Assembly: GCA_947172415.1 (NCBI GenBank)
Contig: OX359189.1
Coordinates: 8,446,501 to 8,510,500, forward strand
Source of the DNA: Chondrosia reniformis
Lineage: Eukaryota > Porifera > Demospongiae > Chondrillida > Chondrillidae
Direction of reading: 5' to 3'
Length of the DNA: 64,000 nucleotides
The stretch's first letter is position 1; each line of letters starts with the position of its first letter. Positions 1 to 64,000 of the stretch are shown one piece after another. Both the position numbers and the translations under genes were made by a program. Below the pieces are notes generated by a model. That model saw nothing but the letters and a program-made list of their open reading frames with translations, had not been told where the DNA came from and ran no database searches.

Positions 1-2330
1 TTTAGTCTGTGAGTACACTAAGAGTTTCAGCTTAATGTAACAGCTGTGATATTTGTAAGCTAGGTAAGATATTAGAAATGTAACAAATATTTATTTATAT
101 AGAGTAGCAGGATATGTAGGTGCAAGATTTCAAACCTGTGCATTGTGAGGAATCATCAGAAACTATTTAGAAATAGAAATGCTCTGAATACATATAGTCA
201 CTACAGGGTACACACCTACTTACTATAATAGAATGATTGTTGTTGTTGCTCATTCATTTGGTAATTAATTTTACAGAAATCAATGGTGTCCATTTTCCAT
301 ATATGAGTGTTTTTGCCAACTTGCAAATGGCTTAGGAGCTACATTTGTACCTTAAACTACCTAACTAAGTAAGCAATCCTGGGGAATTGAACTTGCACAA
401 ATGGCTTAATAGGATCTTAAACTACCTTAATCCACGTCTGGGGAATTAAACCCAGGACAACTGGTTTGATCAGCAGTGAGCTACAATTACCAATTGTGTC
501 TCCCTCATATGCTACATAAAAAGTAATTAGTAGTTGTTTCATTTATCAGTACAAGCTGAGAGTCTGAGACCCAGCCCTATTCCAGCACATGGGAGGAGCC
601 ATTTTAATTAAGGGGCAAACATGTACAGTAAATATAGCAATATTAATTTACATTCACACTCACACAAATCTGATGCCACAACAATTGCATATAAACATAC
701 GTAGAACCCCATACGTCAATAAGTTTGATTGCTTTCCTTCTAAATGAATCTTGATTACCAATACATTAAGCATATTATTGAAGAAGTTACAAAAGATACT
801 AAACTGGACCCAAGACTGAATAATAATAATAATAACTATTCACCTTGTGTAATTCCCAATAATCACTTGCATTATAGGAGAAATACCTTTACACGATAGA
901 TTATAATATCTCACTTTGGGAATTTCATAAGTTTTTTTCCTAAGGGTCGTTTTAAATTCTAGCTAATGAAATTGTGATAAATAACCACAAAAAATAAACT
1001 TGACCCATAGCTCTACAAAGTTATGAATAACTGTGCTTGTAGGAGGGGAAGTAGATTGTTGGCTACCAAATAATCATGCGTAACTATACACACACATATA
1101 TGTATAGAAGGAGTACATATTTGTGGGGGAACTTTAATAATACTTACTATCATGTAGTGTCTAGCTATATAGGGTGTAGCATGGAATTTAAAGGAGGTTT
1201 AATTTCCAATTAGAATATTCAATTTTCTAGTGCTAAGCATAACAAGATTCTTAGAGGGGTTTCTGAGGATCCTGGAAACTCCTTCAGGTCTCTTCAGAAC
1301 GTGTATCCATCGAGATATTTCACTCCTAGAGTCACCTGATCCGCAATTTACAAGCTTTATAAACAATCTACCTAATTATCTGGGGAGAAAATGTTCAAGA
1401 ATCTCCTGGATCACTAATAGACTGATTCATCCCAATGCGTTTCTTCTACAGACCATTTGGCGGCGGCCATATTATAATAAATGAATACAATTAGTAATTA
1501 CGAGAAAAAACCCTATTACATAACACAATTTACATTTTAAATGACTCAATGAGATCTAAATTCAATGAATTATTATACATAATTTGTGATTTGAGATGCA
1601 TAACGGTAGATTTATATAACAGAGAGGATGGTGACAGTTCATAATGGACCAAGTACATGCATAATTTGCTAATTAAACTGATAGCCTTTTTTGGCCTTTA
1701 AGACATAATATGATATAAACATTAGGCATATGTGCACAGTGTGGTACGTACAATGTATATAATAAGCTCACTGAAAACTACGTACGTATATACATATACT
1801 AATTAATGATGAAAAAGTCTGCAATGTACTTAAATGTCGATTTAGATCTGTGATCATGACTAGTGAATATAATATATACTGATTAATATGAAAGGTAAAT
1901 CTTCATTTGATCCACTACATAGGAAAAAATATAAAGTTAATACTTTCATTATAATATTTTTGTACCTTCAGATCAATCGACTTTTTCTCCTCACAGTGAG
2001 AACACTTGGCTTGCTTACAAGTCTCACAGGCCTGATGTCCACAGTAATAGACAGCCACTACTGGTCTGCTAGACTTGAAACAATTCTGACACAAGCGAGC
2101 AGTGCAGGATTTGGCACATTTCTTACAAAACATTTTCTTCTCTTTCTTAGGAAGTGGCTAAATGTATATCACGTAGAAAATACATTTTTTATACATACAT
2201 ATATGGACAATAAAGGTAAATACTCCATTCATACAATTGAAATTATTCAAAAAAATTGCAAAAATCCATATCCATATAGAATTTTTATATTTTAAATTTA
2301 CAGAGCTACAAAATTAGTGCTGATACATAC
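1..2330. repeat. Segmental duplication, copy 1
   Basis: This stretch is a direct copy of about 3220-5320, offset by roughly 3.14 kb. Long blocks match in the same order: the tRNA-like repeat near 430-600, the block at 1180-1460, and the second RING exon at 1966-2157. Differences are scattered substitutions and small indels. Both copies carry the same 192-nt exon in the same orientation, so part of a receptor gene was duplicated with its downstream flank. The left edge of the window cuts this copy. Confidence 0.85.
425..615 (-). repeat. Degraded tRNA-derived repeat
   Basis: Read on the minus strand, this holds a decayed tRNA-like head with A-box and B-box resemblance (GGTTTAATTCCCC). A core running from cagtacaagctgagag to about 610 lies beside it. 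The same head and core occur at 3585-3770, as part of the duplicated segment, and at 60890-61110. The head is too mutated to be a working tRNA. Confidence 0.6.
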
Positions 2331-3080
2331 ATACTTATACCTATGACTCAAAAAACAAAAATATTATGTATTATTTCTAATTATACACACCGAGTTTTAA
2401 AGCTATACATTAACAAAGCCATCATGTATGTATGTATAACTTACGTAAGTTATAAAAGTACATATAATTTAGTTATAGCTTCATATATCTTCATACCTCT
2501 ATAATTAAAGGTATGATGCCATTGGGCTTTGCCTGACAATGAGGGCAGATCTCCAGTTTATCAGAGCACTTGGAACAGAACTGGTGTCCACAGGAGAAGA
2601 CACTGTCCTTCGGCTTAGCGGAATTGCATCCTTCACAGAGCATAGACTTATCTTTTTGTGATGCACCTTTTGAACATCTACACAGCTTCATATATATGGT
2701 GTAAAGATTTAATATAACAAGAACAGAAACATACTTGTACATTTATAACATTACCTCTGCATATAGAACATCTTCATTTTTGTGATCAGAGTCTTTCTTT
2801 TTGCTAGTGGCAGTTAGCTCATTAGATGCAATTGGAGTATCTGACCCACCTACTCTTAAACTCTACTATAATCACAAATACAATTGTTTAAAAAGGTTTA
2901 CATTAGCTCTATATACTGCGGTAGTCTCATTATTATTATTCAGGATCCAAACAAGATGTGACTTACTTTCTCAAAGAAGGATCTGCTGTTTCTATTACCT
3001 ACCATTTTATAAAGGGTCATTAAAATGACCGCAATTATTACTAAAGCTATTATTAGACCTGTAACTCCTTCCATATGTTA
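1966..3080 (-). pseudogene. Truncated RING-type receptor copy (TM, tail, RING1, RING2)
   Basis: Exons matching the intracellular half of the receptor at 37.6-40.0 kb lie here in order: TM (about 2959-3075, ending FFEK then GTAAGT), tail (about 2755-2867, ending DVLYAE), RING1 (2497-about 2700) and RING2 (1966-2157). Both RING cores keep all C3HC4 ligands, for example CGHQFCSKC and CGHQACETC. No Ig, FN3 or signal exon lies upstream; the segment at 3.22-5.32 kb is there instead. The tail exon has lost the stretch holding the AYATI motif. The RING1 acceptor AG of the 38.3 kb gene reads AAA here (TTAAATC for TTAAGTC), so normal splicing looks broken. I call it a pseudogene or a donor of RING exons; alternative acceptors could rescue it. 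Confidence 0.7.
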
Positions 3081-3584
3081 TATAATTTTAGGAGCATTAA
3101 CATATATGTACATGATTTGATTTAAACATTATGCATATAAACGTAATACAAGAGGCATTATAATTAATCACACTAACAGTTTTAGCTTTTTTTAATAAAT
3201 AGTAATTAATAAATTAATAAAAAAAACAGTTTTAGCTAAATGTAACATACAGTATATAGCTGTGATATATGTAGGTAAGATATTATAAATCTATCAAATA
3301 TTTATTATATAAAGTAGCAGTGATAAGTGCAAATTCAAATCTGTGCATTGTGAGGAATCATCGGAAACTATTTAGAAATAGAAATGCTCTGAATACATAT
3401 AGTCACTACACAGGTACAGGGTACACACCTAATTACTATAATAGAATGATTGTGTTGTTGCTTAGCTCATTCATTTGGTACAGAAATCAATTGTGTCCAT
3501 TTTCCTTGTATGCATGTGATTGCCAACTTGCAAATGGCTTTAATAAGATCTAATAAGCTACCTAACTTAGTAAGCAATCCACAC

Positions 3585-3770
3585 CTTGGGGAATTGAACA
3601 GGATAACCACCAATGAGCTATAATTACCACAGCAATGTTCGAATCGTATCTCCCTCATACAAAATAATTTCACTAACACTAATTTTGTTTCTTTATCAGT
3701 ACAGGCTGAGAGTCTGAGACCCAGCCCTCTTCCAGCACATGGGAGGGGCCATCTTAATTAAGGGGCCAAC
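3585..3770 (-). repeat. Degraded tRNA-derived repeat, second copy
   Basis: Same head and core as at 425-615, carried in the duplicated segment. The tRNA-like head is more eroded, while the core (cagtacaggctgagag, then gacccagccc, then gaggggccatcttaat) is well kept. Confidence 0.55.
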
Positions 3771-5104
3771 ATGTACTGTAAATATATTAATTTATGCTCA
3801 CACTCCCACAAATCTGATGTGACAACAATTGCATATAAACATATGTAGAACCATACGTCAACAAGTCTAAATGAATCTTGATTACCAATACATTAAACAT
3901 TCTTGAAGAAGTTACAAAGATACTAAACTGGACCCAAGACTGAATAATAATAACTATATTCACCTTGTGTAATTCCCAATAACCTCGTGCATTAAAAAGA
4001 ATACTTTTACATGGTACCTCACTTTGGGAATTCCATTAAGATTTCTTCCTAAGGGTCAATTTTAATTCTGGAATTGAACCACAAAAAATAAACTTAACCC
4101 CATATTTATAAAAAGTCCTGAATAACAGTGTTTGTAGGAGGGGAAGTAGACTAGTAGTTGGCTGTATATATATACCGAATCAGCATGCGTAACTACACAC
4201 ATAGAAGGAGTACCTATTGGTGGAGGAATTTTAATAGATAAAACGTAGTACTATCATGAGATTGGTTATTAGGTAGGTTAAGGGTGTAGCATGGAATTTA
4301 ATAGGAGGTTTAACTTCCAATTAGAATATCCAATTTCTAGTGCTAAGCATAACAAGATTCTTAGAGGGGTTTCTGAGGATCCTGGAAATTCTTTACTTGT
4401 CTCTTCAAAACGTGTATCCATCGAGATCTTTCATTCCCAGAGTCACTTGATCCGTAATTTACAAGCTATATAAACAATCTACCTAATTATCTAGAGAGAA
4501 AATGTTTAAGAATCTCCTGGATCACTAAGAGACTGATTCATCCCAATGCGTTTCTTCTCAGACCACTTGGCGGCGGCCATATTATAATCCATGAATATAA
4601 TAATTATAGAAATTGTGAGAAAACCCCTATTACACCTTATTATGTACATATATAACACAATATGCGTACATTTTAATGCATAGAAATACGACTCAAAGAT
4701 ATCTAAATGATACATACATAATTTGTGATTTGAGATGCATAATGGTAGATTTATATATCAGAGAGGATGGTTACAGTTCATAATGGACCAAATACATGTA
4801 TAATTTGCTGATTAAACAATATAACATAATAACCATCTTTTGACTTGCAAGACATAATATGGTAGAAACATTAGGTATACACGCACAGTGTGGTACCTAC
4901 AATGCAATAAGTTTACTAAAATCTATATATATATACTAATCATGATGAGAAAGTCTGCAATGTACTTAAATGTTGATCTAGATCTGTGATCATGACTAAT
5001 GAATATAATACACACTGTACAATTAATATGAAAGGTAAATCTTCATTTAATCCACTACATAGGAAAAAATATACTTCCTTTATACTTTATAATATTTTTT
5101 GTAC

Positions 5105-5296
5105 CTTCAGATCAATCGACTTTTTCTCCTCACAGTGAGAACACTTGGCTTGCTTACAAGTCTCACAGGCCTGATGTCCACAGTAATAGACAGCCACTAC
5201 TGGTCTGCTTGACTTGAAACAATTCTGACACAAGTGAGCAGTGCAGGATTTGGCACATTTCTTGCAAAAAATTTTCTTCTCTTTCTTAGGAAGTGG
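5105..5296 (-). pseudogene. Orphan RING2 exon
   Basis: A 192-nt open exon with acceptor TAG before CCACTTCCT and donor AAG/GTACAA, the same length and phase as the exons at 1966-2157 and 37622-37813. It encodes CKKC, then CQNC, CGHQACETC and CSHC, a complete C3HC4 finger. No partner exons are near in this orientation, so it is an exon fragment left by duplication. The intact frame suggests a recent copy or continued exchange with the other copies. Confidence 0.7.
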
Positions 5297-5534
5297 CTAA
5301 ATGTACATGTATATATATAGCCACAAAATGTATAATGTAACTGTATTCATGCAATTTTTTCAATAAATTGCTAAAATTAAAAATGTATGTCTATTGTTTA
5401 CTATGCATAAATATGCTGTAAATTGAAATGTATAGAGCCACACATATCCATGGCTATATAAAAAACAAAATATATACTTATATATTATTTTTAATTATTA
5501 CGTACATGCAGTCACATTAACAAAGCCATTATTA

Positions 5535-5700
5535 CTAAAGCTATTATTAGAGCTGATCTCATTGGCGGCATTGTGGGAGGAGTGGCAGTTCTAATAATAG
5601 CTTTAGTAATAATTGTGGTCATTTTAATGATCCTCTATAAAATGGTAGGTAATAGAAGCTACCTTTTCCTGTTTATGCTCCAACATGCATGGCTGCTTCC
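5535..5700 (+). pseudogene. Inverted transmembrane exon fragment
   Basis: On the plus strand this reads DLIGGIVGGVAVLI, a hydrophobic run, then YKMVGNRS, clearly the TM exon of the receptors at 2.96-3.08 and 38.65-38.83 kb, but in the opposite orientation. A 21-bp inverted repeat (attactaaagctattattag at the left, its complement about 60 nt on) folds back inside the exon. The exon therefore took part in a local inversion or foldback event. Confidence 0.7.
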
Positions 5701-6570
5701 TATTTAATCAAACAATAAAATGGCTTCTCTAATTGACAAAGTCATATGTACATCTGCAATGTTCCCAAATCGGCTCATTAAATTGAAAGATGATGCAACT
5801 GTCCACAACTGATGACAAGGCAAATGATTATAATCAATTTTACTAAATATAATGTTTCAATTCCTATTATATATATAATACATATATAAACACCCACATA
5901 TATAATATGTATACAGGTGGTTCACAATTATCATATGCATATGTTTACTATACGTATATACGTATATACATAAATGGATTCGTTGAAATTAATATTAATA
6001 TTAATATTAATATACATTAATTAAAATACAACTCTCATTATTAAGTATTCAAGACATAAAAAAAGATTTACTAATTTCCTAATACATTATAAAATAACAA
6101 GGTTCAAACCTTCACCTTTCAATATATATGAATTTCAAAATTATGTCAATATAGGGGAATGCCAAAAATAATGATAGGTTTAGTAACAGTTTCAATCACT
6201 TTTTTCTTTATGTGTGTCAAATAAACTCAACATACACACTGCGAACAAGACTCAATTTATCTGTTAACATCGTACTGAATATAGCTGGAAATTTTGACGT
6301 CTACATCAGTTATTCATCATAGAAAGTACACACTAGTATATTCCCTCATGTTTCAGTATGTCATGTTTCAAAGTCATCAACCATTCTTGCAAAATAACAA
6401 AATTAATCTAATTAGGGACATGAGCAATCATCCAGTCATATTGGGGGTTGTTTTTTGTGCGTTCATCTTTGTAGGCCATAGTGAAACTTTGCTATTAATT
6501 GGTGTATTGATAATTGTGTCCAATGTACACTGGATGCTTTCAAAAATTAAAAATGAAATGTTTGCTATCT
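5700..6570. other. Intergenic, no gene seen
   Basis: AT-rich spacer with TATA-like and TTAATA runs. Open frames here show no domain, splice pattern or codon signal that I trust. Confidence 0.5.
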
Positions 6571-6589
6571 CTTGAACATAAATAGAAAA

Positions 6590-6680
6590 AGAAGAAAATC
6601 TTTGCCGAAAAGAAAGGTCTGTATGTACAAGACTTCGAACCCTTCTAGTGCAGACATGATTTTCGGCAAAGATTTTCTTT
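6590..6680. repeat. 20-bp inverted repeat with about 47-nt loop
   Basis: aagaaaatctttgccgaaaa (about 6592-6611) is repeated in inverse complement at about 6659-6678, immediately before the T-rich minisatellite. The perfect arms could form a strong hairpin and look like ends of a small foldback element. Confidence 0.8.
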
Positions 6681-7050
6681 TTGTATATATATATGTACTT
6701 TCTTTATTTTCCTTTTTTTTCTTTTTCGTTTTGTATATGTACTTTCTTTATTTTCCTTTTTTTTCTTTTTCGTTTTGTATATGTACTTTCTTTATTTTCC
6801 TTTTTTTTCTTTTTCGTTTTGTATATGTACTTTCTTTATTTTCCTTTTTTTTCTTTTTCGTTTTGTATATGTACTTTCTTTATTTTCCTTTTTTTTTCTT
6901 TTTCGTTTTGTATATGTACTTTCTTTCTTTTCCTTTTTCTTCTTTTTCGTTTTGTATAAGTATTTCTGCATTTTCCTTTTTTTCTTCATTTTCCCTTTTC
7001 CTTTTTCGTTTTGTATATATGTACTTTCTTCATTTTCCCTTTTTTACATG
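6680..7050. repeat. T-rich minisatellite, unit about 45 bp
   Basis: About eight tandem copies of a pyrimidine-rich unit. Each copy contains cgttttgtatatgtactttc followed by T/C runs. The first copies are nearly identical, and the last two at the right edge diverge in length. The phenylalanine-rich open frames over it are repeat artefacts. Confidence 0.9.
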
Positions 7051-7289
7051 TCTGTGCTTGTTATGCAATAATTTACGAGAGTATACTGAATGCTTACATA
7101 GATGCATGCATGCGCTGGGTTATATTTTTATGTATATATACCTTCCTTATTATACCAATCTCATTATCATCATTATAGGAATTGTAATTGTATAACCAAT
7201 CCACAATGATCATTTCTGTTTGACTTTTGAAATATTCATGTACGCGTACATGGTTTTAAATTTAATAAAATCAGTTCATAAACAAGTTC

Positions 7290-8120
7290 TTCATGCTGTT
7301 TCTTGTATTACTGGAACGGTGCTGCTGTACTTCTTTTTGCATCACTTTACTAAGTGTGAAGTGATCCCAGGGCACACCACGTGGAGGTAGAAGTACTTCG
7401 TGCCCCAAAAGGCCTCCGGTTTCTCAACTCTGTTTGACACTTCCACTACTTGCGTCGTAAGAGAAGCTGCTCGGGAACGGTCCGGCGTACCTGACCGACC
7501 TGTGACCAGTTACTAGTCCTGCTCTGCCTCACGCTACGGACAGAACAAGCCCGACCCTGGCGGACCACAAACTCCCACCAATGAGAATCATCATGTGCAC
7601 ACAACGCAGCTTGGGAGCACTGTACACAGACTTTAGCTCATTGGGATCGGCCAGGCGCTTTAGAGTAGGGACCCATCAGTTCACTGAACTGCAAGAAAAG
7701 AATTGAAAATATATAATATAAAATACAAAGAAATACTGCTTTGAATACAAATTAAATGCAAATTCCTTCCAAACCAACCTGAAGCTGCAGCCTACAACAG
7801 GGGTTCCTGACCGACTACGTAGTGGCACTGGACCACACCAACCTCCAGGTACGGGTCGTATAGCAAGAATCCCGCAAGTGCCAATTTAACCACACAAGCA
7901 GGATTAATAGTGAGATACATCTCCAGGCACTAACCCATGATAGAGAGACCACCCCACTATACGAACACCGATGACCCTTCGGATAGGCATGTACCATTGC
8001 TCGTACTCCAAGAATGGTTTTCGCATCGATCCACACTAAAGTAGACCTCCAGAGTTGATAGCCCGGAGGCCAAAGACTGAAAATTTCCTTGCCTATTTAT
8101 TAAAAATTGTCGGCGGGAAA
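7290..8120. other. Unassigned higher-GC block
   Basis: GC content is visibly higher than in the surroundings. Possible splice signals occur on the minus strand (TTTTCTTGCAG near 7690) and on the plus strand (CAACAG near 7800 and CTCCAG/GTACGG near 7846, enclosing FLTDYVVALDHTNLQ). No frame stays open over the block and no family is recognised. It may be exons of an unknown gene, a non-coding RNA, or an old element. Confidence 0.3.
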
Positions 8121-8186
8121 CATCGTAAACTTGGCGGAAAATCGTGGAAGCAAAATTTTGTTTATTGTTTTCGATGTCATGTTCGA

Positions 8187-8282
8187 GAACAATAGACAAC
8201 ATGTAGTACATGCCCCGAGAACAATAGACAACATGTAGTACATGCCCCGAGAACAATAGACAACATGTAGTACATGCCCCGA
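8187..8282. repeat. Three perfect 32-bp tandem repeats
   Basis: Three identical head-to-tail copies of a 32-bp unit beginning gaacaatagacaacatgtag. There is no spacer variation, so this is a short minisatellite. Open frames on the minus strand through it are not genes. Confidence 0.9.
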
Positions 8283-8299
8283 CCTATTCAGCAAGTTAT

Positions 8300-11200
8300 T
8301 ATTTCTATTGAGTTCAAAACTCGAAAACATGCATACATGGCTATCAGCGAAGCTATATCTTATAACAATTGCAAAGACCCCATGAATGGAAGTGCGTACA
8401 CAAACAATTAATATTTCAATAAACCTCCATTGTTCAGCAGAAATCATTAATTTTGAGCATAGCTCATGCGACTCATTGCGAGCGCATACATTGTCATGCG
8501 GCATGTTGCATGCACAACACAGGACATTGAGAATCAGATGTATTTGTAGCAATTAATATTTCAATTGTTCAGCTGAAATCATACAAATAATTAAAATAAT
8601 TAAAACATTATACAAGCTCTTGCGAGCACATGAATTGACATACAATACAAATGTCATAATGTCATGCATTTCGAGAATCAAGGGTACAGATATATGATGA
8701 TCTATTTCCTAAACAGAATCACAGGTTTCTTAATTATGATAAAGGTATTATTTAACGAAGAAAGTCTTTGAGTGATTGCTTCGTGATTTATATCGTAGCT
8801 AAATCCTTGTACTATTGCTCAATCAATTTTGTGAATTCAAAATGGCTGTTGCAACGTGCTGAAGCGCTTAATTATTTGAGGAACTTTGGCGTTGTACATG
8901 CCCTAAACTTCACTGATTGGTAGGTCATCTTAGGGAATCAGACAAATTATAGCCTCTTTAAATGATTTCTTTTAAGTTACATGATTAACATATTAATCAG
9001 CATCTTTACCGCATCCGGAAGAATACTAACTTGTGAGACTGCTCAAAATGTAATTTATCACTGTAGGTACAATTTATGCAAACCAACATTTGATTGCACA
9101 CGTATATGGCTTACTGTGCAGCCTTGACTTTATTAGCTCTATTTGCAGAAGAATGGTCATGGGAATCAAATGTCAGTTACCTAGCAACATGTTCAATTAA
9201 GAGCAGAAGAAAGACTGAGTGGTAGGAGATAATTGAAGTTATTGACTAAACCCATATCGGGTGGAAAAGATAGTGAATGAAAGTATTGGATCAAGGGAGA
9301 CATTTGCATGGAATCAGCAGTGAGTATAGCAAGTGTAAGGACCTGGGTTACATTTGTCCAATGGGACCACCAGATTTAGCATCTCTACCAGTCCCTAGTA
9401 ACTAGTAACTCCTAGCTACCATAGTTCAGTTGGGGGAGGTGTGTAATACATGCTTACTAGGTTCTCTGTATCCTATAGATCAGTTTGTCTATTTGGCTAA
9501 GTAACTGTACAATCCCTATTGAGCAAGTTTATTGACATTAGATAGTAAAATTTCTTGTTTCAGTACCAATCCAGATATGTACTCTTTTTGAGTATCCATG
9601 GTAACTAGATAGAGGAATGTACTTCAAAAACATTAAATTTGTCCAACTGGGATGCCTGATTTAAGGTCCATTCCAGTTCCTAGTAGCTATGGCTAGACTC
9701 AATGGGGGAGTGGTTACAGCGTACATCTTGTTTAGTTCTCTACCTATACCAATATTATTTCCAATTTTATATAGAAAAGTCACCATAGCAACCAGGTACA
9801 GTTCCCTGGCAACCATTCAAATGGAATACAGTAAACAATTGTGTTCAAGTTGTTGTTCAATTGTTCAAGTGGCTCTCACTTGTAGAACAAACTTTACACA
9901 TGTAAGTCAAGTGGTATCTTGACCTAGTCAGCTGATCCTGATTGAGACCAGGCAGTTTCTCCAAAGTCATTTTAATGGATGTACATGAAGAAACAAACAT
10001 TATTTTTTACAGTATGTAAAGGTGATGTAATGTGTGTACAGTACTTCATGTCCTTTTAACAGGACCTATCTGTAACTACTGTACTAGTATAAGCTTTGTA
10101 GATTATAATTATCATTGAAACTTTTCTGTCCACCTTCTTCTTTGTAACAGCACTTGACAGTGGTTGATGCAATAACATGTTTTTGAAAGATTTGTGTCTG
10201 AGCATGCACTATTTGAATAATAATTTCTTTGGAGTTACAATGTATTCTTGCTAAATAGTTAATTTTATATTCCCTCAAGTTCTCTATACTGCATGGGAAG
10301 ATAAATATAGCAACCTTAACTTACTGCACAATACATTATACACCTTTATTTGAGTAGTTGAGTATTTAATAGTTGATATACTGGTAAACCCTTTCAGTAA
10401 TAATGAACTATTTTAGCATTTGGAAAAAAGGAAAAATATTCACTCCTTCAACCATTTAACTGCACAGCTCAAACTAATCACTATTTGGCTTGATTTAGTA
10501 TTGTTGCTGTTTACATTTTGAGTTCAACCTATTACGTATATACCTATGTACCTATCTATGTTACTATCACTATATATATACTTCTTAACTAGTATGTTGA
10601 GAGATATAGGGCTAATGTTGGTATAGTTTATTCCAGATAAATCATAATCAGTAATGTATATATTCCAAAAATAGACTAACCATGTACCGCACCTATATAT
10701 ATATAGCTGAAGTAGTAAGCAGAAGTGTAAGGTTACTGTAATTTTAATTTTCAATATAATATTATATGCAACTTAATTTTCTGTATATGCACGTGTACGT
10801 ATATGCAACTGTTTCATTTTTCATTATGCGTTCTTGATAAGTATTGTCATATGTCATATAAGTGCATATGCTAAACAACCAGCACAATCATCTAATACAA
10901 CAAAATTGAAGTGTATATACAGTATGCTTAAATTTCAGTATATATATAAGCTATAGCTAGACTTATCACATGATCATTGTTTCTTTGGCAGATGTACGTA
11001 GCTATGTATAGTCACTAGTGAACATTGCCACTTGTACTTTTAACATCATTTTTGTATGCACGTTTTTATTATACATACTTTTGTGAAGACTACAGTGTAC
11101 AGAGGTCTGATCATACAGCTACACCACAAACATAAGCTTTTTGACCAAATCTTAATTTTACAGCAGCATTAAGCAAAATTGATAATACACATGCATATGT

Positions 11201-11300
11201 AATATAAAAGAATGTATGTATGCACATAGTATCAGTATAAAGTTTAGGTATATATTCCTCCAAGTTGTGTAAGATTTTATAAGTTTCAAAATATATTCTT
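8300..11300. other. Intergenic, no gene recognised
   Basis: No domain-bearing open frame on either strand. The blocks at about 9340-9430 and 9620-9710 are diverged copies of each other (tttgtccaa...ccagtNcctagta), an old tandem duplication. The rest is AT-rich sequence with many gtacgtac-type runs. Confidence 0.45.
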
Positions 11301-11786
11301 GACGGAGGCAATATAAAACAGCCACCAAAACAGATTACTGGTAGTTATCCTACAAAGAGATAATCCAGAATATTCAAAAATATATAGATATGCAGCATAA
11401 TATGAGAACAGCCAATAGATCTAAAGCTACACTAACCAATGAGGTTTACTGTCATAGAAGTCACAGCAAGTAGAATAATCTATATAATGAAATACACAAG
11501 AATAATTCTATATTAATTTTATTTACTACAATGTAGGTACGTAGTCTGAAATCAGTATCCCATCAGTGTTCTATTGAATGTCTAGAACCTACATAATGCT
11601 ATTGCAGGACACATGTTATTAAGGTATGAGAAATTCTCTAGCTACAGACAATTAATCTAGATCTCTGTGATCAAACAAAACATATTTTGAACACCCTAAA
11701 ATATCCGATTTAAGAAGTAAATGATGCATTTTATGGATTAATATATGAAAAATGTACTTGTTACCAGTTAGTATATTACTCCTTAC

Positions 11787-13531
11787 CAGAACTGCCAAAT
11801 GTTTCAAGAATGCATTCATCCTCTTCCATATTAATTGTATCCGGGGCTTGCAAGAAGGTAGCTAGAAAGCTCCATTTTGGAAAGGATATTGCTTGAAAAT
11901 TTGCAAAGAAGTTTCCAGACAAGGCCTATAAAATGTGTCCATGTTGTCACTTACAGTACACTCTGCTCAAATAATATTTGAAAGATGTATTTAAGATAAC
12001 GATGGCTGTGTTCACCAGTTACCTTAGTATTCCTTGTGCTAAGATCATCACTTGATGAGCTATCCTGTGTAATCATAAGCAGAGGAGCTACAGCTGGGAT
12101 AACATCAGATGTAAAAGAGGTCGTTGTAGAGCATTGCAAAACCTCTTCTTCTTCATCACCAGCTATGGGATTGGTTATGGGGAGTTGGTTACAGGTAATT
12201 GGTCTCAAATGAAAAGTTGGTACACACAAATCACGCCAATGATTGAACTGTGTTTTACGCTACATACAAACAATAGGAAACAAATTAATAAACTCATCCA
12301 TGCACACACTGCAACTATATCCAAAGTATGCATACATGTACTGTACATAGAGAATTGAATCACAAATTTACATACGTATAATGGTTACATACAGGAAAAA
12401 TTGGCCGAGCGTATTCAAATGGCTTTGTCTCTTGAGTGGGGAAAATCATTTCATCAATCTTTTTAGTACCAACCAACTACACAAAAATAAAACATCTCAT
12501 GGCATCATAAATATTATTATAGAAAGATATATATGTATGTATGTATATAACAAATAAATCATAAAACGTATGTACGTAGCATACATAAATCAGATGTTAG
12601 AAACTATAAACTTTGGAAATAAAAAAATATATACACTCAAATATAAAGCAAATAATGAAGCATCTTACTATCATTTCCTCAAATGCTATCCCACCAGCCT
12701 ACATTGGTAGACAAATGTGAGATGTCTGATAAACGAGTGGTACATACATAATACAATGCTTCAGCATATGAATGTGATAGATATCAAAAGTAGGGAATAC
12801 ATATATACAGCACATATCACACATATGTACGTACCCTTAATTCAGCATCTGAGGTGGGCTTCTGTAAGAAGAGACAATACTTGAAATTATAAACATTATA
12901 CATTATACTGTACATATACGTACAAAGGCTTCCACTAAATTAGCAGAGTGTAACTATAGCATATGTTCTAAACTTACTTCAAGCCTGCTAGTTTGGTCAT
13001 TTACCATCTAAATACAAGGTAGAAATAACATTTAAATACTGATGTACGCGTATGAATTATACATCTCAAAAGTACATATCCATACCATCAGATATGAATT
13101 TATTAATATTAATATTAATAAATTCATTCCCTTTCATACCTCAGATTTGGCTTCCTCAAATGCAAATTCCTCAGAAGCTGTTTTAATCTCTGCATACTGG
13201 CCATCTCCCAAATTTGGATTAGGTTGGTGTCTCGGTTTTTCCCCTTTTAAATGATCTAGTGTCACATATTGCCCTTTGATCTGAGCAGTAACAAAAGGTC
13301 AAGTACAGTAATAACAATATATTAGAAATGTGATGTGCCAGTTCACTACACACACCTCATGTGTATCCTTGCCACCATCTCCAACTTCACTAGTGGTCTC
13401 TTCTTTGGGAGGCTTCTTGCAATTCACTTCATCATACTTTCCATCTCCATAGTTATCATTTGGAATGTTTCTTGGCTTTGCTCCTCTAGTGTGATCCACT
13501 TCAGCATATTTACACTCCACCTGTACCATAA

Positions 13532-13568
<37 letters not shown>

Positions 13569-16500
13569 AAACAAGCTCAATAGATATGTATAACAAAAAT
13601 AGTTCCTTTTATTATACCTTCTCTTGGGACAGTCCAGAAGGATGATTAGAAGCTGATTCATCTTCTTCTTCAGGTTGCTTGTCATCTTGAACTAATACTT
13701 CAATATACTTCTCTGTGACAACTCTCAATTGATTCGCAGTCACTTCTTTCATTCCATTCTTCCATACTTTAGATGCTGCTTCTCCAAATAACTGTTTTGA
13801 CTTGGGTTTTACTCTTGGTAACATGATACAGACAACAACTATGAAGACCACTATTAATAAAATGGATACTCCAACTGCCACTCCAATAACTACTGTACCC
13901 GCTAGGGGAGCTAACAGTACAGTAATTGAGTAACAACATTTAAAAATGATAGCTCTCTGTTAAATACGTACGTACTCATAAACACTTACATAATGTAGTT
14001 TTGCTATTTCTTATTTCACTCCTGACACTTGGGTCTTCTTTACAATAAGCTCCAATTCCAATCTCATAAGATGTACCAGGAGTAAGATCTTCAATAGTGT
14101 AGGATGTTTCAGTAGTGGTTGTATTCCTCAAACTAGATCCATCTCCACTCTGTTGCCATGTTACCTCATACATGAAGGTACAGTTCTCAAAACACTCATC
14201 ACTGTGGAACCACATCAGGTAGATACTTGTATCCGAAGGGACGGATGTGAGTGAGGGTGGAGGAAGGGGAGACTCTGAAGGAAAATTACACATATTAGGA
14301 TGAAAGCTATTATACAAACGTAATAGGCTACAGATGATACTGATAAATGGTATGTATATATTCACCTTTAACTCTCACAGTCACAGGTTCACTCTCCTCC
14401 ATACTACCATAAGCATACACAACAGCACAAGAGTAGTTAGCCTCTCCATTGAGGAAGACACTCTTTCTTGTTGTCACACTCACAACTGTCTCAGTATTAT
14501 TCTGGAATACAACCATATGGTATGTATCAGGTAGATCAATCCTCTCTCCATCCTTCATCCACACTACAGGACTGGTCTGATTGAAGATGGGCCCACTTGA
14601 TGTAGTATCAGTTATATCATGATGGTGACAGGTGAGTTGGACTTGTCTGTCATAACAGACTGGACCAGCAGGAGAAAAGGAAGTGACGGATTCTCCTACA
14701 AACATTAATATTGTATAAAATATATTGTACAGTAGTAGTCTTAGTAGTAGTATAAAAGGTACTTAATATACAAGAGATATTGATTTAGTAATCAACAAAC
14801 AGATTTGTAAAACAACACATACGTACGTACATAAATATAAATAAATACTACTATATGGGTATGTACAATTAGAGAAGAACTGCAAATTGTCACCTTTGAT
14901 GACAATCTTACTCAACCAAGTGCTACATGCAGGGAGCACCTGAAAGTGACACCACTCACACATGGGATTCAAGAGATTCAAGAGATTGGGGTAATAGTGG
15001 GAGAAAAGAGTAATAAGACAGAGAAGACTAGTAGATGTTGTGCAAGACAGGAGGAAAATATGAAAGGACTGATTGATTTGGACTATACGTACATATACGA
15101 AAATAATGGCGGATGGCAGATTACATAGATACTTCTAGTATGCAAATGAATTTGTTCTATACAAACTCAGGCAGATTAGGCGGTTTGGCGGATTATCCGG
15201 GTTACACTGTATGTAGGTAACTCTAGGTATGTATGTACGTACGCATGTATATGTATATATAGCATATACTCACTGATAGTAGTGAATTCCATTGACAGTG
15301 AATCACTATCAACATCTTCAATTTCAACACATTCAGCAGTTATGTTAACTTCATATTCTGTATCACTCTTCAACCCATCTATTACTACTGTACCACTGGA
15401 GGAGAAGGTACCATTCTGTAGTTGTGTCACATCAGGTACTCCATTGATCACAGGACACCAAAGAGCATGATATTGGAAGGTGTGTTGAGAATAACATTCC
15501 ATATTTGGAGTGTGTTCCACATTATACATAATAACATTAGATTTAGGTTGTATTGCAGTTACATTTGGAAGTGAAACCTCTACATGGAGTGATGGGACAA
15601 CAATTAAGTATCAGTGCTTCATATAGTAAGTCTTGGTCAAAACAACACAACAACATTTCAATCTCTAAAGAACCTCAATAATACCACCACTTTGCTATTT
15701 TGAATTCAGATAAATTTAAACACTTATATAGTTATACAAATATAGCCTATATAATTAACTATATGTACATCTTTAATGTTACCTTGGTTTTCCATTAAAC
15801 TTTCAAGGAAATTAAAAAGATGTATTTTAAACAACAGAACCTTGAATCATCAATTGATATACGTACGTATACTCTGGCTTGTCCCTTACATGATATATAA
15901 TTTCTTTATACCTAAAAATTTAGGTCCACTTACGTAGGCCAGTCTCAATGTAAATTTACAAGTGAGGGGGCTCCACTGTATTATATATTACATCATGTAA
16001 TTTACTCACCAACTGCATCAACCACTACTTCATTGCTGTATTCTCTATCTGATGTATCAAGATTTCGAGTGTAACATCTGTAGATCCACACCTTATTGTT
16101 AAACTCATCTTTAGTTATATCAATATCCAGTGCAGTGTAGGTTGGTTTAATATCAACTAGACTATGTTCATCTTCAGATCCTCCAAAACTAGTCAGTCTT
16201 GTTCCATTCCTCTCCCAACGTATCACAAGTGATCCATCATTAAAAGGATGATCACAAGTAATCCTTGATGTCTGACCAAGACAGTGCCGGTCATTATTGG
16301 AAGTGAGAGTTACAGCAGCAGTGTTTATACCTATAGTACATGCACACAATATCATCTCATGTGAGGTACGTATGATGTATGTAAGTAATATACACTTACG
16401 TATGTTGTACATTTAAAATATTAATGCATCAGAATTCACATTGTAATGTACATAAATGCGGAATTATGATGCTAAATCATTGTCCAAAATGAAATGTAAT

Positions 16501-16704
16501 TCAATGTTAGCTATATTCTACAATAAAATGAAATACTTTATATTTGAAATTAAAAATCTCCTGATTCAGGAAATTGTATAAAATTACTCTACATTTATTT
16601 AGTTTGAAACATAAAGGTTCAAGAGTATTAAAGTACTCACCAAATATGGTAATCCACAGCAGAATAGGTAGTACACATTTCATTTTAGTTGTTTTTGAGA
16701 CCAT
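11787..16704 (-). CDS. Ig-FN3-Ig-FN3 transmembrane receptor with multi-tyrosine tail
   Basis: Exons in transcript order: signal peptide 16641-16704; Ig 16010-16330; FN3 15274-15579; Ig 14366-14695; FN3 13990-14274; TM 13618-13910; tail 13356-13520, 13140-13280, 12978-13007, 12835-12861, 12669-12698, 12393-12476, 12023-12259, 11787-11925. All have GT-AG ends. Ectodomain exons join in phase 1, tail exons in phase 0. The start MVSKTTKMKCVLPILLWI gives a hydrophobic signal. The Ig exons have the Cys...Trp...YxC pattern, and NxS/T sites are frequent. The TM helix holds ILLIVVFIVVVCIML. The tail has YIEV, YAEV, YDEV, YVTL and YAEI, SH2-type YxxV/L/I sites. Two exons repeat a module of the form Y..[LV]DH..G.KPR...GDG[KQ]Y.E. 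Tail exons after 13140 resemble no family I know. The 3' end is open; an exon at about 11349 would add only a stop. A surface recognition receptor is likely; the ligand is unknown. Confidence 0.8.
13529..13567. repeat. (ATT)n microsatellite in receptor intron
   Basis: A run of att trinucleotides lies in the intron between the TM exon and the first multi-tyrosine exon of the minus-strand receptor. It makes a false asparagine-rich open frame on the minus strand. Confidence 0.95.
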
Positions 16705-16749
16705 ATCTACAAACAGAGAAATAATATAGTACACAAAGACAATAAACTA

Positions 16750-18295
16750 TATATAAGTGGATACAAATCAATAATATGTATGTACGTATGTAATAGCGAT
16801 TATCAATTTTATCAATCAAATTATCAACCAATTTGCCAAAACATACACATAAACTTGTAACACTTATAGGTCCTTATGAGCTTGTCAGGATAGCAAGTTA
16901 TATGTTTATATGTATGTCAATGTATATTCCTATCATTATATATATTTACAGTAAAAGTTAGTTAGCATACAGTGTACGTATACAAGTACATTCATGTCCT
17001 GTGGATCTGTATATATGAATATGTTTAGACAGTCATTTGGCTCAAGAACATCATATATGTAACCACTGGCACCTTGAAATATGTTGCACTTTCAAAAATG
17101 TGTGTTACAGTGTATGTATGTATGTACAGCAAATGTGCCAAATATTTGTTTAGCATATGCATCTCCTCTCTTGTCTTATCTTTTAACAACACAGACATAA
17201 CACAGACACAGCATACCCAACTAAACCTTCTTCCTTATCGCACCTCAGACTGTGAGGGAGTAGGAAAATAGCTTCACCTACGTATATATTATTGTACTGC
17301 TATGTACGTACATACGTACAAAGATACAATTTCTATAAAATTTAATCTCATATCTGCTGAGTCAGACATTGCAAGTACCAACATGTGGAAGAAGCTCTGT
17401 GTAGACAACTTATTCATTATAGTTCAGACTGCATACACTGCACTCCTGTTCATACTGATATATTCTAATAGAAACACGCAAACACACTACACACTATGTA
17501 CACTCCATAATACAATACAATATATCATTGCCTTGCAATGGCAAAGAAGTGTGGTATAAGCTTATATAGTCTTTATATCAGCAAACTGTGACTAATATAA
17601 AGACACAATTCTCAACCATGTCCCTGAAGCTTCAAGTCCACTAAAAGTAAAAGTGTACTTGAATATTTCTATAAAGCAGCCATAGTAGTACCTGAAACAG
17701 AACTTTATTGACACCACTAGGATTCAATATACTTCACACTGAAAATGCAAAGCCTGACTGTCATAACATAAACAAACAGTTAAACATGTGACTATAAGCA
17801 AGGGAAATAACATTAGAGCTCAAAAAGGAAGCTTAAGATGTCATATGGGTACCTAATTATACATCCTCTTATAGTTAACTGATGCATACACAACCTATAG
17901 TCTATTTCCCAAAGCATGAAATTTACAGGTACATAGATATGTATGTAAGTTATAAACATAACAAAGGTGATGTAATACGCTTATTGAAGGGAAAACGAGA
18001 CATTCTCTACTGCTAATCCCAATATCCACGCGTCAGAGATATGACACACAATCTAAAGTTCGACTGGATAAAAAGTTCGTTTTAGGCAAACACGTTATAC
18101 ATACCCAATGTGTTTGCCTATACTGTATTGTATAACTATAGATAAAGTCCTAGGATATAGTTAAAATGATCAAATATCAAATCGATCCTACGAAACAGCC
18201 GCATACACGGGTTCAAAGACACTAATTATTATTCACAGGTCGATATCTTAAAAGTTTACCTTGCGTCCAATCTTTATTCTCTCAAAGAATCAATG
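16750..18295. other. Spacer upstream of the 16.7 kb receptor
   Basis: This region should hold the promoter of the minus-strand receptor starting at 16704. I see no convincing core promoter motif, only AT-rich sequence with several gtacgtac runs. No gene is supported. Confidence 0.4.
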
Positions 18296-18301
18296 CGTTG
18301 A

Positions 18302-18656
18302 CAGGGGCGTAGGAAGTAGTTTAAGAATGGGGGGGCTGTAATAATGTGAGTAAGGGTTGCGAGCGAAAATTTTTTTGACGTATTGCGCAACTCCTTCCAC
18401 TTGCGCAATACAAAATGGCGGCAGGAGACACTTGGACAGTGCAGGGAAATGAATGGGCTACTGCTAGCCGTACGCGAGACTAATCACTGCGAGGCTTTAG
18501 CAACTTCAGACATCAGTCCAGTACAACAGACTGGCTACTATATTGGGCAAGTTGTGGTATTCATACCTTCATTGTATGAACTTCACAACTTGGCAGTGTT
18601 GCCCTATTTTTAGGAGGGGCCCAGCCCCCCGCGCCCCCCTGCTTCCTACGCCAGTG
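18302..18656. mobile_element. hAT-like non-autonomous element 1
   Basis: The left end CAGGGGCGTAGGAAG and right end CTTCCTACGCCAGTG are imperfect inverted repeats. A 5-bp target duplication GTTGA flanks the element (18297-18301 and 18657-18661). CAG-type termini with 5-bp duplications fit a hAT-related (hAT5-type) family. There is no transposase reading frame. Confidence 0.8.
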
Positions 18657-18691
18657 GTTGAGGCTTTGAATTTAGACAGCTTAACCTTATA

Positions 18692-19140
18692 CAGGGGCGT
18701 AGGAAGTAGGTTAAGAATGGGGGGGCTGTAATAATGTGAGTAAGGTTTGCGAGCGAAGCGAGCGAAAAAAATTTTGACGTTTTAATATACTGTTATTTCA
18801 TTGCCTATGTAGTCACAGCTTTAAATCAAACTCAAACTATACAAAACTTACATTACTAATGAAAAAGATTCAGTGTTAGCTAAACTTGCCAAAATAGTTC
18901 ATGCGACGGCTGTTTGCTCCCACGAAGTCTTTGGCAACAGAAACAAGATTTAAGGATTCAGTTCTTTCTGAATGCACATAAAGTAGGAACAAATTGTTAA
19001 GGCGCTGTTGAGTCATTGAACTCCTCAAAAAGGTCTTGATCCGACGAAGGGAAGAGAAAGACCTCTCAGCAGTGTTGCCCTATTTTTAGGAGGGGCCCAG
19101 CCCCCCTTCGCTGGTGCTTGGGGGGCTTCCTACGCCAGTG
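18692..19140. mobile_element. hAT-like non-autonomous element 2
   Basis: Same termini as the preceding element, with target duplication TTATA on both sides (18687-18691 and 19141-19145). It shares the left 80 bp and right 60 bp with element 1, including gcgagcgaagcgagcgaaaa, but the middle differs. The two inserted independently only 35 bp apart. Confidence 0.85.
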
Positions 19141-19146
19141 TTATAC

Positions 19147-19835
19147 CATAGATTATCTATACTACGTAACCGGGATTGGAATCCGATCAGAATAAACGTG
19201 TCACAATTGCTCAACATTTACGATCGTTTATGTCCGCTTTCAGCCACCGGATCATCAAATGAAGATAATTAATGGATGCGACAGTTCCTTCGCTTTCCAA
19301 CGATGAAAAAACGACGAAAATCGCAAGTACGTCGTTGAGTCCCAGGTGTTACACAAGCGAACTACCTATTTTGGCCGTAAATCGTCCCATTTTCAGAACA
19401 TGGAACAGTTTCCTACCTTCTAGTTTATATTAATAGATGCAGCTAATCGTATTAATTCCATAGACAGCTTGTTTGCAGCTTTGTGTTATACGATGCTCAA
19501 GCCAAGTGTTATTTTTATAATTTCAGGTGTTGATTTGTAACGTAGATAATAATCGAATAGGAGCCTGTTACGTATTATTAAAGGCATAAAAACTGTCAAC
19601 TATACCAGTCCTCATTCGTACTATAACAAATGAACTACTAACAAGTGTTTAAGCGAAGTACACGAAGCTGTTCTAAAGGCTTGTGTAACGATTACCCTAG
19701 AAGTACAACAAACATGGTGACACAGGAAGTGATGTCAGGTTTTATTTTATACACAATGTACGCGTAGTCATAACAAAACTCAGTACGCAATACTCGATGA
19801 TTCCAATCCCGGTTACGTAGTATAGATAATCTATG
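19147..19835. mobile_element. MITE with 37-bp perfect terminal inverted repeats
   Basis: The 37-bp sequence beginning catagattatctatactacg (19147-19183) is repeated exactly in inverse complement at 19799-19835. The interior of about 615 bp has no transposase frame. Flanks share TTATAC close to both ends, possibly the target duplication. It abuts the right target duplication of hAT-like element 2. Superfamily not assigned. Confidence 0.85.
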
Positions 19836-20420
19836 CTTATACACAGTTCTACGACCGCACCCTCATTTGAAATACCGTATTACCAATAAATATGGCAGTC
19901 AACCGTAAAACAAAGATGGTAAGTAGGATAAAGCCACAAGAACGGCATGGCAGGGCCCTTAACGCCTGGATAACAGTTCTTAGACGATTCTCGATAATGT
20001 CTAAGCGTTAAGCGGTGTTTCGTTCAAGTGGAATCAGGAATCCAACAGCTGTCTTTTATAATATGTAATGATGAACATACACAGCTGCAACTGTTTGTAG
20101 AATTTGCTCGAGACTCTCTCCCTGTGAAGGTCTTGTGTATACCGTTTTACCAATCGAAGAAAGGTAAGCAAATGCTGCCGAATTTTCAGGTGTCCGATAA
20201 TATAGGTTACTTCCATCCGAAATTACGTAAATTAGGACACTTGACATTTTTAATAATCATTCCAAAACCGAAGCACCTGTTCCCACCTGTCGTCGTCAGA
20301 CGATTGTTATCTACCTACCCAATCTGTGCGCAAAAATCTAAAGAATAAAGTAAGTTATCACCGAGAAATGGTGTCTGATTTTAGAGGGTGTCCGAATTGG
20401 AATTTCACACCCTACGTTTC
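19836..20420. other. Transposon-derived relic
   Basis: Slightly GC-richer sequence with short degenerate frames. The end segment at about 20345-20415 (gagaaatggtgtc, then ttttagagggtgtcc, then tttcacacc) matches 33035-33105, which directly follows a pogo/Tigger transposase relic. Both are probably ends of the same DNA transposon family. Confidence 0.5.
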
Positions 20421-20797
20421 TTTCATGAGGTATTAGCTATGCATGACCTAGAACAATAGAGCACCATGCATACAATAGGTTGAACAATTTCAAGGTGTAT
20501 TTATCTATTCAAGCTCTATTCACCATACATCCTAGAATAAACATCCATGCAAAAGAACTTATATTATACATAAAATGCGCAGAACATCTTGGTAGCTAGA
20601 TTATATATCTCTATTGAATTTTCGAATTCACCATAATATTTGTAACCCATATAGCTATAAGGTATCTAAACAGACTATATTGATAGTCCCTAGTCCCATT
20701 ATATTATTATTATTAAAGTGACTATCAGTATACAAGCTGACCAGCCAGGTTTGGCTTATTAGTCACAAAAAAGATTGGTAAGGGTGTTTACAATAAA

Positions 20798-23104
20798 TTA
20801 TGATGGGAATAAAAGGGATTGTCTAAGATTATACATTCTATAAATAAAATTAATGACTTTTGTATTGTCTGAGGTTAAAAGATATTGTAATTTAGTGGAG
20901 GGAGGCATACATGTAAAATTGGGATTAAGATTGGTACAGTAGGTAAATAAATCTTTTCTTATAATATTAAGTTTACAACAATCAAGCAAAAAATGTGCTT
21001 GGTCCTCCACCTCACCCCCAGCACAGACCTGACATGTCCTCTGATCAAATGGGATGGAGGTGTAACGACCAACTTCGACTGCAAGGGGAAGGCAACCAGT
21101 ACGTAGACCAGCGATGACTCGTCTCCTGCCTTTGTCACATCTCATTATATAACTATCTACCTTGGGAGCAAATTTTATCTTACGGTAAAGATTTAATCTA
21201 CCACCAGAACTGGAGTTATAAGGGATTCTATTAATATTTTGATACCAGAGTAAATCATAATTAACACAGATACTTTGGGTGGTAAGATGTACAATAGAGT
21301 TAAGATCAAGTGTTGCAGGGGGGGAGTATTGGGGCCAGTAGCTAGAAAACAAATTATTTACAGAGCTAACCCAATTATGGGTGCCTTGCTCGGCCAATCT
21401 ACATGCTTCAATAAAAACTGCTTTTGTGATACGATTATTATGTAGGGTGTGTAGTCTTTTCCAAAATTTAATACATGTGATTTTTGTCAGACATGATATA
21501 GGTTTCCAACCCATCTCCCCTATTAAAGCGTCAAGAGGTACATTCCGATTAAGTCCTAAGAAGTTTCTAATTAGTTTAAACTGTATTTTGTTAACCTGAT
21601 CATAGGACTTAAATCCCCATAAAAAGGAGCTATAATTAATGACTGGTAAGATTAGACTTTCATATATTTTACTGTATACATTGTAGTTAAAATTACCTGA
21701 GGTCCTAGATTTACAGATTAAAAGGCTGGCAGCTCTACTGGCTGAGATAGAGGTTGCTTCAATTGTAGCCTTCAGACTAAGGTGCTCAGTAAATATGACA
21801 CCTAGGTACTTGTATTTATCAGTGTAAGTAATATAAGCATTACAGCATTTAAATATTTTTGAGTCTAGTGGTTTTCTATTGTTTCTGAAATGCACTGTTT
21901 TAGTTTTATCAGGGTTTATAGACAAATTCCATAAGTTACAATAAGAGGTAAGAGAATTTAACTTATTCTGTAGGATTCTAGGAGAGTCTGCTATGATAAC
22001 TAAATCATCTGCATATAGTAGAGCATCGATCTTTATATTACCAAAGCTAATTGGGGCATTTACTTCCCTGAGGGAAACCGGTAGATCATTGATATAAATG
22101 TTAAATAGAGTGGGGGACAAAACACATCCTTGCTTAACACCTGTATTAACTTGGAACCAATCAGTGGTACCATTTTCAGTACATACTGCATATTGTGTGT
22201 TAGAATAAAGTCTACGGATAGAACTGAGAAAAAGGCCATTGATACCTATATTGTTTAATTTTGACCATAATTTCTCTCTTGGTATAGAGTCAAAGGCTTT
22301 TTTAAAGTCAACAAAACAAGCAAATGTATCTTTTTTCCTTGACTTTCGATTTTCAATAATGCTAAAAAGAGAAAATATTTGGTCTTGACAGCTTCTATTT
22401 TTCCTAAATCCACCTTGCTCTTCACATAGTAGATCATTAGAATCCAAGTATGCTGTAAGACGATTATTCAGGATTTTACAATAGCACTTAGTAATACAAG
22501 ATTGTACTGCTATTCCTCTGTAATTATTTGTGTCATATTTATTTCCAATACCCTTGTATATGGGTGTCAGTGAGCTATAGTACCATTCATCTGGTATCAA
22601 TGATTTCTTAAAACAGAGATTAAATAGTTTATGTAGATATTTAAGAGTATTAATGTTTTTAAGTGTACTAGGGCCTAGACCATCTGGACCTGCCGCTTTT
22701 TTATCTTTTAGAGAGTAAACTGCATCAGTGACTTCTTCTAAGGAGATTTCCCTATTCAAGTACGGTTCCCATTGGGTCTGATTATTGTTAGTTTGTAGTG
22801 TCTGTACCAAATCATTAGCCATTGTAACTAACTCTTGATTAGGCTGCTGTTGGTAAGGGGGGTTTAGTAAGTTCTTAAAGTAGTTATACCAGATATCTTT
22901 TATTTCTTGAGGATCAGATGTTAATGTACCATTAGCATTTAAAAGTGATCTTGGCAGGGTATTTTTTTCTGGGGTGCTAGTGATACTAATTTTATCAAAT
23001 AGTTTCCAAAATTTCTGTGAATTGCCCATGCTTAAATGATTTACTAGGTTTAAATTCATTCTATTTTGATACTTTCTTTTTTTCATGTCTGACCAGGGTG
23101 TCAA
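20798..23104 (-). CDS. LINE reverse transcriptase ORF
   Basis: An open frame of 768 codons. RT landmarks are in order: KAAGPDG near residue 136, QGGFRKNRSCQDQ near 230, FVDFKKAFDS near 264, GVKQGCVLSP near 322, the catalytic YADD near 364-367, NPDKTKTV near 397 and YKYLG near 436. Near residues 690-715 the C-terminus has a CxxC...HxxxxC motif (TCQVC, then HFLLDC), common in LINE ORF2 proteins. The catalytic triad looks intact, but the element is 5'-truncated and frameshifted from its endonuclease, so it is not expected to move by itself. The initial Met is only the first one after the shift. Confidence 0.9.
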   Translation of the reverse strand: MTPWSDMKKRKYQNRMNLNLVNHLSMGNSQKFWKLFDKISITSTPEKNTLPRSLLNANGTLTSDPQEIKDIWYNYFKNLLNPPYQQQPNQELVTMANDLVQTLQTNNNQTQWEPYLNREISLEEVTDAVYSLKDKKAAGPDGLGPSTLKNINTLKYLHKLFNLCFKKSLIPDEWYYSSLTPIYKGIGNKYDTNNYRGIAVQSCITKCYCKILNNRLTAYLDSNDLLCEEQGGFRKNRSCQDQIFSLFSIIENRKSRKKDTFACFVDFKKAFDSIPREKLWSKLNNIGINGLFLSSIRRLYSNTQYAVCTENGTTDWFQVNTGVKQGCVLSPTLFNIYINDLPVSLREVNAPISFGNIKIDALLYADDLVIIADSPRILQNKLNSLTSYCNLWNLSINPDKTKTVHFRNNRKPLDSKIFKCCNAYITYTDKYKYLGVIFTEHLSLKATIEATSISASRAASLLICKSRTSGNFNYNVYSKIYESLILPVINYSSFLWGFKSYDQVNKIQFKLIRNFLGLNRNVPLDALIGEMGWKPISCLTKITCIKFWKRLHTLHNNRITKAVFIEACRLAEQGTHNWVSSVNNLFSSYWPQYSPPATLDLNSIVHLTTQSICVNYDLLWYQNINRIPYNSSSGGRLNLYRKIKFAPKVDSYIMRCDKGRRRVIAGLRTGCLPLAVEVGRYTSIPFDQRTCQVCAGGEVEDQAHFLLDCCKLNIIRKDLFTYCTNLNPNFTCMPPSTKLQYLLTSDNTKVINFIYRMYNLRQSLLFPS

Positions 23105-24035
23105 AAACTTTTTGTTTATTTCTAAATATTCGCCATAATTGTAGCCTAATTGGGTCAGATCTATTACAGGCCAGCCACTTTTTCTGAGCCTCCTTCAACT
23201 CTTTTCTACAGATGGACAAATCACTATTCCACCAAGGTTTGGGGGATGGGCCGTAACGTCTTGTATTATTAGGGCTTTGACCGTCGACTTCAGACTTGAT
23301 GATATTACAGAATGTACTAAAATTTTTATTAAGCTTAGTAGGGTTTGGTTCTGAGGAGATAGTTTCAAGTTCTGTAATAAGTGTATCTATAGTATTAGTG
23401 GCTTCCGGGGTTGATAGACAAGTCTTTGATGGAGCACAGTGATAGGTACGTCTATGTCTATAGGTTAGTCTAGACTCATCTTTTCTTGAATAAAATTGTT
23501 GGGCATTGTATGTAGAATCAATTAAATATTTCCATGTAAGAAGGGAGTGATCAGGTGCATTAGAGTCGTATGGTAAATTTAATTCCTCAACTAAATCTAG
23601 TACAGTGTGTACTTCAAAGTTTGAGAAATAAGCCAGAGTGGACTGGGGGACAATTACATAATCTACTACTGCCCTACCAAGTGTTGATATACTGGTAAAA
23701 TTGTTATACTTGGGGTCAGATCTACCATTAAGCATGATCATGTGTGAATCTAATAACAGATCAATAAACTGCCGCCCGTGGGAGTTCACCACGGAGTCAA
23801 CTACCTGCCTCTTAGGGAGGTGGGGCATGTCTGTATCACTCAGGTTGCCGGTCCTAGCATTAAAATCCCCGCATATAATAAGGTCACCAAGGGGGTAAAA
23901 AAGCATTATTTGAGTTCTTAGGGTCTCAAAAAATTCTACAGATGAGTCTCCACGGCTAGAGCCTGATGGTGGCAAATAACAGGCACACAGGCAGAAGGAA
24001 TTACTGGAGTTAATATGGTTAAAGGACAACCACAA
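23061..24035 (-). pseudogene. LINE endonuclease C-terminal fragment, frameshifted
   Basis: A 324-codon frame in the exonuclease-endonuclease-phosphatase family. It holds the GDFNARTG segment and a DHSLL stretch near residue 165, the metal-binding Asp-His region. The N-terminal third of the domain, with the Glu/Asn catalytic motifs, is absent. The frame runs past the RT junction and stops at 23061, where the RT frame has already opened. Confidence 0.8.
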
Positions 24036-24059
24036 GATGCCTTCATAACTATTATTGAG

Positions 24060-24700
24060 GATAGAGGATTATATGTATCCTACATAGACATTCAGACGTA
24101 TAGTCTATAGACGTATACTGCCCCTGCATCGGTAATAGCTATTTGACTAACGAACGCAAAGTACAAATTATATATTATGTATAATACATAAATAGTTAAT
24201 AGTTCTGCTTTACCCACGCAGGAGCTTTATAACACAAGCATGCAGCTGCAGATTCGCATGTTTCCACGACCGTGCACAGTTATACATAATACGTTGAGAA
24301 ACGATGCATTTACTTGTGGCGTATGCAAGCTTATATAATTAAGGTCTTTTAATGTAACCTACCAGCAAAATTCCGGGTCCTTCACACGTGCTCGATCTAG
24401 CTACGTATACGTACACACCCAGTTCACGTACAAGTCATAAATTCATATTACGCATGCGCATGCACGGAGCATTTTGATTGGTCCAATTGCAAATGCCATA
24501 ATTTATGGCATATATATGCAATTATATTTTCAAGGATGCCTATATATTATATAAGTATCCTTGAAAATATGACCACATAAATATCGTGAAATAATTAATG
24601 CTGATCATTTCATGCAAACAAACTAGCTAGTTTTACAAAAATACAAATGTTAGCATGATACCAATTAAAAAAAACTGATGACCAACATATAAGCAGCACT
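24060..24700. other. Spacer between LINE and receptor 3' end
   Basis: AT-rich, no open frame of note. ctatatattatataag near 24540 sits between inverse copies of tccttgaaaata (about 24530 and 24560), a small palindrome. The receptor transcript from the right should end here. Confidence 0.4.
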
Positions 24701-24706
24701 TGAAGA

Positions 24707-27700
24707 TTAGGGAAGCAATTTTTCCTTTTCTCCAAAAGATGAAGGGCTTTCATCAGCATCAGTACATTCCGGTATTTGTGTCTGTATAGTAGAAAATTAG
24801 CAGTATAAAGATAAAGGTTGGTAGCAAAAATCTACATAATATACATGAATGAAGAGAAATTCTACTATGTTATTTGTCTATCTTTATTCCATTTCAAATT
24901 TAGTATTATATATGCATGCATCTTTTAGGAAAACATATGGATTAGATCAGTTCTGCTTGACTGAATGTTGGTTTAAATTCATAATATATATACTGATTCA
25001 GAAGTATCATAGCCTTACATCACCCTCAGAAAGTAAAACTCCAGGCTTTAGAAAGACATTAAAAATACCGTAAATCTTCTAAAAATTCGTGAACTTTTGA
25101 GACTTTTCAATTCTTACTTTTCGAAGTTTAGGAGGAAATATGCGCTTCTTCGTTCGCGTCTTGTGAAAATTAGAGTTTCGAATTTTTAGAAGATTTACGG
25201 TAAATTAGCCCATTTTCTTGCATAAGGTATTTAGCAATTTCAATTTAATTTTGGGAGCACACAATTGCAACTTAGCAATAATTGCCTTCTCACACAGGGG
25301 CAAATAGACATATTATGTACTACATACATTCACACATACTTGCAACTCAGCAATTGTGTAGTTACAGTTACTGCTATTCACAGGGAAGCTTAAGTTCAAA
25401 TCTGCTTGATACGCATCCAATTGACACTAAATAGAAATCTAAACAATTAATGCTTGACTGAATGTTAGTTTAAATTCATATACTGTATTATCACAATCTT
25501 ACAATAATTTCTATCACCTTCAGAAAGCCCACTGATCATGATTTAATATAGTGATTATTATACATATATAATATTTTTAACACACTAAGACAACATGCAT
25601 ATAAAATTTACATATGTACCTATGGGGTCCATACAAAATATTAAATCATTGATTTTGACATAAACAGTATAATACAAACAAACAAAAATGTAGCAAACAA
25701 CGTATGCACATTGCATTGTATACAGACCTTACGCAATGGATCATTGGAATGTTCCATATCTTCACTCCTTGAAAAGATCTATTATATATACATGTATATG
25801 CCAATTCTATAAGTGCTTTTCTAGAATACATGTACATAAGAGCTCCTAATGAGTAATCAAAAAATGTACATAATGTTACAAGGTGCTCTTGGTATATCTA
25901 GCATAGGGAACAAGTTTCATTAAACACATAACTAATTATGCATCATTGCTACAGCATTCAAGTAGCCTGGGATCAAAATGGCTAAAAAGAAGTTCATGAA
26001 ATTTACTTTGAGGCCTAGGATTTAAGAAATTGCTGGTAATTAAGAAAACAAACATGTTAAATTTACTTCACTTCTTGATTAATGCTGTATATTCTATTAA
26101 TCAGGAATCACATATCATATTGTATATGATAGATAATTCCCCCATTATCTGCCATAGCAATTAGGTATACGTATCTTTATATATATAAGACAAGGGTAGC
26201 AACTGGAAGTATATAAAAATAAAACAATACAGGCAGCCCCACAGCTGTATACCAGATTGACAGAATAAAGAAAGTAACTGGTACTCATCACAAATCTATA
26301 GGTCTATAACTAATATGAGCTAATGACGCTAATTTGTCAGCTACAAAATAAAAAGGGAGTAAATATCAAAATGTTTAAGTTACTTTAAAATGGTGGCATG
26401 TTACATGTCACATAATCCCACACATACGTACATACATGGTACTCACTTTTATACCAATAAATTTCTTTTCATTACACTGAGAACATCCTCTTTCACTGCA
26501 CAATTTACAGACTTGATGTCCGCACTTGCATACTGCTACTACAGGTCTGTCCTGTATGTAGCAGCACTGACACAAGTGGACTTGGCACTTCATACAAAAA
26601 CTCTTCTCTTTCGCTTGCTATATACAGCACAAATGTATTTAAATATGCCATAAAATGTTATGTTAAAGTACTGATTCGCTGCTATAAACCTACCTTAAAT
26701 TTCAAAGTCACTGGAACACCAAGCGTTTCACTACATATTGGACATTGCTTATGATCATTGGTGCAAGTTGAACAGAAGGAATGACCACAGGTAAATATGA
26801 CTTCTCTCAAATCCCGATTACACTCCTGACAGTACAGGTCATTTGATGGGCATCCATTAGATGCTGTACAACAGCTACAGGTCTATAAAAATGTCTTGTA
26901 AATGCATACATAGCCATGCCTGACATTATAGAGTACTATGAATGGTTATGTATTATATTCAGCAAATATTTAGTTAGCTTGTAAAAATCATATATACAGT
27001 ACATTACCTTCCACCTCACTCCAATTCAAATAATTAATCCAATTTGTATAGCATGTCACAATAATAAACAATCATTATTTGACAAAAAAGGAATTAGTCA
27101 GGCTACAGATAAATACATAGACATATTACAAGTTACTGTAATTTGGGAAATTGTCGTTAAAATACTTTTGTGGTTGCCCCCAAACCACGAAAATATTTTA
27201 AAAAATTTTCCCATGAACATTTCCCGAATTACGGTAATCTAATAGCATACTTGTGGATTGTAAAATTATTGCATCATCATTTTGACTATACCTCAGTATA
27301 TATGGTTTCAAAATTTTCATTAGGAATGTTTCTAGGGGAGAGGGAGGGGAGATTCCTGTGAAAGTTTAGTTCTGCATAAGTTGTTGTAGACTCTTGCTGA
27401 TTTATCTTTGACATTTTTTGGGATTTCTAAAGAGTGACCAGGACATTAAATACTTAATTACTATATTTTCAATGCATTATGGACTTACTGTTTTAGCTCT
27501 GTTCTTTTTTCTGCTACGATAACAACAGATTGAAAGAACAATCACACACAATATTGCAACTCCTACAAATATTCCCAACACACTCCCTAATGGCTTGGAT
27601 AAATCAACTGTTAGTGCTTGACTAGGAGCTTCTGAAAGTGCAGAATATCATATAAGATGTTAATAACAGTTTATATTGATATAATACATTGTATAGCTTA

Positions 27701-28587
27701 CCAAAAGTTGGGTCTTAACATACGTACGGATATATGTAAATCAGGCTTACCATTTTCTTCTTCTGTATTTGAGGATAAAGTAGTTACATACATTACTGCT
27801 GGTTCACTTCTAATTGATCTGTTTTTTGCAAGTGCAGTGATGGAAATTATATACTGTGTTTCTGGTGGCAATCCATCAAACTTGAAGGAAGTTTTTTCTG
27901 TATAGTAATTCTTAGATACTATATTATTTTTAATGTTACATTCATACTCAATTCTATTAAAACAGCCTTTTATTATCAATGATGTCCAATTACAAACTAT
28001 GAAATTAATAGAGACATCATCTTCAAGGATAAAAGGTGAACTGGGCATTTCTGTCGCAAAGAGAAAAAAGAAAGCCTAATATCAGTAACGATACAAAATA
28101 CTCATATAACATACGTATGCAAGCTGATGATTATTTAGTACCTACTAGCAGTGATTTCTTGAAATTTCACTTAATTACATTTTCTATTGTACTTATACAC
28201 TGTATGTAAATATGTTAGAATTGAACTATATTTATATATATTAATTTTGTATATGAACGTATAAATGCTCACCTGGTGGATCTAAAGTAATGTTGTTACT
28301 ATAGACTCTTACAACAGTGTCAGTACTTGTGTTAACAGTAAAACATCTGTAATTGTACACTTTATACTCAAATTCTTCCCTGGTCACATTGATAGTCAGA
28401 GTAGTAGTAGTTGGAGTAGGATCATCTCCATCATGATTAAGAGTAGACTGAGGATTAAATCCAGTTCCATTTCTCTCCCATCTAACATTAGTATCAGCAT
28501 CAAGTACGGGATGTGTACATGTTAACTTGTAGGTTTGACCGAAACAAGGAGGACTTGATGAATTAGTGAGTGTAACAGTAGCTTCAC
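24707..28587 (-). CDS. Ig-FN3-TM receptor with ITSM-like motifs and tandem RING fingers (5' incomplete)
   Basis: Exons in transcript order: Ig 28273-28587; FN3 27750-28050; TM 27489-27631; tyrosine-motif tail 27292-27426; RING1 26694-26882; RING2 26447-26617; a possible 27-nt exon 25733-25759; 25340-25426; last exon 24707-24781 ending KEKLLP and stop. Ectodomain joints are phase 1 and tail joints phase 0. The TM helix is GIFVGVAILCVIVLSICC. The tail has TTTYAELNF and TIYTE. RING1 has C-x2-C-x10-C-x-H-x2-C-x2-C-x6-C-x2-C (CQEC, CGHSFCSTC, CPIC). RING2 has the same order with x12 and x4 spacers (CQCC, CGHQVCKLC, CSQC). Both match C3HC4 fingers of E3 ubiquitin ligases; ligase activity is inferred. 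No signal-peptide exon was found upstream. A MITE sits in the intron after the tail exon and another near the 3' end. Confidence 0.75.
25066..25202. mobile_element. Small MITE in a receptor intron
   Basis: About 137 bp. ACCGTAAATCTTCTAAAAAT at the left is mirrored in inverse complement at the right (about 24-bp arms), with TA at both outer edges. It lies in the intron before the last exon of the 24.7-28.6 kb receptor. Confidence 0.85.
27133..27237. mobile_element. Small MITE in a receptor intron
   Basis: About 105 bp. Left TTACTGTAATTTGGGAAAT and right ATTTCCCGAATTACGGTAA are inverse complements with two mismatches. A second inner inverted pair (cgttaaaatact.../...aaatatttt) surrounds ccccaaacc. 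It lies in the intron between the tyrosine-motif exon and RING1. Confidence 0.8.
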
Positions 28588-29189
28588 CTATAATAATAAT
28601 ACTAATATGGAATAATTAAATCAAATCTAAATCACATTAGCATAAGTCTTGGAAATTTAATGGAATACTGGTTGTAAAAGAAGACCTTTTCATGTAGATC
28701 TTGAATGTCTATATGTCTCCCTCTCTCTCTCTATCTATCTATATACATACGTACATGTATCAGGTATGCATACATACGTACGTATATATGTAATGCATGA
28801 ATTACATGTACGTATATACGTACATACTAACATACATGTGCAATATTAGTGTAAATGCTGTTACTTTGTAAAGCTGCTGCCATTATTACACAAAATGACA
28901 ATCTCAATACTTTATGTTCAGGGATATTCATGCCTTGTGCTTGGCGCACAGGTCCTACATTGACAAGGAAGATGGGATTACTACAGTAATGGTGGTAGAT
29001 TTTATCATTGTCTTAGTTAACACCCCACTAAACATTTTTGGTGCCAAAATTGTGTATATAAGACCCTAAGATTTAACATAGAGAGCAAAGGATTCACAGA
29101 AGATAAAGAAAAAGACAGATTCCAAGGGTCACTGATGAAAGGTGGAATTCCCAGAAACAGCTATCTGGCCCAGTGGAGAAGAAAAAGAA

Positions 29190-29740
29190 GAAGAGAAGAC
29201 TCCTATATCTTCATCCAAAGCTCTCTCCAGGCTTAGATCCCTATAGGCTATAATTCATTACAAGTAGGCAAATGCATGTAAGAAAATGGTATACTAGATT
29301 ATTCATACGTAGGCTTGCAATGTATAAGGACTGCTTCTTATTATTATTCATATGTACGTGGATTGTGCATAAGTGTCTGAATATAAGCTTGTCAGGTATA
29401 ACATATGTAGTTACACAGGAGCTGAATCCTGTTAACTCTGACATGTCAATGGAGAAGAGAAGAAAGTGTCAGTAATAGTCCTTTAGTTATATCATAAGTC
29501 TCGGAAAATTGCATGCTTTAGTCTATACACTGTAAATGAATTAGTGGAAATTATATTTAGCTGTACATGTTCAGAAGATCAAGATAAAGAAAAAGACAAA
29601 GACAAAGAAGGGAAAAGAAGGAAGAAAAGACTACTGTATCTTCATCTAAAGCTCTCTTTAGGTTTAGTTCCCCTATAGGCTCTTTTTACAGAATAGGCAT
29701 ATAGCATGTAGGAAAATGGTATCTTAGATTTTTCATGTGA
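29190..29740. repeat. Two copies of a dispersed repeat
   Basis: Positions 29105-29310 and 29580-29740 share aagataaagaaaaagacaga-like A/G-rich starts, cttcatc(c/t)aaagctctct, ccctataggct and a shared end near ttagattnttcat. The right half recurs at 48210-48300 (ggtttagttcccctataggc). Confidence 0.7.
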
Positions 29741-30404
29741 TGGCAAATTTCCATGATAAACAACCTCAAATTTTAACGATTTATAATGAAATTTAGCATA
29801 CATAGCTTTTAGCATCTTAAGTGCAAACTTTTATGCAAGTATATAATGTACCTACGTACATACGTATGTTGCAAGGTGACATACTTTTTGTGTCTATGCT
29901 AGTAAGCACTGAAACAGGTCTATGTATATAGTTTGATAATTTAATATGGTGACATTTTTAAAATGAAAAATACAATAAAATACCTAATAATTTCTACTTG
30001 TAGATTTTCATAGCCTCTTAGACATTTAAATAATATCTATATACGTAGAATAAAATAGTGCTTGAAATTTTTAATATACTAGAAATATTAAAAATGTTCT
30101 ACAAAAATAGTGAAGATGTATAGGGATGGTGCAAAAAGTACAGAAACAGGAAAGGGATGTTACACAGTGAAACATTAGCTGTGCATGAATCATACAAGCA
30201 AGGGTGTTGCAACATATCCCTACATCTAGTAGCAATTTGTGCAGTGTCTACTCTTATTCTTCCCATGTACGTACATAGGTATATATATATCCAATATGAG
30301 CCAGTAAATATGCATGTGTAACAAAATTGTTGCTTCTATGTCCTACTTCCTAGGCTAAACATTTAATTGAAAATTAAGAGTTGTGATTTTAACAATCATT
30401 CAGT

Positions 30405-30505
30405 TATCCATAATGGTGACTTTTCAATTATCCATAATGGTGATTTTTCAATTATCCATAATGGTGACTTTTCAATTATCCATAAGGTGACTTTCAATTA
30501 TAAGA
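30405..30505. repeat. Four tandem repeats, unit about 24 bp
   Basis: Units built on caattatccataatggtgac, four copies, the last shortened. Simple minisatellite. Confidence 0.9.
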
Positions 30506-30950
30506 ACTTAGTCTTTAAGTTTAATTGGTTTCCAAACTGCATTAACAGCAGTACACAATTAAAGGTTTAGGAATTTAAGGTAGGTAATTCTTAGAAGAGC
30601 TAAATCAATTTCAACCTCTATTCAGTATAGGAAACAATTAGCATTTGTATGGGAATCTATTAGCTATATCTATTAGCAGGATGGCTATACTGGATAGCTA
30701 TGTATACCCATTTTCGCCTAAAAGAGTTCATGTTGCACAACAATTGACCATTACTAGGTACATAATGTATAGTCTTCCTTATATATAACAGTGTAATTCA
30801 ATTTGGTAATGTATTTTCAGTTAAAAATGTCAATATTTTATAAGTAGAGTTTTTCTTAGATGTACAACCTTTTATATCCAATATGTACATAGTGCAAAAC
30901 ATTTGATAGATAAGTTTATTGGAGCTATTTGCAACAAAAATCGAGCTAGA

Positions 30951-30985
30951 TTGAACATTTCGACCCGTAGGTCTCCATCAGCAAT
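30951..30985 (-). ncRNA. Hammerhead-ribozyme-like motif (arm of foldback)
   Basis: Minus strand reads AUUG-CUGAUGG-A-GACC-UACG-GGUC-GAAA-UGUU-CAAU. Stem II (GACC/GGUC) and the short stem I (AUUG/CAAU) pair. The last A of CUGAUGA is changed to G and the cleavage region to UGUU, so it is probably inactive. Confidence 0.45.
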
Positions 30986-31823
30986 TATGAGGAAAGGCAT
31001 TAATATGGACCAAGGCATGTCACTCTGGAATGATATATAATCAATTAACACTAGAAATTCATTTTTGGGGCGCCGTAGGGGCCCCTATATTGTTTTCAAA
31101 AATTATGTTAACGTATGGCTTCCTGTTCGTAACCTTGTATATATCTGTCACCAAAATGGCGGACGCTCGGCTGGCTTTCGTTTTCTAGCTTAAAACTAGC
31201 TTTCTCTTCCTTTGCGTCGAACGTTGAACCAACGAAAAGGATTTAGAAACCACCTATACTAATACTATGTAACGTAAAGCTTGCGCAAAAACGTTTACTA
31301 CGAGATATGGCCTTGAAAAATTGACGCCAACAAGAGTCGACCGGAAATCGTTTAACCGGATATCTATGAGAACCAGCCAAGTAGTTTGAGTATACTTAGG
31401 GGCGCCTGGCGCCCCACGAGTTTTTATTTGCCGATTTTTCATTTGCCGATTACGGGTTCATACGCAACTGTTATAACACTTATTTTATACGTCGATATAT
31501 GTATAATACGAGTTCATACGTAACTATTGTTACACTTAATTTATACGTCAATACATCGTTTTTGCAAATGGCGGCGTTCAGGAAGCTTAAGCTTTTCCAT
31601 CGTTATTTATAAATTTCAGGACACTTAAGCGTCCTCAATCGTTAGTATTACGAATATATATATTAAATCCCAACGATGCGGCCAAGTAGTTCGAGTTAAT
31701 TCGGGGGGCGCCCCACGAGTTTTTAAACTCGAAATCCTTTTTTTTATTATTTTGGCGTTTTATTCAATTTTAAGCTCCTGCCCCTTTTTTTATTTAAACC
31801 AACTGCTGAAATCCTTTCCTCAT

Positions 31824-31860
31824 TATTGCTGATGAAGACCTACGGGTCGAAACATTCAAT
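31824..31860 (+). ncRNA. Hammerhead-ribozyme-like motif (arm of foldback)
   Basis: AUUG-CUGAUGA-A-GACC-UACG-GGUC-GAAA-CAUU-CAAU. All conserved core bases CUGAUGA and GAAA are present. Stem II is 4 bp with a UACG loop and stem I 4 bp next to the core. Stem III is minimal and disrupted (ACAU). Similar minimal hammerheads are known from Penelope-like elements. Confidence 0.5.
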
Positions 31861-31909
31861 CTAGCTCAATTTTCATTGTAGATAGCTCCAATAAACTTAT
31901 CTATCATAA

Positions 31910-32870
31910 TGAATGCAACTAAAATTACTCCCTATCACTTTATATGTACATATGTACGTATGTTTGAAGAGTTTTGTAATTATACCTAGATACATCCATA
32001 GCAGAGCACAGTAGTACTCTCAGCAAAGGACTCATAAAACGTGCATGGTAATCATTTTATAACAGCAGCAGTACTGAAACCTGTTTAACTAGCAGGACTC
32101 TTCAAAATCTTTAGCTAATGAAGGAACTTAGTGTGAAATTGCATATCATGTGTGAGTGTTAGATATCACTTGAGTTTACCTATTTCCCAAAAGACCAGCG
32201 AGACTTACACTTAAATAAAATCATTAATAAACTTGACTGCAAAGAAAACTGGTGTACATGGCTAGTTATTATGCGTTTCCGTTATTCCGTGCTCCGTGTT
32301 CCGGAATTCGCTCCGGTTCTGCGATTTAGAGAGACCCTTTCAATTTGTAGGTACTTTCACACTACTCTTTGTTTTTTATCGCATTCACATTTCATACATT
32401 CATATAAGTCAAGTAAAGAGATTTGCTATTTACAGTAATTGCATATTGAATTACATACAATTATACTACAATTCAATATGCAGTATATAATTATTCTTCC
32501 TTATCAAGATAATCATCCATTACTTTCATGCTTCCCTCTAATGTATATCCTAGGGCTCTGCATGATATAAATAGTACCGTAAAGGTACAATTGTATGCAT
32601 GTGAAACATTGATGAGATTTTTGAAAATTTGGCCTCTAAATAAACAAATTTAATATGCACTTTTTATGTGTTTTTGTCTATCAAGCTTAAGAAACATCTC
32701 CACTCAAAAGAAAAGCTTTCTAGGTTTAAGAATCTCATTACGTCACGAGTCTGGACTAATAATAAATTTTTACAAAGTAAGCAGATCGAAGTGACAATTT
32801 CGACTTACTCAAAAATGGCCGCATCAACATTACTGCCGATTCAATCATACAATCTGAAAACCTAATTATA
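31910..32870. other. Intergenic, no gene seen
   Basis: No reliable coding signal. gtgctccgtgttccggaatt near 32290 is a locally GC-richer island without an assigned role. Confidence 0.4.
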
Positions 32871-32884
32871 TCAGCACTATATTA

Positions 32885-33105
32885 TCGTACTACTACTACT
32901 ACTCGATCGGCATACTTCGCATTATAACCCCAACATCATGCAGCTGGCTTCAGATGAGGGGATAATTTTATTTTGTCTGCCACCACATACAACCCATCTC
33001 TTGCAACCCCTTGATAATGGGGCCTTTTCTTCAAAGTAAAGAGTAAGTTATCACTGAGAAATGGTGTCCAATTTTAGAGGGTGTCCAAATTTGATTTTCA
33101 CACCT
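32885..33105 (+). pseudogene. pogo/Tigger-type transposase relic
   Basis: From about 32952 the plus strand reads DEGIILFCLPPHTTHLLQP followed by LDNGAFSSK. The LPPHTTHLLQPLD segment is diagnostic of the DDE-type endonuclease domain of pogo/Tigger and CENP-B-like transposases. Only this short piece survives. It runs into a 70-bp segment (33035-33105) also found at 20345-20415, probably the terminal region of the same family. Confidence 0.75.
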
Positions 33106-33109
33106 ATAT

Positions 33110-34370
33110 ATATCAATTTATAACTTACTTGATATGCTTCTGCAAAAAATGTGCTGAAATCTGAGTATTGGAACTGTTCTGTTCGCAAAGATGTAGAATC
33201 TATGATCAAACATTTTGAAAATTTTAAGACAACCCTTCACTGAAATATAACAGAGAAGATACTGAGAATGCCAAGAATCAAAAGAAAATAAAGAGACATA
33301 TATATAACATAATACGCAAAAATAAATATCTAAAAAATAGGAATACACTCTGCCCAAGTTGATCACAATTTACAAGGTCATTAAAAGCCATCTGCAAGTT
33401 CTTAATAGCTGCAAAGTAATATATATAACTGTCGAAGTTCATCAGACAAAGGCTCCCGTAGGAAGCCGAAACGTTTGAACAAATCTTTGTGACTTTCGGC
33501 TAGTGTTTCCACGAACTTCGACAAGTATCTTCCTAGCCATTCAGGCCTTTATCGTATATATAACTGTCAGCAGTAGTGTTTATTTACCTAGGGTGCCAGC
33601 TGGGATCACCAAATATGTAACTGCAGCTTTTGTGCAGCTAAATGTTACTTTCTGGGAGCTACTGTTGGTTGGATTTCCTACAATTTACCTTCCTAGGAAA
33701 TCCTACAGCTGTGCTCTCTAGCTAAGTGGATGGTATTTATATACCTACTTGTCACTAACAATGATTGATTATGTATCTTCAACATGTGACCAGAAGGTAC
33801 TTACCCTAGCTTGCACCAAATTACACAAATGGTGATATATGTATATCTAGACAAAATTTACATTTATATATCTAGACAAGTTATGTTTGCCTTCATGCAA
33901 TATCTTTATAAAAATTAAAGTGGCCGTTACTTATTGAATGCATTCTGCTTGTTCCGGTAGGACACCCGTGAATAATAATGATTCATACACATTATAGTAT
34001 TTAAGGGGAGACAGAGTATAATACTCCCACATGCTTTTAATGCACATACGTATACCCACTCATTATTTGAGATTTTAATCATAAGTTGTAATTTTCGATT
34101 ACCAATACTCTTATTATAATTAATCTTAATCTAGTCAGATTCATACTAAGTATACAATAATTATACATTTAAATGCTTGAAGTCTGGTGCTAAATCTAAG
34201 GTTATTACAAACAGTACAGTACAGCAGGTCTATCAACTTTAGACTTACCCAGTCAGATTTAAGTTTAAACATACTTGTATGCTCTAACAGGATGATGCAA
34301 CTCACCTAACTAATTATATATAATGAGTTTATGTGTAAGGAATCCCTATAAGTATATAACAATTACGTAC
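33110..34370. other. Intergenic, no gene seen
   Basis: No supported gene. 33435-33525 contains an inverted pair around cgaagttc...gaacttcg flanking aggctcccgtaggaagccgaaacg, a small hairpin. Confidence 0.4.
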
Positions 34371-34371
34371 A

Positions 34372-35223
34372 GTGGAACCTGCCTAATGCGGTCACCCAAG
34401 GGAGACCAACTTGCTGGCTGTAATACACAGGTGGCAAGGTTTCATTAATATTCATTGACAAAACACAAATTTGCATAATTGTTATACAAAGATACGTTTT
34501 CAGGCACGCATCTTAAAATCAACTTCAGCAGAACGAAAAATACTGTATACTTAAGGTGTTAAGGTATTAGTTATTACTTGACCGCCAAAATAACATCGAA
34601 TTCATTATAATGTTCGTACCCGCTATGCGTATACACTTCATTCACAAAAACTTAACACGTCCAGGATCAAAACACCAGACCAGGAAAGCTTAATTCGTTA
34701 TAAACAAATTTTACCAAGATTCGTCCCTAACATTTCGTTATAAACCGAAGGTTTTATGTTGTTTAAAACCGTTTTTTTCAAAACGTTTCGTTACAACCGA
34801 AATTTCGTTAAATCCGTGTTCGTTATAAACGTGTTCCACTGTAGTTTTACAGAATACAAGATACATGATCATGGCGTTGGTCTCGGGCTGGAAGTTCCAT
34901 GTTTTTATCATTTCGATGGACGCCAGAACTTTATAAGAAAGCTGCAAGAGTCACTGAAGGAGTAAAAGAGACTCTTTAGAACATTTTATGGATAAATTGT
35001 TGTCATTTACTTACTTTCAAATCTGTATGGCCGCATTACAGAGTAGAGAAATCCCTTCGGGGCCACGGAAAGGCGACCGCTATACGCATTACGCAGGTGA
35101 CCGCATTAATAAGGTCTCGATGTATACTTCAATATGGCGGATTGTTCAGGAGTATAAGTTGGCGACCGGAAAAGCGAGGTGACCGCTTTAATAAGGTGAC
35201 CGCTTACTCAGGTTCCACTGTAC
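34372..35223. mobile_element. pogo/Tigger-like MITE
   Basis: The ends TACAGTGGAACCTG and CAGGTTCCACTGTA are perfect inverted repeats including TA. aggtgaccgcttta near the right and gcggtcacc near the left extend the arms. The interior has no transposase. A second internal gtgttccactgta at about 34830-34843 suggests a nested or composite copy. Confidence 0.8.
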
Positions 35224-35595
35224 CTATACATAATACCTTTCCTAATAGCACAGAAGCTGTACAAGGTCAAGCTATAGATATATACGTCATTAATATTATT
35301 ATTATTTATATAAAAGTAAATAGAATGTACGTATATACATTTTATATAATTGTTAATACTCTAAAACACATCACCCCTTTGGCAACATACTTTCTTCATT
35401 TTGGAGTATTATACAAACTACTGTTAAGAAATATTATAAACATACATACATTTATAGAATATTTCTCTAGTTATTACTATGCAGACAATGACCTAACACA
35501 GTGTTTTTAATTCCTTGTCTACATTTGCAAAGTATAATAGGCAATTGTTTCTTATAATACTGGTAGGTGTATGTATATGTGTACATATAGCGACT

Positions 35596-35690
35596 AATCC
35601 AGAGGTATAGCATGCTGATGAAGACCTACGGGTTGAAACGTCCTATTATCAATAATTTATGTTGCTGTTGCTCAATAATACCTCTGGATT
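35596..35690 (+). ncRNA. Hammerhead-ribozyme-like foldback
   Basis: The outer arms AATCCAGAGGTAT and ATACCTCTGGATT pair perfectly. Inside is CUGAUGA-A-GACC-UACG-GGUU-GAAA-CGUC. The core bases are complete, stem II keeps pairing through G-U, and the self-complementary ACGU fits the dimer-type stem III described for minimal hammerheads. Stem I next to the core is poorly paired. Confidence 0.5.
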
Positions 35691-35699
35691 AAATCATGA

Positions 35700-37350
35700 T
35701 CGCAACAAACAATCCTTATCACTTCATATAGCGAGTATAATACCATAAGTGCTAAACCAAAAAATTAATGTCTTAAGTATTAATGCACTAATCAATGAGT
35801 GGGCAGGGGTAATATCCAGAGTTCAATGGTGATGAAAACTGGGTTGTCTTTATAATAACAATAATAAACCATTATAACAAATTAATAAACTGTACCATTA
35901 GCGATCGATTATATCTTTTGTATATATATTCGCACTCAAGCAGTATCTATTCAGACATTCGTTCACGAACTATACCTTTTACATGTCTTCTTGTGATTCT
36001 TGATTGAAGTGGTTCAATGAAGTTACAAAATATTTCACCATTCACCAAATACTACTTCAAATACACGGTACATGGCTAATCTACATCGCAACCGTATCTA
36101 GCCTGGTAAATATCTAAATGGGCCGGGAAAGTCTGGATTAGTAAACGCAGATAAGACGCAAAATTAAATGAAATCAGATGCGCGTGTTATAGTTGACAAG
36201 ATCTTTTATGTGGGACAGTATATTGGACGGATATAATATATACATGCCTCTTTTCCTTTGAGTTATACATAATATAGACCAGATTTTAAGATACATTAAC
36301 ATATCTGTGCTATATGCAAAACTGTATTAACAACACATGCTTTGGTTTATATCTTCAAACTTCTCCATGAATTTAAAAAATACGTATAAACTATTCTACA
36401 ATTATAATTTGGATAGCATCTATGTAATATATAGTTTAGCAAATTAGACTATTAGTCAAAAATGCATAAAACTAATTAATACATCCAAGTATATAGATTT
36501 ATATGAAGTGGTTAGTGTGTACAATTTTGTTGCACATGATTGTCATGTATATACAAGTTTATTAAAGCATGCCTATAATTAATTTTAGCATAGACTATAT
36601 AATAAAGTTAAATTTAAATATATATCAGGATTTGTTATAATTGGACTTGTGATCAAAAGGTGCATGTAATTGTAAGCCAAACATTGTATACTACAATAAG
36701 TCTATTAATATACAGCTGCATCTATCTCATAATATATATATAGTTCACACAAAGGATGAATTCATGTATGAAGTGGCATTTTATAAACTTTGCTTCAGTT
36801 TTTTCACTGCATTAAGAGGCGAGAATATTTTTAAATGTATACATTGACCCACACGTGCACACACACCCAATACAGTACAGTACAGTATACTTGTATATAC
36901 AGAATATTAAGGATTGCAAACATCTATGCATGCTATATATCTTTGAGATGGTTTGTCTTTAGTTATTTGAGTGACTGATCTCAAAAGACTATTTCACAAA
37001 ATCCATTCCAAATCCATTCCAAAAATGTAAAGGTTCTCAGTTAATAACCGCTATAACAGATTTGATGCTTACATATGTACCTTGTAAATGGTAGGGAGCC
37101 ATGTATACTTCATGACTGACTCAAACATACGTATGACATGGCTACTGGGTTATAGACCAATTTATAACTTGCACACATGGGTATAAAAAGCTGAAGCCTT
37201 AATTTAATGTAAAAACCTTCATTGTACGTATATATATACAAGTTACAACATGGTCCATACTTGTGTTTGAAAGAAGTCAAACTTCATGGTCTTACACAGC
37301 TCCCTCTCAATTGAAAGTTATGTACATATGGTGATTTATTGAACATTGAC
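35700..37350. other. Spacer downstream of the 37.6 kb receptor
   Basis: Any last exons of the minus-strand receptor should lie here, but none could be recognised. The sequence is AT-rich without supported genes. Confidence 0.4.
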
Positions 37351-37354
37351 AATA

Positions 37355-37565
37355 TATACTTGTTGAATCAATAATCAGAATACTTATCAAATACGGGAGG
37401 AAAACTGCTCACTAGTTAAACAGGGAGGTGTTGATGTGAATATACAGATGTGCATGAGTGATGTCAACACCTCCCTATTTAACTAGTGAGCAGTTTTCCT
37501 GCCTTTATACGCTAGTGGAAACCTCCCAATCAATTAAGCATCCTGATTATTGATTCAATATATGT
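37355..37565. mobile_element. Large nested foldback element
   Basis: An inner pair of about 38 bp (aggaaaactgctcactagtt at about 37390 and its complement ending near 37500) has one or two mismatches. An outer pair is ttgaatcaataatcag / ctgattattgattcaat. The loop holds tatacagatgtgcatgagt. It sits about 55 bp past the end of the RING2 exon at 37622, in the downstream intron or 3' region. Confidence 0.85.
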
Positions 37566-37621
37566 GGCGCTGATACTCAGTATCATACATGTGTATAATA
37601 TTATATATAATACATACATAC

Positions 37622-40018
37622 CTTCATTTCAATAAACTTTTTCTCCTCGCAATGCGAACACTTGGCTTGCTTGCAAGTCTCACAGACCTGATGTCCACAG
37701 TAATAGACAGCCACTACTGGTCTGCTTGCCTTAAAGCAATTCTGACACAAGTGAGCAATGCAGGATTTGGCACATTTCTTGCAAAAATTCTTCTTCTCTA
37801 TTTTAGGAAGTGGCTATATATATATAAATATATAGCATGTTACAGCTAATATAAGTATATACGTATAATATCATTTTTATATGCGGCCACAAAATTAAAT
37901 GTATATAGCTCCATAAGCATGCAAAAAATCAATAGAATTAAAGATCTACGTATACGTATATGCTTTAAATTTATAGAGCCACAAATTATAAGAATGGGTG
38001 TTGATTGTACATGCTTATGACTCAAAAAGCAAAATTGTGTATTTTTATATATACATATATATATACAAGAGCTATAAATTAACAAGTCCATCATAAGATA
38101 TAATATGTAAATATATCTTCATACTTCTATAATTAAAGGTATGATGTCATTGGGCTTTGCCTGACAATGAGGACAGATCTCCAGTTTATCAGAGCACTTG
38201 GAACAGAACTGGTGTCCACAAGAGAATACACTGTCCTTAGGCTTAGAGGAATCACATCCTTGACAGAGCATGGACTTGTCTTTTGTGATGCACCCTTTGG
38301 AACAACATCTACACGGCTTCATATGGTGCAAAGACTTAACATAGCAAGAACAGGAACATGCTTAGTACATTTGTAACACTTACCTCTGCATATAGGACAT
38401 CCTCATTAGAGTCTTTCTGTTTGCTAGTGGCAGTACCAAGACTTGACTCATTAGGTTCTTCATTCTTGGAGAAGTCAATAGTTGCATATGCTATGTCTGC
38501 TGTGGCTGGCTTCTCTTTCTCCATAGCAATGGAAGCAACTGGAGTATCTGGTACACCAATTCTTAAACTCTACCATAATCACAAAAGTAAAGGTTTATTT
38601 ATACATTAGCTCTATATTCCAGTTTCAAACAAGGTTTGACTTATGTACTTTCTCAAGGTCTGGTGAGAAGGATCCACTGTTTCTATTAGCTACCATTTTA
38701 TAGATGATCATTACAATGACTGCAAATACTATAATTAGAACTGTAACTCCTCCCACAATGCCGCCAATGAGACCAGCTGAACTTGATCCTCCGCTGTCTC
38801 CAATACTTCCTTTTGTCACCATGTTTTCATCTACCATGTGTAGCCAAATGCACAGTATTTATACGTACGTATATATATGTACATCAAAATATGGTAGTTT
38901 GTTGAAGCAAAGATACGTCCATGTTTGAACATACTAGACACATGCATGGATAATATTTGTGCATGTAAATACACATGCTTACTTTCTTCTCTGATAACAT
39001 TTGTTGTGGCAGGTTCACTTCTAAGCTTGCCACTCACAGCAGTTACATATACACTAATTGTGTCATTTGAAGTAAGCTCCATAATTGTAGCATTTATTAA
39101 ATAGCTAGCAGCAGTGAAATAACTTTCAGATATTTTCAGTTCTGATAATGTCTGATTATTACTATTTTTTACAATTATCTCGTAAGATACATTGGTAAAG
39201 CATATAGCATCATGTGTCCAGGAGCAGGTGATCAAACCACTTTTGATCTCACAGCATTCCAATCCATGAGGTTGTTCTGGTTTATCTGTCCAAAGTCACA
39301 AGTTAAATATAATTATGTTTCTTATGTAGCTATTTTAAGATATATACACAAAATATATTCAAAGCTTTTCCTTTGAAAACAATCTCTGTTTACTTCCACT
39401 GCATGACAACATGTTCGAACAGTTTCTGGACTTGTAGTTGAGGATTTGACGGCCTCTCTATGAAGTAGATTGGAAATGGTATTATGGACTGACTATTAAT
39501 ACAGTCAGTAGTAATATTAATGTCAAAACCACAAATAAAATCACTCACCAGGTGGACCTACAGTGATGTCATTACTGTACACTCTTACAACAGTGTCAGT
39601 ACTTGTGTTAAGGGTGAGACACCTGTAATTGTACACTATATTCTCAAACTCTTCTCTGGTCACATTGATAGTCAGAGTAGTAATGGATGGATTTGGGTTG
39701 TCATCATTGATATGATTAGGAAAAGATTCAGGATTAAATCCAGTTCCATTTCTCTCCCATCTAACATTAGTATCAGCATCAAGTACAGGATGTGTACATG
39801 TTAACTTGTAGGTTTGACCAAAACAAGGAGGACTTGATGGAGCAGTGAGTGTAACAGTAGCTTCAATTATAGTGGAAACTATATATGTATATGAACAACA
39901 ATCAACATGTAAAGGAAAAAATCATTTGAAGTGACTATATTTTAAAGTACTTACCATTTGCTACTGCCAGCCAGAGGACAATCAACCAAGAGAAACCTTT
40001 TATAGGATATGTTGCCAT
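37622..40018 (-). CDS. Ig-FN3-TM receptor with ITIM-like motif and tandem RING fingers (3' end open)
   Basis: Exons in transcript order: signal peptide 39955-40018; Ig 39549-39878; FN3 38983-39285; TM 38649-38830; tail 38380-38569; RING1 38125-38334; RING2 37622-37813. Start MATYPIKGFSWLIVLWLAVA is a clear signal peptide, and its 64-nt phase-1 exon matches that of the 16.7 kb receptor. The TM segment is GGIVGGVTVLIIVFAVIVMI. The tail has DIAYATIDF (fits the ITIM form IxYxxI) and DVLYAE at the splice. RING1 reads CQGC-x11-CGHQFCSKC-x6-CPHC; RING2 reads CQNC-x12-CGHQVCETC-x4-CSHC; both are complete C3HC4 sets. An extra CxxC (CKKC) precedes RING2. Reading past the RING2 donor gives a stop after seven codons. 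If expressed as modelled, this is a surface receptor carrying its own RING E3-type module; substrate and ligand are unknown. Confidence 0.8.
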
Positions 40019-40019
40019 T

Positions 40020-41900
40020 ATTCAGAATATTATATCTAATATAGACACTATCAAATGGTTTAATTATATGTATGTATGTATATACGATGCTTGGTCTCCC
40101 AAGTATATACATGCAGAGTCTATATGTACTGGCATTCTAAAACAATCATATGTACTTAAATTAAATGAACTTCCTATATATAGTATATAGCATGTGTATT
40201 ACAGTATATAAAAATTACTAAAGGTTTCAATTAAGTTTCTGGAAATTAAAATGATAAATGAATAACATATATACATACGTACATAAATGCAAACATAACA
40301 GTAGCTGATTAAATTGCAACATTTGTATATAATATTAAACATGCATGCAGTAGTGATCAATTAACAGTCATTCATCTTATATGCATATGTATGGTAGATT
40401 TTCCATATTGAAACATTACATAATATGAGTCTTTATCTAATATTTTCAACTGATTGCCAATTGACCAGGCCAAATAGCTACGTATAGATATGAACACATG
40501 CTAATTTCAACTTTAACATGATATCATGAATTGCATCCGTTATAAGCATATTTTGAATGTACTTTTATAAATATAGGTCTTTGGAAAATATAAGTGATCT
40601 CATATATAGCCATACTACTTTTATCTACGTATGTACATGAGCAATATCAATGGGAAAACTTTTGGAGAATTATTAATATTGAAGTCACATATTATTATTC
40701 ATATTTAGAGGCTATAAGAGTGTTGAATACCTATACGTAGATAGAAACAAACAACAGAAAACAGTTACAATTAGTATATAAAATTAATTTTGAATCTCTT
40801 TACATATCCATGGTATTAATTTCCAAAATGTGATATGTCAACCATTTACATCGTTTCCTATAATTTTTGAAGGAATTCGAGGGGGGTGTTACACCATTTG
40901 TTCACATAATATATCTATATATTAAACTAGAGGCATGCACTTCCAGGAAAAAAATATTCATATAGATATAGCTCACTGTCACACTGTATACAGATATACG
41001 TATAAATTAAGAAATTAAATGACATGTATATACGTATGTAAACATTGCATATACGTATATTAGACAAATATTCTATATAATATTAATCTGCTTCTATATA
41101 TATACAAGAGCAATATATATTTGTGTCATGAACAGATATTTCATTTATATTCAGTAACCCTTTATTATCTAAGTTTATATACCTAAGTAGTTTACCTCTT
41201 GTACAGGTCCTTAAATTTTATAAGTCTGTTCCTTCTTGAACTTGACAGTCTAATTATATAAAGGTTTTCAGCTTGACAGAGAAAGCCAGTATATGTAGTA
41301 CGTATATAGTTACCTGTTTACAATTATTATGTACAAATTTTAATTTGAATTGAAGCTAAAATTGAATACAAACATATTCTTATCTATTCACACCTGTGCT
41401 ATTCAGGATTCATCTGTAATTTTCCTATATGCACTCGTGAGTACATATATAATATATAGAATAGGTAACATCTAGTGCATGGTTTATTAGATGTATGTAT
41501 ACACTTGGCCATGGGCATCATGCAGCCCTACAGGTATACAATTCTGTGCGTATACTTCATGCATTGGATCATGGCCAGAAATGTACATTATGTTATGTTA
41601 TATACATTTACATATATACAATCAGTATACGTTGTATATATTATGAATTGAAGGTAGTTATATAATAATCTTAGTAAGCACAAACTCCTAAATTTCTTCA
41701 TTTTTCAATTGTTTCACTCTAATGATCCAATCCATAATGTACGTATAAGGAACAATGAAACATATACAGTAAAGTTACAAATGAGAAATAATCCTTTGCA
41801 TTTCATATATATATTAAAGTGCTGCATACACAAGTTCACATATGCATAATATATACTATATTAAATACAGTAACAAAATCGTATGCATAAATTTATTTGG
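40020..41900. other. Spacer upstream of the 40.0 kb receptor
   Basis: It should hold the promoter of the receptor starting at 40018. It is very AT-rich with repeated tatacgtatata and gtacgtat runs. I see no gene. Confidence 0.4.
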
Positions 41901-41919
41901 TGTTTATAACTAAATTTAC

Positions 41920-43030
41920 CTTAAATTCAACAAAAATCTTATCTCCACAATGAGAATTTTTCTTACATGTATCACAGACCTGATGTCCACAGTAATAGAC
42001 AGCCGCTACTGGTCTCTCAGGTTTGAAACAGTTTTGACAATGTTGAATAGTGCAGGATTTGGCACATTTCTTACAAATGTGTTCTCTTTCTCAGGAAGTG
42101 GCTGAAAAGGTCAAAAAGTGTATCATTTTCAAAAACATTTAGGTTTACTTGAAGAATTATATATGTATAATAATATTATATATAGTACAAATTTGCAAAG
42201 ATGGTACGTATATATATATACGTATATATGCGTAATGTATTATAATGTATAATATCCTTGGTATAATGCACATCACAATGAATTTTATATTCACATATAT
42301 TCATGTGAGTCTTAATACATTGTTCTCATTGCAAGTATATTGTTAATTGAACTATCTACAATAATTTAAGGATTCAGACGTTTTGACCTGTATGTACGTC
42401 TTCATCAGCATTGTATATACCATCTGTACGTGTGCATATTGCATATGAACTAGGGGAATTGATCATGAGCCGTGCAAAGACTATGATAATATATATATAA
42501 GCAAAATAATCACTGCTTGGAATTAGACCACCTAAAAAGGTAGTTGGTTTAGTCTCCAGTGGACTCTTATTTGTCTCTGTGCCTGTATGTAAGTATAGAA
42601 TTTTAAGGCAGTTACTCTGATGGTTCTATATATTATATAAAAGTTACAGTCAATTACATATAGTTACCTGATTTTTCAATAATAACATACACCTGTTATA
42701 TGTACATTGTACCTTTAGTTTTTATACGTAGATATGTTAGTAACTACAGCTGGTTGACTTCTTTTAGCTCCATCCACTGCCATTACAAATATTAAATTTA
42801 GTATTTTTGTCATCTAGTTTTCTATCTGATTCAGAAACATTATTTTCAATTTTCACTCGATTGATGAAGCTAGTTTCAGGTGTTGTTTCATTACACATTG
42901 TTATCCCTCCATCAGCCATCATGGTGCGCCCAAACATGGAAGTGATGTGTCTTGTTAAGTTACTGAAATTTGAGGCAGTACATATTCCATTTGTGTATTG
43001 TTAGCCTTATTATATGATCATTGTCTTGTT
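41920..43030 (-). pseudogene. Decayed receptor copy (FN3 and RING2 remnants)
   Basis: 41920-42101 matches the RING2 exon but is 182 rather than 192 nt, so the start is out of frame. The finger reads CQNC and CGHQVCDTC but its CSHC has become NSHC, losing one ligand. About 42712-43030 holds broken FN3-like sequence (FINRVKIENNVS, then in another frame VMAVDGAKRSQPAVVT). No TM, tail or RING1 exon remains between them; a hammerhead-like element lies there instead. Length change, ligand loss and frame breaks all indicate a dead copy. Confidence 0.7.
42371..42413 (-). ncRNA. Degenerate hammerhead-like motif
   Basis: Minus strand CUGAUGA-A-GAC...GUC-AAAA-CGUC. The conserved G of GAAA is lost and stem II is altered. 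A diverged member of the family. Confidence 0.35.
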
Positions 43031-43840
43031 TCATTGTTTTTTCTAGATGTGATAGGTACTGTTGCAGGGACTGCCATCCCTACTTCTCATTTCATTTTTT
43101 AAATGTTTTTATCTACTTGTATATATACTAGCTAGCTAGTGCTCTGCATATATATGCATGGCACATGATATATGTATATATGTATATACGTATAATAGCC
43201 ACCTTTTAGTCTATTATATGAAATTCATTGCAATTGTTTATAAATTGTCTTAAGTCTATTGTATGTGTCACTGCTTGCATAAACATTTCTTACTATAATT
43301 ACTTAATAATCAAAGCAGGGATATATACTTATTTATTACTTGTGTTCAAGAGTATTGCATCAAATATCTCTGGATTATATTGACCCTTACCACTGTAATC
43401 ACAGATGATTAGTTCGTTATACTGTATACCTCTAGAATTGAACTGTATATACGTATTATATATGAAGCTACTTGTTTCCCTATAAGGGAAGCATTTAGTA
43501 ATGTATACTCTGTATGTAGGTAAAACCTTGATACTTAATAGCATCCATAAAATCACATGCAGACACTTGCAGTTCAAATTTTATAAATTTTGTGAGACTG
43601 TCTTGCATAGCCAGATACAACTGGTGCTGTTTCAATACATTTACACACATTGGTTATAAGACAAGCTAAGATTTATTGACTAAACTGTTAGATATAGTAC
43701 AATAATTATTTGGCCAATTTACATGGATTAAAAGGTGGATATTTACATAATGTGTATGTCAAAAAGCTTTCAGTCATAAAACATATCTTAACTATACATA
43801 TATATAAGTGCATGTGTATCAGTCTTGTAATGTACATTCC

Positions 43841-45398
43841 TTAATTTGAGCCTCTTGCTGTTGCTGCGAGACCTGTGGCATTTTGAGCAAATGGGCTTTT
43901 ATACGTATGAACATCTGCTGAAACACTGTTAAGGGGGTCTACTTGAGGAGAACCCTACAATTTTAAATACATACAGTGGTTATATTTATTGAGCTATATA
44001 AGTACATAGAAAATTCAAAAAAAGACACTTGAATACATAACAAGGTCCCCTTAAAAAGATTCAAAATAAATCTAGATGTACCATATAATATGGATAGCAT
44101 TATAGCACATACCATACATATATAATATATACGTATATATACTTTTGGAATGACACTCACAAGTTCAGTTATGCTTTCTTCTTTAGCATTCTACATTAAA
44201 AAGAAATATGAATCATTCGATATATACTTTTAAAAGAGCAAATGTGTACCATTAAAACTATGAGTGGATCATATAAAATGATGTCATATTCTTTAATTAG
44301 ATGATATCAAAAATCAATTTCTGTTGGATATATACGTACATCCCTTTTCACTTGAGTGGCCACATGTCTAACTGTACATGTAATAAGCTTACTTTCAAGT
44401 CCAATTCTTTATTTGTAGTAGGAAATGAATGAGGACTACAATCTATGTCTCCAGGCCTCATAGGCTAAATGTATAATAGGCATATATGTAGATTATAAAT
44501 TATACACAAAACACAAAAGAGGAAAATGTGCAAGTGAATATCAAAACTGTTGTATAGTGATGTGTATGTTAAAGATAGATTTAATAACACAACATGTACG
44601 TATTAAATCAGTAGTTGGATGCTTCAACCCATCATCAACCACTTATTATTATGAATATTACCGAATAAGATACTAAGGACAAAATGTCCAATCATTGATC
44701 ATGAGGTGTTAACATTGTTGATGTTTAATATTCAACATATTATAGTAAATGTTTATGTAAAGTGTACTTGTACACTTACATGTTTGCACTTCTGATACCA
44801 TAACTTAAGCCTCTCTCCACATGTAATTTGTATAATAACAGTGAGGATTACAGTGAGGATTACTGTTATTAATATGGTTGGAATGAACACAGTCACAGAC
44901 ACAGCCATAGGCAGGTGATCTATGGCTAATTAAAAGAACTTGGTTTATTGTCTATCTTTGGTCGCCTTTGTAATATAGCATATATACATATAGGTATATA
45001 TAATGCAATGTATAGATTTGACATAACACTCGTGTATATACAGCATCCATACTCTTCTGGAATGTATTTGGCATGCTCATTCCAGTTGACTCAGTCTTTT
45101 TTGTTATTTCTGAATGTACATGATAAATCTCACGAGGAGTGAAACATTAACAATTTATTTTTTCAAGTGTGAAGATATGCCAAAATTATGAATCACATGT
45201 GATGAAACATTGGTATGTATTCACCCCTAGGTGAGATTACCTCATTTTTTTAATTAATACCTTATACGTAAGTGAGAAAATCTCAATTCTTGTATTTTAA
45301 CAGTGCCACTGTCTATATACATATATGCTATAAATATTCATACATACCTTGGAAGGATTCCAATTTGGGACAAATGTCTGCTTTCATCATTTCAGGAA
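43841..45398 (-). CDS. Receptor TM and tail exons, ectodomain not found
   Basis: Exons in transcript order: stalk 45348-45398 (VPEMMKADICPKLESFQ); TM 44780-44925 (helix VSVTVFIPTILITVILTVILTVII); tail 44393-44464, 44161-44190 and last exon 43841-43954, ending TARGSN and stop. Phases are consistent: stalk and TM entry in phase 1, tail in phase 0. The layout matches the other receptors here, but the only tail tyrosine (HTYKSPF) is in no clear ITIM. No Ig or FN3 exon lies between 45.4 and 46.5 kb. A plus-strand exon at 46.5 kb lies upstream, so the ectodomain is either lost or far upstream. It could be a partial gene. Confidence 0.55.
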
Positions 45399-45399
45399 C

Positions 45400-46520
45400 T
45401 ATATTAGAAGAAATGTAGCACAACGTAATGGCAATAGTTCATATATATGATGCCATATATATAAGGCAGATCAATGCATATATATGTATATATATGTATG
45501 AACACTTATATATATACAACAGAACTTTGCCTACTTGCGGTCTCCTTGCGCAAGTGAGAATTGCTCTTTGAAGTCAGCCTAACACTTCCCACATGTGGCG
45601 GTATAATAACACCTTCATCAACGAAGCATGACTTTCGGGGTAAGTTAACCTCTATAGGGCATCTGCTAATGAATTCTTTTTCCACCTCCATATACATATC
45701 ATTGTCAATTTGACAAACAGAGTAGTATGTACAGTTTCTATGGACAAACAGTACGTTGGATATTTAGTTAGTTGCTTTCAAATTTATTCAACTCACCTAG
45801 GCTCCACATTTGTGGGCAATGCTGAGCAATATTTGTATAATGTGTGCAACAACACACAAATAAATACAGCAATGAATACCTATAAAAATGTATACATGTA
45901 CACTGTATATACATAGCGGCATATTTAAACACACTATACATATACATTTTAAACTATAGTGTCGTATACCCATGATTAAACATTATATATATACTAACTG
46001 AGCTCAGAATGTACATAATATCAGAGCGTTGTTCTATGATTATACTAAACGTCACGTGGAGATTAATATATACATACATATAACAGGCCATGCAAAAACA
46101 TCCATTTATTATATGCATATACTGTATTTAATGTTTTCCCAATCCTAATACGTATAATGCTGATGAAGACCTCCAGGTCGAAATGTCCTAAACTAGTAAA
46201 TTAATGTTGCTGATGCTCGATAAGGGTTTATTCTCATGCATACTGTTTTATGTATGTATAATTATACTATACATTATTTGTATATAAAATAAAGTATATA
46301 TAAAGCAGAAGACCCTCATGGTCAGATTTAAGAAATGTTTTGGTAGTTAATAGTATTGTAGTGGCTCAATTTTGCATCTGACAATGAAAAACATTGCAGT
46401 TAAATTCACGCAACAGGATCAACAAATTAATAACTTAAAGGTCTTCATCATGTGTAGAACTGTTAGGCTAGTGGAATACTTCATATACATGGAAGAATAT
46501 TAATCCTAATCATTTTATGT
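45400..46520. other. Spacer with MITE remnant and hammerhead-like motif
   Basis: 45515-45700 resembles a decayed end of the pogo-like MITE at 34.4 kb (gaactttgcctacttgcggt). A hammerhead-like motif lies at 46154-46195. No supported coding exon. Confidence 0.45.
46154..46195 (+). ncRNA. Hammerhead-ribozyme-like motif
   Basis: AAUG-CUGAUGA-A-GACC-UCCA-GGUC-GAAA-UGUC-CUAA. Core bases are complete. Stem II is intact with a changed loop. Stem III is AUGU instead of ACGU. The downstream ttgctgatgctcgataa is shared with the copies at 35.6 and 53.5 kb. Confidence 0.45.
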
Positions 46521-46526
46521 TTAGTG

Positions 46527-46697
46527 AGACCAATTGCAAAGTACACAAACTCCAACAATAGGAAGGCAGAGAAAGTAAGAGAATCCGAAGTTTATGATAC
46601 ATGTACAGTTGTGCATATGACTCCAAATCCTGTATATGAAGACATCAATCTTGGCTTACCTCCAGATGAACACATTTATGACAATGCTATTAATTAG
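46527..46697 (+). CDS. Terminal exon of a tyrosine-rich cytoplasmic tail
   Basis: After a plausible acceptor (ttttatgtttag at about 46515-46526) the plus strand stays open to a TAG at 46695-46697. It encodes SEVYDTCTV, NPVYEDINLG and EHIYDNAIN at the end. Three Tyr sites sit in acidic contexts; VYEDI fits YxxI and IYDNA fits the YxN form bound by Grb2-type SH2 domains. The codon pattern is protein-like, unlike chance frames nearby. No upstream plus-strand TM or ectodomain exon was found. It may be the end of a plus-strand receptor whose body is lost, or an alternative exon. It converges on the minus-strand receptor ending at 47218. Confidence 0.6.
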   Translation, partial: RPIAKYTNSNNRKAEKVRESEVYDTCTVVHMTPNPVYEDINLGLPPDEHIYDNAIN

Positions 46698-47217
46698 AGG
46701 TACGTACAGCGATGCTGCATGGATGATTCACAGACCTTCGAATTCTGAATCAGTTTGTTGCATACATACAGTATATATGCAAAATATACAGTAAATATTA
46801 CAAATGTTCTGATGTATTATGCTACAGTGTCTTCCTATAGACATATAATAATACTTGAAGGTTTAGTTATATACAATGGCCACGGTAAACTAAGGGAAAT
46901 TGAGCAACTATGTATACTATATTTTACATGTATTCAGTATATATTTTCAATTTTCATAATGAACTTCTAAGAATTAATTACAGCAATAAGCATTATTTTT
47001 CTTTTTCTTTAGTATTCAATTCACACAAAAAATCACAGAAAGTTTGTTCTAACAAACTATATATATGTGTACTAGCACATTCAATCATTAACGTATAAAG
47101 CTTCTACATTGTATACCTATACGTATATCTTATGCTATGTATTATATCTAATACTACATAAAGAATAACTAATGCAGCATAGCCTAATGGGAATTGCAAT
47201 CTCAAAGCCAATCAATT

Positions 47218-49202
47218 TTAAGCATTAACATATTCTTTCTTAAGGTCGTCAGATGGAATCTTTACTTCAAGAGGAATGTAGGATGGATTTATTTGTTCCA
47301 CCATTACAGAACCACGGTCTTCATCTTCATCTTCATCTTCATCTTCGTTAGTAGGTTCTTCATGTCCATCCTTCTCTATGTCCTGATGGGCACCACTTCC
47401 TAAGTAGAAACACTCTCAAATCACTTTAAAAATTGAGGTGGTTAAGGAATTATGTAAATCCGTCACAAAAGGAGGCACAATCGGCACAAAGGCACTTAGA
47501 TAGTATAGTGGTTCAAACACAGAGATAAAATGGCTGTCTTCATATAATACATACATCTAATGTATACATCTAATGGAATGAATGTATACATCTAGTGGAA
47601 TGAATGTATACATCTAATGGAATGAATGTATACATCTAGTGGAATGAATGTATACATCTAATGGAATGAATGTATACATCTAATAGAATGAATGTATACA
47701 TCTAATGGAATAAATGTATACATCTAATGGAATGAATGTATACATATAGTAGAATGCAGCTGCATGAGTATACATATGTATAGATAATAACAGATGAAAA
47801 ACATGTACGTATATACCTTGGTTGTTATTCCTTTTCCTATACAAACATGTACTCATGATCATCAAAATGATGATGAGTAGAACAACAGCAGTTCCTAAAA
47901 TTCCATTTCCAATAAGTGATCCAATGAAACCGGAAAATGGTTCTACTAAAGAAATTGGAAATGGTATGAATAACTTTACCACATGTAATAATAATTCTTA
48001 AAACTTAATAGCACAATTAGTAATAATTCCAACATACACTTGACTTTGTATAAAATAGAGAGTATGAATTATGTAATATTTATGCACTCTACCCCTTATA
48101 GGCATTTACTGAGTTATTGGAGGGATATCACATTGTATAAGGCCAAAGTGTCTCTTATTACAGTTATACAACAGTTGTGGAATATAATTTGCCTTAGTTG
48201 CTCCAGCAACGGAGTGTATATAGGTTTAGTTCCCCTATAGGCTCTTTTACAGAATAGGCATATAGCATGCATGAAAATGGTATATTAGATTTTTCATGTA
48301 AGTATACACAATAATGCAAACCCTATACATATATACACTTTCAGCTGACCATTCTTGCAGTCCATAACTTCCACATTAACAGGTCTACTCTCCTGCATAG
48401 CTCCATCGGCTAGAGTAACAGAACAGGAGTACACTGTATTGCTACCTACACTAAGTGTCTTCAGTACAGTTATAAACATAATCAAAGTTGTTCCAGTTGA
48501 AGATAATCTTATTCTGTAGTCAGAATTGTTTCTTAAATCTTCTATCACTTGACCATCTTCCTTTATGATAGCTTCTTGATTATTTAGTAGTGCAGCAGTG
48601 GTAGCATTACAATTGGACATGATTCTATTATAAGAGCACACTAGAATTGGATGATCCCCTTCACAGACCGGAGAATTCAGCACTTCAAGAGTGGTAGTAG
48701 CTATTATAGAACAAAGTGGATAAATTACATACACATACAATATGCGTACTATTTAGATCTTTGGGATGGTATAAATGCTCAAAATCGAAGGATGTACCAT
48801 CCCAAAGATAAGTTCGACACAGTCATGAGGAATCCTTATTCTATTACTATTTACTAGATACGTATTATAATTTAGATACATGTATATATACAAAGCTTTA
48901 GACAATCCATGCATACTCACCTGATGTGGCAACTTGTCTTTGTAGAGGTAAACTTGAAAAATTATTTGGTGTAACAATTTGAATTGAAATGTCATAGCAA
49001 GTCTGAGGTTGCAGTTTCTCTATTGTAAAGACAGTTATATTTGTGATAGCTCTGAGGTGGTCATCATCAGTGGAAGATTTCCATGTAATTATGTATGAGA
49101 ATTCTGCATTTTCAAAACACACAACTGATGAAGAATTCCATTCTAGAGCAATCTCTTTACTTCTTTGCTTTAGTTGTGAAAGGGTTAGTGTACCTGGTCT
49201 CT
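47218..49202 (-). CDS. FN3-Ig-TM receptor with acidic tail
   Basis: Exons in transcript order: FN3 48921-49202; Ig about 48350-48700; TM 47817-47945; last exon 47218-47399 with stop. Joints are phase 1 throughout, including TM to tail, unlike the phase-0 tails of the RING receptors. FN3 has LEWNSSSVVC and LQPQTCYDI; Ig has PILVCSYN and VYSCSVTL. The helix is GILGTAVVLLIIILMIMS. The tail carries an (ED)5 acidic run and PSYIPLEV; it ends KKEYVNA. The Ig donor (AATG/GTCAGC) is weak. No signal exon lies just upstream. It may share exons with the 51.8-54.4 kb unit. Confidence 0.65.
47545..47750. repeat. Minisatellite, 22-bp unit, about nine copies
   Basis: Copies of atgtatacatctaatggaat with small changes (ctagtgg, ctaatag). 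It lies in the intron between the TM and last exons of the minus-strand receptor. Confidence 0.9.
48210..48300. repeat. Dispersed repeat, third copy
   Basis: ggtttagttcccctataggc through ttagatttttcatg matches 29640-29740 almost exactly. It lies in the intron after the Ig exon of the minus-strand receptor. Confidence 0.8.
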
Positions 49203-49209
49203 CTATAAA

Positions 49210-50666
49210 ATTAAAGACAACTGAAATTAAATCCTTCAACATTAATTCTGTATATATACATATTATAAAGAAGAAACTATATATATAAAGGTTTGATAAC
49301 TTGAATAATATACACTGAAACTGCATACAATATTGATTCTACTGAAAGGCATATGAACAAGTGAAAGGCAAAATCAATAATATGAATAAATAGATATGCA
49401 CCTGCATATTCATGATCAATCACCACTGGATATAAACATTATCTGTACATAGGACATATTATACCAATCAACAAGATCACATTATATTAAACCATAAAAC
49501 ACCACTTGATTGACTGGCTGTTATTCACTATTGCACAACATCATTTCAATACAGTTACACCATCTGAACATATATACCATAACCGCTCACAGTATTAACA
49601 CAACATTGCTGAATTTAAGCTCCCAAAATAAACTATACAGCTACATACACCTTTTAATTTAATTTAATAGTAATTTTAAAATAAAACTACCGGACAGAAA
49701 TATCTAGCTAAACCATCAGATCAACACGACTTAATAACTACTGGCAATTCAACACAGATTTCCGCACTTTTCAAAATTATTAAGGCGTGCTATATAGTAA
49801 ACCGCCGTTATATTGCAATTGCACGTATACGTAGACGCTACTTATCAAATTAGCTGTAGACGTTGTGTTGCCCCTATCGTCTATTAATTAATCAGAATAC
49901 ACTGTACATGGAACTGAATTTCGTGAAGGAATTTAAAAACTTTAAAATCTCACAAGCACTGAACAAAACAGTATATAACTGAAGGTGGTTGCCCATAGGC
50001 ACTGTCTTATTAGAAAGTTACACATCAATATCTATATCGATCGTATATATACATCGATCGATCAAGGACTAGCTACTGTCATGAACAGCAATCCACCATC
50101 TTCCATGCACACGTGACTACTATTATTTTTTATGCAAAATATGGATGCCAACCTTTGCATCATTGATCATGAAGAATTTCAATCACCTAAAGGATGGCAC
50201 TATATAGCATAGTTAAGATAATATATATATAGTAATTGCATACAAGACTGGCAATTGATTAATTATATACGTATAGTAACTTAATTATTGGATTTAAGTG
50301 TGTGAGTTGCACAAAGCTAAATACTTAGAAATGAAACTACACTTCTAATAAATTTGAGCATTAATTGCACTGAGCCGTGCAAAGGCTATGATGATAAGCA
50401 AAAAATATTCAATGGAAGATATTACACCAAACCAGCCAAGTGACCGAAGTCTAATCTTGGCTGGGGGACCGAAGTCCTATATTAAAATGGTAACCAGTGA
50501 TCGCCTCCCCAGTCATTCAAGATATAATATCTTCCAGTGATTTTTTTGCTTATCAAATTTGAGCATGCAGATATTTAAACATAACAAGCAAAACTTATAG
50601 ACATTTAAAACATTATTATTGGGTGTGTGGAATTGCAACCATTAACAAAATAATTATATTATATTA

Positions 50667-50703
<37 letters not shown>

Positions 50704-50730
50704 ATTTAAATTTACAATGGATAATGGATA

Positions 50731-50806
<76 letters not shown>

Positions 50807-51050
50807 GTTATTAGAGTGCATTGTGTGCAGAGCACACAAGAGCCTAATGGCTCCATGTAGCACTAAATATAAATAAATTATATGTAGTGGTAAATAATAT
50901 ATATATATAAAAGCTTTCTCATGTTACAATTAAACAGAAGGTAAAGGGTTGCACCCTCATGTCATGTGCATGAACTTTTAAAAGTTGAAATTCTTCCACT
51001 TTATCCTGTATAACAGAAAAGAGGTGCATTGTCATTCTGTTGTGAAACCT
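49210..51050. other. Spacer with foldback and AAT/ATT repeats
   Basis: 50400-50540 has inverted ends (ggaagatatta / taatatcttcc) around ccgaagtct...ccgaagtcct, a foldback MITE; its start gagccgtgcaaag also occurs at 42470. 50660-50810 is a long (ATT)n tract followed by (AAT)n then (ATT)n, able to form a large hairpin. No gene seen. Confidence 0.5.
50655..50815. repeat. Inverted (ATT)n/(AAT)n microsatellite
   Basis: About 14 ATT units, a 30-bp spacer, about 13 AAT units, then about 13 ATT units. Frames across it are artefacts. Confidence 0.95.
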
Positions 51051-51059
51051 CTAATGTAC

Positions 51060-51430
51060 ATGTACATGGAATTCCATGCCTCATCTTTTCAAAACAAGTA
51101 TTTCGAGTTGTGGGGCGCCCCGCCCCCTCAAAACTCGAACTACTTGCTGGTTCTTAGATATCCGGTTAACCTATTCCGGTCGTTGCTTGATTGCCGTCAA
51201 CTTCAAGACCATATCTTGCAGAAAACGTTTTTGCGCAAGCTTTACGTTACATAGTATTAGTAAGGTTGGTTTTTTAAATTGATTTCGTTCGTTGAATGTT
51301 CTACGCTAAGGAAGAGAAAACTAATTTTAAGCTAGAAAACGAAAGCCAACCGAAAGTCCGCCATTTTTTGACAGATATAAGGTTACGAACAGGAAGCCAA
51401 CATACGTAGTTAACACAGTATTGTTCACAA
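51060..51430. mobile_element. Dispersed GC-richer element, inverted relative to 31.07-31.43 kb
   Basis: Begins gtattt.cgagttgtggggcgcc and ends near aggaagccaacatacg. The reverse complement matches 31065-31425 along its length, including gcgcaaaaacgttt and ggatatct.agaaccagc.aagtagtt. No coding potential seen. Confidence 0.75.
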
Positions 51431-51445
51431 GTTCTGGGTTATTGA

Positions 51446-51471
51446 TAGATAGATAGATAGATAGATAGATA
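51446..51471. repeat. (GATA)n microsatellite
   Basis: About six tandem GATA units. Confidence 0.95.
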
Positions 51472-51811
51472 TTTTTATTTGTCATCAGGAGTGCTGCATC
51501 CACATCATCGGTGGATTTTCATGCAGGTCCTGGATCAAGTACAATGTAAAAAGATAGAGAGTGAATGCATAATGTTAATGGGGAAATAAAGTAAATAGAT
51601 ATAAAGAGTTTAAATGGATATAGATTGAGTTCATTGATTTCCATCTGTAAAATAATTATAGAAAATAAAGAATATTGTAGTAAAATACAACTATCACAAT
51701 GGGCACATTTGCATGGACAAAACCATGCATATATGTACATGTATGTATATACCCTAATAATTTGCCCTCACTATATACTATAAGGTATACATTAAAGGTC
51801 AATATGCTTAC

Positions 51812-54388
51812 GTATATCCTCTGTTTCACTGTCACTTTCTGGTTGACACTTTTGATAGCACTTCTTATAGTATACAAATATTATAAGAACTGTAGTTACA
51901 GTCAATAGGAGCAGCACAGCAGCAACACATCCAACAGCTATTCCAATAATGAGACCTGTGTTGGCACTCCCAGGTGGGATAACTGAATGTACAGTAAATA
52001 AAGAGAATACAAACATACGTAATTAAGTATACGTATAGAGTAAAACATATAATATTAATATAATATGCTTAAAGTACACATTCATGAATTATCTGAAATA
52101 TACCATTTTAATATTCCAAAATCAATACCTATAAAGCTAAGTAAAAGCATGAACTAACCAGTTACTGAATATTGAATTTCTATCGGATCACTCTCTTCCA
52201 CTCCTCCTGTTATTAAGTGTATTGAACATGAAACCTCATCTCCATCATCAACTGCCATGTTAACAGTCTGAAAGGGGTCAGTGTTAATTATGGTCACTTC
52301 ACCAGTCACATTAATACCATTCTTCTTCCAGGATATTTGGGGAGGATCAGAATAGATTGTATTCTCACTGTTGTTGTACTTGCATGTCAGAGTGGCAGTA
52401 TTATTGTATAATGACGTCGACACTTGTGTTACAATGACTCTCGCTAATTAAATAGGACATGCAGTATATAATGGAGAGAGCTAGAAATGACCCATAAGCA
52501 CTAGATATGGCAATGTACATCTTGCGTATACAGAATGTAATACTAACCAAAAGTTATCAAATACATTCTTGAAGAATTGGAGCTATTAGTTCCATTAGGA
52601 AAAATCTCCACACTGTAAGCTGTGTTTGGATCCAATCCAGAAAACATGAATTCTGTTTTATTAGTTATATTGTCAATGATAACATCATTGTTGCTTACTC
52701 TGGTACATTTACATCTATAAGTGGTACCTGGAAAGCAACCTTGTACTACCGTAGTCCAATTGCAAAAGACTAATGTGCTTCCTTTAAGGTCAGAAGGAGT
52801 CATTAGAATGAGCTTCTCTGATGTATGTACAGGGAAAAATACAAACATCATTACAAATCTAGAATAAACATATTCACTCCTTTATTAATCTTGTCCCAAA
52901 GGAGGCAATAAGATTTGAATTCTGCCAGTATAACAGCAGGTTTATAGTAGGTCAGTGGGTCAGAAAACTCAAAATACTTTTTCTTGATGTACTTGTTGCA
53001 AGCACTGGCATTCCTACTTCTACCTTCATTTTTAAATGTTTTTAATTATTATAATTTTCCTACACTTGAAATTCTGGTTGAAACTACGTACGCATATGTA
53101 GTCTCAAACCTTCAACTGGAAAACTTGTAAAACATATACAAAAGAACCTTTCTAAGTTCATACATATCACATTGACTTTCCACATAAGGTGTGAGAATGC
53201 ATTGAGGCTGTTCATTCACATTTATTCTAAAGTTACTATATTATCAAATCTCTGTCAGTTCCTATCAATTGTGCTGGTATATATACCATAACCTATATAG
53301 TCATCTTGATAACCTCAACATATATTTTATACTACCTCACATAGAACACTTGTAGACAAGTGTCAAGCATTGCTATATACGTACGTACTGTAACTTTATA
53401 TATAGTGTGTACACATACTACAACTACAATGTGGTACTATACCAGGTATATACGTACTTTATTACACGAATTTGTTACAATTTAAGCATCAGCAACACTT
53501 ATTACAAATACTGGTTGTATGCCTTCCTCCTCATTTATTGCTGAGGAAGACCTACGGGTCGAAACGTCCTAATACTTGATTAATAATAAGTGTTGCTGAT
53601 GCTCAAATTGTAACCAATTCATTATGAACGTTAACACAATAAGTACCCTTATTACTTCACTTACATATTTGTTGTCACTATTATCAATGTTTTGACTTAC
53701 TCTTAAATAACCAACCAAGATGAATGAAGATGAAAATGAAGTGAATACACAAAAGTATGTCAGATACACATGGGAGATGAAGGCTTCTAATGACTAGTCC
53801 TATCTCACTGTTAATATGTCACTGATTATTCATGTAGGTTTAATAAAAATTCAAATATGGTAATTACACACATAGGAACTGTATTTTCACATATTAACAT
53901 GCTACTACACTGATATACAGTCTGTTAGGCTTCTAAACACAGCTCAGGACACTTTTACTGTTCACGAATTATCACTGTTTATAAAGGTGAATAGTGAATA
54001 GGAAAGGAAATAGTGAATATTATGTAATCATTGTTAGTTTAGTGTATACAACCTATCACTTCAGAGAACTTGTGTTAAAACAAACCTGGTGGATCCACTG
54101 TAATGTTGTTACTGTAGTCCTTTTCATCAGTATTTCGATTCTCAGTAAAACAAGTGTAAGTGTAGACTTTATTCTTAAACTCTTCTTTGGTCACAGTGAT
54201 AGTCAGAGTAGTAGTAGTTGTACTAGTCTCAACTTCATCATGAGTGGTACTAGCTGAAGGACTAAAGAATACTCCATCCCTCTCCCACAGAAGTGCACTT
54301 GTCACAAGTACAGGATGTGTACATGTTAACTTGTAGGTTTCATTGAAACAAGGAGGACTTGATTCAGTGAGTGTAACAGTAGCTTCAG
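51812..54388 (-). CDS. Ig-FN3-Ig-TM receptor (ends open)
   Basis: Exons in transcript order: Ig 54086-54388; FN3 52548-52817; Ig 52159-52443; TM 51812-51982. All joints are phase 1. The first Ig is close to those at 28.3 and 39.6 kb (EATVTLT start, YKLTCTHPVL, VTKEEFKNKVYTYTCFT, NNITVDPPG). The second Ig has ATLTCKYNN, ISWKKNG and DEVSCSI. The helix is LIIGIAVGCVAAVLLLLTV, then an acidic ESDSETEDI before the donor. No tail exon was found within 1.5 kb. The donor phase fits the last exon at 47399, so a transcript running to the next unit is possible. No signal exon seen. Cell-surface recognition role inferred. Confidence 0.7.
53470..53615 (+). ncRNA. Hammerhead-like foldback element
   Basis: The arms acaatttaagcatcagcaac and gttgctgatgctcaaattgt pair. 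Between them is CUGAGGA-A-GACC-UACG-GGUC-GAAA-CGUC. One core base differs (CUGAUGA to CUGAGGA). Stem II and the ACGUC cleavage region are perfect. Confidence 0.5.
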
Positions 54389-54399
54389 CTGTAAAATGT

Positions 54400-55170
54400 A
54401 TATATCAGAACTTTTATGTACAAATACAATGCTGGAATAGTGATCCATAAAACCCACACTGAGCAGCAGAATATTTATAGGACTTACACAACTGGAATTA
54501 TTTTGAATGATTAAAGAGGTTCTAGCTATAACACTTGCAATTAACTAAGACAACATGAACTAAAAAAGTGAGTGTTACATAAATCAGCATTCTAAGAAAT
54601 AGCCCCCGTTTATAATCTTTTTATATATAGGTTAAGAAAATAAACATTTACACTCATTCCTACAAGATTTTCTGTATACTTATATATAACTGATGTGAAA
54701 TTACACTGGTTAAGTGTTAATGTGTAAATGGTTAAAATGCCGAGTACATACAATGTCATAGAAATGATGTTTTTTGTTTCTATACTGAGAATAGTCTAAA
54801 GATGAATCTCAGCAACACATATTTTTGGCAACTGAATGTTTTAGCCAGCTTTGAGGTTAGAGGTGCTGATGAAGACCATATAATGACATATGTTTAACGT
54901 AATTTGTAATTTTACCTTTTTGCATTACACACAAAATGAGGAAAATGGTAACTGCGAAGTATAATCTACAGAAGGATAGAAATAGATACACTTTAACTAC
55001 TGACTGTTAAGTAGTTGCACACATTGTACTCACAAGGTACTATATATATACAGACCTATCTTATATATATGCGCTAATCAGGTAGGGATTTATAACTACT
55101 GAAAGAAAGGTTTTAGAACAGTAGACTATAGATATATATATATGCCGGTTTAGAAAACTGCTTTAAGTTT
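54400..55170. other. Spacer, no gene seen
   Basis: The expected signal-peptide exon of the 51.8-54.4 kb receptor was not recognised. ctgatgaagacc at about 54870 is a remnant of the hammerhead-like family. Confidence 0.4.
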
Positions 55171-55179
55171 AAACGTAAG

Positions 55180-56140
55180 ACATGGTGACATGAAAAGGGA
55201 CCTTATGGTGACATGAAAAGGGACTTTATTGTAACATGAAAAGGGACCTTATTGTAACATGAAAAGGGACCTTATTGTGACATGAAAAGGGACCTTATGG
55301 TGACATGAAAAGGGACTTTATTGTAACATGAAAAGGGACCTTATTGTGACATGAAAAGGGACCTTATGGTGACATGAAAAGGGACCTTATTGTGACATGA
55401 AAAGGGACCTTATTGTGACATGAAAAGGGACCTTATGGTGACATGAAAAGGGACCTTATATGGTGACATGAAAAGGGACCTTATGGTGACATTAAAAGGG
55501 ACCTTATGGTGACATGAAAAGGGACCTTATGGTGACATGAAAAGGACCTTATTGTGACATGAAAGGGACCTTATTGTGACATGAAATGGGACCTTATTAT
55601 TGTAACATGAAAAGGGACCTTATGGTGACATGAAAAGGGACCTTATGGTGACATGAAAAGGGACCTTATGGTGACATGAAAAGGGACTTTATTGTGACAT
55701 CAAAAGGGACTTTATTGTAACATGAAAAGGGACCTTATGGTGACATGAAAAGGGACCTTATTGTGACATGAAAAGGGACCTTATTGTGACATGAAAAGGG
55801 ACCTTATGGTGACATGAAAAGGGACCTTATATGGTGACATGAAAAGGGACCTTATGGTGACATTAAAAGGGACCTTATGGTGACATGAAAAGGGACCTTA
55901 TGGTGACATGAAAAAGGACCTTATTGTGACATGAAAGGGACCTTATTGTGACATGAAATGGGACCTTATTATTGTAACATGAAAAGGGACCTTATGGTGA
56001 CATGAAAAGGAACCTTATGGTGACATGAAAAGGGACTTTATTGTGACATCAAAAGGGACTTTATTGTAACATGAAAAGGGACCTTATTGTGACATGAAAA
56101 GGGACCTTATGGTGACATGAAAAGTGACCTTATGGTGACA
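55180..56140. repeat. Minisatellite, 23-bp unit, about 41 copies
   Basis: Units follow gacatgaaaagggacctta plus tggt or ttgt. Variant units (ttatatggt, gacattaaaag, gaaaggg, gaaatggg, ttattattgt) occur in the same order in two stretches about 370 bp apart, so a block of some 16 units was itself duplicated. No spacers, so not a CRISPR. Confidence 0.95.
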
Positions 56141-56148
56141 CACATATA

Positions 56149-56482
56149 TACAGTCGACTCCACATACAACGAACTCGAATTTGCGCATATATATATATAG
56201 CGAACATGCCTTGGAAACCAAGTTTCATTGCGTACATTTTTCATCGCTTATAACACACGCACTTCTGTTACTACGAAAGGGAGAGACATGGCCATATCTA
56301 CGGTATGCACGGAAAATATGTTTCCACTTCGAAGCGAAAACAATTTCACTCGAACTTCGATCCAACTTCGCTCAAACTTCGATTCAACTTCCCTCGACAA
56401 ATAACAAATTTTATTCAGTAATGTTTTATGTACTCAATACGTCGTTCGTGGGTTTATGAACGGAGATCAGGGGTCGACTGTA
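56149..56482. mobile_element. pogo/Tigger-like MITE
   Basis: TACAGTCGACTCCAC at the left and GGGGTCGACTGTA at the right are imperfect inverted repeats with flanking TA. gaactcgaatt and ttcgctc/gaacttcga repeats fill the interior. It lies directly beside the 23-bp minisatellite. Confidence 0.75.
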
Positions 56483-56489
56483 CTTGTAC

Positions 56490-58455
56490 GATACATAACT
56501 GAATAGGAATGATTCGCTACTGATGAGATTATCGATTAGATTCACTCTTTTCTAACCTTATAATTAGGAGTTGACACACCATGTTTCGAAGAACCTTCAG
56601 CTTTATGCTTTATTAATAATTAGAGTGTGCAAGAACCTACGTATATACCTTGCACAGTATATTGTATATGCATAACGAGGAATACAAAGTACCTCAGTAT
56701 GACAGGTTACCTCAATCCAACAAAGTACTTTTGTAATTGTTCTTTCTTATATACAGTACATTTTGTAAATTATAATAAACATAATATTCATATGTATCCT
56801 TAAAACATTAAGAAAAGTACTAAAATAACAGGCAATTCAATGGTTACATGACATATGTATCAATATAGCTTTTAGCATAGCAGTCATTTTTGATAGGAGT
56901 GTTAGAAATTCTCCCTATATAATGGAAGAAAATGTCAATCATCACTACTCAAACATGTATACCAAATTTATTATACAGATAGTTGTTCTATATTGACTAA
57001 AAGTAAGGTAGTACAAATTAAAGCTGTCATGCAAAATATTGTATATAACCAATCAATGATTAACCAGCTTGACCTTTGATAAACTTTAAAAATGAGTTAC
57101 AAGCAAAGCTTAAAAAAGAGGATTTATTGACATTGAATAGAAACAGCTGGACAGGTATAGAAAAAGTTCATTCTAACTTGTAGTCTGTGAATGCTTTTAA
57201 TTTAACACTATAGTTGAGTCTTTACTCGTATAATTAAAATATTTACCATTAGCAGAGCACATCACAAAAAGTTAAAACTAAACTTGTAAACTGTTTATAT
57301 ACAGAATTAGTGGCGAATAAGTAAACGTTATTGTATAATATCATAGTTAGATTATTAGAAACAAAGTTGTTTCGAATTAAGAGACGGTTAAGTGATACTT
57401 AGCATATAAATTTAGGGGGGCTTCCTGTAACAGATCTACGCTTGAAATTTGGCCATCTTCGGTTCACAATTTACAAAAAACCTAAGACTTTAAACATACC
57501 TTACGAATTTCTTTTCTTACTTTTCACCAGTCAGCTGTTCAGTTTTTGATATAATTATTGCTTCTGGGATTTTAGAATTATGCAGCACTAATGCTTTTTA
57601 ATGTGAATGTTATCACTGAAAAAAAGGGGAAATTTTAATAATTAACCTATTCACCATGGTATTAATAGGCCCATTCAATGTATATTATCAATTAACACCT
57701 CATAAATCAACAAAGATCCAAATTTCAGTTGCATTGGAGTGTTATATGTATATGCCATATATGCATGCCTTTCTAAATGCCAAAAGATTTTGCAATGCTA
57801 TAGAGACTGTGAAGTGGGATACTAGGTTGGCTAGTAGCTGCCTGATGTTCTTCTAGCCTTGTCTCCAAGGTCTTCTTAGTCTCTCCGGAGAGAACTGGTG
57901 AACAGGGATCAGGGTTTCAGGATTGATGGTTATTGGAAGTACTTCATCCAGAGAGAAAAACAGAGACAGAAAGATAGACCTAGGCCTAGATGACGTTTTA
58001 TGGCATCATTACTTTCTGTCCAATCAGTGTGGAGATAACAATAGTTTTTAAAAACAAATTTCATATTGTTTTGTTTAGTGTACTCTGATGAAGGCCACAG
58101 CATGTGGTTAAAATGTCAGTAATTTATTGTGAATTGTTGAATTCTAATTACTTGGTTTAATCGAAAGAATCATTGCCATAATATATAGACAACATTCATA
58201 AAGTGGTTAAACAGAAAAAGGCCCAATTCAAAATTTTGAAATTGTATTGAAAATTTGAAAAAAATCCAAATAATGTTGCAATGAAAGAGAGAAGAACAGA
58301 TAACCAAGATCTTTTAATTAAAAAATGGTGGCTAAAAGGCACAAATTTCAGCACAGTCAGAATCCCCATATCAAAGGATTTAATGACGATTTAGACCTTG
58401 CATATGCTGGTATACATAAGTTTACACTAGCTCATTTGAAAACAAAAGAAACAAG
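56490..58455. other. Intergenic, no gene seen
   Basis: No supported exon. 58083-58125 has CTGATGAAGGCC...GGTTAAAATGTC, a distant relative of the hammerhead-like motif with a changed stem II that still pairs (GCCACA/UGUGGU). Confidence 0.4.
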
Positions 58456-58459
58456 TAAT

Positions 58460-58740
58460 TTGAGTTAAAAACTCGTGGGGCTGCCGCCCCCGCATTCAAA
58501 CTACTTGGCTGCATCATTGGGATTTAATATATATATTCTTAATATTAACGATTGAGGAGCGTCAAAAAAAGCTTCGTTAACTAAAGCTTCCTGAACCCCT
58601 CCATTTACAAAAACGATATATTGATGTACGTATAAATTAAGTGTTATAATAGTTTCGTATCATCACGTATTATATATATATCGGTCTATATATACTTCCA
58701 TAACATGAAGCCATACATACAATGGAATCGGCAAATGAAA
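58460..58740. mobile_element. Dispersed GC-richer element, inverted relative to 31.44-31.73 kb
   Basis: aaaactcgtggggctgccgc at the left and the following cgttaactaaagcttcctga, atttacaaaaacgatatatt match the reverse complement of 31440-31735. No coding potential. Confidence 0.7.
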
Positions 58741-58818
58741 ACAATATAAAGGGCTCTGATCTAAAACAGCTATACGTATATTAGATATTTAGTGTTTAAA
58801 GAGTATGCTAGTATAAAC

Positions 58819-60550
58819 TCACAATGACCTTTTCTGAATACTAGTGTATTCTACTGCATACAAATCATTCTCCACTAGTTTTCTCTCAGACATTTCAGTT
58901 TGAAATGTCAACTCAGCATAGGTTATGTTTCTAGGTTTGCTGTCCTAATTAAAATTAAATACAAAAAGGTCTTCCTGAATGAATATGGCTACACTACATT
59001 GTGGCTCAGGCAATTAATAATATATTAAATGAATCAATAATCCAGTAGATACCTCTAACTGCATGGGGGTTACTCTTGTTTGCTATATAAATGGAAAGAA
59101 ACAATTAAGCAGTATATCAATTCAGTTGGAGCTATATACACAGTTTTTAAACTTATATTTGGTAGAGTTTGTACAAATACGTATATAGGCAGCACACTAT
59201 TATAGTTCATCCATTTTCAATAATGTCATGTGACCCATAGCAAAATGCAAAATCATTCTTATTAAGTGGAGATAAGCTTCTGTATTAAGGCCTAAACAGT
59301 CATAGGCATTTGTGTAAATTAAGGGAGTGATAAACAAAGTCATATGTTCTATAGTGTATGTATAGAGCATATACATCCTACTAGTCTCTTTCTGCTGAGA
59401 GTCACATGACAAGAAACAGATATACGTAGGGTGAATATTTCTAAATTTTATGATTACTAAAGGTGTTGTGTACAAATAAATATTATTTAATGATCTGTTA
59501 AAGACACAAAATGCATAAGGGTAAACTACTGTAATTACCTGTCCTTTAAAGTACCATAAAGGATTGACAATATTAAAATGTAAATAATATTGCTTACTGT
59601 ATGATCAATTTCTCGAGACAAGTCTACATCTTTTGGTTTAATCTAAGTGCACAAATATACATAAATGTTGGTAAGATGATAACTCTGATAATTACGTACG
59701 TAGTTTACTTTACTCACTGCTTTTCTGAAGCAACGCCAACATACTACTATGATGACCACAATGACAACAGCCATCAATATTATAACAACTGGTACTATCA
59801 CAGCTGCTATTATATTGATATCATACTCCTCATTATAACTCACGGTTGGATATTTTTCTATGTAGTAATAATGTCATGTGGATTTCAGTTTCAGATCTTT
59901 TTACTTTAGACTTACCTTGTACAAGGACCTCATCACTTAGTTCCATTTCTTCCTCAATTCCAGGGAAAGGTAAGGCACAGCTATAGTTTGCTGAACTAGT
60001 AAATGTCATCAAAATAAAGCATTTCACCATTATACCATCTTCCGTACAATTTGGTGGTTTAGCTGTATTTAACATCTCTTCCTCTTTCATCCAGATTATT
60101 CTTTCCATATTAAATTTATTGTTAAACTTGCATTGTAATGTGAAGGTTTCATTCACCATTAATTCTTCAGGTTCTGCAGTTATGCTAGTTTTTTCTTTAA
60201 AAAAAATAAGTGCTAATGGTCTGATTATTCATTATTAACTAAAATTAAAAACTTACCTGTAGTATTGACCATTTGCACCATTTCCTCACTGGAAACATAT
60301 TCAAATTCTGCTCGATACATCACTTTGTAGGTAGTGTTTGGTTTCAAATCCATTTCCATTGGCATGAGATCACTTCCACTTTGATTATTGGTTGTATTGA
60401 ATATTAAGACATCTCCATTCCAAATACTGATGTTTAAAGTGCTTAATCTTTCACTCTCATTAAAACACATATTATCCTGATCAATCCTTGACCATACGCA
60501 AGCTATTTTCCTACCCCCACCCACCAAAATGACATTGTAATTCTTTGGCT
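58819..60550 (-). CDS. FN3-Ig-TM inhibitory-type receptor with ITIM tail (5' incomplete)
   Basis: Exons in transcript order: FN3 60257-60550; Ig 59916-60184; TM 59718-59857; tail 59598-59642, 59053-59082 and last exon 58819-58944 with stop. Ectodomain joints phase 1, tail joints phase 0. FN3 has KIACVWSR and LKPNTTYKV; Ig has FTLQCKFNN, IIWMKEEE and ANYSCALP. The TM segment is IIAAVIVPVVIILMAVVIVV then CWRCFRK. The last exon contains NITYAELTF, which fits the ITIM form IxYxxL exactly, and AVEYTSIQ, which fits VxYxxI, separated by about 25 residues. This is the cleanest ITIM pair in the window; in vertebrate receptors such pairs recruit SHP-type phosphatases. No RING exons follow. No signal exon was found upstream. 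Inhibitory function is inferred from motif form only. Confidence 0.75.
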
Positions 60551-60817
60551 CTGCAAGTAAATTGAAATACACATTTATCATATTTTGACATATAAAGATA
60601 TATGAAGAAGATACAACATAGCTTACTGATTACTTAGTAGTAGGAAAGAGATTAAACATAAAAATTGTTCATTTAATATGTGAAAGGACTCAGTGAAATG
60701 ATCACTAGGGCATGCCGAAAGATAAACATTGAAACCATCTTAACTAAAGTGGAAATGTACTTTTCAATGTTTAGTGGTAAAAGATGGAGGAATTATACAT
60801 GAAATGTTTTGAAAGCA

Positions 60818-61290
60818 TGAATAATCGATGTGATAATCAAACCACAAGTAATAATCAATCAAACATCATAAAGAGGGAAAAACACGAAAGAAGCAATTGC
60901 TGGGAATTGAACCCAGGACAGCTGGTTATGACCACCAGTTGCTCTGCCACTGAGCTACAACTGCCACAGCAATGCCCCCCTCATGCTCTCCCTCTTAAGC
61001 TAACTACCACTAATATTTGGTGTACATTCTTAATCAGTGGTGATTCTCTTCATCAGTACAAGCTGATAATCAAGACCCAGCCCATTTCCAGTGCGAGGGG
61101 CCATCTTAACCAATGGGTCGCTGGCCACCATCAACCACAGGAGAGCTGGGTAAATCTATGAAAAATCGATGTGATAATCATACAACAAGTAATAATGAAT
61201 CAAACATCATAAAGAGGGAAAAACACGAAAGAAGCAATTGCTGGAAATTGAACCCAGGACAGCTGGTTATGACCACCAGTTGCATGCATG
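60818..61290. repeat. tRNA-derived repeat with partial duplicate
   Basis: 60818-60945 recurs at 61160-61285 (gatgtgataatca, gtaataat, caaacatcataaagagggaa, gaacccaggacagctggtta). Between them is the core cagtacaagctg...gacccagccc...ggggccatctta, shared with the copies in the first 4 kb. Confidence 0.8.
60892..60965 (-). repeat. tRNA-like head of a repeat (SINE-type)
   Basis: Minus strand folds as a 74-nt tRNA-like cloverleaf. It has acceptor GGCAGTT/AATTGCT with two G-U pairs, A-box GTAGCTCAGTGGCAGAGC, T-arm CTGGG/CCCAG and B-box GGTTCAATTCC. The anticodon loop is abnormal (no U at the position before the anticodon in a 7-nt loop). Related copies occur at 425-615 and 3585-3770, so I treat it as repeat-derived rather than a functional tRNA. 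Confidence 0.6.
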
Positions 61291-61299
61291 ACATTCAAA

Positions 61300-63075
61300 A
61301 ACATCTGATCTCTTAACCTAAAATAATTACTTTAGCATCAATATAGGAACAATTCTCCTACAGTCTTAACAGGTAAGTACAAAAAGTATTGCTAAATAAC
61401 ACCTCTTGGGTTAATATATATATATGGTCCAAGAGAGTGGATGTATGATTGATAAGTGTTGCCTGATACATCCCCTTAAGATTAGCACATTGTAACCTAT
61501 AGCACTTCAGTAATATACATACATATGATAATCTTATCTATAGAAATGGCTAGTAGACACACACCCTTTCCATTTACCCTATGACTCGTTATATCTGAAT
61601 ATACTGGGTATTTCTAAATGTAATGTTACAACAGCCTTTTTGCATAATAAAATTAATGTTATTCTCTATAGGGTCCAATAAAGGTAATTGTAGGGACAGA
61701 ACTGACTCCATTTTACTATGGAGGTAAGAAACAGATTTAAAATAATATTATGATCTTTTTAACACATCGACTTGCAAAACACAGAATACAATTGAAAAGT
61801 TTTAATTAACCACACAAATATTAAGTGCATAATGTGTATGGTGTAGAGTTCTCAGAAAACATACAAACAAGTTGAATAGGATAACACCACCTCCAGTTGA
61901 TTGTACTGGATGTACTCTGACCTCATATAGGTGAAATAAAGATTGACTTGGGTATGTATAAGCACACACAGAAACAGTGCATGCATGGTGTGCATGTTGG
62001 CATTGAAGTATAGCTATGGTACACTGTGTGCACTGGCATCATCATTTAGCCATTGTACAACAAGCCAGAAGGAGGATCTATCTGCCCGAAGGCTTTATCA
62101 GAACTAAGTTTAAAGGCTTTAATTGACAAATTTAGCATCAGAAAGTCTACTGTCTGATATTCTGAAGCGCAAACAAAGCTATTAAGATAACTACGAAAGA
62201 AATCGTGAAAAATAAATGTCATCATAGTATATGAAACCTCACCAATTTAAACACCTCTCTAAACCAAACCTTTTGTTGGTCCAAGGGTGTTTGGTTTAGA
62301 GAGGCTTCACTGTATGTGTAACAAACATAGCATCTGTATATTCCTAGTCCTCTTTCATTTGATTGAACTATATCCCCAGGTCAATCTCTCATGACTGTGA
62401 TTGCAAAATCTGAAGGTTCACTCTGAAGGTTCATTGATTTTACATACATCCATAATACATAACAAAGATGTGAGAATGCATTTATGTTACCACAAAATTC
62501 TGTAGGTATAAATTATTGATGTAGTGCTATATTAATAAAACATGTGTTATTCAGATATTTGATGTTTCAGTAATCTACTCCACATATTACGTAGCATATG
62601 ACTGCTTAAGGGTACATACATGTATATGTACATACTAATAACCACTTTACGGTAACTGTAAGGAACCTCAAAGTAAAACAAGGCATGGATAACTTATATC
62701 AAGGTACATCAAATAGAGTTTAGAATATCTTTCTTTTGTTAAAATTTAAAATGGCTGCATTGTCAAAGAGAACTACGTAAATGGCACAATGAAATAATGC
62801 CTCTTCGGATGATATTTGTTCTCGGTAAACTTGCCAAGCTCTGTAATTCAATGCTTTTCTTGTTTCAGAAAAGACAAGTATTACTAAATATTACCAGAAA
62901 AGGTTCATCTAAAACTACAGTAAGCTAAACATTGCAGCTGATCATAGTCACTATGCAATCTTGTGGATAGTATGTCTGAAATGGGTTGCTCAACCAGTGA
63001 AAGGAATGAAACTTCCAACAATGTTGCTTTAATGATTATATCTGGTTGTGCTGAAAAAGCAGTCAATGCATGAAG
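61300..63075. other. Intergenic, no gene seen
   Basis: 62250-62315 has an inverted pair (ctctctaaaccaaac / gtttggtttagagag) ending near cactgta, another pogo-like MITE remnant. No supported gene or signal exon. Confidence 0.45.
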
Positions 63076-63082
63076 TTCAAGC

Positions 63083-64000
63083 TACCAGGTGTACTTAGAG
63101 GGGTCAGGATAGACAGGTGTACTTAGAGGGGTCAGGATAGACAGGTGTACTTAGATGGGTCAGGATAGACAGGTGTACTTAGAGGGGTCAGGATAGACAG
63201 GTGTACTTAGAGGGGTCAGGATAGACAGGTGTACTTAGAGGGGTCAGGATAGACAGGTGTACTTAGAGGGGTCAGGATAGACAGGTGTACTTAGATGGGT
63301 CAGGATAGACAGGTGTACTTAGAGGGGTCAGGATAGACAGGTGTACTAAGATGGGTCAAGATAGACAGGTGTACTTAGAGGGGTCAGGATTGACAGGTGT
63401 ACTTAGAGGGGTCAGGATAGACAGGTGTACTTAGAGGGGTCAGGATAGACAGGTGTACTTAGAGGGGTCAGGATAGACAGGTGTACTTAGAGGGGTCAGG
63501 ATAGACAGGTGTACTTAGAGGGGTCAGGATAGACAGGTGTACTTAGAGGGGTCAGGATAGACAGGTGTACTTAGAGGGGTCAGGATAGACAGGTGTACTT
63601 AGAGGGGTCAGGATAGACAGGTGTACTTAGAGGGGTCAGGATAGACAGGTGTACTTAGATGGGTCAGGATAGACAGGTGTACTTAGATGGGTCAAGATAG
63701 ACAGGTGTACTTAGAGGGGTCAGGATAGACAGGTGTACTTAGAGGGGTCAGGATAGACAGGTGTACTTAGATGGGTCAAGATAGACAGGTGTACTTAGAG
63801 GGGTCAAGATAGACAGGTGTACTTAGAGGGGTCAAGATAGACAGGTGTACTTAGAGGGGTCAGGATAGACAGGTGTACTTAGATGGGTCAGGATAGACAG
63901 GTGTACTTAGAGGGGTCAGGATAGACAGGTGTACTTAGAGGGGTCAGGATAGACAGGTGTACTTAGAGGGGTCAGGATAGACAGGTGTACTTAGATGGGT
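63083..64000. repeat. Minisatellite, 28-bp unit, at least 32 copies
   Basis: Units start acaggtgtacttagaggggt and end caggatag. The commonest variants change aggggt to atgggt and caggat to caagat. The array runs off the window end, so its length is a minimum. Confidence 0.97.

Follow-up and report, generated by a model that had tools for sequence, protein, structure and literature searches.

The window, a 64,000-nucleotide stretch of the Chondrosia reniformis genome (contig OX359189.1, positions 8,446,501 to 8,510,500), carries two genes on its minus strand, gene A (28931-26447) and gene B (40018-37622), in which signal peptide, Ig, FN3, transmembrane (TM) helix, tyrosine-motif exon and two Cys/His fingers (RING1 and RING2) follow each other in identical order. 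The same order, plus an extra Ig domain, is repeated in a third, diverged gene just left of the window (C1:8443071-8439850). Its frame is closed, comprises 562 codons and ends after RING2. Ectodomain, tail and fingers are in one reading frame in all three diverged genes, which are the three full frames without internal stops, and the layout is conserved as originally predicted.

In gene B the signal-peptide exon (MATYPIKGFSWLIVLWLAVAN; 39955..40018, phase 0 to 1) is followed by the Ig exon (39549..39878, phase 1 to 1), the FN3 exon (38983..39285, phase 1 to 1), the transmembrane exon (38649..38830, phase 1 to 0; hydropathy 3.21), the tyrosine-motif exon (38384..38569, phase 0 to 0), and the RING1 (38125..38316) and RING2 (37622..37813) exons, both phase 0 to 0; all are on the minus strand. 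The minus-strand exons of gene A are Ig (28273..28587, phase 1 to 1), FN3 (27751..28050, phase 1 to 1), transmembrane (27489..27631, phase 1 to 0; 19-mer hydropathy 3.07), tyrosine motif (27292..27426, phase 0 to 0), RING1 (26694..26882, phase 0 to 0) and RING2 (26447..26617, phase 0 to 0). A candidate signal-peptide exon precedes them (MNIPEHKVLRLSFCVIMAAALQ; 28865..28931, minus strand); its GT donor and phase (0 to 1) fit, and its hydrophobicity is moderate, with no 19-mer of at least 1.6. A possible tail exon (TQIPECTDADESPSSFGEKEKLLP, followed by a stop; 24707..24781, minus strand) is a candidate 3' end and is 97.3% alike to the C11 copy of gene A, over 74 sites only. The two models had been described as complete-looking at 24707-28587 and 37622-40018. 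Their domain order stands; for gene A the candidate signal peptide falls outside that range and 24707 marks only a possible tail, and the 3' ends of both models are provisional.

The six introns of each model, with splice sites picked by eye within homologous ORFs, are all GT-AG in A and B and have phases 1, 1, 1, 0, 0, 0 in both, which agrees with the predicted domain order and matching phases. Exon lengths, which had been claimed to be shared, are similar and not equal (TM 143 versus 182 nt, tyrosine exon 135 versus 186 nt, RING2 171 versus 192 nt in A and B, respectively). In the predicted topology each of the three chains has one strong TM segment besides the signal peptide, with the fingers C-terminal of it; within the Ig complex described below, membrane anchoring was modelled for these three genes only. 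The intron between the tyrosine exon and RING1 measures 409 nt in A, 67 nt in B and 130 nt in the third gene, and such short introns leave scant space for a separate RING gene. In A and in the third gene the 60 nt that precede RING1 contain no in-frame ATG, whereas in B and in the partial copy G1 an ATG directly precedes the RING1 fingers, and a start there is possible in B. This ATG and the manual choice of splice sites could be taken to mean that the RING exons are an independent gene that starts by itself, or that the models are artefacts. Given the 67 and 130 nt introns, the equal phases in three diverged genes, the closed third frame and the lack of such an ATG in A and the third gene, we consider this highly improbable.

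Matches to RING2 were found at only seven places in the genome, six of them in or beside the window. The partial copy G1 (1966..3065, minus strand) retains the TM segment (2976-3065), the tyrosine exon (2755 to about 2862), RING1 (2497 to about 2691) and RING2 (1966-2157), and the sequence upstream of it showed nothing that matches the Ig or FN3 of A or B. G2 (5105..5296, minus strand) is a RING2 exon from which the other modules are absent and shares a downstream stretch with G1, and a diverged RING2 remnant at 41917..42106 (minus strand) contains one TGA. A protein search of limited sensitivity against 5.8 billion proteins returned one match per query; RING1 of G1 is 100% identical to protein P0002 over 66 aa. 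As to allelic polymorphism, a feature of Alr-like allorecognition receptors, protein P0001 had no identical place in the assembly, where 148 of its 342 candidates were scored. The C11 copy of gene A was considered as a processed retrocopy that would reveal the spliced RNA and was rejected: its introns are kept, its FN3 and RING2 are broken, and its exons are conserved no better than its introns.

Purifying selection acts on the fingers of the B lineage. Their dN/dS ratio is about 0.17 for both RING1 and RING2 (B versus G1) and 0.17-0.18 for B versus G1 and G2; against B, the finger exons of A and the third gene have a saturated dS, so that this figure covers the B lineage only. Copies without ectodomains (G1 and G2), the damage to the 41917 remnant and to the C11 copy, and the replacement of one finger ligand are what would be expected if the RING subgroup were decaying, its members being relics of an old fusion and not working receptors. 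With the low dN/dS ratios of B against G1 and G2 and three full frames free of internal stops, this is decidedly unlikely.

The Ig exon of gene A was modelled by AlphaFold2 as an Ig domain (mean pLDDT 85.0), and among the many Ig chains that Foldseek matches to this model are sDscam, SYG-2, SIRP-alpha and PD-1. A check of the domains against Pfam, suggested with the original prediction, gave a mixed outcome. FN3 of the third gene (41.7 versus a cut-off of 25 bits) and RING1 of B and of the third gene exceed the cut-offs. The Ig exons of A and B (Pfam ig E 0.0069 for B), their FN3 exons (fn3 E 0.0034 for A and 0.00075 for B) and the RING2 exons stay below.

The tyrosine-motif exon contains TTYAEL and IYTE in gene A, and IAYATI, an ITIM pattern, and an exon-terminal LYAE in gene B. 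The motif [SIVLT]xYxx[ILV] occurs once in each of the three tails, and shuffled sequences match at 0.085 (A), 0.099 (B) and 0.129 (third gene), so that singly the motifs are near chance. Since the residue after IYTE or LYAE in the spliced A and B proteins is T or P, the second tyrosine is not an ITIM. Of the ITIM-like tyrosines proposed for A and B, one per tail fits the pattern. Tails with YAEV, YDEV and YAEI are also found in a RING-less neighbour gene. The TM segment and tail of gene A weakly match Pfam SIT, the SHP2-interacting adaptor (E 0.0064, under the cut-off), a match that we did not use as evidence. All four tyrosine exons (A, B, the third gene and G1) end in Y-x-E, and reading through the donor adds one (A), 15 (B), four (third gene) or three (G1) residues before a stop, V always being the first. 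The RING exons could be used alternatively: left unspliced, the tyrosine exon would complete a YxxV motif and soon reach a stop, giving a receptor that lacks RINGs, and the spliced exon would give the RING receptor. However, the GT donor forces V after the exon-ending codon, and the YxxV motif alone is thus no evidence for such use, which we regard as unlikely.

For the fingers, the genome scan used a Pfam zf-C3HC4_3 cut-off of 27 bits. RING1 passes it in B (30.4 bits) and in the third gene (27.7 bits); RING1 of A is not among these matches and reaches zf-RING_5 at E 0.0025, under the cut-off. The finger pair of B together with 15 residues from before a later splice site scores 27.0 bits with zf-C3HC4_3, and this family is not among the Pfam matches of the full-length B protein. 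Searched against the PDB, a profile built from four RING1 sequences finds E3 RINGs (best E 1.1e-7), among them those of BIRC7, MIB1, cIAP and RNF4 (E 1e-7 to 5e-6). The Cys/His spacing of RING2 fits, but in the PDB the RING2 profile gets no further than E 0.1-0.5, with a FYVE domain as best match. Single RING2 exons remain below the Pfam cut-off (best zf-C3HC4_3 E 5.4e-5, third gene), and the structure model of RING2 was poor and yielded no usable structural match. Searches for a recognisable RING donor elsewhere in the genome gave only copies of the A/B subgroup (E up to 0.001), and a RING cluster on C3 was discarded as donor as it looks like a mind-bomb-type gene, judging by its ankyrin-type ORFs and multiple fingers.

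Eight zinc ligands in C3HC4 spacing are present in five of the six fingers of A, B and the third gene, the exception being RING1 of the third gene with Thr at zinc ligand 6. RING-type E3 ligases typically have a hydrophobic E2-contact residue at C1+2 and a linchpin Arg/Lys after the last Cys, and some active RINGs do without the classical linchpin. None of the six fingers has the linchpin (the residues are S, N, Q, E, S and N), and a hydrophobic residue at C1+2 is found once (V in RING1 of the third gene). These absences make ligase activity of the fingers doubtful, and the earlier claim that ubiquitination is under the direct control of ligand binding and phosphorylation finds no support. The same single chain could instead use its fingers as a zinc-folded pseudo-RING platform for dimerization or docking, for example of an active RING partner or a TRAF-like adaptor, without ligase activity of its own. 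The missing linchpins and E2-contact residues, the Thr ligand and a P at C7+1 in all three RING1 and in none of the RING2 fingers speak for such a platform, and purifying selection would fit any folded function. The closeness of RING1 to the RINGs of BIRC7, MIB1 and cIAP and the existence of linchpin-less active RINGs weigh against it. We consider it quite plausible, if short of an even chance.

The genes belong to a 1.1 Mb complex (C1:8.30-9.46 Mb) that holds 105 of the 150 scored Ig hits (181 candidates), some of them fragments. A 284-kb segment contains 23 Ig hits, of which 20 entered the fold alignment and 17 the dN/dS analysis; those left out are fragments, one hit containing a stop and three remote hits. 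For the 17 Ig exons the median dN/dS is 0.80 over 117 of 136 pairs, with 32 pairs over 1, compared with about 0.17 for the fingers of the B lineage; the A-B pair alone gives 0.33.

We tentatively favour, at slightly below even confidence, the reading that A, B and the third gene are single-pass Ig-FN3 receptors with a duplicated RING-type finger pair after the tyrosine tail, working through phosphotyrosine and E2 as proposed. In this reading they also form a small subgroup within a sponge receptor family that is large, clustered and diversifying. The reading is supported by one order and one phase set in three diverged genes with a closed third frame, by the 67 and 130 nt introns and the lack of a near upstream ATG in A and the third gene, by the E3 matches of the RING1 profile, two of three RING1s over the Pfam cut-off and the conserved fingers, and by the RING-less neighbour tails and the Ig exon median. 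Against it stand the missing linchpins, the single E2-contact residue and the replaced zinc ligand; the weak recognition of RING2, the ATG in B and the near-chance motifs; and the A-B Ig ratio, the C11 exons and the saturated finger dS of A and the third gene. In the proposed mechanism a ligand would be bound by the Ig domain, the YAEL/YATI/YAEV tyrosine would be phosphorylated by a kinase and an SH2 protein would dock. Either by itself or together with a partner RING, the finger pair may then bring an E2 to the membrane, where ubiquitination of the receptor or its neighbours would end or damp the signal.

The domain architecture itself is new. In line with the original prediction, no such family appears to be described: we found no work about an Ig-FN3-TM-tyrosine-RING-RING order, as judged by title and start of the abstract. 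The PA-TM-RING membrane E3 ligases RNF43/ZNRF3 and GRAIL/RNF128 similarly combine an extracellular domain, one TM helix and a cytosolic RING and, as outlined in PMC7291719 and PMC10127277, control receptor levels at the membrane. The sponge genes differ in having Ig and FN3 instead of PA (none among the Pfam matches of the three genes at E up to 1), two linchpin-less C3HC4-type fingers and a tyrosine tail between TM and RING. SIRP-alpha, PD-1 and Siglecs are ITIM-bearing IgSF inhibitory receptors. LILRB is introduced as another (PMC11999971). The Ig ectodomain and one TM are common to these and the predicted sponge proteins, as is a YxxL/I/V motif in the tail, which in the sponge tails is near chance. 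Unlike the sponge genes, ITIM-bearing IgSF receptors are not known to carry RING domains. In the Hydractinia allorecognition complex (Alr family), genes for single-pass IgSF membrane proteins, with many partial gene models, are likewise clustered (PMC11067881), and no RING appears in the passages on these genes. Sponge Ig-TIR receptors also fuse extracellular Ig domains to a cytosolic signalling module, which from the outline in PMC8242945 is a TIR domain where A and B have a tyrosine tail and RINGs.

The literature that we found on immune or self/non-self recognition complexes concerns, judged by title, other animals. The sponge Ig complex, whose 105 Ig-exon hits include some fragments and whose 17 tested exons show signs of diversification, is a concrete candidate for a role in immunity or self/non-self recognition in sponges. 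There is a slim chance that it is a self/non-self complex in which some receptors have their own ubiquitin-ligase output and splicing at the conserved Y-x-E/GT boundary determines for each receptor whether its tail is a short YxxV form or carries the RINGs; if so, recognition and target removal would reside within one chain. Ubiquitination of immune receptors normally proceeds via separate ligases of the Cbl type that are recruited to phosphorylated tails, and a receptor that unites the tail with the finger pair would shorten this route.

Ig, FN3, transmembrane (TM) and tyrosine-motif modules and two RING-type fingers, as proposed in the original prediction, are present in minus-strand open reading frames (ORFs) of both gene models of the window. 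In gene A the exons, all on the minus strand, lie at 28931-28865 (signal peptide, the least certain exon), 28587-28273 (Ig), 28050-27751 (FN3), 27631-27489 (TM), 27426-27292 (tyrosine motif), 26882-26694 (RING1) and 26617-26447 (RING2). The corresponding exons of gene B, on the same strand, lie at 40018-39955, 39878-39549, 39285-38983, 38830-38649, 38569-38384, 38316-38125 and 37813-37622. The predicted spliced products are 440 and 483 amino acids long, respectively, both with an open 3' end. The predicted match in splice phase holds, with phases 1,1,1,0,0,0 and GT-AG introns in both genes; the splice sites were put at homologous positions by eye, which leaves some freedom in their choice. The exon lengths, which had been described as shared, are similar but not identical.

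A third gene with the same module order is found about 3.4 to 6.7 kb to the left of the window (C1:8443071-8439850, where C1 is contig OX359189.1). It contains an additional second Ig-like exon ahead of the TM exon, has phases 1,1,1,1,0,0,0 and GT-AG introns, and reads through 562 codons with no inner stops and a stop codon immediately after RING2. Queries from genes A and B did not retrieve the TM and tyrosine exons of this gene, so the receptor layout has survived much sequence change. The introns between the TM and tyrosine exons measure 62, 79 and 269 nt in genes A, B and the third gene, and those between the tyrosine and RING1 exons 409, 67 and 130 nt, two of which leave little space for a separate promoter and first exon. 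An in-frame stop is present within 60 nt upstream of RING1 in all three genes. It is possible that the fingers of the gene B lineage are translated from their own internal start, as an ATG directly precedes RING1 in gene B and also in G1 (a partial copy running from TM to RING2), in which the database protein P0002 begins at this ATG.

The tails of gene A (TTYAEL), gene B (IAYATI) and the third gene (TQYAEV) all fit [SIVLT]xYxx[ILV], a motif contained in 8.5, 9.9 and 12.9% of the respective shuffled tails. The tyrosine exon terminates at Y-x-E in all four copies. The presence of the motif in all three tails and in a RING-less relative is suggestive, short of proof, of real tyrosine-motif tails. 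Read by eye, the RING-less neighbour (about 16400-13100, minus strand) has two Ig-like and two FN3-like ORFs, a TM segment and, ahead of a stop, the tail motifs YAEV, YDEV and YAEI.

RING1 exceeds the Pfam cut-off in gene B and the third gene, and its profile best matches BIRC7 in the PDB (E 1.1e-7), followed by MIB1, cIAP and RNF4. Single RING2 exons fall below the Pfam cut-offs; the best PDB matches of the RING2 profile are a FYVE domain (E 0.099) and XIAP (E 0.31), and structure comparison with the RING2 model (pLDDT 59.5) gave no significant match. The RING1-RING2 alignment score of gene B (113) was reached in none of 1000 shuffles, and those of gene A and the third gene in three and two of 1000; because of this likeness, the finger pair is probably the product of an exon duplication. 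At what we take to be the linchpin position (Arg/Lys after the last Cys), the six fingers carry S, N, Q, E, S and N. Of the six, RING1 of the third gene alone has a hydrophobic residue at the presumed E2-contact position C1+2, and this finger carries Thr at the position assigned to the sixth zinc ligand. Mainly because of these residues, the proposal that ligand binding and phosphorylation directly control ubiquitination is not accepted as stated.

Between gene B and G1, dN/dS is 0.17 for both RING1 (bootstrap 0.06-0.43) and RING2 (0.05-0.56). For RING2 it is 0.18 against G2, a lone RING2 exon (0.05-0.52), and 0.14 against a diverged remnant at 41917 (0.06-0.40); G1 against G2 gives 0.22, with bootstrap limits reaching 0.96. 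As dS is saturated for gene A versus gene B and for gene B versus the third gene, these values cover the B lineage. A copy of gene A, damaged but with introns kept, has moved to another chromosome (C11:3863965-3867792; L009 2466-6293) and covers FN3 to past the 3' end; its dN/dS against gene A is 0.42 (0.12-2.38), and exons are kept no better than introns. For Ig exons (17 of the 23 found in a 284-kb segment; 117 of 136 pairs used) the median is 0.80, with values above 1 in 32 pairs, and the A-B pair is the lowest at 0.33. The contrast between fingers and Ig exons is indicative, as it comes from pairwise counts in a family with likely gene conversion.

The Ig exons of genes A (28587-28273) and B (39878-39549) share 87% DNA identity ending at the exon borders, and no further match was found in the A-B DNA comparison, which together suggest exon-sized gene conversion inside the family. 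An AlphaFold2 model of the Ig exon built with 20 family members (mean pLDDT 85.0) retrieved Ig domains of sDscam, SYG-2, MHC class II, SIRP-alpha and PD-1 in Foldseek (best E 3.4e-4). FN3 of the third gene scores 41.7 bits against a Pfam cut-off of 25, and genes A and B fall below it.

The genome scanned comprises 117,379,552 bases in 15 contigs, C1 accounting for 10,409,357 bases and the window for C1:8446501-8510500. According to excerpts of the Chondrosia reniformis genome report (PMC12181767), the assembly amounts to 117.37 Mb, with 14 chromosomes and a mitochondrial genome, a longest scaffold of 10.41 Mb and OX359189.1 as chromosome 1. With the Ig exon of gene A as query, at least 150 matches were scored among 181 candidates, fragments included, and 105 of these 150 fall within C1:8.30-9.46 Mb. 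RING2 of gene B matches seven places at E <=0.001 (five in the window, one in the third gene and one on C11), and RING1 five places in the genome. RING tails are therefore a rare and local trait within the Ig receptor family. On the plus strand at 5552-5659, a gene-B-like TM exon adjoins the RING2 of G2, which is on the opposite strand, a sign of local inversion. Two overlapping minus-strand ORFs at 20798-24068 (798 and 335 amino acids), read by eye, look like a non-LTR retroelement, with a YADD-containing reverse transcriptase and an endonuclease-like part. At C3:9123000-9128000 (L032), ORFs of ankyrin type precede several RING-like ones, an arrangement interpreted as a mind-bomb-type ligase that has no relation to the Ig receptors.

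The homologue search returned two proteins, P0001 and P0002, for both of which the longest ENA contig is 1,026,913 bases. P0002 is identical to G1 RING1 over 66 amino acids, and no identical place for P0001 was found among 148 scored of 342 candidates in this assembly. Among those scored, its FN3 best matches the third gene (81%); its Ig part matches gene A at 78%, gene B at 85% and C1:9411695 at 83%. Most simply read, the two proteins come from a second haplotype of this species, whose gene content differs or whose alleles are very diverged. An alternate haplotype of Chondrosia reniformis has been deposited, according to excerpts of PMC12181767.

Ig, FN3, ITIM and RING on one chain are unreported in the titles and abstract openings searched, most subscription papers and all preprints lying outside the search; the word RING is absent from the texts of PMC8242945 and PMC11999971. 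We class these proteins as membrane receptors that carry a RING-type tail on an Ig/ITIM-like receptor base. Membrane receptors with RING-type tails are already known, and it is this combination that we regard as new. The identity of P0002 to G1 RING1, together with the lack of an identical match for P0001 among the candidates scored in this assembly, hints that the receptor complex has diverged strongly between haplotypes.
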